Source of the DNA: Agarophyton chilense
Lineage: Eukaryota; Rhodophyta; Florideophyceae; Gracilariales; Gracilariaceae
DNA length: 64,000 nt
Assembly: GCA_030374765.1 (NCBI GenBank)
Contig: JARGXX010000105.1
Coordinates: 1,922,001 to 1,986,000, forward strand
Direction of reading: 5' to 3'
Shown: piece after piece, positions 1-64,000 of the stretch
Numbering within the stretch: position 1 is the first letter of the stretch
Layout of the letters: each line of letters opens with the position of its first letter
The notes under the pieces: model-generated
What the model saw: the letters and a program-made list of their open reading frames with translations, nothing else
Told to the model about the DNA's origin: nothing
Database searches by the model: none
Program-made: the position numbers and the translations under genes

Positions 1-568
1 TGGATGCGAGGAATCATCGGCCATGCAGCTCCGGGAGAGCTACCATATAGGTGTTGTCAGCCACGTGTATTGTTGACATGTACCTTCTGGTTGAGTAATT
101 GTTAGTCCTTGTAATTTTAATTATATATAGTTTAGTACAGTAGTGGAGTGGCCACCTGGCACTGTAGCCAGTGCTGGCCAGGTCTCTGACTCTAGGTCAG
201 AGACCGTGCCTTGCTGGCACCTCCCTGGTGATCTGGAGAGTGCAGTCCACTACATATAGAGAATTGCACTTCCCCCATCCTTATCTGATAAAGACAGGCA
301 TCATTTGGGTCACGACTATACCTTTTGGTTCATCGTTTCTTAACTACCACACAGGCTTTCCCGCGCGTCGACGCCTACCATCGTTCACTAACACGGTATG
401 GGCTAGTCGCCCCGCCGTTTGCCCCTGCGGGTTTTCACGGTGCCCTGTTACCATCGAGGTTTACTACGTCTACCTTTTACGGTTGAGCGTCAACACGCTC
501 CCTACGGTTGAGCGTCACTACGTTTCCGACACAAGACAGTAGCATACCCCAGAGGTGATTGTACGACA
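1..568 (+). repeat. LTR of the E-type Ty3/gypsy family (solo or 3' LTR)
   Basis: Positions 1-568 align along their whole length, with scattered substitutions, to the 5' LTR of element E at 58851-59418. Both end in GTACGACA. The sequence after 568 has no primer-binding site, so 568 is an outer edge: this is either a solo LTR or the 3' LTR of an element lying to the left of the window. The left end may be cut by the window start. The ORF inside it (171-542) is not a gene. The flank on the right is a transposase fragment that this LTR interrupts. Confidence 0.85.
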
Positions 569-999
569 CAGAAACATTCAATCATCGTAGAGTATCGCGT
601 ACCAAACGTATGTTCTAGGTCTTAAAAAGTGCAGGCAGAGAATAAACGACGCAGAAAGAGGCAGCATGCTATTATACTTTCGCATCTGTAGCGGTTACGC
701 CTGGTTGCAGCCGAGCCCCATCCCATTTCTTGAGCCACTTTCCCGATATTCTCCTTCCTGAATCGAAAATCGTGAAGATTGTGCTGCTGAAAGTAACTGT
801 TGCAGTTGAACGAGTAGGGGTAAATGAAGTTCGCTCTTGCAGTCAGATGAACTGCATATGGTCTTCCTTTTCTCACCCTCATCCACATCCCCACCAGTAC
901 CTCCGTAAGAACATCCCCAGTAGTTGCTTGCAGAGATCTCTTCCTATTCTTATGCCGCTCAATGGCGCGGACCACATTGAAGTCACCTTTTCGTACCAT
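569..999 (-). pseudogene. PIF/Harbinger-like transposase, N-terminal fragment
   Basis: The minus strand reads FRFRKENIGKV, then RNRYRC, then ACCLFLRRL, a stop, and DLEHTFG with MIECF after it. This spacing (an FxF/xxD segment, a Cys/Leu-rich LLRRL helix, then a DLExxFG motif) is what I know from the region before the DDE domain in PIF/Harbinger-type transposases. There is an in-frame TAA at 622-624, and the reading runs straight into the LTR edge at 568, where the rest of the gene would have been. The domain assignment is by motif memory only. The DDE core is not in the window. Confidence 0.5.
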
Positions 1000-1590
1000 G
1001 GTGCCTCGTCCAAATCATTTACGGTCTCTATGAAAAAGACGTCTTGGCGCTGAAATCGAAAGCTGCGCCAACATGTATTTCGGTGATTGGATAGACGGCG
1101 CGCTACATGGCCGTGGGAACTCAATGCAGATAACTCTGTCGTTTTGTTTGTTGCAAAAAGTTATGTGCTTTGTTCATGAAAAGTTGCGCGCAAAACGAAA
1201 ATCGCAGCGCCATTTCACTTAGGATTTCAGGTTCTTGGGCATGAATTGGTTTCAATTGCTGATCATAACATTGTACGACTGCACCGGGTTGTGAAGGAGC
1301 AACGATTACGGTTGAGTTCTGTAAGCCGCCAGGGCTTGAGGTATCTTACAAACGCCACGTGGACTGGCCGACCTCAGCTAGACTTATTGAGATTTTTGTT
1401 TTATTTAGTTTGATAGAATAGCCTTACAGTGCAAGGGAGATTACAGCGCATCGCCATTGATAGATACTTGGCTCTAGTGACACCTCTCCCTTAGAATCGG
1501 GTAGGTACCGTTAGGACACTAAATTTCCACCTAAGGTACATTAGTTCCACCAATTGTTCTTCAAGCCATCGTTTCCGTATCTCTGAGTTG
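1000..1590. other. Non-coding or unassigned stretch
   Basis: No ORF here shows a motif I recognise. The ORFs overlapping 879-1124 have no coherent similarity. Part of the sequence may be the 5' side of the Harbinger-like fragment, but nothing supports that. Confidence 0.4.
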
Positions 1591-1599
1591 TAGGACTAC

Positions 1600-1692
1600 G
1601 CATTAAACGCGCGCCCGTTGCAACAAGTACTCTGGGAGTGCCACCGCCAAGGATACGGACCTTAGAACCCGCTCTACCACGCTATCTCAGGT
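1600..1692 (-). other. tRNA-like (possible SINE head) sequence
   Basis: Read on the minus strand from about 1692, the sequence contains TAGCGTGGTAGAGCG, close to the D-arm/A-box of tRNA genes (TRGCNNAGYNGGTAGAGC) but about 3 nt short. GGTGGCACTCC follows about 30 nt later, a weak B-box-like string. No full cloverleaf can be folded by eye. It may be a tRNA-derived SINE head or a decayed tRNA. Confidence 0.25.
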
Positions 1693-1989
1693 TGAGACCA
1701 GTATACTGACCCACCAGTCATTGCGTGACACGGGTGGAATGAATTGATTGGGCACCTTTCCTTAGATTGGAGCGCTGAGGTGGATCATGGGCTTAGATTG
1801 GACAGTGGCGGGGTTGAGGCGGCGGCATCGTTACTGGCTGACTGTGTTGAGCGTCGATGGTTTCGTGGAAGTATGGCCAGTGGCAGGCACTCGTGTAGCG
1901 GCGGTGACTTCCGCTAGGGAGCGGGTGTGCTTGACGGCTGTGTGCTTGACGAAGGGCATAGAACATACGACCGCAGACGCAGAGGGCTT

Positions 1990-2958
1990 TTGAGACGGCG
2001 GTGAAGCGAGAAGATGTTGGTCAACCCGGAGAGTACCGGTATGGCGGCTACGCGACTCGTGAAATATAGAGAAAGATAGAAGTTATCACCTTGACCAAGT
2101 GAATGGTAGTGTGGAACGATAGTAAAGAAAAACAAGCAAATTCAGGCTGGATACGTCATCTATGGCGCGGATGATCGTCAAAACGATAGACTTGTTGTAT
2201 CGATCAGCCAAAAGACCAGCTGCAAGTTTTGATACAAGGCCAACAAGATTCAAGACGGACATAAATAGGGTTTCTATATGGAAGGTAGACCCTAAGTCCT
2301 CAGTCCGAAATAGGAGGAGACAATCAAACATCATCTGCAGAAGCGGTTGCGAGCAATGACTGTGGTTTGCTTGTTATTTATCCTTTTGATTTGACGGGAT
2401 CTATAGATTTCAAACGACTTTGAGAAGTAGAAAAAGGTATTGGTCGCATGAAAGCTAAAAATGGAAGACTTATTCTGAGGTACTCTAAGAGTATGCGAAT
2501 AGAAGGCCGACGTCAGTACGACAGCTGTTCTCTCAGGAAGTAGGAAATCAGAGGCAAAATACCTAGAGTAGCACTCGAAGATATGAGCATGCTCGTGAGA
2601 CGTCATCCAAGTTTCCAGGACAGAGAACCAATAATGTATGGAGCCAAGAACCCAGGAAAGGAGTAACCGCTGAGAAAGACCCTGGGAGCAGTGACGATTT
2701 CATTCCTCTCCAGAATTGCCGATGAAACTCTCAATAAAATGAAACCAGACCACTACAAAGTCTGGTGAGCCTGTAGAAAATTTGAAGCACGACGCGCTGG
2801 AAGAAAGACGAGCTAAGTGGCAGAAAAAAAGCGGATATTAATGGGTCAGTGATTACAATCCCCAAACACGGTTGTTGTCCAATTGAATCAACTGCCAAGC
2901 CCGCAGAAAGTATAAGAGCGTTTTGCTCGATTTGGTACACAATGATGGTACCCGTCAT
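1990..2958 (-). pseudogene. Possible decayed major-facilitator-like transporter
   Basis: The minus-strand reading at about 2150-2330 contains FMSVLNLVGLVSKLAAGLLADRY followed by a hydrophobic run. This resembles the membrane helix plus the G-x-L-A-D-R-x loop typical of MFS transporters. Further hydrophobic stretches with coding-like composition lie on the same strand at 2331-2606 and 2731-2958, separated by stops and frameshifts. If real, this is a broken host gene. The call rests on one motif and on hydrophobicity, so it is weak. Confidence 0.3.
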
Positions 2959-2959
2959 A

Positions 2960-3400
2960 TTAGCGACTGTGAGATTAAAACTAGGGCGCTTAAAAGATTG
3001 AAATGTAGACGGTACAATGTAGAAAGCAGCGGTAAGTCATGCGTGAACTATTGACGCAGCGGCGACAACGTTTATCTACCGGGAAGATGTGTTGTGGTCT
3101 GCTTGGAAAGATTCGTGTCGCATGAGCTGCGACTGGGCGGGGCAGCCGACATTCTTCTCAACGAAGGGTGTTCAAGACAGGGTCTGAGGTCGGCGCCCGA
3201 GGAAGCAGACGCGCTATGGCAGCTGAATGCTGTGCAGGGCGTACATGTAGGTACAATGGAATGATCAGTGGGACCGCTGTCCCAAGTTATGTGCTGGATG
3301 TGGTACTTACCATAGGTATCAATACGAAAAGTCTACCATAATATTTGCAACTTAAATAGAAATACATGTTGTCTTATACCTAGTTTCTACGCGTGAATCT
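2960..3400. other. Unassigned stretch
   Basis: No gene seen. A TGTGGTA string near 3299 is loosely mirrored by TACCACA near 4657 on the other side of the Tc1/mariner copy. It could be the end of a degraded terminal inverted repeat, but the match is short. Confidence 0.3.
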
Positions 3401-3557
3401 GTACACATGTATACGAAAAGAGTAAGAAAAAACTTCTTGCTCAAATCTTCTAAAACCTGCGCCAAAATGATTTCATATATTGTAAAGCACATTTTACACC
3501 AAATAAAAATCACCAAGTCAAAAACACTGTTTAAAAGTATATCTTTTATACAGTCAA

Positions 3558-4546
3558 TTGCACAACTACAGATCGTGGCCCGTCTCTGAAAAGCTTTCAA
3601 CAGCTGACAATCATGCGATAAGTAGGTCATTGTATATTTCAGCAGATATAGCTCGAAAACTCAAGCGCGGCACAAACACAATCAGCAACATCATCAAAAA
3701 TCATACAAAATACGTAACAAAGCGTTCAACCAGCCATCTTACAGCAATATCTCCAGCCGATAAGCCTAAAATTAAGCGAAGACTGTGATGTAACTCGTTA
3801 TTTTGCAGCAAAACTGTCAAAAACCATGATTTGCTTTTATCAAGATCTACTCTACAGCGTGAGAAAAGAACATAAAAATTTGTTCAAGTATAAGATAATG
3901 ATGAAAACTCTTTTAAAAGGGTTTTACAAGATCAACTGTGTGGAATGGTATGCTTAAAAAGCGTATTCGAAAACCAAGTGGGATTCTTTAATCTTTTCCC
4001 ACGAAAAATGTTCAACCTTGCTGATCAGGATTGCTATAAATGTCATTGGCATTATCTACGAAAAGACAGGAAAAATTGTTTTTTAGGCATTCGGGGAGGG
4101 TGTCGGTTATGGTTTCGGCTGGAATTTGTACAAAAAATGCAACTGATATCGCTTTAATTGAAAATAGTATAGGTTTTGAGAAGTATTTTGACATTCCAGA
4201 AAATTAATTGCTACGGTTTGCTAAATACTTGTATGGGAAAGAATTCAATTTTCAGCAGGATAATGCCTCTGTGCATAAGTCTAATTCTATGAAACATTGG
4301 TTTAATACTTTAAATATGTTGGTTATGGAGTATCCTGCGTGCTGTCCCGACCTCAATCCTATTGAAAACATTTGGAAAATGGTGGCAGACTTGATTAATG
4401 GGCTAAAAAAGCAATTTGATACAGATTATCATTTGAAAAACTGTACCAAGTATTGCTGGGAAACGATCGACATTAATTCCATACGTATTTTTACAAAATC
4501 AATGCTAAAGTGCTTTTTAAGCATTGAACAGGTTTTAAAATGTTAA
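3558..4546 (+). pseudogene. Tc1/mariner-type transposase, decayed
   Basis: Three blocks in the right order support this call. At 3600-3788 is a helix-turn-helix-like segment (SADIARKLKRGTNTISNIIKN), as in the DNA-binding N terminus of Tc1-like transposases. At 3980-4140 is a degraded middle segment with YKC-WH-LR spacing. At 4208-4546 is the C-terminal catalytic half with QQDNASVH (second Asp) and CPDLNPIENIW (the xPDLNPIExxW motif around the third acidic residue). Frames change between the blocks, so it cannot make a full protein. The first catalytic Asp is not readable with confidence. In the family, the enzyme cuts the element out at its inverted repeats and inserts at TA. Confidence 0.75.
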
Positions 4547-4559
4547 AATAAACTACTGA

Positions 4560-5280
4560 ACTCGCGTTAGAGTAAATATGACCCAATAACGCTTACTTTT
4601 TTGAAACAGTATTTTTATTTCAAATTTTTGTCACACTGATTTGGATAGTTTTACCACAGCCAAAACGTCAATTTTCGGAAATTCTAAGCAAGGGATTTGA
4701 TTTTGAAACAGGCTTTTCTTGCACTGTAAGAGTGTCTCCACCGGTGTAGTGTTTCAATCCAAAATGTACACAACGCGTGTAAATATGATTCAGGGCTTTA
4801 ACTGCGCAAAATACAGTCCTTAAACATGTGTCGGTAAAACAAGGTTTGACCCACCGACTTTTGACTTCCAAATCTGAATCCAACTGGGATCAACGACAGG
4901 AACATATTCCGATCTCTTTAGAAAGAGAACAACGACGAAGAAAACGCGTTCGCCGTTGACCTCTGAGACCAAATGGTATCGAATAGCTCCTTGTCAAATA
5001 AATCTAGGAATTCATCGACCACGCCGGCCAGGTCTGGGTGTAAATTCACAGATGATAAGAGCTGTAGCTGTAGTTCATACGGTTTGCAGCCTCGCTTACA
5101 GGCAAGCTGGCAAAGAAACTTGTTTTCGATAGTCGAAATGGTATCTGCAGAGTTTTCCATAAGACATGACTAGCGGTATGAACGCTGATTTGTGAGAGAA
5201 CCATCAGTGCGCATGGTGAATTCGAGATATCCGCCCAAGACGACGAGAGACATCCCCAACCGGAATGATTCAACAAATTC
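4560..5280. other. Unassigned stretch between Tc1/mariner copy and gag relic
   Basis: The minus strand at 4918-5160 reads coherently (LAGVVDEFLDLF, faintly like the linker before a Ty3 reverse transcriptase). Nothing else in the region backs that. No feature is claimed. Confidence 0.3.
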
Positions 5281-5289
5281 TGCTCAGTC

Positions 5290-7016
5290 CTCGAAGGGTG
5301 AATTTCAAATGAACAGCAAAAGCAGTCTGTGAAAACAGCGCCGCAGTATTCTCGAAGCTCACAATGCCTTAGTCAAGGAGTTCGAAATTCTTCGTGCCAG
5401 GTGTAAGACCTCTTGAATGAAGGAAATGGTCGGAGACGTTCGTCTATGAAGGGCGAATGTCAACACTCTGCTGGTTTATTTGTAGTTCAACCCAGTATGG
5501 CGAAGGCCTTGCAACGCGATTCAATCTTTTGAGTTCCCGTCTCAAGAAGTTAGAACAAACCATCGCAATTTAAAAAGAGTTTCTGGCAAACCCGTTGCTG
5601 TCTCGTATCAAGTGAAGCTCGACAAGGTCAGGAACAGTAATTTCAATATGTGTAAAAAGCACACTGACTATTTATCAGATTCATCTGATTCAACCAACCC
5701 CTCTCAGAGATCTCACTTCTATTAATCGGATCATAACGAGTCGGGCTGCTCCGAATCATCTTCTGGAGATGATCATCGCGGTCATCGCAGAAGTCCGTCC
5801 CGTTCTCAACAGGTGTCAGCCACAAAAGATGATATTCATACCCGAGAGAAGGGAAGTAAGCACCCAGGACTTCATGCGCTGAAGTACACAAACCGGTTGT
5901 ATTGGAAGTTGGTATCTTATAGAAATAGTCGATTGGTTGCTTTTCTTTCGGATCGTACACCCCGTGGCACTGGTAAAGTGACAGATTGCGTCAAGCGAAT
6001 GCATCTTTTACTGACAAACCAGAGCTTGGTTTCAGAGTACCCTATCTTGGTGTTAGACTTTCTTGCACACTTTGTAGCAGAAGCTGATATAATCGGAATG
6101 AATGAGAGCCAGAAATGTGATGCACTCCCGTACTTTTTACGCTGCCTCAACGACGATCAGTACAACTCTGTAAGAGATTCATCTCGCCCTTGTGAAAGAA
6201 GATTGAGCTGCTGACCCGAAATGGAACAGTATCTCTTGAGATCTTATGCAAAGAACCGCTCCATTTCACTGGCTATCCTCGATCTTCGCGATATTCGCCA
6301 GAAGCCTGAAAAAACTGAAACCGAGTTTTGGTACGCCTCAATAAGACTTTCCGCAGATGAAGTAATATCTACTCCGTAAGAGAACGCTGCAACATGTACA
6401 TCGACTGTTTGGATCCAGCCATCCGTGCAAAGGTGGCTTGCTACCGTAAAAACAGGTGATGCACTACGTGCTCGAACCCCTAAAGCGAGAGCTCATTTAG
6501 CCAAGAATTTTATGATGGAAACGAAATCTTCATCTTTCCCTGGAGCAGCAAGCGGTCAACTTCAGAGAGATTATGGCAAATGACACTTCGTTTACAGCAA
6601 TATCTCGTTAGTTCTGACAACTAACCTACCGTCTGCGACAACTGACTCCTTCGGTACGGCACGTAAGCCTGACCCACATCATTCAGACTCCCCCGTGTTC
6701 ACGGACCGCGATTGACCTACGCCAATGCAACATTCCCGCAAAGCCGTCCCGTATGGAGAGATACCCGATAAGCAGAAAAGTTGACCGAACCTCGCCCGGC
6801 TCTCGCCTCGTCACGTCAAGTACTCATTTCTCACATGTGCTATATACAAGGACATACATCACCGGCCTGTGTTCTAACGCTAAGAGAAATGGTCAAACTC
6901 ACTGCCATTGATGAGTCTCTCACTCCACAAGAGCACCCATCTCTTCTTTTCCGGACGTCCTTGCTCGGACAGCAGAGCTTCCACTGAATCTTCCGAATCG
7001 CAAACCGCGTAACGCA
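5290..7016 (+). pseudogene. gag: Ty3/gypsy gag relic (copy F)
   Basis: Patchy similarity to the gag of element C runs in the correct order. A VNTLL block lies near 5450 and RFNLLSSRLKKLEQT near 5520 (RFQRLRSRLESVERT in C). A KHPGLHALK-TNRLYWKLVSYR block is at 5855-5930, then GKVTDCVKRMHLLLTNQ and PILVLDFLAHFVAEADIIGM at 5970-6110. Next come YLLRSYA near 6240, GDALRARTPKARA near 6460, and a zinc-knuckle-like CYIQGHTSPAC near 6838. Many stops and frame changes break it. It belongs to the A/B/C lineage but is older and more diverged. No pol or LTR could be attached to it. Confidence 0.7.
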
Positions 7017-7738
7017 TTACTTTACACTAGTTCCTAATCTATCGATCCAAGTTCAATCATTACGCACAACTCTCCTATTTCAATGCTACTGGGATTTCAG
7101 AACTCGACGAACACGCCCTAGAGAGAAGAGACCCAGAAAAATGGTAGAAGAAGTCTCTACAACGAAAAACGCGTCCTCAAAATCGTGGTTTTTGACGCCC
7201 CCGGCGTGACTGCATCGCTCCCGTTAACCATCTTAGCAAGTTAACAGGCCGCCTTAGACGTGGACTTCAATGACTTTGGTGTTTTGACTCGACCGCGGAA
7301 TTGGGTTCGTAAGCACCACTTTTCTGATCGATTCATTGTCATATCCATCCGAAACTACATTTCCTCTCATTGACTACATGGCAGCTCGCTACGCTCGTAA
7401 TATTACGCTTCACATATTTTTTAACTAACTAATATTGACAAGGTAAAAAATAATTCTTTGAAAACAACATTTCAATTTTTAATACGAAGCTATAGTGTTT
7501 TAAGCTACCACGCGATGGCATCCAAGCGATTTAACCAAAAAAATAACTAAGTCCCAGCCAGTTCACACCCATTCCACAAAAACCAATCCTAGACCAAAAC
7601 CCATTAAATGCCTACAACCAGTTCCACTACTACTATCCAAACTAAACTTCCTTCTGATATAGGTTCCAAGCTATAAGTTGATATTCCAGGAGACAGTTTT
7701 CTGTTATAACGATTTTTTCAGAAAACTTATTCCGAGCG
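7017..7738. other. AT-rich unassigned stretch
   Basis: No coding similarity seen. The 3' end of the neighbouring tyrosine-recombinase element should lie here. I could not identify the split direct repeats that such elements usually carry. A small inverted repeat around GAATTCTG occurs at about 7741-7768. Confidence 0.35.
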
Positions 7739-8812
7739 TCAGAATTCTGCGAGTCGGGTGCAGAATTCTGACGAAACTGACTTAAACGAAAACGATTTTC
7801 GGCTTAAGTTTCCACATGATAATCCAAACCCCCCAGCCCAACTTGGCGGAGGCACTTTGAAAGATGTGTATGCACTAGTGTACACCGCCTCAGATGACTG
7901 ACTTTGGGCCGGGGGTAATTCATTGAGCGCTTGGTATAATTTGTGTGGTTGAATATATACCTTGAAATTATTATCGCTTTGCCAACTTCCTCAGCATTTA
8001 ATTTCCTGGTCGGCGAGGCGAGCATAAAGCTTATTGGTGGTCTCCCCGCCGTACCTAAGCATGTGTGGAGTAATTGCGAACGGATTCCCTAGACGTTCGA
8101 CGGCTCTTCGGAGACCGGCCCGAAACCGGGCCGGTTGATACAGGAAAAGAAGTTCTGCTTCTTCAAACTTCCTTCTTCTAACCAACCTGTTCAACAAAAC
8201 CGCCAAAAAATACGGCCTTATCGTGACGGATTCGTTTCGGCCACGTTTTCCTATCGTAATATTGAGCATCCCATAGTGCGGCCACTTTTCGGGTAGCAGC
8301 AACATGACGACGTCCAATACTTTTAGCTGCAATAAACTCCCTAGCCTGAGATACCCATCAAACAGCAGAAACAATCCTATCCCCAAATCCGGATCTCCAT
8401 GCTTAAAAAGATCCAATGCCAATCCGTATTTAACGATTTTCGGACACACGCCAAAATGAAGGTTAGGGCGCGATGCTGTCCAGTCCTGTATATTTTGATT
8501 CACCAATACCAATTTCCCGCTGCCGCGCAGTTCGGCGAGAAAAAATACCAACGCTGACTTTGCCTGAGCTACGCCTCCTGCATTTAATTGCTGATTACCA
8601 TGACAAAGATCAATGTAATACCTCGTGAACAATTTATCAACTTCTTCTGCGTTCTTACATCGACGGCGAGCGACTGGTTGTTGCTCCAGCCACTCCACGA
8701 AATAACCAAGGTTCGTACGGTATCCCTGCAGTGTTTCCGCTTTTAGCCGTCGGTGAGCTAGATCAAAAAGCCCGTGACGGTTCATCGGCTGGATTTTTCC
8801 CGCTAGGGACAT
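7739..8812 (-). pseudogene. Tyrosine recombinase, one in-frame stop
   Basis: The first 273 codons (8812 to 7994) hold an N-terminal helical domain, then YLRLGSLLQL with catalytic Arg 156, a GKRGR hairpin with Lys 189, and PHMLRYGG with His 250 and Arg 253. A TGA at 7991-7993 then interrupts the frame. The same frame continues with GSWQSDNNFKVYIQ, matching the terminal (G)xW...Y box, with the Trp and a candidate Tyr nucleophile near 7957. It stays open to 7739. The RRGRW-type box usually has Arg where the TGA stands, so a CGA-to-TGA change is likely. In this family the enzyme would integrate a circular cDNA. Without read-through this copy lacks its nucleophile. Confidence 0.75.
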
Positions 8813-9074
8813 AAAAATAATCCATTGTTAGGTCACCAACGAGTACCAACGCGGCTGCGCGCCTGCAGATCCGAATAAAGCTTCGATTACTGCTACGTCC
8901 CTTTAGCAAAGCTCCAAGAAGCGACTGGTATTCAATAAACATAATTATCCGTGTTTGATAATTATTCCGATTTCGAAGAAGCCAACGCAGACCAAGAATG
9001 ACTGCTACGCCCTCTATAATGGGTATCGGGTGTTTTTTCTTCCAACGATGTCGTATCGCAATTTTCCACTCCTG

Positions 9075-10680
9075 TTATTCAATCCATTCTATCCGATCTG
9101 ATCCTTCGCAAATTTTCAAAGGATCTTTGCACTCGGCATAAACTACTCCTCCACCAATTAAGCTTGCTTCTGTACAAATGACTATTGTATTGAACGGCGT
9201 AGAAATATTAATCTGGATCAATGGTGCTAGTTTTAAAATTAATTCCAGCTCCTTCCGGCTAACCAGGTTGCCGCCAACATATTCTTTGGTCGAGGAGGTA
9301 ATGGAATGTATTCCTTCGAAGACCGAAAAGAGCCGCCTCCTTAAGAGCATAAACCACATCCATTTTCCAAATTATTCTTTGTACTTCTTGCCCCTTCCAT
9401 ATCTTCTTTTTCAGAATGTTTTCAGTAATTTTTATCAGCGTTCTCATTTTTTCTCGCTTTGGCATCCATACGCCAATTTTCCTGACTTCAATTCCCAAGA
9501 CTTCTGTACTTCCTTCTTCGGCAGGCCATGATACTTTTGTCGCTTGCGAAGGCAAAGAGCTACGCTCAGACTCCTTTATCACGGCCGGCAGATTTCTTTC
9601 CAACATCTCTTTGTTGGTTCCAAACCAAAAATAATCGTCCACGTAAGCTCCGAATTTATATTCGCCAACGGAAATTGAATCCGCTACCCAGTCGTCTATG
9701 GAGAGCTTGGCGCAAGCTAATATTTCTAAATAGATTTTATGAGCCACAAAGACGCAGTGTGACCACTCCATGGGCATTGAGAGCATGACGGGGAATAATT
9801 TTTTCCGTTCGACTTCGATTGGTGGCAAACCAACATATGTATTTATCCATCCCGGTGATCGCATTCGATGATATTGGATGTCGATGTCTGATTTCCCAAC
9901 ATAAAGCGTTTGTCCTGCCGGGATGTGTAATCTCGCTGGATGCCCTGGATAAGGAAGTTCGATTTTTGGTGGGTCGGTAAATTGAAGATTAGCTTTCCGG
10001 GCGTCGATTATGAGCCTTTGTTTTCCCTCTTTTTTAGGCACTGCAAAAACACCATTCACGACCTTCGGTTTTCATTCCCTCAGGTCTACTAACACCCCTT
10101 CCGCCAGTTTCCTAATCAGTGCACTGTAATTTTTCGCCTTCACTCCACAAAACGGCTTCTTAGCTCCCTTCACCTCTTCATCTTCTCGAATAATGTTTCT
10201 TGTCATATATAGTAGCTGTGTATCCCCTGGTAGTAATGACATCATATCAGCCGAGGCTGCCAGACCGTTTTCTGGCAATGATAATCGGTCCGGATTGAGC
10301 CAGACCCATTGGTGTGGGTCAATGTATTCGAACGTAGAATCGACCTCTCCTACGGACTCCTCCGCAACGAAATAATTTCGGCGGTATGAGTCCTCCCCGA
10401 TGCCTCGCAAGATATTTCTCGCCACGCTTTGGACAGCGTTTCTCTCTTGTACCCGTAGAAAGGGGTAAACGTGCCCGACATACAAGCAAGTAAGCCCACT
10501 TCGAAGTCCCTCAAGTATACTTTGAACTTTCTTCGTGCGTCTCCACTTTTGCCGTTGTCGTGCGCTTGTTTTCTTTGTATCCCCGTCCTGTATATCCGAC
10601 ACCCCTGACATAGGAAGCACGTCCCGCATGCCCGTCGCATTAAAATTTGTCGATATTGTTGTCGTTGTTTTTATATTCAT
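9075..10680 (-). pseudogene. Reverse transcriptase-RNase H of the tyrosine-recombinase element
   Basis: The frame opens at 10680, overlapping the end of the gag-like ORF by 41 nt. Its first 202 codons are a conserved-looking leader. A TGA at 10072-10074 interrupts the frame, which resumes with FAVPKKEGKQRLIIDARKAN (RT blocks 1-2), KSDIDIQYHRM (first catalytic Asp) and AYVDDYFWFG (the YxDD active site, near 9640). It then frameshifts near 9300 into an RNase H-like segment, CTEASLIGGGVVYA, where Glu replaces the usual first Asp of D-A-S. The stop, the frameshift and the D-to-E change all point to an inactive copy. The assignment is firm; the exact ends are not. Confidence 0.75.
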
Positions 10681-11848
10681 TTTCGTTCCCGTCTCCTTGC
10701 TTGCGCGAGGCAGACTTATCCTTCTTGAACTCCTTACGAAGTTTCACTGACTTGTGAAGCTTTCGCTTCATTGTCTCGCTTATCAAATCGTCGTGCTCCT
10801 CTTCGAGTTCTCTGGCCGCTTCCCAGTTGCCAGTCTTATCAACCATTGTCACTGCAGCCAACCTACGAATTGCCAACTCCACCGCAAACTCATTTTTAGC
10901 GCGCATAACGCCCAACGAGCTGATGAGGCTGTCAATAACCCGAGCTAGTGTTGCAGCTTCCCAGCGGTTCCGAATGCCCGTCAAATGACGAGCTTCAACC
11001 CAAGCAGAGACCATCGGATAATTAGTCAGATCTTTGCGGAGCATATCTTCCCCTTCAATACTGTTAACCGAAACAAAATGTTCAGGAAACAGTTTGCTAG
11101 CGAAAGCAACCCAGAACTTCTTGTTTGCCTTCTGTCGCTTCGAATTCAAAGCCTTCTTCGCAAGGCTCAAAATTCTCTCCTCTCCATCGTCGGACTCTGA
11201 GCCAGATTCATTGCCTGAATCGACAACAACCCCTTCCATCGCCTGTCTGATGTCGACGAGAAAATCCTCCCCCTTTGATTTCTTCTTTGAGCTCTTCCGC
11301 CACTCCTTAAATTCCATAAAGTCTTTAGTAATGCGTTTCTGCGCCTTCTCCTGCCCCTCCGTGAAAGATAGAAGTGTCTGCATTCCACTGGGGCGCGTAG
11401 TAGCCTCTTCCTCAGAGTCAGAATCCGGAGCGGACTCGGACTCGTATTCACTCGAAGACTCACCCTCTTTGCCCCCCGTCACTCGTTTAGAACGCCCTTG
11501 AGGTTTTTGACCCGAGACGGATACAACTCGAGTACTCACTACTCCCTTAGAAGACCCCGCTTTTGACGCTCTCACTCCGATAATCAATGGGTATGTTTTA
11601 TCTTCAATGCACTGGAATAAGACGTCCGTCTCCCCCTCTTTAGGGATCTCCGGAATCTCATTCCCAATTACACGAAGGAGAGCATTTTTGCTCTGTGACT
11701 TTTCTCTAAGATAAACCGAAAGCCTAGCCCGAAAAGCTTCCCTTACGACGCCCAAGGCATCTTCCCGCATGCCCTCGATTTTCTGCCCAAGAGCCCTGCA
11801 GTTTGAAATTTTGCTTGTAGGAGGTCCGTCACCTCTAAGGACGGTCAA
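10640..11848 (-). CDS. Gag-like ORF1 of the tyrosine-recombinase element
   Basis: This is an uninterrupted 402-codon ORF immediately upstream of the RT frame, in the position of gag in Ngaro/DIRS elements. The N-terminal third includes a basic, Gly/Ser-rich linker. The middle is strongly acidic (a Glu/Ser/Asp run around residues 130-150, and a second around 215-225). The C-terminal third is helical and ends in a lysine-rich tail. No zinc knuckle is seen, as is common for DIRS-like gags. Function as a capsid or nucleic-acid-binding protein is inferred from position only. The overlap with the next ORF implies a +1 shift or reinitiation. Confidence 0.6.
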   Translation of the reverse strand: MTVLRGDGPPTSKISNCRALGQKIEGMREDALGVVREAFRARLSVYLREKSQSKNALLRVIGNEIPEIPKEGETDVLFQCIEDKTYPLIIGVRASKAGSSKGVVSTRVVSVSGQKPQGRSKRVTGGKEGESSSEYESESAPDSDSEEEATTRPSGMQTLLSFTEGQEKAQKRITKDFMEFKEWRKSSKKKSKGEDFLVDIRQAMEGVVVDSGNESGSESDDGEERILSLAKKALNSKRQKANKKFWVAFASKLFPEHFVSVNSIEGEDMLRKDLTNYPMVSAWVEARHLTGIRNRWEAATLARVIDSLISSLGVMRAKNEFAVELAIRRLAAVTMVDKTGNWEAARELEEEHDDLISETMKRKLHKSVKLRKEFKKDKSASRKQGDGNENEYKNNDNNIDKF

Positions 11849-13154
11849 CCCATTCCGTCCTCGGGACTACTTTAACCCGTAGTGCAGGCTTGCACCTTTA
11901 GGGGAGCTGCTCCCGGCTGAGCGCGCGACCTAAACAGGTCCAGCCGTCGCCCGATCCCCATACAAGTGGAATTAGGTCTGGACCCCGTATCTGCAAGGTC
12001 CCTGAGATTCGTGTCTCGACAACACTACCCACAATTAATACTGGACAGACCTTCGTGCTTCAAACAACCCCGTCTTACGTCATTACGCAAGGCGCATGGT
12101 ACAGAAATTTGAACAATTGTTTTTCAGAAAACCCTTCAACAACTAAACACCATCGCAAAAACCCGTTAATTTCGACATGCAACTTCACAAAACCTTATTA
12201 GAGTCGATTGAAAAACACGCAGAACCCCCATCCAGATACGACCTGCAGGCGACCTCCAGGATTGCACTGACGATAAACTTGCACATGTGGAAAAAACCCC
12301 TGGTCACCCAATTAAGGAAAGACCTTACATTATTTCGTTTCCGGACTCTAACACAAGCAACGCTAGGAAAGGCCCTCGGACAACAACCCATACGGAAACT
12401 CACTTAAGCTCTGCATTTCGTCGAACCTAGCCTTAAAAATTTTTTTTTCACCAGCATGCCGCAACGCCTGGCCTTGAAATACCGATAATTTAATTTCCTC
12501 AGATAATTGAAACAAGTCTCAAGAATTCTGAAAAACACACCAACATAATTGGGATCATTGGCCTACGGAGGCCTGAGCACTTCCCTCTCCAACAAGGATC
12601 CCTCTCTCACTTACTCCGTGAGCCCGATTACGCTGCTTAATTGACACCAGGATGAGGTGGAGTAAAGCTTTAGTCGACCAAACGCAGAGGCGTCAATATT
12701 TCGTCAAGTCTCCGGAAATAATAATCCCTCCGCAGGCTCTGGATTAAAACAAACTGTCTCGTTGATATTGGCATACACCCCTAGTTCATGGTACGCTGCT
12801 TTCCTGTCTTGGATACAGGTGTTAGTCCGAAATTATCGTGGAAGATATTTTACCGCCGCCGGTGCATGCTCGAATCCACCATGGCGAGATCTTTGATGTC
12901 GCTGTCGAGAATACATATACTTGAAAACAATTAATATGATCGATCTAGCCGTTTGGTTAGGATCTTTCCTCGTGAAGCTCAATTATTTAGTAATCATATC
13001 ATTGGCTCCTCGAGGTTCTACTTGGTTGTGGCTTCTGCGAAGTTTTCTTTGATGACATTAGACCATGCTTGAAGCGTCTTGATATTGGACCATGATTCAT
13101 CAATTCCCATCTTTTGTCGTCCACTAACGCGGGACTTAAAGAAGTGTGTGCCGC
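11849..13154. other. No gene recognised
   Basis: Short ORFs here (for example 12177-12407 plus, 13018-13230 minus) have no recognisable motifs. The left end should include the 5' terminus of the tyrosine-recombinase element, and the right end is the flank of LTR A. Confidence 0.4.
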
Positions 13155-13766
13155 TGTAGTATTCTGCACTGTCGGAATGCCGATGGAAGATTTTTCGGCT
13201 ATGTATGATGATTCTCATAAGTGAGTACAACGGCTAGGATGAATTTATGAAGCGGCACCCTGCAGATAGCCCATGAGGTCGTATGTTACACGTGGGATTT
13301 CCGTCTGCCACGATAGATCTGATTCGACCTTCTGCAGGGAAATACCGGATTTGCAACGGCGCATATAGTGGGTAGCCTCGTGGCAACCATTATCTCGTAC
13401 TGTAGAGGGGTTAACTGGCTAACCAATTTTATATCTAGATATTATTAGGTGAGGCGCTCACCCCTGTGCACAGTATATAATTCACAGAGGGGAGCGCCGA
13501 GTCAAAAGTATAGGAGACAACAAACGGGCCCAGAACTGACTTGTTTCTTGTTTAAGAATCCCTAACCGGAAATCCGGACAAGCTACAACTAGTAGTTGTC
13601 CGTTCCATAGTACCAACCACCCTCATTGACGAGTGGGGCCTTAAAAATCCCATTCTAGCTCGCTAGTATTGTGCTCTACCACATCTTACCCTTAGTCGCA
13701 AGCACCCATTCGGCAGTCTCGAACACTGTCGCAGGTTCCGGCTCTCTCCGTTAGAGCGGATACTAG
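13155..13766 (+). repeat. 5' LTR of Ty3/gypsy element A
   Basis: The sequence begins TGTAGTATTCTGC. About 510 bp of it are found inverted at 20437-20947, as the 3' LTR of B. The right edge is set by the primer-binding site starting at 13770 and is approximate, because the usual terminal CA is not intact. It contains a TATA-like TATATAA inside a hairpin at 13454-13497. Identity to the B LTR looks clearly lower than between the two pol regions. Confidence 0.75.
13454..13497 (+). promoter_or_regulatory. LTR hairpin enclosing a TATA-like sequence
   Basis: GCGCTCACCCCTGTG and CACAGAGGGGAGCGC form a near-perfect inverted repeat around CAGTATATAATT. The hairpin arms are largely kept in the inverted B LTR (about 20603-20649), although the loop has changed there. 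It could be the promoter or start of the R region. That role is an inference. Confidence 0.4.
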
Positions 13767-13769
13767 AAG

Positions 13770-13783
13770 TGGTCTCCCGACTT
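13770..13783 (+). other. Primer-binding site of element A
   Basis: TGGTCTCCCGACTT lies 3-4 nt after the LTR end. Identical 14-mers sit in the same place in element C (56970-56983, minus) and element E (59422-59435). It starts with TGG, the complement of a tRNA CCA tail. Confidence 0.8.
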
Positions 13784-13967
13784 GGAAAAACTGTTTTTGG
13801 CTATTCCAAATATTTCGCACGTGGAACGTGGAATCGATACCGGTCTTTAATTCGTATGGAAAACGATCTCAGGAGCGGTTTCCGAACACTTCCAGCTATT
13901 ACGGAGTTCCATAGTTAAATGCGCTGTCTTATTCAATTGAAAACCTCAATTATTTTGTCGCCGAACA

Positions 13968-16159
13968 TTGGATTTGTTCGGAATGCCGAAAAAGAAGACC
14001 CACTCTAGTATTGATGCCCCGGGTCCGTCAGACCCATGCCCACGGCCGAGGCTCTCCTCATCTATAGAAGCCGGACAGCGACTATACCGTCAGGCAATGA
14101 CGCGCTCTCGTTCGGTGACAGATAGGCGAGATCTCTCGGAAGTACCCACGCCCGTGGAGATGGCTATTGAACCAGCCACGGATGCAAATGGTTCCCATAA
14201 TGAACCTAGAGACCAACAGGTCGTAACCCCTGCTGGAGAAAATGATTTACGCGCTCAGGTGCTTCGTCTCGAATCTGAGTCAAACGCCTGTCGTGAGCAA
14301 ATCATTGGATTGGAATCGCAGATGGCGATCATTACCGAATATGTCGAGCGCTTGCGCTGATAACAAGGCGTACTCGCTCGTCGGGAAGAAATGGACCCGA
14401 TGTTCGCGGTTGTGAGAACCCGGTGAAAGGATTTCAACCAAGTAATGGAAAGGCATGGTTATGCTCCGGAGGCCTTACCGGGGCTGGCCTTTGAAAATGA
14501 GGAAATCCTCACTCGAGTTAGCCCTTGTCTGGAACGCCTGGAGGCAGTGTTGAATTCGCAGACTACTTTACCCAAGTTGTGAAAGACGAAAATGAAGTCC
14601 CCTTGAAGGAAGTGCGATCGAGAAAATCGAAGTCAAGACGTCCCAAGAAGAGAACGTCCCAGCCAGACACTAGTGATTATTTATCAGGATCGGAGGATGA
14701 GGACTCCAGTGCTGAAGAGTCTGACTCGTCGAATACGTCCACTGACGATGCCAGTGATAATGATCATCGTAGTTTCCGTTCTAGGAAGAGGAACAAGTCC
14801 TCTTGGCTACTAAGGAAGAAGGGTCCTCAGTACAAGCGTCTCAGGCCACTTCCTCATACGAATCCGTTGTATTGGAATGTCCTAGACTACAGGTATTATC
14901 GCCTGAAGAGAGGAGGAAAGAAGCGATCGCGTCGCAAAACCGCAAAGGTTAAGGCCTACATTAGGCGGTTGAAGATTGGACTGAATGATTTAGTCTTTGA
15001 TGGCAAAACGCCCATTCTCGTTATCTAGTTCCTTACTTGTTTCGATGCCGATGCGGTCACCTTATAAATGAGTGAACCTCAAGCTTGGGTTTCATTACCA
15101 CATTTCTTGATGGGTTTTGCGTCCGAGCAATTTCGTTCCGTTTACAGATCCTTGACAGCTGACCAAGAAGGTGTGACATCCGTGCCCGAGGCAGTACAGT
15201 ACTTACTGCGAAGCTATACGACATCGAACGCAATCCAACAGGCTATCCTGGATCTTCGTGATGTGAACCAGAAACCTGGTGAGGGAGATGCAGAGTACAG
15301 CTCGGGGCTTAACAGAATGGTCACGCGCTGTGAAAAATTTCATTCAACGGAGGACAAAACTACATTGTACATCGATGGGCTCGATCCCAATATCAAATCT
15401 ATAGTGGCTTGGTTTCGAGAGAAGCATGAAAGAACCCCATTGCTGGAGTTGGTTCAGTTTGCGCAAGCTGAAGATAAAGCGGTAAGAGCTCCTAGAGTTA
15501 CGCGGAACACCACAACGCTTGGCGCATCCAGAGCAGTGGAAAGACGCAAACAAGCCGCGAAACCCACTCGAAAGGTGTTCCACCTGAAATCTCCAGTAAA
15601 CTCTCGAGAGTCGTCGTTAGTTAGACACGATAACCAATTGCAACACGATGCTATTAACCTTATGGATTACTGGCACTCATCGGTGCCCACAGAGGATCTA
15701 CTTCACTCAGAACCCCAAGAGGAAGAAGCTCTAATGGCTATGGAGTGCAGACGCCCATAATCCCGTGCATACATGAAACTCCCGAAGGTGGGATTCAAGA
15801 ATGAAAAACCTGGATGGGTGTACACGCGAATAGCGTCACAATCACAACCGAGATCGGCAGCACGCCGTGAAGCGCTAATATTCTATCTGTCCTATGGCCG
15901 TCATCATCTCTCTTCAGAATGTTCCCTTCCTGCAAAGGATTTCATTCGCGTCCTTACGAATTACGACACTCGTTCAGAGGAGGAAAGAACACGATTGCCG
16001 GTTGGTACCTACTGGGAGGTGAAATCATGGCTTAGCTACCATCTTGGACGTCAATCTGGAGCTCCAGTAATTCAGAACACTGAAGCGCCACAGGCTAGTC
16101 CGCAAATTCGAAGCAACGCCCAAAGGGCGAACGACCCGCCTCAGTCGAGAAATAAGTGA
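13968..16159 (+). pseudogene. gag: gag of element A, broken
   Basis: The reading opens at 13968 (MPKKKTHSS, compare MPRKPPSM in C) and has a coiled-coil-like Glu/Leu-rich N-terminal part. It then changes frame to 14525-15028 (acidic SEDEDSSAEESDSSNT stretch, then NPLYWNVLDYRYYRLKRG), 15068-15760 and 15773-16159 (QAWVSLPHFLMGF, YLLRSY, LELVQFAQAEDKAVRA). The latter three share one frame, broken by stops near 15026, 15065 and 15758. A zinc-knuckle remnant near 15890 reads FYLSYGRHHLSSEC, lacking the first two Cys. Gag would package the element RNA. The N-terminal half is clearly more diverged from B than the rest. Confidence 0.8.
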
Positions 16160-16379
16160 GGGCACCCCTAGGAGGTCGGCCCTATTCCATCTTGTAAAGC
16201 CGACCAGAGAGTACTAGCCTCCTTGTTCCAGCGCTTGGAGTCCCAGGGTCCTGATCAGGACGCATCATATTCCGTCGAGCGGATTGAATCCTTCCGTTGG
16301 AGAGCGAGGAAACTTTGACCGTTAACTCAAACGTCCTTGGAGACGTTATAATTGTCTGTCGAAACGGTAAAACTTTATT

Positions 16380-19300
16380 ATGAGAATGCAGAAGAGGAAT
16401 TATAAAGTTTATGCCGACATTGGCTTGGACAAGGATTTATTGACCCGCCGCCTGACAGTTCTTGACACAGGCGGCGGACCGAACTTTATTCGGATATCCG
16501 AACTACGACCCACCGATCAGGAACAAATACTTTGCGGTCCGTTGCCGGATATCCGAGATGATCAAAGGAATTCAATGGGAATACTTGGAACAGTGAAGTT
16601 GCTAGTTCGACTCGGGCACGTTTTAGTGAAGGCGACGTTTATTGTCCGCAAATCACTGGTTGCACCTGTTGTTCTGGGGTATGATTAGTAGGACAGATTT
16701 ATCGAAGCCATTCGCCCTCGGAGTCGACTGGTTACATTAGACGATGGCTGGACAGTGTCGATAGTGAGAAGACCACCACGAAGAGTCCTTACAGATGCTC
16801 CACTTCCACCCTCAATGGAATAAGAGTTGGCTCGTGGTCGTACACCACCAAAGATTCCTGTGTCGAAACGTACAGTGTTAAAGGCTCAATCCCAAATCTG
16901 GGTACAAGTGATAACAAAACGACACGATCTCGTGGTAATACAGCCTAACGCAGCTATATACGAGCATCGAATCCTTCCCGTAGCGAATGGAATCGCCCAA
17001 GTTGAACCCGACAAACCCTTCCGAATACTCATTAGTAACCTTACCGATAACGATTTTCGTTTACCGAAGAATCAAATCGTGGCAGCTGCTCTGCCGCACT
17101 CAATAGCAGTGGTTCCGACTCATGTCTCTACCGCAGAAGTGCTAGGGTTTACTGATATGTCAGAAGAATCAACTGGCGTACATGAAGGTCCCAGAGAGCA
17201 GTCGCAAACGAAAGAAGACAGAAGGACACAAACAAACTGATAGAAGAGGTAGTTCTACAGATTGTTCATAAAGGATATAAGGAAAGAATCAAAAAAATGT
17301 TGGAAAAGTATGCCTCTATTTTGATTGAACAATTAGAAGAAATCTCCGCCATATAGAATCATATTGATGTTATTCAGGGATCTTTTCACATTTTTCAGCC
17401 ACTTTACGGAACAGGACCGCGAACTCGTCAGATCATGGAGGACAATGTTGCCAAGATGCTCGAAGCGAGAGTAATAGAAGCAGCACAATCTACTTGGGCT
17501 TAACTTGTGGTATTAGTCCCAAAACCTGATGGTTCTTTACGATTCTGTTTCGACTACCGGAAACTCAACACAGTTTGGATGCGGGACAACTATCCACTGC
17601 CTAGCATGGACAAATGTATAGAAAGCTTACGCAATGCGAACGTGTTCACCACGCTTGACGCCAACACTGGCTATTGGCAGGATCCTGTAGCCGAAAAGGA
17701 TCAGGATAAGACTGCATTTGTGTCACACGCTCGACTATACCGTTTCAAGCGGATGCCCTTTGGACTCACTAATGCTCCGGCAACTTTCCAGTGCCCCCTG
17801 GACATATTAATCTCGAAGTATAAATGAAAAACATTTCTAGTCTATTTGGACGATGTAATTATCTTCCCTCAAGATATGGCAAGTCATATGCGACATGTAG
17901 AGGAGATCTCCAAAGCGTTGCAGGCACTAGGTATTACCTTGACGTTCAAGGAATGCGAATTGTTCGCTAATAATGTGAAGTAGTTGAGCCACATAATTAG
18001 GCCTGGTCAGCTTGCAATTCATTAAGCTCAGACAAAAATAGTTCGCGAATCTTAACCACCGTCCACGCATACCCATTTGCGATCCTTGCTTGGATTATGT
18101 AACGTCTACAGACAATTATTACCGCGCTATTTGCACATTTCAGCTCCATTGCACGAATTGTTGCGTAAATGAAAGCCTGTTAAGCTCGAGGAATTCGGAC
18201 CCGCCCAACACCAAGCCTTCAAGACTTTAAAGACAAATCTCTTCACAGCACCAATATTGGCTTTGCCCAAACCTAACCTACCCGATTCTTTGGATACCGA
18301 CTGCAGTGAGTATCAGATAGGGGGCGCCCTTTTTCAGACCCATCAGGACGGTCAGAGGAAACAAATTGGTTATTGGTCACGAACGCTGAACGCTGCAGAG
18401 AAGATTTTCTCTATATCAGAAAAGGAATGCCTTACGGTAGTGTAGGTGCTGACTACTTTAAGACACTATCTCCAGAGAGAAACGTTTACCATCCATACGG
18501 ATCATTCGTCCCAACGATGGTTACTATCAATCACAGACCCCTCCGGGAGATTAACACGTTGGCGCTTACGAATATTTGAATTCGATTTCGAAGTTAAATA
18601 TAAGAAGGGACTGGCTAAACTACAAGCCGACGCTTTACCGCGATTGAAAACATTAGGAGAAACCCAAGGAGAAATTGATGAAGATTTACGGTGTTTCTCA
18701 ATGGAGATGAACAAAGATGGAACGAAACTTGAAGCTCAAGAAGTTGAAGGGGATTATTCCCAATTAGACCCTCTCATGGCAACCCATGGAACTGAACCTT
18801 CTAATCAACTCGAGCGTATCTCGATCAATGAGCTCTTGAATGAGCAACTCACAGATATCTTCCGTACAGCGATACGCTCTCGTCTTAACGGGGGGGAGGA
18901 TTTGCCCTTTTCGCTCGCCTAACGAGGTATATTGCTCAGGCATGTCGAGAAGCATTTTCAGATCGAGGTTCCGCACGCTTTGAAGAGTCGTGTAGTCTAC
19001 TTGGCCCATTATGCGAAGCTATCTGGACACTAGGAGGAACAAGGTTGTTCATGAACCTAAGGAGGGACTTATATTGGCCAACGTCGGCAATGGAATGCCA
19101 TGCTACAGTAAAGCTATTCCGAACGTGGGCAATAAATCGCGTGAGACTCTATAAGAAGAGGGAAAAGATGATCCAATTCCCGGCGAAGGCGCCTCTACAA
19201 TTCGTCAGCATCGACATATTGGGAGAGCTTATTCGTTCCAATCAAGGATATTGCTACCTATTGGTAATCTGGGATCGATTCAAAAAACTTGTACGGACTG

Positions 19301-20342
19301 TACCGTTGAAGAGGATAACCGCCTCGGTAATAGCTCAGGCTTTCATCAAGCACTGGGTGTATGTATACGGGCCGCCGGAAGTGCTGCTATCAGATAATGG
19401 AAAACAGTGTGTCGCTAACTTCTTTCAGAACGTATGCCGAATACTAAGCATCAAGAACGTGTGTACCACGACTTACCATCCACAGTGTAATGTTCAGGTG
19501 GAACGCTACAACCGTACGTTATAAGCCGCTCTTCGGCATTACATCGTGGATCACCTGAAGGAGTGGGACATGTACACAGACACACTCTGTTATCCGTACA
19601 ACACGCAAGTGTATACGTCTACCAAGGCCGCTCCTTTTGATCTCGTGATATCACGTAGCCCACTGTCACTACCATTTAGGTTGGACGAAGTCGAGGAAGA
19701 CAAACCAACACCGGCGAAGAATCATCTGAAATGGAGACAGGACCTGAGGTTAAGAACAGAGCAAGCGGCTCAAGAATTAGCGAAAAAGCAAGCGCGTTAC
19801 AAACGTAATTCGGACGCTCGACGTCGAAGACATTTGTCAGATCTTAGGGTAGGAGGATACGCGTTTGTTCGCGTGGAACGACTTGAAAAGCAGAATGGAC
19901 CACGTCACAAATTGCTACCGGTAGCATCCGGACCTTTCAAGGTAATGGAGCTCACCGATGACACTGTAGTCCTGAACAAAGGAGAGGACGTTGAACGTTT
20001 TCGCGCGATCTTGTTGAAACCGCTCCAGACAACTCGGAACCCCAGGAAACTGGGAAAGAAAGCGCGGTTTATATGCGGGACCGGGAGCTACCCATCGAAT
20101 CAGACGATCCGCTTTCCGTGGCACACGGCGCTGACACGGCTCGTGATCTCCCGCTGCGCGGCAGTACAGTGGCATTCCACGGCAATTCTTTGAAAAGTCT
20201 GAATAAGCCCCGTTGCAAGAGCCAGCACTCGGGTACGACGACAGTACCTGAAGACAGGAAAGATATTTTCAAATTTAGTAGAATTAGATCCGGTCGAGAA
20301 GCGGCTGCTCACACGCCATCACCCGTTCACATTGAACCGTAA
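16380..20342 (+). pseudogene. pol: pol of element A (PR-RT-RH-IN), broken
   Basis: Domains are in Ty3/gypsy order. The protease has LDTGGGPNF at 16461-16487. The reverse transcriptase runs 17500-18000 (YRKLNTV, DANTGYWQ, FKRMPFGLTNAPATFQ, then YLDDVI just after a TGA at 17825). RNase H follows at 18257-18650 (DTDCSEYQIGGALF, SEKECL). The integrase runs 18960-19600 (DIL, LSDNGKQ, TTYHPQCNVQVERYN). A GPF-type C-terminal segment lies near 19930. Frames change once between 17240 and 17507 and once between 18922 and 19045, and there are several stops. Copy B has the same two frameshifts and most of the same stops. The chromodomain expected after 20440 is missing, because the element is cut there. 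Confidence 0.85.
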
Positions 20343-20436
20343 AGTGGAATGCCACTCGCTGAGCGATCGCGCTTGGCAGCCGACCAAAGAGAAGAATGCG
20401 AAGATGAAAATAAACCTGCATTAGGTGTGGATGCAC

Positions 20437-20947
20437 TAGCCAGCGAGAATGGGGGTTGTAAGGCCTCACTCTTCACTGAGCGTGGTCGATACTACAAAAC
20501 GGACAACTACTTGTTCTCGCTTGTCCGTATCTCCAGTTAAGAAACCCTTAACAAGGAACAAGTCAATTGTGAACCCGTTTGTTGTCTCCTTCACTTTGAA
20601 GTCGGCGCTCCCCTCTGTGCCTTACGTACTGTGCAAAGGGGTGAGCGTCTCACATAATAATATCTAGATATAAACTTGGTTGGCCAATTAACCCCTCTAC
20701 AGTCCGAGATAATGGTTGCCACACGGCTACCCACTATATGCGGCGTTGCCAATCCGGTATTCCCCTACACAGTGTCGTATCGGATGCGCCGTGGCAGACC
20801 AGAATTCTACGTGTAACATACGACCTCATGGGCTATCTGCAGGGTGCCGCTTCATAACATCATCCTAGCCGTTGCACTCACTTATGAGTAGCATCATACA
20901 TAGCAAAAACATCTTCCATCGGCATTCCGACAGGGCAGAATACTACA
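20437..20947 (-). repeat. 3' LTR of element B, outer end missing
   Basis: This is the reverse complement of 13155 to about 13666 of LTR A. On the minus strand it begins TGTAGTATTCTGC at 20947, directly after a GGGGGGAT tract. The last roughly 100 bp of the LTR are missing at the junction with A near 20437. Confidence 0.75.
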
Positions 20948-20957
20948 GATCCCCCCG
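20948..20957 (-). other. Polypurine tract of element B
   Basis: Minus strand GGGGGGATC lies immediately before the LTR start and is preceded by GCTTAAC. The matching position in element C reads CTTAAGGGGGGGATA. In this family it primes plus-strand DNA synthesis. Confidence 0.65.
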
Positions 20958-21180
20958 TTAAGCGCGAAGCACCGGCGAAGTAAGACCTCCTTATATACCG
21001 GAGCATGCATCGGCATCCCGGAATTCCCTTGTTTCCACGAAGGTACCAACTATATCGACTTGATCAGCGATGAACCCATACGCGTGGCACAACTCCAACA
21101 ACTGAGATGTACCCTGAGAGGGTCCTTACGCCAGCAATGGCTTCAATTCGAAAGCTGCGGCGCCTTCGGCCTTCCGATCA

Positions 21181-22745
21181 TTGCGGTCTCCTCGTGTGGG
21201 TTTCCACTTCTTGCTCTTTCAGCCTTCGGCTTCAGGTGTGATGTCGAATGCGGCTTATGTATCCTCGTCTGGGATCATTCGAGCACCGTCTCGTCGGGCT
21301 CAACGTGGTTGTCCACATCCCGCGGACTTGGTGGGACGAGACCCTCTGGACGATGCTGACCTCTTCGCGCAGGCTCGCTGGTTTGACCCAGTCGCTCTTC
21401 GCGATGACGCGTTGATCAACCGATACGTTTTCAGCGGTTACCTTCCCGATGGCTTTGCGTATGCGGCTATCTGCAGCCACGATTGGCTTACTAACTTTTC
21501 TTTTCCAGATGAAGCGATTGCTCGGTATACCAATGAAAATATGGACAAAGCCCGAGCTCGGTTCACCAAGCTGGTATACCAGCGTCTGCACCGGTTCGTT
21601 AGCACGGTCATTCTCACTGGATATTGGAATCTGGATCCCTGGATGGCTCGCACGAATGGCGAGGGATATTTGTACATCGACACCTTTTACGAAGTCGACG
21701 TCGATGAATAACGCGGCTTACGCAATATACGCAACGCGGCACTCTGCTTTCGCCGGCCCTTGCTCCGTGCGGACTTCTACTTCCTCTACAAGAGATACAT
21801 TCCTTACTGTGATTATCCTCGTTGGGAACGACGTACGAGATACCACTTGGGCTACCTGGTTCCATACCAAATGATTGAGATTGATCGAATTAGGCGGAAT
21901 GCTCGTGTGGGACGATATCTCACGCTGCCAGAATACTTGGCGAAGATCGAGAGCCCTCGTGGATGTCCGGTGGAGCTTCCCCCTGCCATAACCTTTATCG
22001 GTTCCGCGTTGATCAACGACCCGTTGTCGGGATTCTGCACGTTCGTGTTCTCCAAGATCATTGCCAAGATGGCAGCGTTAATCTTCTGGGATGCATACGA
22101 TACCTATCGGATTTGGTACATGTCGCCAACAGCGCGGATATATGCGAGACAACTCGATCTTTCCCTTGTGTTGGGGTCCTGTGCCAATTACAACGAATTC
22201 CTACTCTTGGTAGACTTGATCGACAGTGTCGACCGGCATGGAGTTCCATTGGAGAAATCAGTTGAAGACACAAGGGTGCGCAATCGAGATCATTCGCCGG
22301 GACGCACAGCTAATTCTGGATATTTTGTGTAGTACAATCCCTGGACCAGCTATATAATCACGTCTGATCAGGCTCGTGACCTTCGTGCGAATCCTAGGCA
22401 GTGTCCTTCAAATAAGCGTACTGGATATGTGTAAGAGTCCACACCTTCTGAGTTTGCAGATCAGGAGCATGAAGAAGCTCCAGGTGCTGATGCAGAATTC
22501 GATTTCAAAAATGAACACGATCTATCCGGTACTGCGCCTGTGACGGCTGCTTCGACCCCAACGGGTACGACATCGGGGGTCAACCCGTCGATGGGGAAAC
22601 ATCATGGGTTCGCCCAATAACCGAGGGATGCGGAGGATCTCTTTTCGGCATCGTTGAGACAATTCCTCTTAGACGCGGCTTTCCCCGAAATACAGTTGCA
22701 AGGCGATCGTGCTGATCTTACCGCCATGCTGAAAAATCATACCCG
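21181..22745 (+). pseudogene. Antisense accessory ORF of element B, broken
   Basis: This ORF lies between the 3' LTR and the end of pol, on the strand opposite to pol. One frame runs from 21181 to 22332 with a TAA at 21709-21711, then continues past a TAG at 22330-22332 to about 22750 with more stops. It matches the antisense ORF of element C block by block: WFDPVALRDDALI, LVPYQMIEIDRI, GRYLTLPEYL, GCPVELPPAITFIGS with INDPLSG, WDAYDTYRIWY and LLLVDLIDSV. A C-terminal helix (RQFLLDAAFPEIQLQGDRADL) also matches. I know no family with these motifs. No membrane segment, signal peptide or zinc finger is visible. Conservation of protein rather than DNA suggests past selection on this strand. Confidence 0.7.
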
Positions 22746-23066
22746 CGGGTAAGTACGTTGACCATTAGATGTCGTCAACACCCTTGAGGCGATAACATAA
22801 ACCAAATTTCTCTGCCTCCGTGAATTCACGTTTCTCTGAGTACTTCTTCTTCTTCTCGAGTCCTCTCGTCTTCTTCTCTCATATCCTTCTTCGAATGGTA
22901 AAGGAAATTAGCAGTGGCTCCGTAGAATGGCGTCTGGAGAACCCATTATCGCGGTGTCGATCTTTGCAGGGAGTGGTAGTCAAATGCGAAGATAATAACT
23001 CACAACCTGCGAGCGCGGGAGATGAGTTATAGGCTCCCACATATCCCCTCTTGGATAAATACTGTA
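22746..23066. other. Spacer between antisense ORF and chromodomain end of B
   Basis: This contains a TTCTTCTTCTTCTCGAG-type pyrimidine-rich stretch (22845-22890). No gene seen. In element C the comparable spacer is where the convergent ends of pol and the accessory ORF meet. Confidence 0.4.
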
Positions 23067-26000
23067 TCAAAGGATACAATATAGTAGTCTGTGGGTGTCT
23101 TCGTCTTCGCCGTGATCGATGATGCTATCCATGACGTATTCCTGGGCATTTCCCAACGTTTCGGTGGATGGCGCGAGGTTCCTGGTCACCGGCATGTACC
23201 GTCTGACAAACGAACGCGTTGAATCCTGACGGGATATGACAACTTTGCCATTTACGGGAACCTCCCGGAAGAGCGCTTGAGAACTCCTTTTGTCTTCAGG
23301 TTGAACCTGCGTAGTCTGTTCGGACAGCAGAGAGCCTTTTTGTGCGACTGCAATGCCGTTCTCGGCTTCTGACTGCATTGTATTCGGGTCTACGGTTACC
23401 CCTTTTTCTTGACGTTGTGTGTTCTTTCTGTCCGTCTTAGGGGCCTGACCCAAACTGGGCTTCTTCACCGAGGTTTCAGCCGGAGGTGCATCCACCACTA
23501 ATCAAGATTAAGCTTCATCTTCGCCTTCTTCTCTCACGTCGGCTGCCAAGCGCGATCGCTCAGCGAGTGGCATTCCACTTTACGGTTCAATGTGAACGGG
23601 TGATGGCGTGTGAGCAGCCGCTTCTCGACCGGATCTAATTCTACTAAATTTGAAAATATCTTTCCTGTCTTCAGGTACTGTCGTCGTACCCGAGTGCTGG
23701 CTCTTGCAACGGGGCTTATTCAGACTTTTCAAAGAATTGCCGTGGAATGCCACTGTACTGCCGCGCAGCGGGAGATCACGAGCCGTGTCAGCGCCGTGTG
23801 CCACGGAAAACGGATCGTCTGATTCGATGGGTAGCTCCCGGTCCCGCATATAAACCGCGCTTTCTTTCCCAGTTTCCTGGGGTTCCGAGTTGTCTGGAGC
23901 GGTTTCAACAAGATCGCGCGAAAACGTTCAACGTCCTCTCCTTTGTTCAGGACTACAGTGTCATCGGTGAGCTCCATTACCTTGAAAGGTCCGGATGCTA
24001 CCGGTAGCAATTTGTGACGTGGTCCATTCTGCTTTTCAAGTCGTTCCACGCGAACAAACGCGTATCCTCCTACCCTAAGATCTGACAAATGTCTTCGACG
24101 TCGAGCGTCCGAATTACGTTTGTAACGCGCTTGCTTTTTCGCTAATTCTTGAGCCGCTTGCTCTGTTCTTAACCTCAGGTCCTGTCTCCATTTCAGATGA
24201 TTCTTCGCCGGTGTTGGTTTGTCTTCCTCGACTTCGTCCAACCTAAATGGTAGTGACAGTGGGCTACGTGATATCACGAGATCAAAAGGAGCGGCCTTGG
24301 TAGACGTATACACTTGCGTGTTGTACGGATAACAGAGTGTGTCTGTGTACATGTCCCACTCCTTCAGGTGATCCACGATGTAATGCCGAAGAGCGGCTTA
24401 TAACGTACGGTTGTAGCGTTCCACCTGAACATTACACTGTGGATGGTAAGTCGTGGTACACACGTTCTTGATGCTTAGTATTCGGCATACGTTCTGAAAG
24501 AAGTTAGCGACACACTGTTTTCCATTATCTGATAGCAGCACTTCCGGCGGCCCGTATACATACACCCAGTGCTTGATGAAAGCCTGAGCTATTACCGAGG
24601 CGGTTATCCTCTTCAACGGTACAGTCCGTACAAGTTTTTTGAATCGATCCCAGATTACCAATAGGTAGCAATATCCTTGATTGGAACGAATAAGCTCTCC
24701 AAATATGTCGATGCTGACGAATTGTAGAGGCGCCTTCGCCGGGAATTGGATCATCTTTTCCCTCTTCTTATAGAGTCTCACGCGATTTATTGCCCACGTT
24801 CGGAATAGCTTTACTGTAGCATGGCATTCCATTGCCGACGTTGGCCAATATAAGTCCCTCCTTAGGGTCATGAACAACCTTGTTCCTCCTAGTGTCCAGA
24901 TAGCTTCGCATAATGGGCCAAGTAGACTACACGACTCTTCAAAGCGTGCGGAACCTCGATCTGAAAATGCTTCTCGACATGCCTGAGCAATATACCTCGT
25001 TAGGCGAGCGAAAAGGGCAAATCCTCCCCCCCGTTAAGACGAGAGCGTATCGCTGTACGGAAGATATCTGTGAGTTGCTAATTCAAGAGCTCATTGATCG
25101 AGATAAGCTCGAGTTGATTAGAAGGTTCAGTTCCATGGGTTGCCATGAGAGGGTCTAATTGGGAATAATCCCCTTCAACTTCTTGAGCTTCAAGTTTCGT
25201 TCCATCTTTGTTCATCTCCATTGAGAAACACCGTAAATCTTCATCAATTTCTCCTTGGGTTTCTCCTAATGTTTTCAATCGCGGTAAAGCGTCTGCTTGT
25301 AGTTTAGCCAGTCCCTTCTTATATTTAACTTCGAAATCGAATTCAAATATTCGTAAGCGCCAACGTGTTAATCTCCCGGAGGGGTCTGTGATTGATAGTA
25401 ACCATCGTTGGGACGAATGATCCGTATGGATGGTAAACGTTTCTCTCTGGAGATAGCGTCGTAAAGTAGTCAGCGCCTACACAACCGTAAGGCATTCCTT
25501 TTCTGATATAGAGAAAATCTTCTCTGCAGCGTTCAGCGTTCGTGACCAATAACCGATTGGTTTCCTCTGACCGTCCTGATGGGTCTGAAAAAGGTCGCCC
25601 CCTACCTGATACTCACTGCAGTTGGTATCCAAAGAATCGGGTAGGTTATGTTTGGGCAAGGCCAATATTGGTGCTGTGAAGAGTTTTGTCTTTAAGGTCT
25701 TGAAGGCTTCGTGTTGGGCGGGTCCGAATTCCTCGAGCTTAACAGGCTATCATTTCCGCAACAATGTGTGCAATGGAGCTGAAATGTGCGAGTAGCGCGG
25801 CAAGAACTGTCTGTAGACGTTACATAATCCAGGGAAGGATCGAAAATGGGTCTGTGTGGACGGTGGTTAAGATTCGCAGACTATTTCTGTTTGAGCTTAA
25901 TGAATAGCAAGCTGACCAGGCCTAATTATGTGGCTCAAATACTTCATATTATTAGCGAACCATTCGCATTCCTTGAACGTCAAGGTAATACCTACTGTCT

Positions 26001-27668
26001 GCAAAGATTTGGAGATCTCCTCTACATGTCGCATATGACTTGCCATATCTTGAGAGAAGATAATGACATCGTCCAAATAGACTAGAAATGTTTTCCATTT
26101 ATACATCGAGATTAATATGTCCAGGGGGCACTGAAAAGTTGCCGGAGCATTAGTGAGTCCAAAGGGCATCCGCTTGAAACGGTATAGTCGAGCGTGTGAC
26201 ACAAATGCAGTCTTATCCTGATCCTTTTCGGCTACAGGATCTTGCCAATAGCCAGTGTTGGCGTCAAGCGTGGTGAACACGTTCGCATTGCGTAAGCTTT
26301 CTATACATTTGTCCATGCTAGGCAGTGGATAGTTGTCTCGCATCCGAACTGTGTTGAGTTTCCGGTAGTCGAAACAGAATCGTAAAGAACCATCAGGTTT
26401 TGGGACTAATACCACAAGTTAAGCCTAAGTAGATTGTGCTGCTTCTATTACTCTCGCTTCGAGCATCTTGGCAACATTGTCCTCCATGATCTGACGAGTT
26501 CGCGGTCCTGCTCCGTAAAGTGGCTGAAAAATGTGACAAGATCCCAGAATAACATCAGTATGATTCTTTATGGCGGAGATTTCTTCTAATTGTTCAATCC
26601 AAATAGAGGCATACTTTTCCAACATTTTTTTGATTCTTTCTTTATATCCTTCATGAAAATTCTCTAGAACTACCTCTTCTATCAGTTTGTCTGGGTCCTT
26701 CCGTCTTCTTTCGTTTGCGACTACTCTCTGGGACCTTCATGTACGCCAGTTGATTCGTCTCACATATCAGTAAACCCTAGCACTTCGGCGGTAGAGACAT
26801 GAGTCGGAACCACTGCTATTGGGTGCGGCAGAGCAGCTGCAACGATTTGATTCTTCGGTACACGATAATCGTTATCGATAAGGTTGCTAATGAGTATTCG
26901 GAAGGGTTTGTTCGGTTCAACTTGGGCAATTCCATTCGCTGCGGGAAGTTTTCGATGCTCGTATATAGCTGCATTAGGCTGGATTACCACGAGACCGTGT
27001 CGTTGTGTTATCACTTGTACCAAGATTTGGGATTGAGCCTTTAACACTGTACGTTTCGACACAGGAATCTTTGGTGGTGTACGACCACGAGCCAACTCTT
27101 ATTCCATTGAGGGTGGAAGTGGAGCATCTGTAAGGACTCTTCGTGGTGGTCTTCTCACTATCGACACTGTCCAGCCATCGTCTAATGTAACCAGTCGACT
27201 CCGAGGGCGAATGGCTTCGATAAATCTGTCCTACTAATCATACCCCAGAACAACAGGTGCAACCAGTGATTTGCGGACAACAAACGTCGCCTTCACTAAA
27301 ACGTGCCCGAGTCGAACTAGCAACTTCACAGTTCCAAGTGTTCCCATTGAATTCCTTTGAACATCTCGGATATCCGGCAACGGACCGTAAAGTATTTGTT
27401 CCTGATCGGTGGGTCGTAGTTCGGATATCCGAATAAAGTTCGGTCCGCCGCCTGTGTCAAGAACTGTCAGGCGGCGGGTCAATGAATCCTTGTCCGAGCC
27501 AATGTCGCCATAAAATTTAAAATTACTGTTCTGCATTATCAAAATAAAGTTTTCCCGTTTCGACAGAAAATTATAACGTCTCCAAGGACCTTTGAGTTCA
27601 CAGTCAAAGTGTACTCGCTTTCCAACGGACGGATTCAATCCGCTCGACGGAATGTGATGAGTCCTCAT
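23067..27668 (-). pseudogene. pol: pol of element B with partial chromodomain, broken
   Basis: The organisation is that of A, on the opposite strand. The protease has LDTGGGPNF near 27460. RT runs 26415-25897 (YLDDVIIFS intact here, unlike A), and RNase H lies near 25600-25480. The integrase spans 24877-24398 with the DDE segments, followed by an integrase C-terminal part at 24376-23729 that is identical in protein to A. It continues to 23067 with a linker and AQEYVMDSIIDHGEDE, matching the start of the chromodomain of C (VQEYVLDRIVGHSYD), then stops. Frames change near 26650 and 24980, the same places as in A. The copy cannot encode a full Pol. Confidence 0.85.
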
Positions 27669-27766
27669 CTGGACCTTGGGTCTCCAAGCGCAGTAAGAAG
27701 GAGCAGAGTACTGTCTGGTCGTCTTTACAAGATGGAATAGGGCCGACCTTCTAGGGGTTCTCTCAC

Positions 27767-29422
27767 TTATTTTTTCGACTGAGGCGGGTCGTTCGCCTTT
27801 GGGGCGTTGCTTCCAATTTGCGGACTAGCCTGTGGTGCTTCAGTGTTCTCAATTACTGGACCTACAGATTGACGTCCAGGATGGTAGCTAAGCCATGATT
27901 TCACCTCCCAGTAGGTACCAGCCGGCACTCGTGTTCTTTCCTCCTCTGAACGAGTGTCGTAATTCGTAAGGCCGCGAATTAAATCCTTTGCAGGAAGGGA
28001 ACATTCTGAAGAGAGATGATGACGGCCATAGCACAGATAGAATATTAGCGCTTCACGGCGTGCTGCCGATCTCGGTTGTGATTGTGACGCTATTCGCGTG
28101 TACACCCATCCAGGTTTTTCATTCTTGAATCCCACCTTCGGGAGTTTCATGTATGCACGGGATTATGGGCGTCTGCACTCCATAGCCATTAGAGCTTCTT
28201 CTTCTTGGGGTTCTGAGTGAAGTAGATCCTCTGTGGGCACCGATGAGTGCCAATAATCCATAAGGTTAATAGCATCGTGTTGCAATTGGTTATCGTGTCT
28301 AACTAACGACGACTCTCGAGAGTTTACTGGAGATTTCAGGTGGAACACCTTTCGAGTGGGTTTCGCGGCTTGTTTGCGTCTTTCCACTGCTCTGGATGCG
28401 CCAAACGTTGTGGTGTTCCGCGTAACTCTAGGAGCTCTTACCGCTTTATCTTCGGCTTGCGCAAACTGAACCAACTCCAGCAATGGGGTTCTTTCATGCT
28501 TCTCTCGAAACCAAGCCACTATAGATTTGATATTGGGATCGAGCCCATCGATGTACAAGGTATTTTTGTCCTCCGTTGAATGAAATTTTTCACAGCGCGT
28601 GACCATTCTGTCAAGCCTCGAGCTGTACTCTGCATCTCCCTCACCAGGTTTCTGGGTCGCATCACGAGGACCCAGGATAGCCTGCTGGATTGCGTTCGAT
28701 GTCGCATAGCTTCGCAGTAAGTACTGTACTGCCTCGGGCAAGGATGTTACACCTTTTTCGTCAGCTGCCAAGGATCCGCAAACGGAACGATATTGCTCGG
28801 ACGCAAAACCCATCAAGAAATGTGGTAATGAAACCCAAGCTTGAGGTTCACTCATTTCTAAGGTGTCCGCATCGCCAACAAAACGAGTAAGGAACTCAAT
28901 AATGAGAATGGTCGTTTTGCCATCAAAGACTAGATCATTCAATTCAATCCTCAACCACCTAATGTGGTCCTTAACCTTTGCATTTTCGCTACCCGATTGC
29001 TTCTTTCTTCCTCTCTCCAGTCTATACTCCATGTAGTCGTGGTCTTTTTGAAACAACGGATTCGTACAAGGAAGTGACCTGAAAGACTTGTACTTTGGAC
29101 CCTTCGTCTTCAATAGCCAAGAAGACTTGGTCCGCTTCGTAGAATGGGAACTACGATGATCTTCATCACTGAAATCGTCATTGGACGTATTCGACGAGTC
29201 CGACTCGGCGGCACTGGAGTCCTCATCCTCCGATCCTGATGAATCATTAGTAGTGGCCGGCTGGGATTCTCTCTTCTTTCGATGTCTTGAATTCGATTTT
29301 TTCGATGGCTCTTCCCTCAAGGGGACTTCATTTTCGTCTTTCATGATTTGGGTAGCAGTCGCTGATCTCATCACCATTTCAGAACGAGCGGATACCTCGA
29401 GCGATCCCCTCATGGGCACCAC
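27767..29422 (-). pseudogene. gag: gag of element B
   Basis: A 419-codon ORF (29422-28163) continues in the same frame, after one TAA shared with A, to 27767. It has an acidic Ser/Glu/Asp-rich stretch, the QAWVSLPHFLMGFASEQYRS and YLLRSYATSNAIQQAIL blocks, and LELVQFAQAEDKAVRA. A knuckle-like FYLCYGRHHLSSEC lacks the first Cys. It ends in AAAAAATAA, and pol follows in the -1 frame. The N-terminal segment seen in A (13968-14360) is not recognisable beyond about 29400, where similarity stops. B gag is better kept than A gag, the reverse of what a simple duplication would predict. Confidence 0.8.
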
Positions 29423-29957
29423 CGTTGATTATTTCTCGGCTTCGGCCATGAATTACCCTGTAGGTAATGTGCCAATGCCCATACCTGGCTCTTCCTCTTT
29501 CTCTACTGCTCCTTGTCCTTCGGGTACCTCTTCCGGTCTGCCGCCGTTACCTTTGACCCCTCAGGATTCTGCTCCCAATTGATCTAGGGCGGTCTCACAG
29601 TCACGCACTCCAAACCTTCCTGGTACTAGTTCCGGACTTTCTGGAGGACGCTTTACCGCACGCGGTACGGACTCCTTTCTAAAGGGACCTCTAAAGTTTT
29701 CTTACCTAGTGAAGTTTTCAAGAAACTTGTTTTTATTCTTAACTATACATTTTCTTTCCCTCCCCGCTGAGTAATCGCACAGCAAATGTCTTCTTCTCCC
29801 TTCTTGAGCGAACTGCACTAGTTTAAGTCATTCTCCATCGGTTGACGGGCGTTCGTTGCGCCTGCAAGTGTACCATAATCGGAAGTTGCGTGGTGTATGA
29901 TGAGTACTTTCTAAAGTCTCATCGCCAGGGCCACAGGCATACCACCAGACGTAGTAT
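29423..29957. other. Unassigned stretch between elements B and D
   Basis: A plus-strand reading at about 29380-29582 is rich in Pro, Ser and Thr (PVGNVPMPIPGSSSF) and could be the end of something. It has no recognisable family. The rest is non-coding, with no LTR. Confidence 0.35.
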
Positions 29958-31200
29958 CTAATACCTGCTGGTGTTCGTTTGTGACCTAAAATGGTGTCGA
30001 TCGCACACTTGAAGGCTGAAACCTAAGGGTGCCTGCCTAGTTGAGCTACATAGCCGTACTCTTGGGCTCCTTGGGTCTTCGTAAGGTCTGGAATTGTCTT
30101 TAGATCTTGCGATTGAACTCTTCTCGTACAACTTGGTGATTTTAACTTCGATTTTGCGAGTGCCGGGCCAATGGATGGGTTCGCGGTCGTGATCCACTCC
30201 TGAGGGTCTATTGAGACCGGCTCTACCGATACGATGTGTCCGAGCCCATCCATTCAAACCGTAAGGGTGTTCTCATTCGCTGAGATTACCTCATATAGTC
30301 TTTTAGACTTAGGGATTGGTTTCGATTTGGCATTTGCATCGATACGAATATCATCTCTTTCCTCAGATGGTGTCGGGTTCGATCAAATGAGAGGGATATC
30401 AATGAAGACAAAGTTCCCTGTTTCCACAGTGGTAGTCCTATTAGCCGCTTGGTCGTGGTAGGCTTTAGGAAGCTTCTGGACTACTTTCAGTTTGGCATGT
30501 GCTTCCTTTAAGGTTGTCCTGAGCTTGTTGAGTATATCCTTCTTGACGTGAGCGGAGGTAAGTGTACCAGCTGCTCGGTTGTTCTTGGGTCCTGTTTGAA
30601 GGACAATACCATGAGGTATTCGTGAGAGGACCAGGTCGAAGAAAGTAGTCTGCGTAGATCGGTGTACCTGAAAGTTAGAGGTATATTTTTGGGTCTGTAC
30701 ATAATCAGCCCATTCAGTTTTGTGTTCTTCTACGTAGTGTCGTAGTCTCGCCTCGAGAGTTTTGTTGAAGCTTTCCACTTGGCCGTTCGTCTTCGGAGAA
30801 TACGCCGTGGTATAGTAATGCTTCAACCCAAGCATTGTACAAACTGCCTCAAAGAACTTGGATGCGAAGTTCGAACCGTTGTCGGCTAGTAGGTGCATTG
30901 GGACACCGTACAAGTATACCCAATTTTTCAGGAAGGCTCTTTCCAAGACCGTCGACGTTGTGCTCTTCAGGGGTACAACCCTTGTGAGTTTGTAAAACCA
31001 ATCGGTGATGACCGCCACGAATGGGTAACTCTCTGAAGTTTTTCGCAGTGGGCCTAGGATGTTGATAGCTACAAATTTGAAGGGCCCAGCAGCCGGAAAA
31101 AGCTTCAGGTACTTTCTGAGCTTTCGGAAACCACATCAGGTCTTTACACACGAGACGCAGCGAGTCACATAGGTGTTAAAATCGTCAGCCATGTGGTTCC
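29958..31200 (-). pseudogene. pol: Integrase and C-terminal part of pol, element D
   Basis: The best block is 31018-30383: KLTRVVPLKSTTSTVLERAF, then LLADNGSNFASKFFEAV (second Asp of the integrase DDE) and YSPKTNGQVESFNKTL (with the Glu). The segment before it (31151-30849) is in another frame. The part after it (30257-29958) is a frameshifted tail, with no chromodomain that I can confirm. It closely resembles the same family as E rather than A, B or C. Confidence 0.75.
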
Positions 31201-31383
31201 AGTAGAAGTGTTTTTCAAGGTATAATATAATCATATTGCTCCTGTTTGACCTGGCAGTCTTAGATAATGCCCTAAATATAATATCTTCGGGCGTGAAGAC
31301 TCTGGTACCACCTTACGGAGTGCTCCGTCTAGGATAGAACGATGCACTAGGTAACCCTTATGGTATATATCGTACTGCGATCC

Positions 31384-33888
31384 TTAGATGCCAACGTGGT
31401 TGCTCAATGTCATGCAGTAAGTATCTGTAGTTTGTGCCCGCATGAGTTCCTCTCGGGTAGGAGAAGTGTCCTTTTTTCCTTCTATAGCTCCTACAATATA
31501 GAGTGATTCCTCCATATGTCCTTCTTCATCATACCATAGTCGTTTTTGTTCGTCCTTACCATACAATGGTGCCAGCTGAATCGTGGAGTATGGTATATCA
31601 TCTTCTACCGGTTCGGTGTCCAACCCATTGGTATTTTCCTGAGACATCGCACCCGCAATGTTGTGCTTTGTACCAGGGCGGTATTAGACTTCATAGTTAA
31701 TCTCCGATAGTCAGAGTCTTCATCGAGTTAACAGTCTGGAGTCTTCTACCAGACCGCATATTCTCCGTAAGGCTTTAGGATCTGTTCATGCACTACACTG
31801 AGCACCATATAGGTAAGGTCGCAGCATCAACATGCTTTATACCACGGCGAGGCATTCCATTTCCGTGGCGGAGTATTGTTGTTCCGTCTGTGTGAGCGGT
31901 AGGCTCCAATAAAAAACTGGGGACCTTACTTCATCGTCCTGCTCCTCCATCAGAGAGCAACCAATCTGAGTGTTGAGGACATCAGTATCCAACGTGTATG
32001 GATTCTCCGTTTTTGGTAAGGCCAATATTGGAGATGAAAGCAGAGCCGCTTTCAACAGATGGATGGCATCCAGTTCGTGGTATTATAGATATACAAACCT
32101 TTCTGGTGGTCCTTTTTAGATACGGTAATTTAGAGTGGCTGCTTTCTTTGCAAAGCCATTTATAAACCTGCGATAGAGGTTGCATAAACCTATGAAGGAG
32201 CGCATCTCCATTTGGATTGAAGGGATTTTCGCTTCTTGTACTGCTCTGATGTTTCGTTTGGCTACTTGGAGTTTTCCTGGGCTGATTGTGTGCCCGAGAT
32301 ACTCTACCTCCTAGTCAAAGAACTTGCACTTGCTTAACTTCAGAGTTACTCCAGCCTTTTTCAGGAGACCTAGTACGGAACGAACGTGCTCGTGGTGCTT
32401 TTCCATGATTTTGGAGTAGATCAACACGTCGTCTACATATACCAATGCGGGTGTCCACCTGACTTTCGACAATATAATGTAAAAACCTCGTCGAAAAGTT
32501 GCTGGCGCATTGCGTAAACTAAAAGGCATCTGCTGGAATCGGTAGAGACCAGAGTGACAGGTGAACGTGGTCTTATCTCTGTCCTCCTCGAGTATCTCTA
32601 TTGGCCAATAACCACATTTGGATTCCAATATAGTGATTATATTTCCGTCCCCTAGAGACTCGATGCACTCATCCATTTTTGGTATCGGATACGAGTCTCT
32701 TACCGTAACTGCATTCAACTTCTGATAGTCGATGCAGAACCGCATTCGGGTTTCTGCACGCATTTGCGCAAGCACCGCAGTGTTTTCTTATTCAGCATTA
32801 ACGGATTCAATAACACCTTCACGGATCATTCTCTGCACCTCCTGTATTTCTACTTTGCGGGCTTTTGGAGCGGCCCTGTACGGTTTTTGATGAATGGGCT
32901 AAGCGCCCCGCACAAGTCTATGCGGTGCTGGGTTGCTTCTATCGCACCCAGCCGTCCCAACCACATGAAGTCGAACGATTTCAGTAGGAAGAGTATACCT
33001 TTTCGATTTTTTCACGTTCAAGGTCGATATTTACGTCTTCTCTCCAATCTCTCACCTTCTCCATTTTCAGGTTGGTGTCGGTGTCCTCTCCGTTTTTGGC
33101 TTTTTTCTTTACCTTCTGGTTTTCATTCTCCCTCGCGCCCTACCCCCTTATCGTTCACGCCCACGTGGGGAGCTTTACCCTGGTAGCTGAAATTGCTTCA
33201 GTATATATTGAACGGGTAATTTGGTATATTCTCGACATTTTCAGTACCATCAAGGTCGTTTGTTTATCCACCAACTTGGCATGGTTCTGAATGGATACCA
33301 TACCTTGTGGAAAGGATGCGAGTTGTACTAAATTTTGGTGGGAAGGTGAAATGGATACCCTATGGGCTAATCTGACCTTATTATTTATTGTACCCTACGG
33401 TTGGTTTGCAATCTTCCGTCTGTTGTTCTGTTTCTAAGGTCTTCTGCGCTGACTAATAATGGCAATGCGGGTTCCATTGTGGAAAAGCATCGTATGGGAT
33501 CTGGATAGTACACATGTATGTGGCGGTGGATAATCGATGTCCCCAGAATTTAGTCCGTTGCCAATTGATTGATTACGATAAAGCGGACCCTTACCTCAAG
33601 GTTTCTAACCATGACCATGAGGGTAAGACAGCCACGGACTGAAAAAGGTCTATTGTTAGAATCCACGAGTGGGTTCTGCAGTGTTCAGGGCTGAATCCTG
33701 TCCAACACTCTTGGTGGTAATAGTCTAGCATTCACCTGAATGGATCCTGCTCCTCTATGCAGGACGGTACCACATGGAACCAAATGATTAGCAGTAAACC
33801 CAAGGGTGATGTTTACCTTGTGGTTACTGTGTTTGAGGGAGCGTATAGTGACTGGATCATCCATAACCTCTTCCTTTCGAGTGACCAA
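31384..33888 (-). pseudogene. pol: Protease-RT-RNase H part of pol, element D
   Basis: A protease remnant at 33770-33700 reads VLHRGAGSIQVNARLLPPRVL against VLDTGAGPNFLNSRVIPEAVL in E, so the catalytic DTG has become HRG. RT lies at 32775-32311 (FCIDYQKLNAVTVRDSYPIPKMDECIES, FQQMPFSLRNAPATF, YVDDVLIYSK with the YxDD site). RNase H is at 32055-31837 (LDTDVLNTQIGCSLM, TEMECLAVV). The frame changes repeatedly between blocks and stops are frequent. It is an old dead copy of the E family. Confidence 0.75.
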
Positions 33889-34149
33889 TGAGTATTAATC
33901 CATACTTGAACCAAATGGTATTGGAAGGCCTTCCGATTGGGCCCGGTTGGGAGTAGCCTTCACTGCAACTGGTTGGCGTTTTCCGTCTCGGGAACGGGCT
34001 CAGCTTTTGAGTTCTGTTTGTGACCAAATTGATCTTTTGGAATGCTATTGGGGGCACACTCGCATTCTTTTCCGGGCGAGCCGTTGCGGGTTGGGGACCG
34101 AAGACTTCCCGATGGTTCTGCTGCCGTACCTGTAGGAGCATGGATCGTA

Positions 34150-35470
34150 TCTGGGGAGATAAACAAAACCAGCAAAGAAGGTTGACTGTTGCGGGGTCTT
34201 TTATTGCCATTCTCGTTGGTTTTTGTTGGACCCTTTTAGGGAATGGCTTTTTTGTTCTGTATAAGGGCCGCCTTCCAACTGTTAGCATATGGCACTGAAA
34301 AAACCGGGTGGGATGGAACGAATACCATCGTTGAAGGAGTTGACAGTAATTCTGCTGGAATCCCACCAGATACTGAACTCGATGAGTTGGAATTGGGAAA
34401 CGAATGTTCCCCGACCTGAAAGATTTCGATCAGACGAATCACTTTTCTATGAGGTTTGTGCCCGGATGATCCGTCATCGGTCGTGGATGCTTCCTCAATT
34501 TCGAAAAAGGACCGTTTCGGTTTACCCTTTGTCTAATTCGGCATAGGAGCCCGTTCTCTTATCCGTATTCGTAGCGTATCTCCTAGGCCCTCCGTATAAC
34601 GCTCCAATGCGTTGTAATACAACTTACAGTTGGTACCAGGGTTAATTCTTAACTTGTGACCATATTGGTTTGTCAATGCTATCAGTGTACATTGACTTCA
34701 ACCTCGTGGTAGTAAAATCTCTACCGCATGGGAACGCCTTGGCCCGGAGCGAGCGTGCGTAATCCTATTCGGTTGTACTACTCGATGAAGGTGTTTGAGA
34801 ACCTCAAAGTAGGCCTCCTCAATCACCTCATCGGTGGGATAGGTTTCCAAGAGGAAGTTTACCCCATGGGGGTATGTAGTAAGCATTTTGTCTGTTCATC
34901 ATCCACCGCCATGATATTGCCCTGTAAGCGGTTGTGAAATATGTCGGCGGCTTGGTTTTTCAGATAAAATTGAAACAACCCCGTCGCAGCCCCTCCCGAA
35001 ACCCCATTTTGGTCACATTCTTTTCTGAACCTCTGAAGGAAGTCGATGATACTGATGGGGTCATATCCCGAAAAACTGGTACTTCCCTTCTGGAAACTAA
35101 GCTTCTGGTGATGATTATCTATCTTCTAGGCTACCTCCTTGATATAATCAGCGTTCTTTTTCTCGAACCTATAGCTGTAATAGTCGACCGCCTTTGTAAA
35201 AAAGTCGCTCGACGGAACGATCATCTCTAGGTCGAAATCGGTGTCAGAATCCGAATCCCACGAGTCATACTGTTTGGTCTTACCCTTGCGGTTATTTTCC
35301 TCTCCCAGCGACGGGAATCCTTCCTTTGTTTCCATGAACCTCTTCGGTTGTCATCCGTTGACCAACCAGAATCAGTTTCCGAGCTCAAAGAGTCAGGGTC
35401 CGACCGGTGCTCCTTTCTCTTAGCCCTTTCGGTTTTCTTCTTTTTCTTACCAGATTTTCATTGGTGTTGC
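34150..35470 (-). pseudogene. gag: gag of element D
   Basis: 35460-35126 matches the gag of E: a Lys-rich run (KSGKKKKKTERAKRK), a Ser/Asp-rich acidic part, then DLEMIVPSSDFFTKAVDYYSYRF (DLEVHQPLNDMFTTAVDYRTYRF in E). 34886-34698 contains NFLLETYPTDEVIEEAYFEVL (NFLLETYATDEVIQEVYSEGL in E). Near 34170 a CWFCLS string marks the first half of the zinc knuckle. Frames differ between blocks. The N-terminal 200 codons of gag and the 5' LTR are missing. Confidence 0.7.
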
Positions 35471-35479
35471 TTCTCTTCC

Positions 35480-36290
35480 AAACCCACGAGTCATTGCGTT
35501 ACACACTCCCATAAGACACGGCTGGTGACGAGATTGATTTACAATATGTTTTCAATTGCGATAAGCACTTCTGTCGGATTTGAGGCAGTCATTACAACTT
35601 CTTAACCATTAATGGAGATCCTTGTTACACTACTTTTAAGACGATTGAAACGAATTCCCGTTGTCCTTCTGTTATTGTTACTACTTTTGTTTTGGCGTGC
35701 ATAATGTTGTGTGTGTGTGTGTGACACGGAAGGTTTGAGGAGGTTCGTTTGCTTTCTGCAATGTTTGAGTGGTAGATTGTGACTAACTGTGTTTTGTTGT
35801 TCGGTTTTCGTTGCATTTATAGGTGTACCTTTTTCGATTCTTGGGTGCGTTTACTTTTTGAGTGGTAATATGTCATGTTCATTTGGGATGGTAGGTACTA
35901 ATTTGGGATGGATCCTATGTGGTGTAAGTGTTATTAGCCATGCTCACAATGGGCCAGAAAAGCTGTTCGGGAGGGTGTTTTAGCGACCCTTTTTAGCCCA
36001 GAGAGTCGGTTTATTCTAGACAAAAGCATCCACTTATCCTTCTTGTTTGCTTGTTTGCTGGTATGAGTGTGGTAAAATACACGTCGAAATCCACATTCAT
36101 TTCTGCTAGTTCTCTGGTGCTAGAAGGGAGAACCCGGGCTACCAAAGTCTTCATCACATCCTAGACGTTTGCTAGTTCGCTAGATTTTCTATCACTTTCA
36201 TACTAACACATTCGCAGATTAACAACTGAACTTCCTAGCATTAAAAGACTAGATTTTTCGGAAGTTTCCACTTCCGAGAACAGAGACGCT
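35480..36290. other. Spacer with a (TG)n microsatellite
   Basis: No gene seen. A run of about ten TG units lies at 35703-35723. The 5' end and terminal inverted repeat of the MULE should be here but could not be identified. Confidence 0.5.
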
Positions 36291-36301
36291 GCATATTCGA
36301 A

Positions 36302-37183
36302 ATGAAACCGAAGAATGGTGTTCTGTTTGTGTCTAGCGAAACAGGTTGCAATATTGGACAAATTGCAGACTTTCGGGAGATGCAGAAAGACAAACGGAAG
36401 CGGAAAGTAGATGTCCACATCCTGAACCTGTTCGAGAGGAAGCTGACCAAAAAGGTTTGCCTCTCCTCTGGTCCTAGTCAAACGGTTCTGATCTCTATGA
36501 ACATCAATAATTTTCATTTCGGTCTCATTATTGCGAAGCAAGATCGGGGTATAAATTGAATGCTGTTTTGGGGAGACAGTCTTCGAATGACCTGTCCTGA
36601 TGGAAGAATGAAACTGTTGGCCTCGCTCTCGGATCATGCGCTGAAGGGAATGAAAAGCTGGAGCTATCCAGAACAGAAATATATGCTGGATGTTCTACAT
36701 TATGGTCCACAACGTGATTCATTCAGCTGCGGTCCTTATGTTCTATCGGCAATGCCTCATTTCTGTGTAACGAGGGGCTTACTACCGATTGAAACGTTTC
36801 AGAAAGTTTACTCGGCATCATTGTCAGAGAAGTACCGCTGGGCGTGTGCTGGAGCGAGGATGGAAGTTACCATTGTGGGAGCTCCCCGTCGTAGGCTTCC
36901 CATTACGGATGAGTTCGTTATCAATAGTCTGCATGAGAAGCATCGTGACAAAAAGTACGCCAGCAGGCATCGATGCCACTCACAACAGATCTATTATCTC
37001 TGTAAAGCTCCTGGAGAAACCGATTCATTGTCGGTGAACCCATCTGAGAAACAGCAGTAGCCTCCACCTTTACGCCCACAACATAAAGATCTCATTCTAA
37101 AAATAGACAGGGAAACTGCTTTGTGGGAAATGGTGACGAAGAGCACTGCAACGATTCACGGATTATCCGACAGGATGAACAAA
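36302..37183 (+). pseudogene. MULE exon 1: Ulp1/C48-type protease domain
   Basis: One frame runs from 36302 to 37183 with a TGA at 36557-36559 and a TAG at 37058-37060. It carries the signature of Ulp1/SENP cysteine proteases. VLISMNINNFHFGLII holds the catalytic His (NxHxxL), FWGDSLR the Asp, and GPQRDSFSCGPYVL the oxyanion Gln (QxD) and catalytic Cys (SCG). A segment downstream is rich in charged residues and ends at a GT splice donor. Such domains are known in some Mutator-like elements (Kaonashi in plants), where their role is unclear. Here the domain lies in front of the transposase. The two stops disable the copy. Confidence 0.75.
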
Positions 37184-37239
37184 GTGAGTATCAACAGTTA
37201 TTTACGAAATAGTTAAGGAAACATAAACAAACTTTACAG
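37184..37239 (+). other. Predicted 56-nt intron in the MULE
   Basis: It begins GTGAGT and ends TTTACAG. The upstream frame ends with a complete codon at 37183. The downstream frame starts at 37240 with AAGAAGTGTCTG and is the frame of the ORF at 37282. Phase 0, splice sites and frame all agree. Confidence 0.65.
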
Positions 37240-40200
37240 AAGAAGTGTCTGGAGCGAGCTGAGGACAAAAAAGAGGCTAAAATGGACAGTAGTTGTGGTT
37301 TAACAGTTAAGATTACGGTTCGAGAGCCATATGAGGGAAAAGAGTTCGTGAGAACCCTTCCTAATCATATTTCCATGCTCACAAAGGATGGGTATTTTTG
37401 CGGGCTCCACTTATTTTGGATATTTCGTGAGCCTGGTGTATTCAATGTAAGTGTTTGCAGACGCTGTCTGAAGTATAAGGCACCTCCAAGGGGAACGCGA
37501 TTCAAAGCTGGTTTTGTGGTGAAGGCCTTGTCAGACAAGATAGGTTGGATCATCAGTCAGACCCAAGGTCATGACCATCCGCGGACAGGTATAATGAAGA
37601 ACACAAGATAGAGGAGAAAGGATTCGGTGCGGGATTTCATCAAGAAAAAATTCCCTAAGGATCTACGTCTACCATAAATACACTTCAATCTGAATAGGAA
37701 GACTGGGACAGCTTCACAGCGATATATACAACCTAATGTTGAAAATCAAAACTCCGAAAAAGATTTCATTCCTTCAGTTTTTAACACAGATACCCAAATG
37801 AAAGCACAGTCCGTACTTTAGCTAGTGGAAATGCTTTCGTCTGCTCTGATTCGGAATGAAGAACCTCAACAGGTGAAAGAAGAATGCGGCGGCGAAGAGG
37901 ATGATGATGTTATATAAAAAGGAACACAGAAGGGAGATGAAAACGTTATATCTATCCATATTCCATCAAAGTTACGTTCCTACGATTGTGTAGCTCGATA
38001 CAAAAAGTTTTTCTAATGTTTTCTGGTTGGCATTCAGACACATTCTCGGGCAATCAAACATGAGAGTTAGCACTTGCAAGCGGAGGAGAGCAGTATTGAC
38101 GTATTTGATGATCAAGACCACGTAGGTAGGACTTATAAGAGGAGGAACAAAGTGTTGGACGATCGTATTGTGAAGAGGAGTGGGAGCGACAGGGTTTTGC
38201 GGCTTATTTTGAGATCTATGCAAGTGACAGTGGAGGACGAAGTCCTTCGACACCTGAAGTACATTTCCAATTGGTTTGGATTCGACCTATGCCTACGAGA
38301 CTACACTTATAAAAAGAAAAATGGAAAGCGATTGCTAATGAGAAGCTATCTACTTTGCATGATAACTACCGAAGAACAGTATAAATGTTCATTCTCCTTC
38401 AAAGTTCGCCGCTTTATTGTTTCTGGAAAGGAAGGAATAGAGGATTTGAAATGGGTTAATCATTTTCATATTTCGAAAGCTTATCACAACCACTCACCGA
38501 AACGCAGAGCGTTTCACCTAAAACTACCGCTTTAAATGGAGCGAGATACAGAACATCTTCATGGGTTTTTACATTTCAGGTTCTCGGAGATTGTAAAAAA
38601 CACTGAAGTCAAGTACGAGGTGACAGTGGAAAAAGATATCTTTCCAAAACGCTTGAATTACATTTTGGAAACGAGAAAGGCGAAGGATAAAGAGTGTATA
38701 CGTCTTTACAACAATTTTCTTGAGCTATAATCAGAAGAAGCATGTACGGCTGTTTATTGCTCTACATATGAGTCTTATTTGCTAGAATATGTGGCATGGA
38801 GCTTTCCACGACGACAAAAAGACTACAAGTGCTTAAAAATAGTGCCGGGAGTCTCTCTGGATTGCAAAGCGGTTGCAAACCGTTTCGGGCTCTCACTTGT
38901 CCCTTTGAATGGGCTTGATAACGATGGGAAAGTCGCGACATTCTTCATTGGCTTTCTTACACACGAGATATGTGCAAGTTTTGAATGGATTTTAGAATGG
39001 ATGAAAGACTGTACAAGGATCTGTCCCAGTTCCTTCGCCGTAGACAAGAGTACAGCTACTATTGGAGCACTGAGGAAAGTATTTCTACTTTCGTACATCA
39101 TTCTTGACGACTGGCATCTTAATCAGAATCAGAAGGGAAATGTAGCGAGATATTGTAAGAAATTCAACAGCACAGGGTGGTTCAGCCGTATGCAGACGCA
39201 TCTATATGACCTGGGGCGGCGTAGCACAGTAGATAAATTGCTACAGTGAAGATCACAGTTTGACCAAATGTACTTTGGAAACTTGAACCAGGTACTTCCA
39301 AGACGGTATGAGTACCTTTATCACGACAATCCTTCCTTACTTTTTCGTGCTATAAGGTTATACTTCTGCCTCGCAGATTCGGTTTCTAAAGAACTGGATA
39401 TACCGAATGATTAAATGCTCATTACCATCGTTTCATCGTCGCCCAGAATAACCCATTCGCTGGTGTTCCTGTTGAAATAAAAGCCCGCATAAACCGGTTA
39501 GATGCTCAACTCGAAAACGATATAGTAACACAAGACACCGTCATACGAAATCAACTGCTCGATCCGGTACTTCAAATTTCTCGAATGGTGGCCAATACTC
39601 TCGTCTGATTCCGTTACAGCATATTGTCCGAGAATTGTTATCCAGTCGAGATTGAGACTTTCTCGATACCTCCCAATCATGGACACATGCGCTTCTCCTG
39701 CGCGTGGTATCGATTGGAGATCTTTTGAGGTCAATAAAGAAAACTTCATACATCTCTCGACGCTTCTGTGACCTTGATGACCATCGGTTCTACGTTGGCT
39801 CCTTGGTCAATGGCGAGGCTACTCAGTCTCACCAACTATGTACTCTACGTACTCAGAGTGTCCAACGAGAATCCCACAATCACCGCGGGATGCACGTGCT
39901 AGTCTTTCGTTTCCGATGGATTACCATGCCCCTATTTGACTCGCATTGCCTGCGTATACTCTCAAATTGCATATCGATAGCTTCATGTTATTGATATAAT
40001 TGGTGCCCGGTTGCGAATAGAGGACCTTGGCATCCTCATTGGGACAGGAACTGCATGTTGTGAACGCTGGAGAATGTCTTAGTGCTTGGAGGAATGATGG
40101 GGTCGATCTCCCATTAAAATCTTAACAGATCCTCACACGCCGTCAATTTTACCACCATGCAACCAGATGCCCCAGAAGACGATAAATACTCTTTACCCCC

Positions 40201-40468
40201 TGCGGATGTTGTAGCCGCACTACGAAAGCAATAGTGAGTTGAGATATCCAGCTACACTACGTACGCCAACTGCAACATATTGGGCGAACAGATGCACAGA
40301 ATGGCTCATAGTTTCGGTCCTACAGCAGTGCGTAGTCTTGAATATCTACTGAAAGGCTTTAAAGACTTCAACCTCGGAAAATATCAATCGAATCCATCCT
40401 TTACCCTTCCAAGTATCCACAAAAAAACGAAAAAATACAGAACAAAGCACCCGAGAACAAAACGTTAA
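37240..40468 (+). pseudogene. MULE transposase (DDE plus SWIM zinc finger), broken
   Basis: From 37240 to 39249 the coding sequence stays in one frame, interrupted by about ten stop codons. 38220-38535 looks like the FAR1/WRKY-GCM1-like DNA-binding segment. 38779-39249 is the MULE transposase core: PGVSLDCKAV (first Asp), FGLSLVPLNGLDNDGKVATFF, SFEWILEWMK, SFAVDKSTATIGALRKVF (second acidic position) and WHLNQN. A conserved block follows at 39260-39400 (FGNLNQVLPRRYEYLYHDN). A SWIM-type zinc finger follows near 39885-39950 (GCTC, then GLPCPY where His is normal). A basic Lys-rich tail ends near 40468. Such enzymes insert with 9-10-bp duplications. Inactive. Confidence 0.75.
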
Positions 40469-40469
40469 C

Positions 40470-41109
40470 TGCAAAAGTACCGTCAAAAGTCATTTATAAT
40501 CCAAAAGGCGGCTTTGATAGAAGTGAAATTTGGAAGAAATCGTTCCTTGAGAAAAGAAATGGAAAGAGGCAGAAAGCGGATGGTTTTGGTTTGAATATGG
40601 TTTCAACTATTTTTCCTAACAAGAGAGATGCCATCAATTCCACGATCGGGCTTGCGTTCAGCATCGTAGACCTTCCCGTTGGAGGCAAGTAGTATTCAAC
40701 ATTATTCGAGGTTAGTACAAAGAACTTAGTCATAAGAACAATAAGAAGAACGTACTCACAAATTGGGATGGGCGAAGCTGTAGTTAATAGCAAGGTTGAA
40801 GTCTTGGAATAACGCATCTATCAATACGGTGATGTCTTGCTTCACGAAATTTCGGTTTTTAAGCCTCAAGCGGTCTGGCAAGTATATTGCCAAAGACAAG
40901 TACTGAAGCTTGACGGAAGCAATGGTTGGCCTGATCCCTAATATTATGGCCTATAAGTTCTTGCCCAAGTCAGGTTGGTGTTTTGCGGAGTTCGCACAAT
41001 ATCGCTGAGGGCTTCCTCTTTTTAATTTACTGATGTTGTTTTTAAATGTAATGAGCAACAATGGAATATCTGTTGTTTAAAAGGAACAGAACTGGTTTTG
41101 ATATTACTT
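40470..41109. other. Unassigned stretch after the MULE
   Basis: Readings on both strands are partly coding-like (plus strand 40480-40700), but no family is recognised. The 3' terminal repeat of the MULE probably lies here. Confidence 0.35.
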
Positions 41110-41853
41110 TTAGATCTTGGCACCATAGAACTGGTGAACTTCCCCCACGTATATTATTCTTATATTTTCTTCTCCACACGCTTTCAAAGTGTCTGTACTC
41201 AGGTGTAATGCATTCTTTTCTTCAAAGTCAAGTATTTCACGCTGATGCCCGTAAACCATCGCACAATAATCTACCTCATTCCCCGATGGTACGCGAACCA
41301 ACCGGACACCATCACATCGCTCCACCAACCATTGAAATGGATCTCTAGAAAATGCAGCTTTTCTTACTTTACGGAAGTTCAAATTTGGTTGAATTTTGTG
41401 TATTACGCGTTTCGAACAGCCGATGGAGGGTAAATTCTTGCCATTCTTCTCCAGATGTGGTTGGACACGCTGCGAGACTTCGTGACTCAATGAGCGTGCA
41501 ACGCAGACACGCTCCACCCTGTGTTTCTCCTATAATCTTAACTGCACTCGGTTCGCCGTACAGTTTGGCTGCACTACTCTTTTCTCTTCCGGCAAGGCCA
41601 CACTTCGTCATCGAGAACCCTGAATATTGTAAGCACCAATCCTTCACCGTTTTGCGGATCACTACTCCAGCGCGTCAACTATTTCTCTTTGTGATTCGCG
41701 GTAAAGAGGTATTGAAAAGGGAAACTGCTTCGCGCGTGGTGTTTTGGCGCTGACCTTGAAGTTGACTCCCTTCCATCTACGAGTTTGAAGGCTGTCGATT
41801 TCAATCGGGAACATGAACTCTGTCTCATTCTGCACGCTACTCATCGCGTACAA
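41110..41853 (-). pseudogene. Unidentified coding-like region
   Basis: The minus strand reads coherently across two frames. 41853-41662 starts with IEIDSLQTRRWKGVNF. 41662-41369 continues with VKDWCLQYSGFSMTKCG. 41517-41110 contains DPFQWLVERCDGVRLVRVP, then a VDYCAMVYGHQREILDFEEKNA block and a Cys-Gly turn. The pattern of a W-C helix followed by a beta-hairpin ending in I-x-D-x-x-E vaguely recalls papain-fold peptidase-like domains, but Tyr stands where His would be needed. I do not recognise a family. Composition and length suggest a real but decayed gene or element ORF. Confidence 0.35.
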
Positions 41854-41859
41854 TATACC

Positions 41860-42395
41860 TACGGCCGAAACGCCTTGGACGTAACAGTGCAGTGTTCCGC
41901 CATGAACTTCTAGATTTCATACGAACAGTAGGCTCCACGTTGTGCCCGTTTCTCTTGTGGACTCCCCATCTCTGGCGTTATATCAAACTGCATCACCAGG
42001 GAAACGGTCAAGTATTGTGCTTACCTCGGGATGGAAGTTATGACTTTCAGGGGCAATTTTATGACTCTGCATTCTGTACCGAGATTTGTGGCCCGTCTGC
42101 TTTGCCTGGGTGGCTTATAGTACTGGGCGTGGATTAGCCTTTCGTCTTTGCGTAAGTTGCTTTTCCACTCCGACTGGAGATGCTACCCAAATTGGAGGGT
42201 GTTGCTATGTACTGTTCCACAAAAAGGCTTACAAGAGATCGTTTTCGAACCGTTCTTTCGCGTCTTGGACGACTTTGACCGCGATTCTGGCGTTTTCAGC
42301 GTTTAGTGAGCTCTCTTCTGGATGACCGTTCTTCCTTCCTCATGAAGAGCGTGTCGTGAACCATCTGGCGGTACGAAACACTATGGTTACCTATT
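41860..42395. other. Unassigned stretch
   Basis: Open readings at 41892-42137 and 42086-42325 (plus) show no motif. They may be an upstream part of the following gene, in the same frame as it, but nothing confirms it. Confidence 0.35.
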
Positions 42396-43559
42396 TTGGC
42401 CGCCATATCGAACCCTCTCACCAGAGACGATGAAAATTTTTTCAAACCGCAGTGGTCTCAATCCAATTGCACCCTCAAAGTTGATGAGATTCGCGCCAAG
42501 AGCTTAGCGAAGGGCGGGCTCTGGCCCGGCCGCGAGAATGTTGTCCCGCCTCTAGATATCGCCTGGGTTAAGCCTTTCCATCCCCTGAAACCTCATGCTT
42601 ATGGCGAAGACCTTGAGCGCTTTTCGCGCGACAGGGATACCAATTCCAATACTGTTTCACATCTCGGGCAAGAGGCTTGTGCCAGATCCATCAATACCGC
42701 GATTATGTTCAGTGATGGGGAGGATTCTGAAAGTAAACCAACGGGCAGCCACTGGGAAATCATATATCTCTGTGAGGCTTACATGCCTAAGTATCTTCTT
42801 AATCACATTTATGCGGAAGAGGAGCATAGAAAACTCCAACATATTATTTAATATACCAACGAAATCAACCGTTCCATATTCCTCTCAGTCCTTGAATATG
42901 ACCTCCGCTGCGCGGCTCTTCTTCAGAATTTGTTTGTGTATCATATTGTAGACGATACAGACCCTAAAAAATGCGAGTATTATGAGATGAACAGCTGTCT
43001 TATGCGCGCGTTTCAAAGCTATTTGCAATTCATCGTATTGCTCCAAAATGAAAACGAATTGCTCGTGCCTAAGATGGACGTAAATAGTATCTGGTACATG
43101 CACATTTAATGTACTACGGAGTACGAAAACGACTGCAATGCGCTAATCGGTCATGTTTTAAAACCTAACAGTAATGCAGTTGACGACACGCGAATGAAAG
43201 AGCTGGAAGAGATGGGAGAGGAGCCCAATGCAAACGAAGAAGCTCGGAAAAATCTCGAAGAAAGCGAAATAGATGGAATTCGTGAACGCCGTCAGAGAGA
43301 AATATCGATCGTTCGCACAAAATGCCTGTCGGAGAAAGTATTTGGCAGCAAACTGCTTTTGGACACAAGATACAGAGGGGAACCAAGTTGTGATCGAGGT
43401 GGCTTCAAAGACGTTTCCGAAAAGAAAAATGGCACATTACGCGATATCTTATGGACCGAGACTCTTTTCTTGATGAAACTAGCCAATCTCGTTTTTTTCT
43501 TTGGAGCTGCAGGTCTTCTGTACTCGTTTTGCAAAACTGTTTTCGCGCATGGAAACTAG
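42396..43559 (+). pseudogene. Glycine-rich-domain-like (DUF1399) host gene remnant
   Basis: A single frame runs from 42396 to 43559 with TAA stops at 42849-42851 and 43107-43109. It shows the repeated DUF1399 pattern I know from plant and fungal glycine-rich-domain-containing proteins. The first block is VPPLDIAWVKPFHPLKPHAYGEDLERF. The second runs from YDLRCAALLQN through FQSYLQFIVLLQNENELLVPKMDVNSIWYMH to YENDCNALIGHVLKPN (the LVPxxDIDxxWHxHxxxPxxYxxDC signature). A Glu/Lys-rich helix and DTRYRGEP follow, then a hydrophobic C-terminal segment (about 43460-43530) that could cross a membrane. The molecular function of the family is poorly known. The frame is preserved without indels, so decay looks recent. 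Confidence 0.6.
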
Positions 43560-44133
43560 TTCTTGGGCCTTCCCTTTCCAGTTGGAGTTATTGTCTCCGG
43601 TGTTTACATCTGCTTAGCTATTCCAATAAGCCGGCCATTATCTTCGGACTTGCGATACTGGTTTGAACATGCTTACAAGCAGACCCACAACCCCCTCCCC
43701 AGGTACCTTACTGAGACAACAAATAAGTCTCTTTAAAGCACAACTATATGAGATATTGACTTACTTCTAATTGGGTTCGTTAGCGCATGCGGTTGTTTAA
43801 GATCATTCGTTCAACTTGCCGCGTAAAAGCCCATGTTTCATATCTTTCTCTGATTACAGTAGTTCTCCGAAATTGTCAACGATTTTATCTGAACCTAAAG
43901 TTACGATTGTTCTATTTAGTTACCAAGCCAGAAGAACTCCCCGGTGCAAGAGCTATCTGTTCTTCGTTAAAAAGAGCTGCAAAGAACTAATCGTGTTCGT
44001 AACGCATAAAAACACGTAAAACCTGTACATTAGAATCAATATGACTGAAGATTTTGTTCGAAAGGTTTATGTCAAATAACTATAAATACCGTGAAGCAGC
44101 AGTACATGTAACTAGAAAATAATAGTACTTGGA
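43560..44133. other. No gene recognised
   Basis: Small overlapping ORFs (43787-44019) without motifs. Nothing supported. Confidence 0.4.
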
Positions 44134-44177
44134 ATGCGATCTGCCACCTCCGTAGACACGGATGATTGTTATGCTTT

Positions 44178-44915
44178 TTATTCTGCTCTTAGTATACCTG
44201 ACGCGATCGACCTCTGCACTTCAGAAGCAACTTTTGGATCCTTTCAGCGAAGAGTTCATCTGAGCGTCCTGCAAAATCTGTTGAATATCTGGATCTTTCA
44301 TGGCTTGTTCCATTTTTGCTTGATCCACATCTCCAGAGTTCGACTATTCCTGAATCTTTGGTTTCGTTTTGAAAAACTCTCGTCGAAGATCTTTTTTGTG
44401 AGTTGCCAACTTAAGCCCCTTTCATAAACCTCCAGGCATTTATAATATTCCTCCATATAAAACTAAACGTTTCCTTTTCGAATGTAGGCCTTGAAGAAAG
44501 TAGAATCAATATCCAAGCATCGCTCGCAGTTCTACATATCCATAGATAACTCACGAAGCTTCATATACGCAGCCGTGCGATTTTAGTAAAAAGCAGAGTC
44601 TTTGGAAATGCGCTTAATGGCTTCGGTATACTTTGAGGTAATTCCAAGAAACATGACAGCGCTAAAGAGCTGATTACTCTCTCGATTTTCCTTTGCAGAT
44701 AACTTGGGGTTGATGTAGGCATCCTCTGTCTTTGTTGGTTGCACCCTTTGCGTCTCTCTAAGCGCTCAAATGACCTTGGAATCAAAATATTACCTAAATT
44801 TCTTCTCAAAGACTTCGATTGCTTGGTCATTATTCTAGTTTTTCAAATATGCATTTCTCATACGACCGTAAAAACGAGCAATAATCGTGAAATCAGTGCG
44901 CAGGTGTCACTCAAA
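44178..44915 (-). pseudogene. STI1: STI1/HOP co-chaperone, C-terminal part, broken
   Basis: The minus strand reads the second half of the Hsp70-Hsp90 organising protein, in order. First comes RTDFTIIARFYGRMRNAYLK with NNDQAIEVFEK (a TPR2A-type repeat). Then come AYINPKLSAKENRESNQLF, YTEAIKRISKDSAFY and NRTAAYMKLRELSMDM, followed by NCERCLDIDSTFFKAYIRKGNV and YYKCLEVYERGL (TPR2B). Last is the DP2 end, KDPKVASEVQRSIASGIL, followed by a stop at 44178-44180 where the protein normally ends. HOP bridges Hsp70 and Hsp90 in the cytosol. At least five in-frame stops and one or two frame changes make this a pseudogene. TPR1 and the N terminus are not found upstream. Confidence 0.75.
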
Positions 44916-44929
44916 TACACATGAGACCT

Positions 44930-45269
44930 CTCAATCAGAAGATATTCAGCATTTGGTATCAGTCTCGGAACTGAAACTGTTAGCTTTCGTGAAAAAAACT
45001 AAAAACAACAGCTTCGTTGAAAAGTAGATAAGTCAGTTCAAAATTTTTTGTCACGGCGTGCTGCCCAAATTTTCAAGCTTCTGGCAGTTCTTATGAAACT
45101 ATTAAATGATCAAACACGACCACAAATGGCATTAAAGTTCTCGTCATAGACCACTGCTCAGGGCCGTATTTGTGACTGACTTTTTGGTGGGGTCTAGAAG
45201 TCAAACTCACGCTTTTTTTGTAGGTAATCAGTCATATTAGTCATTTCTCAGTCACCGACCCATATGAGA
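44930..45269. other. No gene recognised
   Basis: An AT-rich spacer between the HOP remnant and the hAT C terminus. It may hold the hAT 3' terminal repeat, which I could not define. Confidence 0.4.
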
Positions 45270-46086
45270 TCATTCCATCTTTATTTCTCGCGTTACTTTG
45301 TCAACAGTACAACGGAACGCGTTCGCGTTCTGGTAAAGAAGTCCTCTTTGCCCCAGAGGACTATCTCTGACTTCATTGCTAACAAATGCTCGGATCATTT
45401 CAGTCATCTCGAGAGTAATTGAGAGGAGCGATTGGCTTTGGTTCCCTTCTTTCCTTCCTAGATCACTAAATAATAGATCTGCAGGAGCAGAAGAAGCTTG
45501 CGTAGACAATGTGGCTCTCGCAACAGTATTAAAAGGCATGGGACTGATCAGGCCCTGTCAACGTTTTGCCTCATTCCAAAAAAGCAGAGCGGCTCCAGGT
45601 TCTTTCCGGCCAGAATCTCCAATCGATCGCATTATGTGAGAATGGAACATACTGAAAACTACTTCAAGCTGGTGTGCGTTTGAGGACACGGATTCTTCAA
45701 GTTCAATCGCCTCGTTCACGATGGGTTTTTTTATAAAAGCTTCAAATATTCCTCCTTGCAGTCATTGGTACTGTCTAGAAAAGCCAGCGTGCATTCATTG
45801 ATATCCATCAAGGCGGAAATATGAAACAAAAAAGTGCGGCTGCTCTTTTGCATCATCCGGTCTGTCGCAACTCCGTTCTGCCATCCTGGTTGCCACAATA
45901 TGGCTTCTTCGTCCACATGCTCCCAAACATGCTCCAGCCTCGACTTGATACAATGAGCCAATTGTATGGATAGAGCCTTGGAATGGTTTTTTCGCAGTAC
46001 TTTCTGTCGAACCTCATCTCTTCATTTGTCGGAACCAGCGATACTGAGCTGCGTGGGCAGAGCACTGACCTCAAACTCTGCATCAT
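45270..46086 (-). pseudogene. hAT transposase, C-terminal half
   Basis: At 45560-45330 the minus strand reads FWNEAK, then a frame change, then LSTQASSAPADLLFSDLGRKEG and SLLSITLEMTEMIRAF. This is the hAT dimerisation region (usually PASSAxxERLFSxxG). The segment 46086-45731 before it is also coding-like but has stops. Its upstream edge at 46086 is the target-site duplication of element C. The frame continues from the other hAT half at 57762 once the element is set aside. In this family the region mediates the oligomerisation needed for activity. Confidence 0.75.
46082..46086. other. Target-site duplication of element C (left)
   Basis: ATCAT at 46082-46086 repeats as ATCAT at 57761-57765. 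The first A of the right copy may belong to the LTR end, so the duplication is 4 or 5 bp. Confidence 0.75.
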
Positions 46087-46861
46087 TGCAGGACAATGCC
46101 CCCAAGGGGGAAAACCTACGAAGACGTCCGGATCTTCCTCTCACGAGGTAGCCGGCGCGATAGAGCCCTCCCAGGGATCGGTGCGCAATGCCGGGTGTAA
46201 GTCGGAGCCGAACCGTCGCGACGGGCGCAGGGAGGCTTAAAGAAGCCGAGAATATCCGCCGAAGCGGTGCTTGCGTATCCTCTGAAGAGGCAAAACCCAC
46301 GAGAGTGGCGAGCACGACAGGTGTCAGTGCGAGCCGCAAGAGCGGGAATTTCCCAATAAAGGGGAGGAAAAGGGAAGGAAAATGGGAACGGAGGCAAGAG
46401 GGCGAGGTTGACCACGAGTTGCGAGAGGGGACTCGGGAATAGCCGGCACTGCCGGGTGTAGAAAACCGTATACACGGGCGGAACCACGAAAGTGGGAATA
46501 GATACCCAACACAAGAAGGATGCTTGAACGTCCAAGGGGGTTGGTAAGCCGTGCACCACGGGAAATCCCTCCGTAAGGAGTTGTATATTCGCGCAGGCAA
46601 TTCGACCCAGAGCCAAGATCTGGAACACCAAAATCACCCTTGTTGGGGAGACTTTACTGGACCGGCGGCCGCGTGGCCGGCGGCCTAAGTACTGTAGTCA
46701 CTGTAGAATAGAATAATTAAACTCTATCCTAAATAGCTAAATGTCCGTCTAACAAAGGGGCCAATCTGGCGGCCACGTGTCGGGCGGGACGAGGTTGCAC
46801 GCCGGAGGCTCCGGAAAAAACTTAAGTCCCCAAATACCTCCCTGGAGGACGTTGCTCTTCA
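46087..46861 (-). repeat. 3' LTR of element C
   Basis: 775 bp, the same length as 56987-57761. On the minus strand it begins TGAAGAGC and ends near CCTGCA (CCTACA in the other LTR). By hand I count about 17 differences between the two LTRs, all in the half nearer 46087. The 310 bp nearer 46861 look identical. Confidence 0.9.
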
Positions 46862-46875
46862 TATCCCCCCCTTAA
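46862..46875 (-). other. Polypurine tract of element C
   Basis: Minus strand AAGGGGGGGATA lies directly before the 3' LTR. It has the position and composition of the plus-strand primer in LTR elements. Confidence 0.8.
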
Positions 46876-46907
46876 GACAGGGCGAACACCTCGAAGAGGA
46901 AGTCGGC

Positions 46908-49139
46908 ATGGCAGCTCGTCATGATAAGAGCGCGTCCGACACCGGGTCTCCGGAAACCAACACACCTTCACCAAGGATCCCACGCCAGCTCTTCGCATCC
47001 GATTCCAACCACAACACACCAACACGCACCATGTCCAACCCCGACCGTCATAACACATCTGCGACTCCCGCCCTTGGCGGTTCCACCGGCTTCCGGTCCG
47101 CGCCCCACCCTGGGGATGTTACCAACCTGGCGTACGAAGACCGCCGTATTGGCGCCCGCTTTCGCGGACAGGCGAACCCACCGCAGTGGCCGACCTACGA
47201 CGCCCTTGTGGGTGCAAATCCGAGAACTCGGCATGGCTCCGCGATGTTGCGGTATGCGCCTTGGTTTCACCCATTGGCTGTCCGCGACGAGGATTTGATC
47301 CAATCCTACACCGATAATTCGGAGATGCTCCCGGGCGACCTGCCCGGCGTGGTGACCATGTCCTGGGATTGGCGTCATCGTATCCCCATCCCGGTACACC
47401 ACATACTACGCCGACGCGGTGAATCCTCTGCGGAGGCTCAGGCCGCGCTTGTGCGGATCGCTTATCTCAGGCACCATCAGGCGCCTTTCGAGTTCCCGAT
47501 ACCGCCAGAGGTCGAATTCGACGTCCACATTTACCGCACTCGCGGGGAAATGTCGTACTGTGACCGTCTTAACGGATTGGAAACCCTCCCTTTGAGGGGC
47601 ACACCGATCGCTCGGCAAGAAGCCCTTTGCTGGGTACGACCGATTCTTCGGGCAGAGTTCCGCTACCAACCGCGGCAGTCCCGCTCGAACTTCCTTCAGA
47701 ACTTCATCCGCGATGAGCGGCGTTGGAGGACCCGGACCGGGTATTTCGTACCGTACCAGAACACGGAGATTGAGCGCATCGCGCCTGCTCACCGACGTGG
47801 TCGGTACGTCAGTCTCCCAGACTGGTGGTCCTCCTTGGAGGCGTGCTGGGGTTGCTTCATTGAGCTGCCCCCAGTCTTCACCTATGTAGGGTCGTCGTTC
47901 TCGAACGATCCCCAGTCGGGGTGGTGGTCCGTCGTGGTAAGCGAATGGGCCGTCCGCACTGCGGCTTTTATCCTCGCTGAGGCGTACGACCAATACCGAT
48001 TGTGGTACGTGCCACCGCGTGTGCGGGCTGCGATCCGCCGTTTGGACATGCGCATCCCCCTCGGGGGCGAGGCGAACGAAGAAGAGATGCTGGGCCTCCT
48101 CGACTTTGTGGAGGGGGTCCAGTGGGATGAGTTCCCGCTGGAGAACTCCCAACGAATTCAACCGCGTCGCGGGTCTGGCCCCGGATTCGGGAGGAATACC
48201 GCGCTAGCGGGGGATTTCATCTACTTCGACCCCTGGGAGTACCACGAGATCAACCGCGAGGAAGCGGAAGCCAACCGGCATGCGCCGCGTGAAGTCCCGG
48301 CCGACCACCCGTGAGGGTATGTCGACTCGAGCGACTATTACCGCGACTATGCGAATGGTGACCCGATGGTCGACAACGAACCGGAGGATGCGGGTTACGC
48401 TCCGATGGAGGGTGACGAGTCCGGCGAGGCCGGTGAGGAGTCCGTTGAATACGGTGGTGCGGCTCCATCCTGGGCTGCTGTTAGAACACTGGTCAGTCGT
48501 TGAAGAGGGGAATAATCGTGACGGCCGAGGTGAGAGTTGGCCGGTCGACCAGGATTTATATAGACTATTGAACCTTCGAAGAAGAGGTCATAAAGAGTGT
48601 TTTCTAATGTATCATTCTAATTGGGTGCCGTGTGAAACATGGTTGCTTCCACGAGGTTCAATCGTGCATGCGTGTCCAATGCCTCGTTGTCACTTGCTCG
48701 ATGATGCTGACAGTGACAGCTTTGTTGATTGTGACAAGAATGTCATCTATAAAGTCATTGTGACGTGTGAGATGACAATGGTCCTTGAAATGACGATTAA
48801 GGTCAAAATGGATTATGGGACTGGACCGCCAAAGCACTGAAACTCAAATAACATACTTAAAGCATAGTATAACTAAATCATAACATAAATGCATAACATA
48901 ATTGACTAAAAATCATCTGAATTCCTAACATTGCTGATGCCGTGCGAACGGATTCCTATCCGACTCCATCGGTGGCAGGCTCGCCCGCAACCGCCGCTGG
49001 CGCGGAACGGGGCGACGTCATCGCGCGCTTCCTTCGGGAGGTGGGGCTTCGCCCTTCCGAGATCTCGGGTGATGTGGCCGCCATGCGGGATGCCTTAGCC
49101 AACCGCCTGGGCGGCGGTCCACCTCATGCGGAGGAATGA
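46908..49139 (+). CDS. Antisense accessory gene of element C (unknown family)
   Basis: The ORF lies on the strand opposite to gag-pol, between the 3' LTR and the end of pol. It starts 47 bp from the LTR edge. Codons 1-468 are open to a TGA at 48312-48314. The frame continues through an acidic stretch and, once the insertion at 48481-48931 is set aside, through a helical end (DVIARFLREVGLRPSEISGD) to a stop at 49139. The first roughly 110 residues are Ser/Pro/Thr-rich. The conserved core (119-410) shares blocks with the ORF of element B: WFHPLAVRDEDLI, YFVPYQ, GRYVSLP, IELPPVFTYVGSSFSNDPQSG, AEAYDQYRLWY. No membrane, signal or metal-binding motif is seen. Function unknown; it is not gag, pol or a recognisable env. 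Confidence 0.75.
48481..48931. mobile_element. 451-bp insertion in the accessory gene
   Basis: This AT-richer block is flanked by TGCTG at 48476-48480 and 48932-48936. Its ends are inverted (TTAGAA... and ...CCTAACA), like the TGTTAG/CTAACA ends of some copia LTRs. Without it and one TGCTG, the reading frame on both sides is continuous. A solo LTR or a small non-autonomous element are both possible. It has no coding capacity that I recognise. Confidence 0.6.
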
Positions 49140-49198
49140 CCGGAGCTTCCGGTAGAATGTAGGGCGGCGCCACTAGGGCGCCCTTGCCAGTAGTGAGA

Positions 49199-49204
49199 AA
49201 TAAA
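49199..49204 (+). promoter_or_regulatory. AATAAA polyadenylation signal for the antisense gene
   Basis: AATAAA stands about 60 nt after the accessory stop on the plus strand and before the convergent end of pol at 49473. This fits a separate transcript for the antisense gene. The match is only six bases, so it is suggestive. Confidence 0.4.
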
Positions 49205-49472
49205 AAGAAGAGGGGCGCCTTTCCGACGCCCTTTCCCAAGTCCGCTTCTTTCTTTCCGGAGTACCGGCCTTCTACCGGGGTTCCGGCGTTGCAGGGAACC
49301 AGCCTAGCTGGGAGTTCCGTGTTTAACGGTGGGCGCTTCGCGCGCGGACCAGGTAACTGGCACGACCACCAACGACGTTGGGATAGCGTGAGCGGTTGCT
49401 TCCTTCCCCGCGTTGGGGCATGGACGGAGATGGCGCGTGGCGCCATCAGCCATTCCATTCCGTGTTCAGGGT

Positions 49473-52400
49473 TTATCCCTCTTGGGCGTTTACCAGCTTG
49501 GCTGGGAGTTCGGTCCCCGCAAGGCGGTGGTATCGCATTACCGCAGAGCGCGGGAGGTGCTCGATGGGCTCCGGAGTGTCCCACTCCGGCCCGGATCCGT
49601 ACCAGTGGGTCCGGTACTGTAGCACCCTGTGCCCATCGTAGCTATGTCCGACGATTCGGTCGAGGACGTACTCCTGCACGTAAACTTGCCGGCCTTGCCG
49701 GGTGGTGGTGACCCGAGCCTCAGCGCCGCGTGGTGCTGGGCTCGTCGTCGCCTGTTCCGGGTCACCCGGTCTGTCATTCCGCTCTGCGGTTGTTGCCGGG
49801 TTGCCGGGGCTGCCGTACCGCTTCGCGGAAGTTGCCGGCGCGGCCGGGTTGTGTTTCCGCTGGGCGGTAGGGGCTTCCCTGAAGTCCCCCCTTACCGCGA
49901 GTTTGCGGGGGTCCTTCCGTCTTGGTGACGGTTCGCCGGAGGCCTCCGCTTGATTTGCGGCATGCGGCGTTCCCATTGGTGGGCAGTTTCCGTCGTGCAG
50001 TGCGCCGCGGGCGGTGAGTGGTTCACCGTCCCGGCGGTCTGCCTCTGCGGGGTGATTGTCAGCCAATGACCGGGATGCCGGATGCCCATTGGTCCGATCT
50101 CCCGCCCGGGTCACGTGACCTTGAGGACGGGTGGTCGGGCCGTCGCGGACGGTTGGCTCCGATTGTTCGGCAAGAGAGGCGGTTTTCGACTTGTCGTTGC
50201 GCCCCTTTTCCCCCATGGGGTTCGTACCGTTCTCAACGGAGTGGCTCGCTAGACCTGCTTGCGCAGCGCCCGCCGGAGTACCGGTATCGACCGAAACGCT
50301 CGGTGTGCGACTGCGAATGTGCGGGGAGCCCTTAGTTGCTTCCACGCGATGCGGAGCGTCCGTAGGGTCTCGCTTCCCGGCTTCGGGTCTTCGAGCGCCT
50401 CGGTTCCCCTTGCGTGGTTGCGTGGCGGGCGGATTGACCGCGGCGTCCCGCGGGAGTGGAGTGGCGTCCGGCGACGATGCCGGATGCCTGCTCGGGGGCC
50501 TTGCCCGGGGTGTCCGGTTAAACTTCCGTTGCGACGGCGATGCTTCCGCGATTGAGCGGGTTCCCTCCCCCTCCTTAGACGGAGCGACGGGTGATGGTGG
50601 GCTAACCGCATGGCGGGTATAAATACCGCTGCGCGGCGCCCGTAAGGGTAGCTGGCCGCGAGGGCCAGGTGTTTCCGGCATTGCCGGTGGTTCCGATAAA
50701 GTCGGTATATCGGAGAGACTCCGTGAGGGGTGCGGTACCACGGCGGGGCGTGGTGCCACCGTTGTACCCGTGGTATCTGAGGCTGTTTCGACGGGGGCTG
50801 ATGCGTTTTCCGCCTGCGGCGGTGGGGCGGCTACGATGCGGTCTTGTGAAAGACGTTCGTGGTCGCCGTTCTTGTCCACCATAACGGTGCCGGGGAGGGA
50901 GGACACGACCCGGAACGGACCTTCAGCGACAGGCGAGAGCTTGTGACGCTTGTCGGTCCGGGGGTTGTAGTACTCCCGGCGAACGAACACGTAGGTTCCC
51001 GGCTTGGGCGGTGCCGGTAGTGGTCTGCGTAAGCTGTTATCAAAATCCCGCTTGTAGGCGGCCTGGGCACGTTCCATGGACTTCCGGGCGACCGGTACGA
51101 GCTTGGTAAGCCAATTCTTCCACTTGAGGCGGTATTGACCCACGGATGGGAAAGAGGTGACCCTGTGTTGGGGTTCGACCGCCACTGGCGGGGGTGTCCT
51201 GGAGAGCACAAGATCGAAGGGAGTCAGACCGGTTGTCCGGTGAACCTGCGTGTTGTAGGCGTAGGTGATAGTATCAGAATAAATGTCCCACGTCATTGGG
51301 TGATCGGATACGTAGGAGCGTAGCGACGCGAGTAGGGTGCGGTTGAAGCGTTCCACCTGCCCGTTTGTTTGCGGGTGGTAGGTGGTAGTAAACAGGTTCT
51401 TGACGTCGAGGATGCGGCAGACGTCCTGGAAGAACTTAGAGGCGAACTGCTTACCGTTATCGGATAGAACCTCTATCGGAGGGCCATAAACGAACGCCCA
51501 GTGCACAACGAAGGCGTTCGCAACCGTGAAAGCGGTGATCTTCCGTAAAGGTACGGTGCGCACCAGCTTCGAAAAGCGCTCAGTGATAACCAAGAGGAAC
51601 TTGTTTCCCTTGCGCGTCTTGAGTAGAGTCCCGAGAATGTCAATTGCGACAAACTCGAGGGGCGCCCTTGCGGGGAAAAGCTTCATCCGTTTGGAGTGCT
51701 TCCGGAGTTTCACCCGGTTCTTTGCGCATTGGGTGCAGAACTGCACCGTAGCGTAGCAATCAACCGCCATAGCGGGCCAATAAAAGTCCCTTCGCAGGGT
51801 TAGATAAAGTTTTCTCCCACCGGAGTGTCCCCCGAGGGTCGGGTAGTGTGAGAGGTGGAGCACCCTGGTTTGCAGGGCGTGGGGGACCACGATCTGGGAT
51901 CGGTGGTCCACCGTCCGGACGAGGTAACCGATGTCGTTTACCTCGAACGGGAGGTCCTCTCCACCGTTTAGGCGGGCCCGTATGCGCGTGCAGAACGGGT
52001 CGCCGAACTGTTCTCGGATCATCTCCTCGGTGGAGATGGGTACAAAGGTCCCGGGTACGGGTGTTTCAATCTCGCGCGCTGCGAGTAGCTCATCCATTTC
52101 CATGGTGTCTTCCCCGGGTTCTGGCCAATCCGACTCCGTCGGTGTTTCCCCTTCCAAGGTAAAGCACGGGATCTCGTCGACCTCCGGGTCGGCAAGTGCC
52201 TCACCTGTCGTAGGTAATCGAGAGAGAGCGTCTGCTTGGGTGTTCTGGACACCCTTCTTGTGGACGACCTCGAAGTCGAATTCTGCTAGGCGGAGGCGCC
52301 ACCGCATTAAGCGGCCAGAATGATCTGCGATGTTCAGCAGCCACCTCAACGGGGCATGGTCCGTGTATACGGTGAAATGAACGCCCATGAGGTATGGGCG

Positions 52401-54763
52401 CAGAGTGGATAGCGCCCAGACCACTGCGAGGCACTCCTTCTCGGAGACCGAGTAGTTGCGCTCGTGGACGTTCAGCGTGCGGGACCAATAGCCAATTGGT
52501 TTGCGTTCCCCCTCGGGGGTGGTTTGGAACAGTGCGCAGCCCACCTGGTGGTCGCTGGCGTCGGTGTCGATGGAGTAGGGAAGCCCAGCTTTGGGCAAGG
52601 ATAGGATGGGAGCTGTCGTAACTGCCTTAATCAAGGAGCGAAAAGATTCCGACTGATCGGTGGTAAATGGCGCAAGCTTCGGTGGCTGGCCCTTCCGCAG
52701 TAGCGCGTTTAGCGGAGCGGCGAAATCCGAGAAACTCGGTATAAACCGTCGATAGACGTTGACCAGACCTAAAAAGGATCGGAGCTCCGTTTGAGTACGG
52801 GGCTCCTTCGCCTCGCAGAGGGACTTGATACGAACTTGTTCGATCATTACCCGTCCTGGACGGATGACGTGCCCGAGATACTTCACCGTGTCGGTGAAGA
52901 ACTCGCACTTCCTCAACTTGAGGGGTATTCCTGCGTCTCGCAGTACGGTCATCACGTCCCGCACGTGGGTCAGGTGATCGTCCAGGTTTCTGGAAAAGAC
53001 AATGATGTCGTCCAAGTAGACAAGGCACGTGCGCCACTTGAAACGCGACATCAGTATGTCTATTGCACTTTGAAAGGTGGCCGGTGCATTGGTTAAACCA
53101 AACGGCATCCGCTTGAAGCGGTAGGAACCCGAGTGGCAAACAAACGAGGTTTTGTCTCGGTCCTCTTTCCGGACTGGGACTTGCCAGTAGCCCCAGTTAG
53201 CATCCAGAGCCGTAAACACGGTAGCGTCCCCGAGCGAGTCTATACACTCGTCCATGCGCGGAATCGGGTAGGTGTCCCTCACGGTGACGGCATTGAGGCG
53301 GCGGTAGTCAACGCAAAACCGCCACGTGCCGTCAGCCTTGAGGGCCAGCACCATCGGTGAAGCCCAAGGAGATTGGGCGGGCTCGATGACTCCAGCACGG
53401 AGCATCTTGTCCACCTGAATTTCTTCCTCCTCCCGAGCTTTCGGTCCCGCCGTGTAAGGAGGTTGTGCAACCGGACGTGCGTCCGGTAGCAAGTCTATCC
53501 GATGTTCGGTTGTATTGATCTCACCCAGTGAGCCGTCCCACATTGTGGTAAACTCGCGTAGCATTCCGCGTAAGCGGTCCCGGTGTGAGACCGGTACATG
53601 ACTCAGGTCCAGGTCCTCGAGGGCCTTGATCGGGTCTATCTTATCGTAGCTCGTAGGCTGTGCCCTGATGTCAGGTGTGGGAACCGACGAGGTCGGAAAT
53701 GCATCCGTCTTGACGGTTTTATCGAGCGCCAACTGCTGTGCCTCCCCGGAGGTTTCTGCACCGGATACCGGGAGACCATCCTCGGTAGAGGGAGTTATTC
53801 CGAGTACTTCGGCAGCCGTCACCTTTGTAGGGAGCATCGCGAGCGGGTGCGGCGTCACGGACCCAATGACTTGGTTCTTTGCCAGCGTCTGGGGAGCCTT
53901 TCCCAGATTGGCAACCAACACCCTGAAAGGGGAAATCGGCGTGACTTGCACGATTCCGTTCGCAACGGTTAACTGAAATTTCTCGTACAACGAGGGCAAG
54001 GGCTGAACAACCCGAAGACCGTGTTGACGGGAATTGACTAAAACCATAACCTGGTTCTCGGGGGGTATGGTGACTGACGAGGCAACGCGTAGCTTCGTAG
54101 AATCCCGGTTCGCCGGTGTGGGTTCCTGCGCAGCAGGTAGAGGAACGTGTTTCCTCGATGCGCGCTTCAGCGGTTGACGAACAATAGGGACGGTCGATCC
54201 GTCCTCAAGTTCCACCTGCTTAAGGCGTGGGCGGATGGCTTCGACAAACCTGTCGCAGTAGTCACATCCCAGTATAACTGGCGCGGCAAGCGAGCGGCAC
54301 ACAATAAAAGTTAGTTTAACCACCATCCGCCCTAGCCTGACGACCAGGTCGATCACACCAACCGTTTTCAACGGGTTGTTATTGGCGTCTGAGACGTCGG
54401 GTACCGTTTCAGAACGGATGAGTGACCGCAATGGCGGAGGTAAAACCGATTCCACAATAAAGTTCGGCCCAGCACCTGTATCCAGGACAGTGAGATATCT
54501 CACCATAAACTGCGTGTGCAGACCAAGGTCAGCGTAAACCTTGTAGTTACGCTTGGCCATTACCAAGGCTCTATCCGGGATCCGGTTATTTCTAATCCGT
54601 ATCCCCGGTCGACGAAAAACACCGAGGTGCTTAGAGTCCGCGTCTGCGGTGTCCTTCCTTGTCAGGATTTTCACCGGGGAGCGAGGCATCGGCGCCTCGG
54701 GCGTCGTCAGCCTCAACTCTGAGGACGCCTCTCCCGAAGGGGAGACTCCCTCTATTCTTTTCC
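49473..54763 (-). CDS. pol: Pol polyprotein of element C (PR-RT-RH-IN-chromodomain)
   Basis: The frame is uninterrupted for 1747 codons from 54716 and open upstream to the slippery site. Domains, counting from 54716: aspartic protease (LDTGAGPNF, Asp 79); reverse transcriptase (residues 440-625, YLDD at 567-570); RNase H (DTDAS near 717-721, EKECL, YTDHA, QADALSR). Integrase follows, with zinc ligands His 957, His 964, Cys 994 and Cys 997 and catalytic Asp 1026, Asp 1086 and Glu 1122. After a GPF-type segment comes a roughly 400-residue Pro/Arg/Thr-rich linker. A chromodomain follows at about 1682-1730 (VQEYVLDRIVGH, YRTHWYGSGPEWDTPEPIEHL). Chromodomains steer integration to marked chromatin. 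All catalytic residues seen are intact. Confidence 0.95.
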
Positions 54764-56872
54764 CTGTACAGGGTCCTGGTCGGGCGAAGGCCCGACTTCC
54801 TCGGCAACGAGTGCATGATTCTGTTGCACGGTAGTTACCGCAGGAGCGGGTTGAGATTCACCAGCGTGGTTTGGCGCAGGTGCGGCGCGTGCCGGCTGAG
54901 CCGGTTCATACCGAGAATTCGGAGTGTGAGCCAATGCGTTGGAGAAGTCCCTCTTCGCGCGGAGATATGACGTGAGTGGCACGGAGCCCTTCTCCTGCGG
55001 GGAGAGGGTTTCGTAAGTATCCACCACTCGCGCCATATCGCGTAGCGATAAAAGGCATTGCGGGGAGGTGTGCCCGCGCTCGTAGCGCAAGTGGCACACC
55101 AACGTCACTCCCGCGTTTGGCGGTACGGCATTCCGAGCATCGGTGTATCTTCCGGGTTCCCGGTTTCTAACCCATCCAGGGCGCTGACTTCGTGTCATTC
55201 CGTTCGAGTACGGCATACGGGGGGCCAGAGTGCGGCGGTCATTGAGATAAAAGACCTGCCCGTTCTCCGTTTCCTTTGCGGTTGAGTCAACCGAGCCATC
55301 CGTCGTAGACGGTAATTCCGTTGTCGGAATAGATAAACCATCGTGATGGATGACATTCATATTGTCATAACCCTGTTTGGGGATGCCATCCGTCGCAAAT
55401 GACGGTGAAGAAGAGTCTGACTCAAGCAGCAATGCTTTAGCGGCCTTCGACCGGGTTCCTGGATTGCGTGCACGTAGTGCATCTCCCTCTGCGCGGGCAA
55501 ACTGTACGAGTTCAAGGTAGGTCACCTTCGGCTCTTGTTCCCTTTAACGGGCGACAACAGTCTTGATGGCTGGATCCAAGCCATCAATGAACATCGTACA
55601 GCGTTCCCCAGCGGGGTATACATTACCACAACGGTGGAAAGCCTTATTCAGGCGTACCGAGTAAACGGTCTCGAGCTCGCCGGAGCGTTGTCGAGTGTCT
55701 CGCGAAGCGAGTATCGCCGCTTGTATCGCGGAGCTGGTTGCGTAGGAACGCAGGAGGTACTGCACGGCCTCGTGCCAGCAGGTCACACCTCCTTCGGAGG
55801 CTCGCGACGAGCCCCGAACCGACAAAAACTGATCTTCAGGGACACCCCGTAGAAAGTAGGGTAGCGCCACGTAGGCTTGTCCTTCGTTCATTCCGAGTAT
55901 ATCGGCTTCCGCTACAAAGCGGTGTAGGAAATCCAAGACCAGAATTGGATCATCCCCAGTAAACGACTGGTTACGAAGTGAAAGCTGCATCCGCTTGATG
56001 CATTCTTTCACTTTACCCGTGTCACGCGGTGTCCAACCTAAAGAGGAATCTTCTAGACGGTAATACCGGTAGGACAGGAGTGTCCTGTAAAGAGGGTTGG
56101 TGGGCTTCAAGGGTTTGAGGCCCGGATGTCGCTGACCCTTGGGGCGCGACCGGATGGCCCCGTAGGTGGCAGAGGACCGCTTTGAGCGGGAAGAGCGCCC
56201 ATATCGATCCTGTGGGTCATCGCTCACCGACGAGTCGGAACTCTCCGAGTCACTCGGTTTATCGTCCGACTCAGACGATGAGTCGGACGGGTGTCCGTGC
56301 TTACGGTTAGAATCCCGGCTCTTCCGGCTCTTCCGGTTCCGCGACTGGGTCTCTCTATGAGAGACAACCGGTCTAGCCGCGTTCGCGGGCGAGGTTAACG
56401 TCCTCTCGACCGACTCAAGTCGGCTTCGGAGACGCTGGAAGCGATTCTCCATACCTTCTACGAAGGAAGACGGAGCGCCAAAACACTCGAGTAGTGTATT
56501 GACGTCCAACCGCAATACGCGGATATCCTCGGCTAACTCACTTGGAGGGGGGTTAGCGAGGCTTCCTCGTAAAGAGGTGAACTCCCTCGAGAGGGTATTG
56601 TGAGCAGCCCGCAGGGAGCGGAGCTGCTCTTCCAAGCGTACAATCCGCGCTTGGTCGACCAACCGCGGAGGCGGAGAAACCACCGTTGCGATGGTCGTTA
56701 ACCCGGAACCGGGCTGCGGGTCTTCAGTGCCGGTGACCGGTATCTCCCTGGAAGCCGGTGTTGGAGCCAGGGCCTGTGGAACATCAGTGCCCCTGGCATC
56801 ACCGCTTTGGCGGGAACGGCTGCGTGTTGCAAGACGCTCCATGCTAGGCGGTTTCCTTGGCATTGGCCACAC
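54752..56872 (-). CDS. gag: gag of element C, one in-frame stop
   Basis: A 442-codon ORF from 56872 is followed by a TAA near 55544. The same frame then continues to 54752, about 706 codons in all. It has a Lys/Arg-rich start (MPRKPPSMERLATRSRSR), a coiled-coil-like part (RLEEQLRSLRAAHNTLSREF) and a Ser/Asp-rich acidic part with Arg-Ser repeats. The capsid-like core holds LDFLHRFVAEADILGMNEGQ, YFLRGVPEDQFLSV and YLLRSYATSSAI. A knuckle-like CHLRYERGHTSPQC has Arg in place of the second Cys of CX2CX4HX4C. The TAA stands where A and B have sense codons, so it is a mutation. It would block Gag-Pol unless read through. Confidence 0.85.
54758..54764 (-). promoter_or_regulatory. Probable -1 frameshift slippery site gag/pol
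   Basis: Minus strand reads CAG GGA AAA GAA TAG in the gag frame. GGGAAAA is a canonical X XXY YYZ heptamer, six bases before the stop. Slipping back one base gives exactly the pol frame. About 12 nt downstream lies TCTCCC-CTTC-GGGAGA, a 6-bp stem-loop. Confidence 0.75.
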
Positions 56873-56969
56873 CGTCTCGACGGAAGAATAGAAAGCAAAC
56901 CAGTGAGACCGGAGAAAACCCGTTAAACGGAAAACAACCTCAGAGAGGACACAAGCGGTCTTGACTTCT

Positions 56970-56983
56970 AAGTCGGGAGACCA
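56970..56983 (-). other. Primer-binding site of element C
   Basis: TGGTCTCCCGACTT on the minus strand, 3 nt after the 5' LTR end. It is identical to the sites in elements A and E. Confidence 0.85.
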
Positions 56984-56986
56984 ATT

Positions 56987-57761
56987 TGTAGGAAAATGCC
57001 CCCAAGGGGGAAAACCTACGAAGACGTCCGGATCTTCCTCTCACGAGGTAACCGGCGCGGTAGAGCCCTCCCAGGGATTGGCGCGCAATGCCGGATGTAA
57101 GCCGGAGCCGAACCGTCGCGACGGGCGCAGGGAGGCTGAAAGAAGCCGAGGATATCCGCCGAAGCGGTGCTTGCGTATCCTCTGAAGAGGCAAAACCCAC
57201 GAGAGTGGCGAGCACGACAGGTGTCAGTGCGAGCCGCAAGAGCGGGAATTGCCCAATGAAGGGGAGGAAAAGGGAAGGAAAATGGGAACGGAGGCAAGAG
57301 GGCGAGGTTGACCACGAGTCGCGAGAGGGGACTCGGGAATAGCCGGCACTGCCGGGTGTAGCAAACCGTATACACGGGCGGAACCACGAAAGTGGGAATA
57401 GATACCCAACACACGAAGGATGCTTGAACGTCCAAGGGGGTTAGGAAGCCGTGCACCACGGGAAATCCCTCCGTAAGGAGTTGTATATTCGCGCAGGCAA
57501 TTCGACCCAGAGCCAAGATCTGGAACACCAAAATCACCCTTGTTGGGGAGACTTTACTGGACCGGCGGCCGCGTGGCCGGCGGCCTAAGTACTGTAGTCA
57601 CTGTAGAATAGAATAATTAAACTCTATCCTAAATAGCTAAATGTCCGTCTAACAAAGGGGCCAATCTGGCGGCCACGTGTCGGGCGGGACGAGGTTGCAC
57701 GCCGGAGGCTCCGGAAAAAACTTAAGTCCCCAAATACCTCCCTGGAGGACGTTGCTCTTCA
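56987..57761 (-). repeat. 5' LTR of element C
   Basis: 775 bp, begins TGAAGAGC at 57761 (minus strand) and ends CCTACA at 56987. The partner copy is at 46087-46861. The 173-codon ORF inside it, present in both LTRs, has no recognisable product. Confidence 0.9.
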
Positions 57762-58841
57762 ATCATCTTCCAACGCGGCGGCTCTGGCAACTGTCATCTC
57801 CGCCACTGAGAAAGGCAATAAAGACCCGGACATAATCAATAAAGTTTCATAGAGCTCCCGAAGTAGCCTTGGCGACCTGGACATAGTAACCTTCCGACCT
57901 GCCTCGAGCTGTCGTGCAACCCGACGTACCTTTGTCAAAACGGCAATAAATTGAGCCAAAACGTTCTCTTGTCCTACTGAGAGCTGCAGGAGCTGGCTTG
58001 AGTCCATATTCATTTCATCTGCGATCGCTCTTTTATTTGAAATTCTTGAAAGATAACTTGACATGGCAGCCAATCTGGAATGCCAACGCGTTGGCACATC
58101 ATGCATGAGCTTCAGAATCCGGTCTGGCTTCATACGTTCCTGTAACTGCTTTTCAACCAGAACTGCGCTGCGCGCTGATGGTGATTGAAATAGGATGTGA
58201 CTGCATTGAAATGCTCTAATTACCTTGCCCAAACAGACCCTTCCGTTGATACATCATTTACAACGAGCGACATAGTGTGCACTACGCATCGATTTGATCC
58301 CAGGTAATTCGTCATCAAATCAACGGCGAGTGCAGTAGCGGATTCATTGTTGCTTGTTGCTGTGTGAACACGGATCTTATCGGACCATATGATAGGGTTT
58401 TGCTCAAGAATGTGTTCGATGATACTCCGGAGCTGCTGCCCGGTTTTCGTGACAAGGCCCATGTTCGGCGTTGCGATAGGTACAAATGAGAGCTTCCAGT
58501 CGTAGTCTATGTAATGCCAAGTAACCACCAGAATTGGCGCCCTGAGAGCCGCGCCCCATCCATCCACTGTTATGCAGCCCGTTTTCCCGTTCGTAATCGA
58601 GGCCTTGAGCATTCGACAAACGGCAGTATACGTTTCGTGCAACATCTTTCCCATTCCCGTATAGCTGGAGAAGCGCATACGGCCACCCAAAATGTCGATC
58701 AAACCTTGTAACAAAGGAGATACAACTTGCGTTGAAGGTGTTTCGGTGGCGCAGGCACACAGGATTATTCCAACAGATTGTAAGTGTCGTATAGTGGCAG
58801 AAGGTCTGGCCTTTGAGGTTGTCAATATACTACATTGACCC
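57762..58841 (-). pseudogene. hAT transposase, N-terminal half
   Basis: From 58841 the minus strand reads TTSKARPSATIRHLQSVG (end of a BED-like region). Next come CITVDGWGAALRAPILVVTWHYID (first catalytic Asp and the hAT W-x-H/Y block) and VHTATSNNESA, where the second Asp of a T-D-N motif is lost. RCVVHTMSLVVNDV follows (CxxHxxNL-like). After a frame change near 58225 come DVPTRWHSRLAAMSSYL and the helical insertion domain, to AAALED at 57762. The 5' end is cut by the LTR of E at 58842; the 3' part lies at 45270-46086 beyond element C. The transposase is dead. Confidence 0.8.
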
Positions 58842-59418
58842 TGTAAGTGATGGGTGCGCGGGATCATCGGCCATGCAGCTCCGGGCGAGCTACCATCTAG
58901 GTGTTGTCAGCCACGTGTAGTGTTGACTTGTACCTTCTGGTTGAGTAATTGTTAGTACTTGTAATTGTAATTATATTTATTTTAGTAGAGTAGTGGAGTG
59001 GCCACCTGGCACTGTAGCCAGTGCTGGACAGGTCTCTGACACTAGGTCAGAGACCGTGCCTTGCTTGCACCTCCCGGGAGATCTGGAGAGTGCAGTCCAC
59101 CGCACATAGGGAACTGCACCCCCCCCATCCTCATCTGATAAAGAAAGGCATCCCTTGGGTCACGACTATACTTTTTGGTTCATCGTTTCTCAACTACCAT
59201 ACAGGCTTTCCCGCGCGTCGACGCCTACCATCGTTCACCTACACGGTATAGGCTAGTTGCCCCGCCGTTTGCCCCTGCGGGTTTTCACTGTGCCCTGTTA
59301 CCATCGAGGTTTATTACGTCTACCTTCTAAGGTTGAGCGTCAAAGCGCTCCCTACAGTTTATCGTCACTACGCTCCCGAGATAAGACAGTAGCATACCCC
59401 ACAGGTGATTGTACGACA
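58842..59418 (+). repeat. 5' LTR of element E
   Basis: It starts TGTAAGTGATGGG (58842; a start at 58848 or 58851 is also possible) and ends GTACGACA. It aligns with the LTR at 1-568. It interrupts the hAT coding sequence. Confidence 0.85.
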
Positions 59419-59421
59419 TTT

Positions 59422-59435
59422 TGGTCTCCCGACTT
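59422..59435 (+). other. Primer-binding site of element E
   Basis: TGGTCTCCCGACTT, 3 nt after the LTR end, identical to those of A and C. Confidence 0.85.
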
Positions 59436-59721
59436 AGAAAGTATTTTTAGGTTTCGTCGTACTTTCACAGTTCACACGAGATTCCGAGAAGGATTGGACG
59501 CTCGTACACCTCTTTGGTTTCAGGAAATCCCGCAAAACAATATAGGATACCACTATTGGTCACAAATGGAACGACCTAAAAGGAATACGCGCGGTGCAAG
59601 CGCCCCGCCAATTCATTGAGGTCCTAAAGGAGCCCCATCGGCTCAACCGATTCTGGAAAACCCCGAGCAGCTGCTCGGGCACCCTCGGGACAAAACCGTA
59701 AAGGTAAATGGTCTGCCGCCT

Positions 59722-61640
59722 ATGGCAACGGAACCTCGAAGGGAATTACCAATTGAGGTTGCAGCGGAGGAGCTATGGCCTCAGCTCGAAGAGCGAGCGA
59801 GAGCGCTCGTCATCCTCGCGGTCGAGGATGCAATAACCGTAAAGGAGAAGTCGGATACCCGGATGGTTCCGCCCTCAATGGATGTCGATGCATTTACCCG
59901 TATTGTGGTTGACCGAGCAGCTCAAGAGCCATCGGACAGGATACCTGAAATGGTGAAACAGTATCTCTTCACAGATGATAGAAAGTATGTTTACCGTGAT
60001 GTGCAGGACCTTTGGGTTTCCAAGGGATTCGCAGAATCCCGACCTAAACAGGTAAACATCGCAAAGCGCATACCACAAGGGTTCCAAAAGGGTCATTCCG
60101 CCCATTCCAAACACTTACCTACTGCTACTGAGTACTTACAAGGTCCAAGGCATAGTCAAGAGGTCCCGGGGAAGGTAGATCCTCAAGACATCTATCGGCC
60201 ACCAATTACTGGTTTCGTTCAAAATGATAACCATGGAGGTAGTCCCAAGGAAGATTCGTCTGACTCGTTGGATGAGCGACGAAGAAACCGAAAAGGGAAG
60301 AAGCGGAGGACGAAGAGGGGAATGAATCGAGAAGATGATACAGACCCCGACTCGTCAGACTCCAGTTCCAATACGAGTTCATCGTCGGATGATGACCGCA
60401 AAGGTAAGAAGAAGAAGAAACCGAACAGGTCGACGAAGAAGTCGTCGAAAAAGACCCGTAAGGGTAAAAAGCGATACAGTGAGTCGCCCGACTCTGAGTC
60501 GGAGAACGAAATAGACCTGGAGGTGCACCAACCGTTGAACGATATGTTCACCACAGCGGTTGATTACAGGACTTATCGGTTTATCAACAAGTCTTCTGAA
60601 TACACCCAAGAGGTCGCTCAGAAGATTACTAAGCACCACAAGAAGCTCGGCTTCTAAATGAGTGACACAACCTTCACAGGTACGGATTCTATTGCGGTGA
60701 TTGATTTTCTACAGATCTTCAAGATTGCATGTGACCAAAATGGGTTTTCCGAGGGCGCTGCTATGTGGCTATTTCAGTTTTAACTTAAAGGACAGGCATA
60801 CTACTTGCTGCGGGGTAGGCTCCGCGGCAATACCTTAGCGATGGATGAGGATGGCACAGAGATGTTGGAGTCATAGCCAGAGGTGGTCAATTTTCTTTTG
60901 GAAACATACGCCACCGATGAGGTTATCCAAGAGGTTTATTCGGAAGGCCTCGCCTACCATCAAAGGTCTGGGCTAGCCGAATCGGAGTTCTCGCTAGCGC
61001 TGTGGAATCTGGCAACCCGCTGTGGTAATGTGTTCACTACCTCTAGATTAAAGTCGCTATTTGCCGACAATGTCGACAAAGCGATACGTTCCCAGGTACG
61101 CAACTACCTGGCCACTAACCGAAAGGTAGAATACAATGGGCTGGCTTGGTACTCCCAGGGACTTGGAGATACCCTTCGGCTGGGAAAGAGACCAGGCATG
61201 CCTCCAACCTCGAAGGATAAATCGAAAAGGTCAGTCTTGGAAATTGAAGAAACAACAACCTCAGAGGGTAGCTCGCACATCGAAGTACCTACAGGAACCG
61301 CTATCCACTTGGTAGCGACCCAGGGGCGGTTCTCGAAACCTTCGACTGTAGAAAATTGGTCGTCAACGCGTACACCAAACTCGGTGCAATCGCCGCCAAG
61401 TGCGATGAGCTCGCAGAGGATGCAGGGAGCTAGCTCCCATAACTCGCCACCCACATCCTACGCCACTGCTCCTACCAACCAGGTTTCGAAGCCCCCCTCA
61501 ATGGTATCGCGAGACCCCCCAAACTGGAGGCCTCGTTTGCTGGTTCTGTCTCGCGACAGACCATTTGGCAAACAATTGCGCTAACTTACCTCCAGGGATG
61601 AGAGACCAGTCGATTCAGGGTCGCATGCAGAATCACCAAC
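59722..61640 (+). pseudogene. gag: gag of element E, broken by stops
   Basis: A 311-codon ORF (59722-60657) holds a Glu-rich start, a Lys-rich and Ser/Asp-rich low-complexity middle (about residues 180-255) and DLEVHQPLNDMFTTAVDYRTYRF. The same frame continues after stops near 60655, 60782 and 60874 into 60883-61584 (NFLLETYATDEVIQEVYSEGL, LWNLATRCGNVF). Near 61510 a C-run marks a shift into the next frame. There a perfect CX2CX4HX4C zinc knuckle is read at 61538-61579 (CWFCLATDHLANNC). The knuckle binds RNA in such proteins. Element D carries relics of the same gag. This gag is unrelated by eye to that of A, B and C except in general layout. Confidence 0.8.
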
Positions 61641-61764
61641 GCCTCTATGGGTCTTAAACGCAAGCACCAAATAGGTTCCAACCCCGTACACCGGTACAGG
61701 TCAATACCATCGAGGAAACACCAAACTTGGACTCAACCCCTCCCGTACAGGAGGAAAACGCCGA

Positions 61765-62870
61765 ATGGTTGGCGTAATGGCCGAACCCAACCTGCAATTG
61801 GAAGGCCAATCGATACCCAGAACCTTTAAGGTGGAAGAGAACACGTCACAACCAGTTCCAGTTTGTCATATGAAGTACAACAACTGTAAAGTACGTGCTT
61901 CAATGTGTTTCTCCGATCGCCTTGCGGTTCCGGTCACCTGCGTGCTGGATACAGGGGCCGGCCCAAACTTCCTGAACTCCCGCGTCATACCTGAGGCGGT
62001 ACTTCGGAACTTGAGCCGACCTCCCGACAACAACCCGGTGGTGGATGCAAATGAGCGCCCATTATACCTTCGGGGTATGCTCACCACTGTGGTGCAGCTC
62101 GGACACCTCAAGGTAAGACTGCAATTCTTTGTTGTCGACTGTTTACCGACAAACTGCCTACTAGGTACGAACTTCATTGACAGACATGTCAAAGCAATCC
62201 TTCCTGGTTCCCATACCGTCATCCTACGTCAGAAGGGACAAATTGCCATTTTAGGTAATACGGAAACCAAAAGGGGATGGTTCGTCAAACCGAAGAAGAC
62301 GATATCCACCGAAACGGTCTCCAACAAAGTGCGAATTACCAAACAAGTTTTTATCCCGCCAATGCACCAAATATTGGTACAGGTGTCAGGTGCGACCCCC
62401 GGGCTGGTCATACTACAAAACCATCCGATGGTAGCACATCAACACCTCACCTTGATGGCCAACGGGATTGTCGACAACATCCCATATCCACCCTCTAAGA
62501 TGTGTCTCAGCAACTTCAGCAGTCAGGACGTGAAGTTGCCGAAAAATACCAATGTTGGCATAGCACTACCGGCACCATAAGGGGTCTTCACCGTAGCTCA
62601 CAATCATCTCTGCGAGGTCGCCTTCGGTAAGGAAGGGGGGTGCGCAAATGCGTCCACAACCACAAAGGTATCGATAAATACCAACTTGGAAGCGAAGCTA
62701 ACCGATAAGGCATCAGTAGAGAAAGAAGAAGAACTGGAACCTGAGAGGCAATGGAAAGATACAGTCCAGATCGGTGAAGAAAACGGCAAACTGCGGGGCC
62801 GAGTTATCGACCTTCTGGAGGAGTTCGAAACCATGTGGTCAGGCCATCTGGGCCAAATTAAGGCCACATA
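61765..62870 (+). pseudogene. pol: Protease region of pol, element E
   Basis: LDTGAGPNFLNSRVIP (61945-61992) is the aspartic protease active site. LLGTNFIDRHVKAILPG follows, the second conserved block. The frame ends with TAA at 62578-62580 but continues in the same frame through a Lys/Glu-rich linker to a TAG at 62869-62871. LLEEFETMWSGHLGQI lies just before that stop, the usual segment ahead of the RT. The frame matches that of gag before its shift, so pol probably follows gag by a -1 step in the intact ancestor. Confidence 0.8.
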
Positions 62871-62970
62871 GAATCGCATCGAGCTCCTCTCGGACTCGAA
62901 GCCGATTTATCAGCAACCATACCGTGCAGGTCCAAAGGCGAGAGAAGTAAAACTCAAAGAAGTAGAGCGA

Positions 62971-64000
62971 ATGCTCCAAGAAAGTGTTATTGAACCAGCC
63001 AGCTCAGATTGGGCTAGTCCCATGGTTCTGATGCAGAAGAAAGGGGATATCCATATGAGGTTCTGTGTGGACTACAGGAGGCTCAATAGCGTGACCATCA
63101 GGGAGTCGTACCCGATACCTAGAATGGATGAGTGCATCGACTCCTTCGGAGATGCGCAGATATTTACCACCTTGGATGCCAATTGGGGTTATTGGCAGGT
63201 ACCCGTAGGTGAGAAAGATCGAGAAAAAACGACCTTCACGTGCAATGCAGGTTTGTTTCGCTTCACGCGGATGCCTTTCGGTTTGCGCAATGCTTCAGCC
63301 ACCTTTCAAAGGGCGCTGGACATCATTCTTTCGAAGGTTAAATGGACAACCGCCTTGGTATACATCGATGATGTAATCATCTATTCCAGATCGGTAGAAG
63401 GGCATTTTGCACACGTACGCACCGTAGAAACCCTCCTAGCTGAGGCGGGGGTGACGCTGATGCTACGCAAATGCGTCTTCTTTACCAGAACGGTTGAATA
63501 CCTGGGCCACATCATAGGCCCTGGTACCCTAGAGGTTGCGCCGAGCATCATTAGAGCCGTACAGGAGGTCAAGTTGCCACGATCCCAGACAGACGTACGA
63601 TCCTTCACAGGTTTATGTAACATCTATCGTCGCTTCGTGAAGGGATTCGTGAAAATAGCGGCTCCCCTCAACAAGAAGCTCCAGGAACGTGAACCTGAAC
63701 GGTTTGAGAATCTATGGAACGACGAAATGGATACCTTTGAGGAATTGAAACGAGCGCTGTTGTCGCTGCCAATCTTAGCGTTACCGAAAACAGGTCTACC
63801 GTATACGCTGGATACAGATGTGTCCCTTGCCCAAATTGGTTGTTGTCTCATGCAGGACAAGCACAACGGAGACAAATTACCTATAGGATACTGGAGCCGC
63901 GCTATGAATGAGGCGGAGCAGAGATAAACGGTAACCGAGAAGGAATGTCTAGCAGTAGTGTGGAGCATGATGATGTTGCGTCCATACCTGTATGGTGAGC
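62971..64000 (+). pseudogene. pol: RT-RNase H of pol, element E, cut by window end
   Basis: The reverse transcriptase is complete: FCVDYRRLNSVTIRESYPIPRMDECIDSF, DANWGYWQVPV, FTRMPFGLRNASATFQ, and YIDDVIIYSR as the active site (about 63361-63390). The connection and RNase H begin normally (LDTDVSLAQIGCCLM). A TAA at 63925-63927 then replaces what should be a Tyr codon (QR-stop-TVTEKECLAVVW). The frame goes on to the window end. Integrase would lie beyond. Confidence 0.88.

Follow-up and report, generated by a model that had tools for sequence, protein, structure and literature searches.

An antisense gene under purifying selection in Ty3/gypsy chromodomain retrotransposons of the red alga Agarophyton chilense

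The window analysed here is the whole stretch of 64,000 nucleotides of Agarophyton chilense DNA. One of its retrotransposons, termed element C, occupies the minus strand with the following parts:

46082-46086 and 57762-57766, no strand: target-site duplication ATCAT of element C
56987-57761, minus strand: 5′ LTR, from the LTR pair, its ends and the target-site duplication
54752-56872, minus strand: gag region, two ORFs
49473-54716, minus strand: pol with reverse transcriptase (RT), RNase H and integrase, from Pfam
49530-49670, minus strand: chromodomain at the pol C-terminus, sub-threshold here and above the cut-off in the related locus L051
46862-46873, minus strand: polypurine tract beside the 3′ LTR, from the sequence, within the antisense leader
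46087-46861, minus strand: 3′ LTR, on the same evidence as the 5′ LTR, and putative seat of the antisense promoter

The two LTRs are 97.7% identical. The domains of pol follow the order RT, RNase H, integrase and the best PDB match is Ty3 Gag-Pol (E = 4e-113). The gag region gave no significant Pfam match and is assigned by its position and its likeness to the other elements of the window. The polypurine tract appears as a C-run on the plus strand, and a similar C-run occupies the same place in the copies shown from four families. The chromodomain model PF00385 scores 16.6 bits in element C, 13.8 in L056 and 26.6 in L051, the only one of the three to exceed the Pfam cut-off of 25.1. By its LTRs, target-site duplication, domain order and chromodomain, element C is a Ty3/gypsy LTR retrotransposon of the chromodomain group. 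A chromodomain Gypsy element of Ectocarpus has been reported outside the chromoviruses (PMC12477816).

Opposite gag-pol, between pol and the 3′ LTR, element C carries a gene which in its complete form encodes a protein of about 590 amino acids. The earlier note had proposed an antisense accessory gene in a chromodomain Ty3/gypsy element, and the chromodomain score of L051 supports this assignment. The window copy of the gene is arranged as follows:

46908-48311, plus strand: antisense accessory gene, first 468 codons, from the ORF list, genome matches and selection
48312-48314, plus strand: in-frame TGA interrupting the window copy; 14 of 18 other aligned C copies are without a stop
48315-48480, plus strand: continuation of the gene, acidic linker, from homology
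48481-48931, no strand: 451-bp insertion, with target duplication TGCTG at 48476-48480 and 48932-48936
48932-49139, plus strand: end of the gene, a C-terminal helical-looking segment resembling the C-terminus of the homolog P0002; stop at 49137-49139
49199-49204, plus strand: AATAAA, candidate poly(A) signal of the antisense gene, 59 nt past the stop

The window copy is therefore broken by a stop and an insertion. A long antisense ORF had been described at 46908-49139; its location opposite gag-pol and between pol and the 3′ LTR stands, but it is not one continuous frame, since a TGA lies at 48312 and homology runs to 48480, is interrupted by the 451-bp insertion and then resumes to 49136. Of 19 other C copies checked, 16 showed both flanking words, and the insertion is missing from all of these (L005, L010 and L018 could not be scored). 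It is AT-rich, is bordered by the 5-bp duplication and has no second copy in the window or in the loci examined. Splicing of the window copy was considered and rejected: the segment 48481-48931, missing from every other scorable C copy, was inserted and has left a target duplication, and a single ORF encodes the full-length homolog P0002. A 117-residue protein of Agarophyton chilense is 91% identical to the window ORF. Direct homologs exist in Gracilariopsis chorda (BWQ96_03215, BWQ96_10156, BWQ96_05177) and in Gracilaria domingensis (FGB62_50g12), where the listings name them only as hypothetical proteins.

Two further elements of the window are relevant to this gene:

21067-22743, plus strand: decayed antisense gene of element B, from homology, its extent set by a B-family query
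20435-20948, minus strand: LTR-like repeat adjoining the element B antisense gene
22941-23144, minus strand: chromodomain region of element B pol, convergent with the antisense gene
58801-64000, plus strand: element E, with its 5′ LTR at about 58801-59418 and a pol extending past the window

For element B, a homologous ORF had been proposed at the same antisense place (21181-22745). The homology is firm, with 368 amino acids aligned to the C protein at 35% identity (E = 2e-58); the proposed frame is decayed, with six in-frame stops within an extent of 21067-22743. Element B lies within a large inverted duplication whose arms (14569-20436 and 23486-29354) are 95.5% identical and arranged tail to tail. 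LTR-like copies in opposite orientation accompany it at 13154-13667 and 20435-20948, and aberrant reverse transcription or fold-back possibly produced the whole structure (14569-29354). In element D (30383-34366) no copy of the antisense gene was detectable, and the 3′ end of this element may be lost. Elsewhere in the window, a gag related to that of element C is present at 5327-6981 on the plus strand and a MULE transposase domain at 38779-39246, also on the plus strand (Pfam E = 1e-6). The ORFs at 7991-11848 on the minus strand weakly resemble a tyrosine recombinase (Phage_integrase, E = 0.002) and RT (E = 0.006) in Pfam, both below threshold, and may belong to a DIRS-like element.

The genome assembly (79.8 Mb, 135 contigs) was searched for further copies. 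For the C-type gene, 59 of the best 91 matches among 1852 candidates are stop-free over the aligned 468 amino acids, the window copy counted, and stop-to-stop frames in the fetched C copies extend to at most 679 amino acids. For the B-type gene, the best 150 of 1416 candidates were scored. Two further families related to C were found with the query P0004 (best 98 of 1693 candidates scored); they are called 652 and 650 after the open frames in L051 and L052. The C-terminus of pol lies downstream and faces the antisense ORF at every one of the 20 C loci, at 27 of the 30 B loci and at both loci of the other two families, the C and B sets each including the copy of the window. The three exceptions in the B set (L026, L032, L046) have no pol match. 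No relatives were retrieved from IMG/VR (query P0002) or from a prokaryote collection (query P0005), as expected for an algal element.

In 14 of the 18 aligned C copies the antisense frame contains no stop, and the other five frames carry a median of 3-20 stops per copy; the openness of this frame in the C family is thus greater than chance. Decay is common in the B family, where the whole frame is stop-free in 2 of 30 copies with a median of 3 stops per copy, and the other frames have a median of 10-24.

Substitution ratios were computed for 18 C copies, after one identical copy (L008) had been dropped and the broken window copy (L001) excluded. In the C family dN/dS is 0.489 in the frame of the antisense gene and 1.05-1.18 in four other frames; the fifth, the minus-strand frame in which third positions are mirrored, gives 0.605 and has a median of 20 stops. 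In the B family (30 copies) the ratio is 0.358 in the gene frame against 1.09-1.61 in four others, and the minus-strand frame mirroring third positions gives 0.472. The fetched copies were the best-scoring ones and selection bias was a concern, so the ratio was also computed outside the part of the gene used as query. There it amounts to 0.42 and 0.37 in B; the C tail shows a weaker 0.74, and the C core 0.33. The frames are not discriminated among the four long-open B copies, which give 0.66 in the true frame and 0.66-0.77 in three others. Between families the ratio is 0.26-0.37 and third positions are the most changed, with dS near saturation.

Comparison with pol gives a scale for this constraint. 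In the C-652 pair dN/dS is 0.26 for the antisense gene versus 0.10 for pol, which indicates that the gene is held more loosely than the pol enzymes; eight of the ten pol pairs were saturated and yielded no ratio. The C-terminal stretch of C pol is a poor yardstick, with 0.72 in its true frame and 0.70-0.84 in three others. The earlier note had named dN/dS as the check on the antisense gene and constraint on the sense strand as the alternative. The antisense ratios, 0.49 over 18 C copies and 0.36 over 30 B copies in rounded form, bear the gene out, and no sense-strand frame is open in its region. Purifying selection acts on the antisense reading frame.

Element E represents a deeper lineage. 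Most of the antisense gene is missing from it, and a remnant is found at the window-equivalent positions 66362-66583 in L053. This remnant, an ORF of 81 amino acids, recurs at the best 150 of 289 candidate places with open frames of 93-876 amino acids. We considered that the E lineage might lack the gene; this was rejected once the remnant ORF had led to frames of 842-876 amino acids in three sister copies (E1, E2, E3). A sister copy 92% identical to element E over 2.5 kb of DNA, the end of pol included, has an antisense frame of 856 amino acids at the same place. The three E-lineage proteins match the accessory family in a three-sequence profile search (E = 5e-16, 3e-13 and 5e-12), and the best BLAST match between the two groups, P0005 with E3, has an E-value of 1e-13. 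Their core is collinear with that of the accessory family and the motif GFRSxPxP is common to both. Pairwise dN/dS among E1-E3 is 0.56-0.66 over the whole ORF and 0.45-0.68 in the core. Among the best 125 pol places and the best 150 antisense places of this lineage, 61 pairs lie within 8 kb of each other; in all of them the gene is opposite to and downstream of pol, and there is no pair in any other arrangement. The two LTRs of element E are 98.2% identical though most of its antisense gene is gone. Element E may have inserted fairly recently and could rely on antisense protein supplied in trans.

Over the RT-integrase region, identity is 50% between C and E, 50% between C and B, and 41% between B and E; the corresponding pol tree has seven rows and is unrooted. 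As identity among the carrier lineages is only 41-50%, the association between gene and element is old. The antisense gene is protein-coding, and it occupies the same place in the same orientation in C, 652, 650, B and E. Its presence in all of these disposes of the concern that it is a captured fragment limited to the copies first noticed. The wider idea, that the gene was captured from the host or rides as a passenger and does nothing for the element, draws on the fact that no family is recognised for the protein and on the transductions described for LTR elements (PMC7264820). We consider it very improbable, given purifying selection within and between families and the occurrence of the gene in lineages with 40-50% identity over the RT-integrase region.

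The encoded proteins share a common plan. An N-terminal low-complexity part with GFRSxPxP precedes a core that spans some 320 residues, has many W, Y and R, and contains the signature EWW/PPV..Y.GS/EW common to the families. Outside the E lineage, a low-complexity and mostly acidic tail follows, with a net charge of -12 to -23 in five of six measured proteins (650 was not split), and the protein ends in a short helical-looking segment. No significant match was obtained in Pfam, NCBIfam, PHROGs or PDB sequences (best PDB E = 0.39), in agreement with the earlier note, which had recognised no family. Nine C-terminal peptides were scanned separately: the best hit, Clp_N, stays below the cut-off (E = 0.01 in P0002, 0.15 in P0003), Ish1 appears in two (0.05 and 0.3), two other families appear once each and three peptides have none. 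We draw no reading from these hits, and a UBA-, SAP- or LEM-like C-terminus was weighed by eye only.

The large conserved core and the site between pol and the 3′ LTR, which is the position of env, could suit a structural or envelope-like accessory acting in the particle or in cell-to-cell spread and placed on the opposite strand incidentally. An envelope-like ORF would have sense orientation and a transmembrane segment, whereas this gene is antisense and no transmembrane-like stretch was found in six proteins, the best 19-residue hydropathy means being 0.93-1.57. Together with the lack of a significant Pfam or PDB sequence match, this makes an envelope-like role quite unlikely.

A further property of the protein is its scarcity of lysine. 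The counts are 2 of 591 residues in C, 5 of 644 in 652, 7 of 608 and 7 of 618 in B and 650, and 1 of 617 in P0002; depletion is weaker in P0005 (20 of 648), P0008 (7 of 383) and the E lineage (12-17 of 842-876). The pol of the same elements contains 4.3-7% lysine and the C gag is intermediate with 2.7-3.2%. Codon-position composition predicts 10.9 lysines in C (2 seen), 12.7 in 652 (5 seen), 11.8 in B and 11.7 in 650 (7 seen in each). Scarcity beyond composition is thus clear in C and 652 and modest in B and 650. The C gene has 2 in-frame AAR codons against 45 GAR, and 11 and 5 AAR in the other two frames. The ratio of lysine to arginine in the C protein differs from that of pol (Fisher p ~ 1e-7, with sites taken as independent), and arginine-lysine exchanges across families are less frequent than in pol (14 of 180 basic-basic pairs versus 98 of 533).

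A lysine desert denotes a protein without lysine sites for its own ubiquitylation. The lack of lysines may keep the antisense protein from being ubiquitylated. One may go further and suppose a desert kept by selection in an adaptor that works near the host ubiquitin machinery, for instance delivering silencing factors to a ligase while escaping ubiquitylation itself, and transcribed from a bidirectional LTR. This proposal is speculative and we hold it to be a long shot; if true, a retroviral-style accessory strategy would be encoded in reverse by a seaweed retrotransposon. In any case, the lysine scarcity is a concrete and testable clue to function.

The start of the gene is closely tied to the LTR. 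Along the plus strand, the last two letters of the LTR are CA; next come the complement of the polypurine tract and then the ATG. The ATG lies 46-47 nt inside the LTR boundary in C (46 nt in the window element), 35 in 652 (L051), 24 in B (L048) and 79 in 650 (L052), the boundary outside C being set by the CA/polypurine motif and not by an LTR pair. In E1 the distance between the LTR match and the opening of the antisense frame is about 100 nt. At the other end, the distance from the stop to AATAAA is 59 nt in C, 52 nt in three B copies and 35 nt in L051; in L052 of the 650 family no AATAAA follows the stop. The poly(A)-site motif of C, GAGAAATAAAA, is present in 19 of 20 C loci, and AATAAA occurs in 14 of 30 B loci within a 350-nt stretch around the gene end.

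Because there is little room for a promoter between LTR and ATG, we infer that the mRNA starts in the 3′ LTR. Judged by this spacing, the simplest reading, and probably the correct one, is that the 3′ LTR drives antisense transcription. The mRNA would start in a bidirectional LTR and end before pol, so that this unit and the genomic RNA would converge. Silencing may draw on transcripts made antisense to LTR elements (PMC7264820), and the functional unit might accordingly be the RNA itself, acting as dsRNA, as siRNA or by interference, with an incidental ORF. Such a purely RNA-based function is extremely improbable in view of the frame-specific selection, the placement of the start and a lysine scarcity that is expressed at the amino-acid level.

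Taken as a whole, the best explanation, to which we give a probability of about 0.55, is a selected antisense accessory gene of gracilariaceous Ty3/gypsy chromodomain elements which is transcribed from the 3′ LTR and encodes a regulator acting in trans. The protein would probably act in the nucleus, where it would control the expression of its own element, the fate of its RNA or its integration. This nuclear or regulatory role is suggested by analogy, the proposed function being likened to that of HTLV HBZ or of maize Grande gene23.

A regulator could also restrain its own element as a form of copy-number control, kept by selection between element lineages. The gene is conserved across families, 28 of the 30 B copies do carry stops, and antisense placement would allow production independent of gag-pol. 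A pure inhibitor should be easily lost through selfish selection, yet most of the best C matches are uninterrupted over the aligned part of the frame. We judge such self-limitation unlikely.

Antisense accessory genes are already known from Tat-type elements of plants, from one group in fungi and from retroviruses like HTLV. In plants, such ORFs, placed between pol and the 3′ LTR, are described for Grande, RIRE2, Retand and PvRetro13, and Boty is listed with them (PMC7264820). The TRP28 ORFs (PF04195) of Retand/Tat elements are described as conserved, present in most copies and without known function (PMC11963269, PMC7264820). The earlier note had cited the antisense ORFs of Tat-type elements and had left the fungal cases unmentioned: Boty elements of Botrytis cinerea carry an additional antisense gene, brtn (PMC7264820, PMC8365987). 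The likeness to brtn, an extra antisense gene in a fungal LTR element, is one of description.

In layout the gene resembles those of Retand, Grande (gene23) and RIRE2, for which a conserved ORF in most copies is described, opposite to gag-pol and located between pol and the 3′ LTR. The red algal gene shows traits by which the aORF-3R class is recognised, namely position, orientation and presence in most copies, together with conservation and selection. Retand has been placed among the non-chromovirus lineages, in flowering plants, whereas the present carrier is a chromodomain element of a red alga, and PF04195 gave no match at E ≤ 10 in any of nine members scanned. The promoter of maize gene23 is said to lie in its upstream region, while here the ATG stands directly beside the LTR.

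HTLV-1 HBZ is a small bZIP protein translated from a spliced mRNA. The algal proteins differ in being encoded by single ORFs of about 600-860 amino acids without a significant Pfam match, and no bZIP family is found among the Pfam matches of the antisense proteins. The likeness to HBZ is one of working principle, an antisense unit with a promoter in the 3′ LTR, where the HTLV antisense promoter is located (PMC7264820) and where we infer that of the algal gene.

No paper listed from an open-licence library describes, in its title or the opening of its abstract, such a gene for Gypsy elements of red algae. What appears to be new is a selected antisense gene in red algal chromodomain elements whose protein matches no searched library. 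The hundreds of copies offer a system for testing the function of antisense accessory genes. As an old component of abundant red algal chromodomain elements, the gene suggests that the layout shared with the plant, fungal and retroviral systems, a regulator read backward from the 3′ LTR, evolved more than once.
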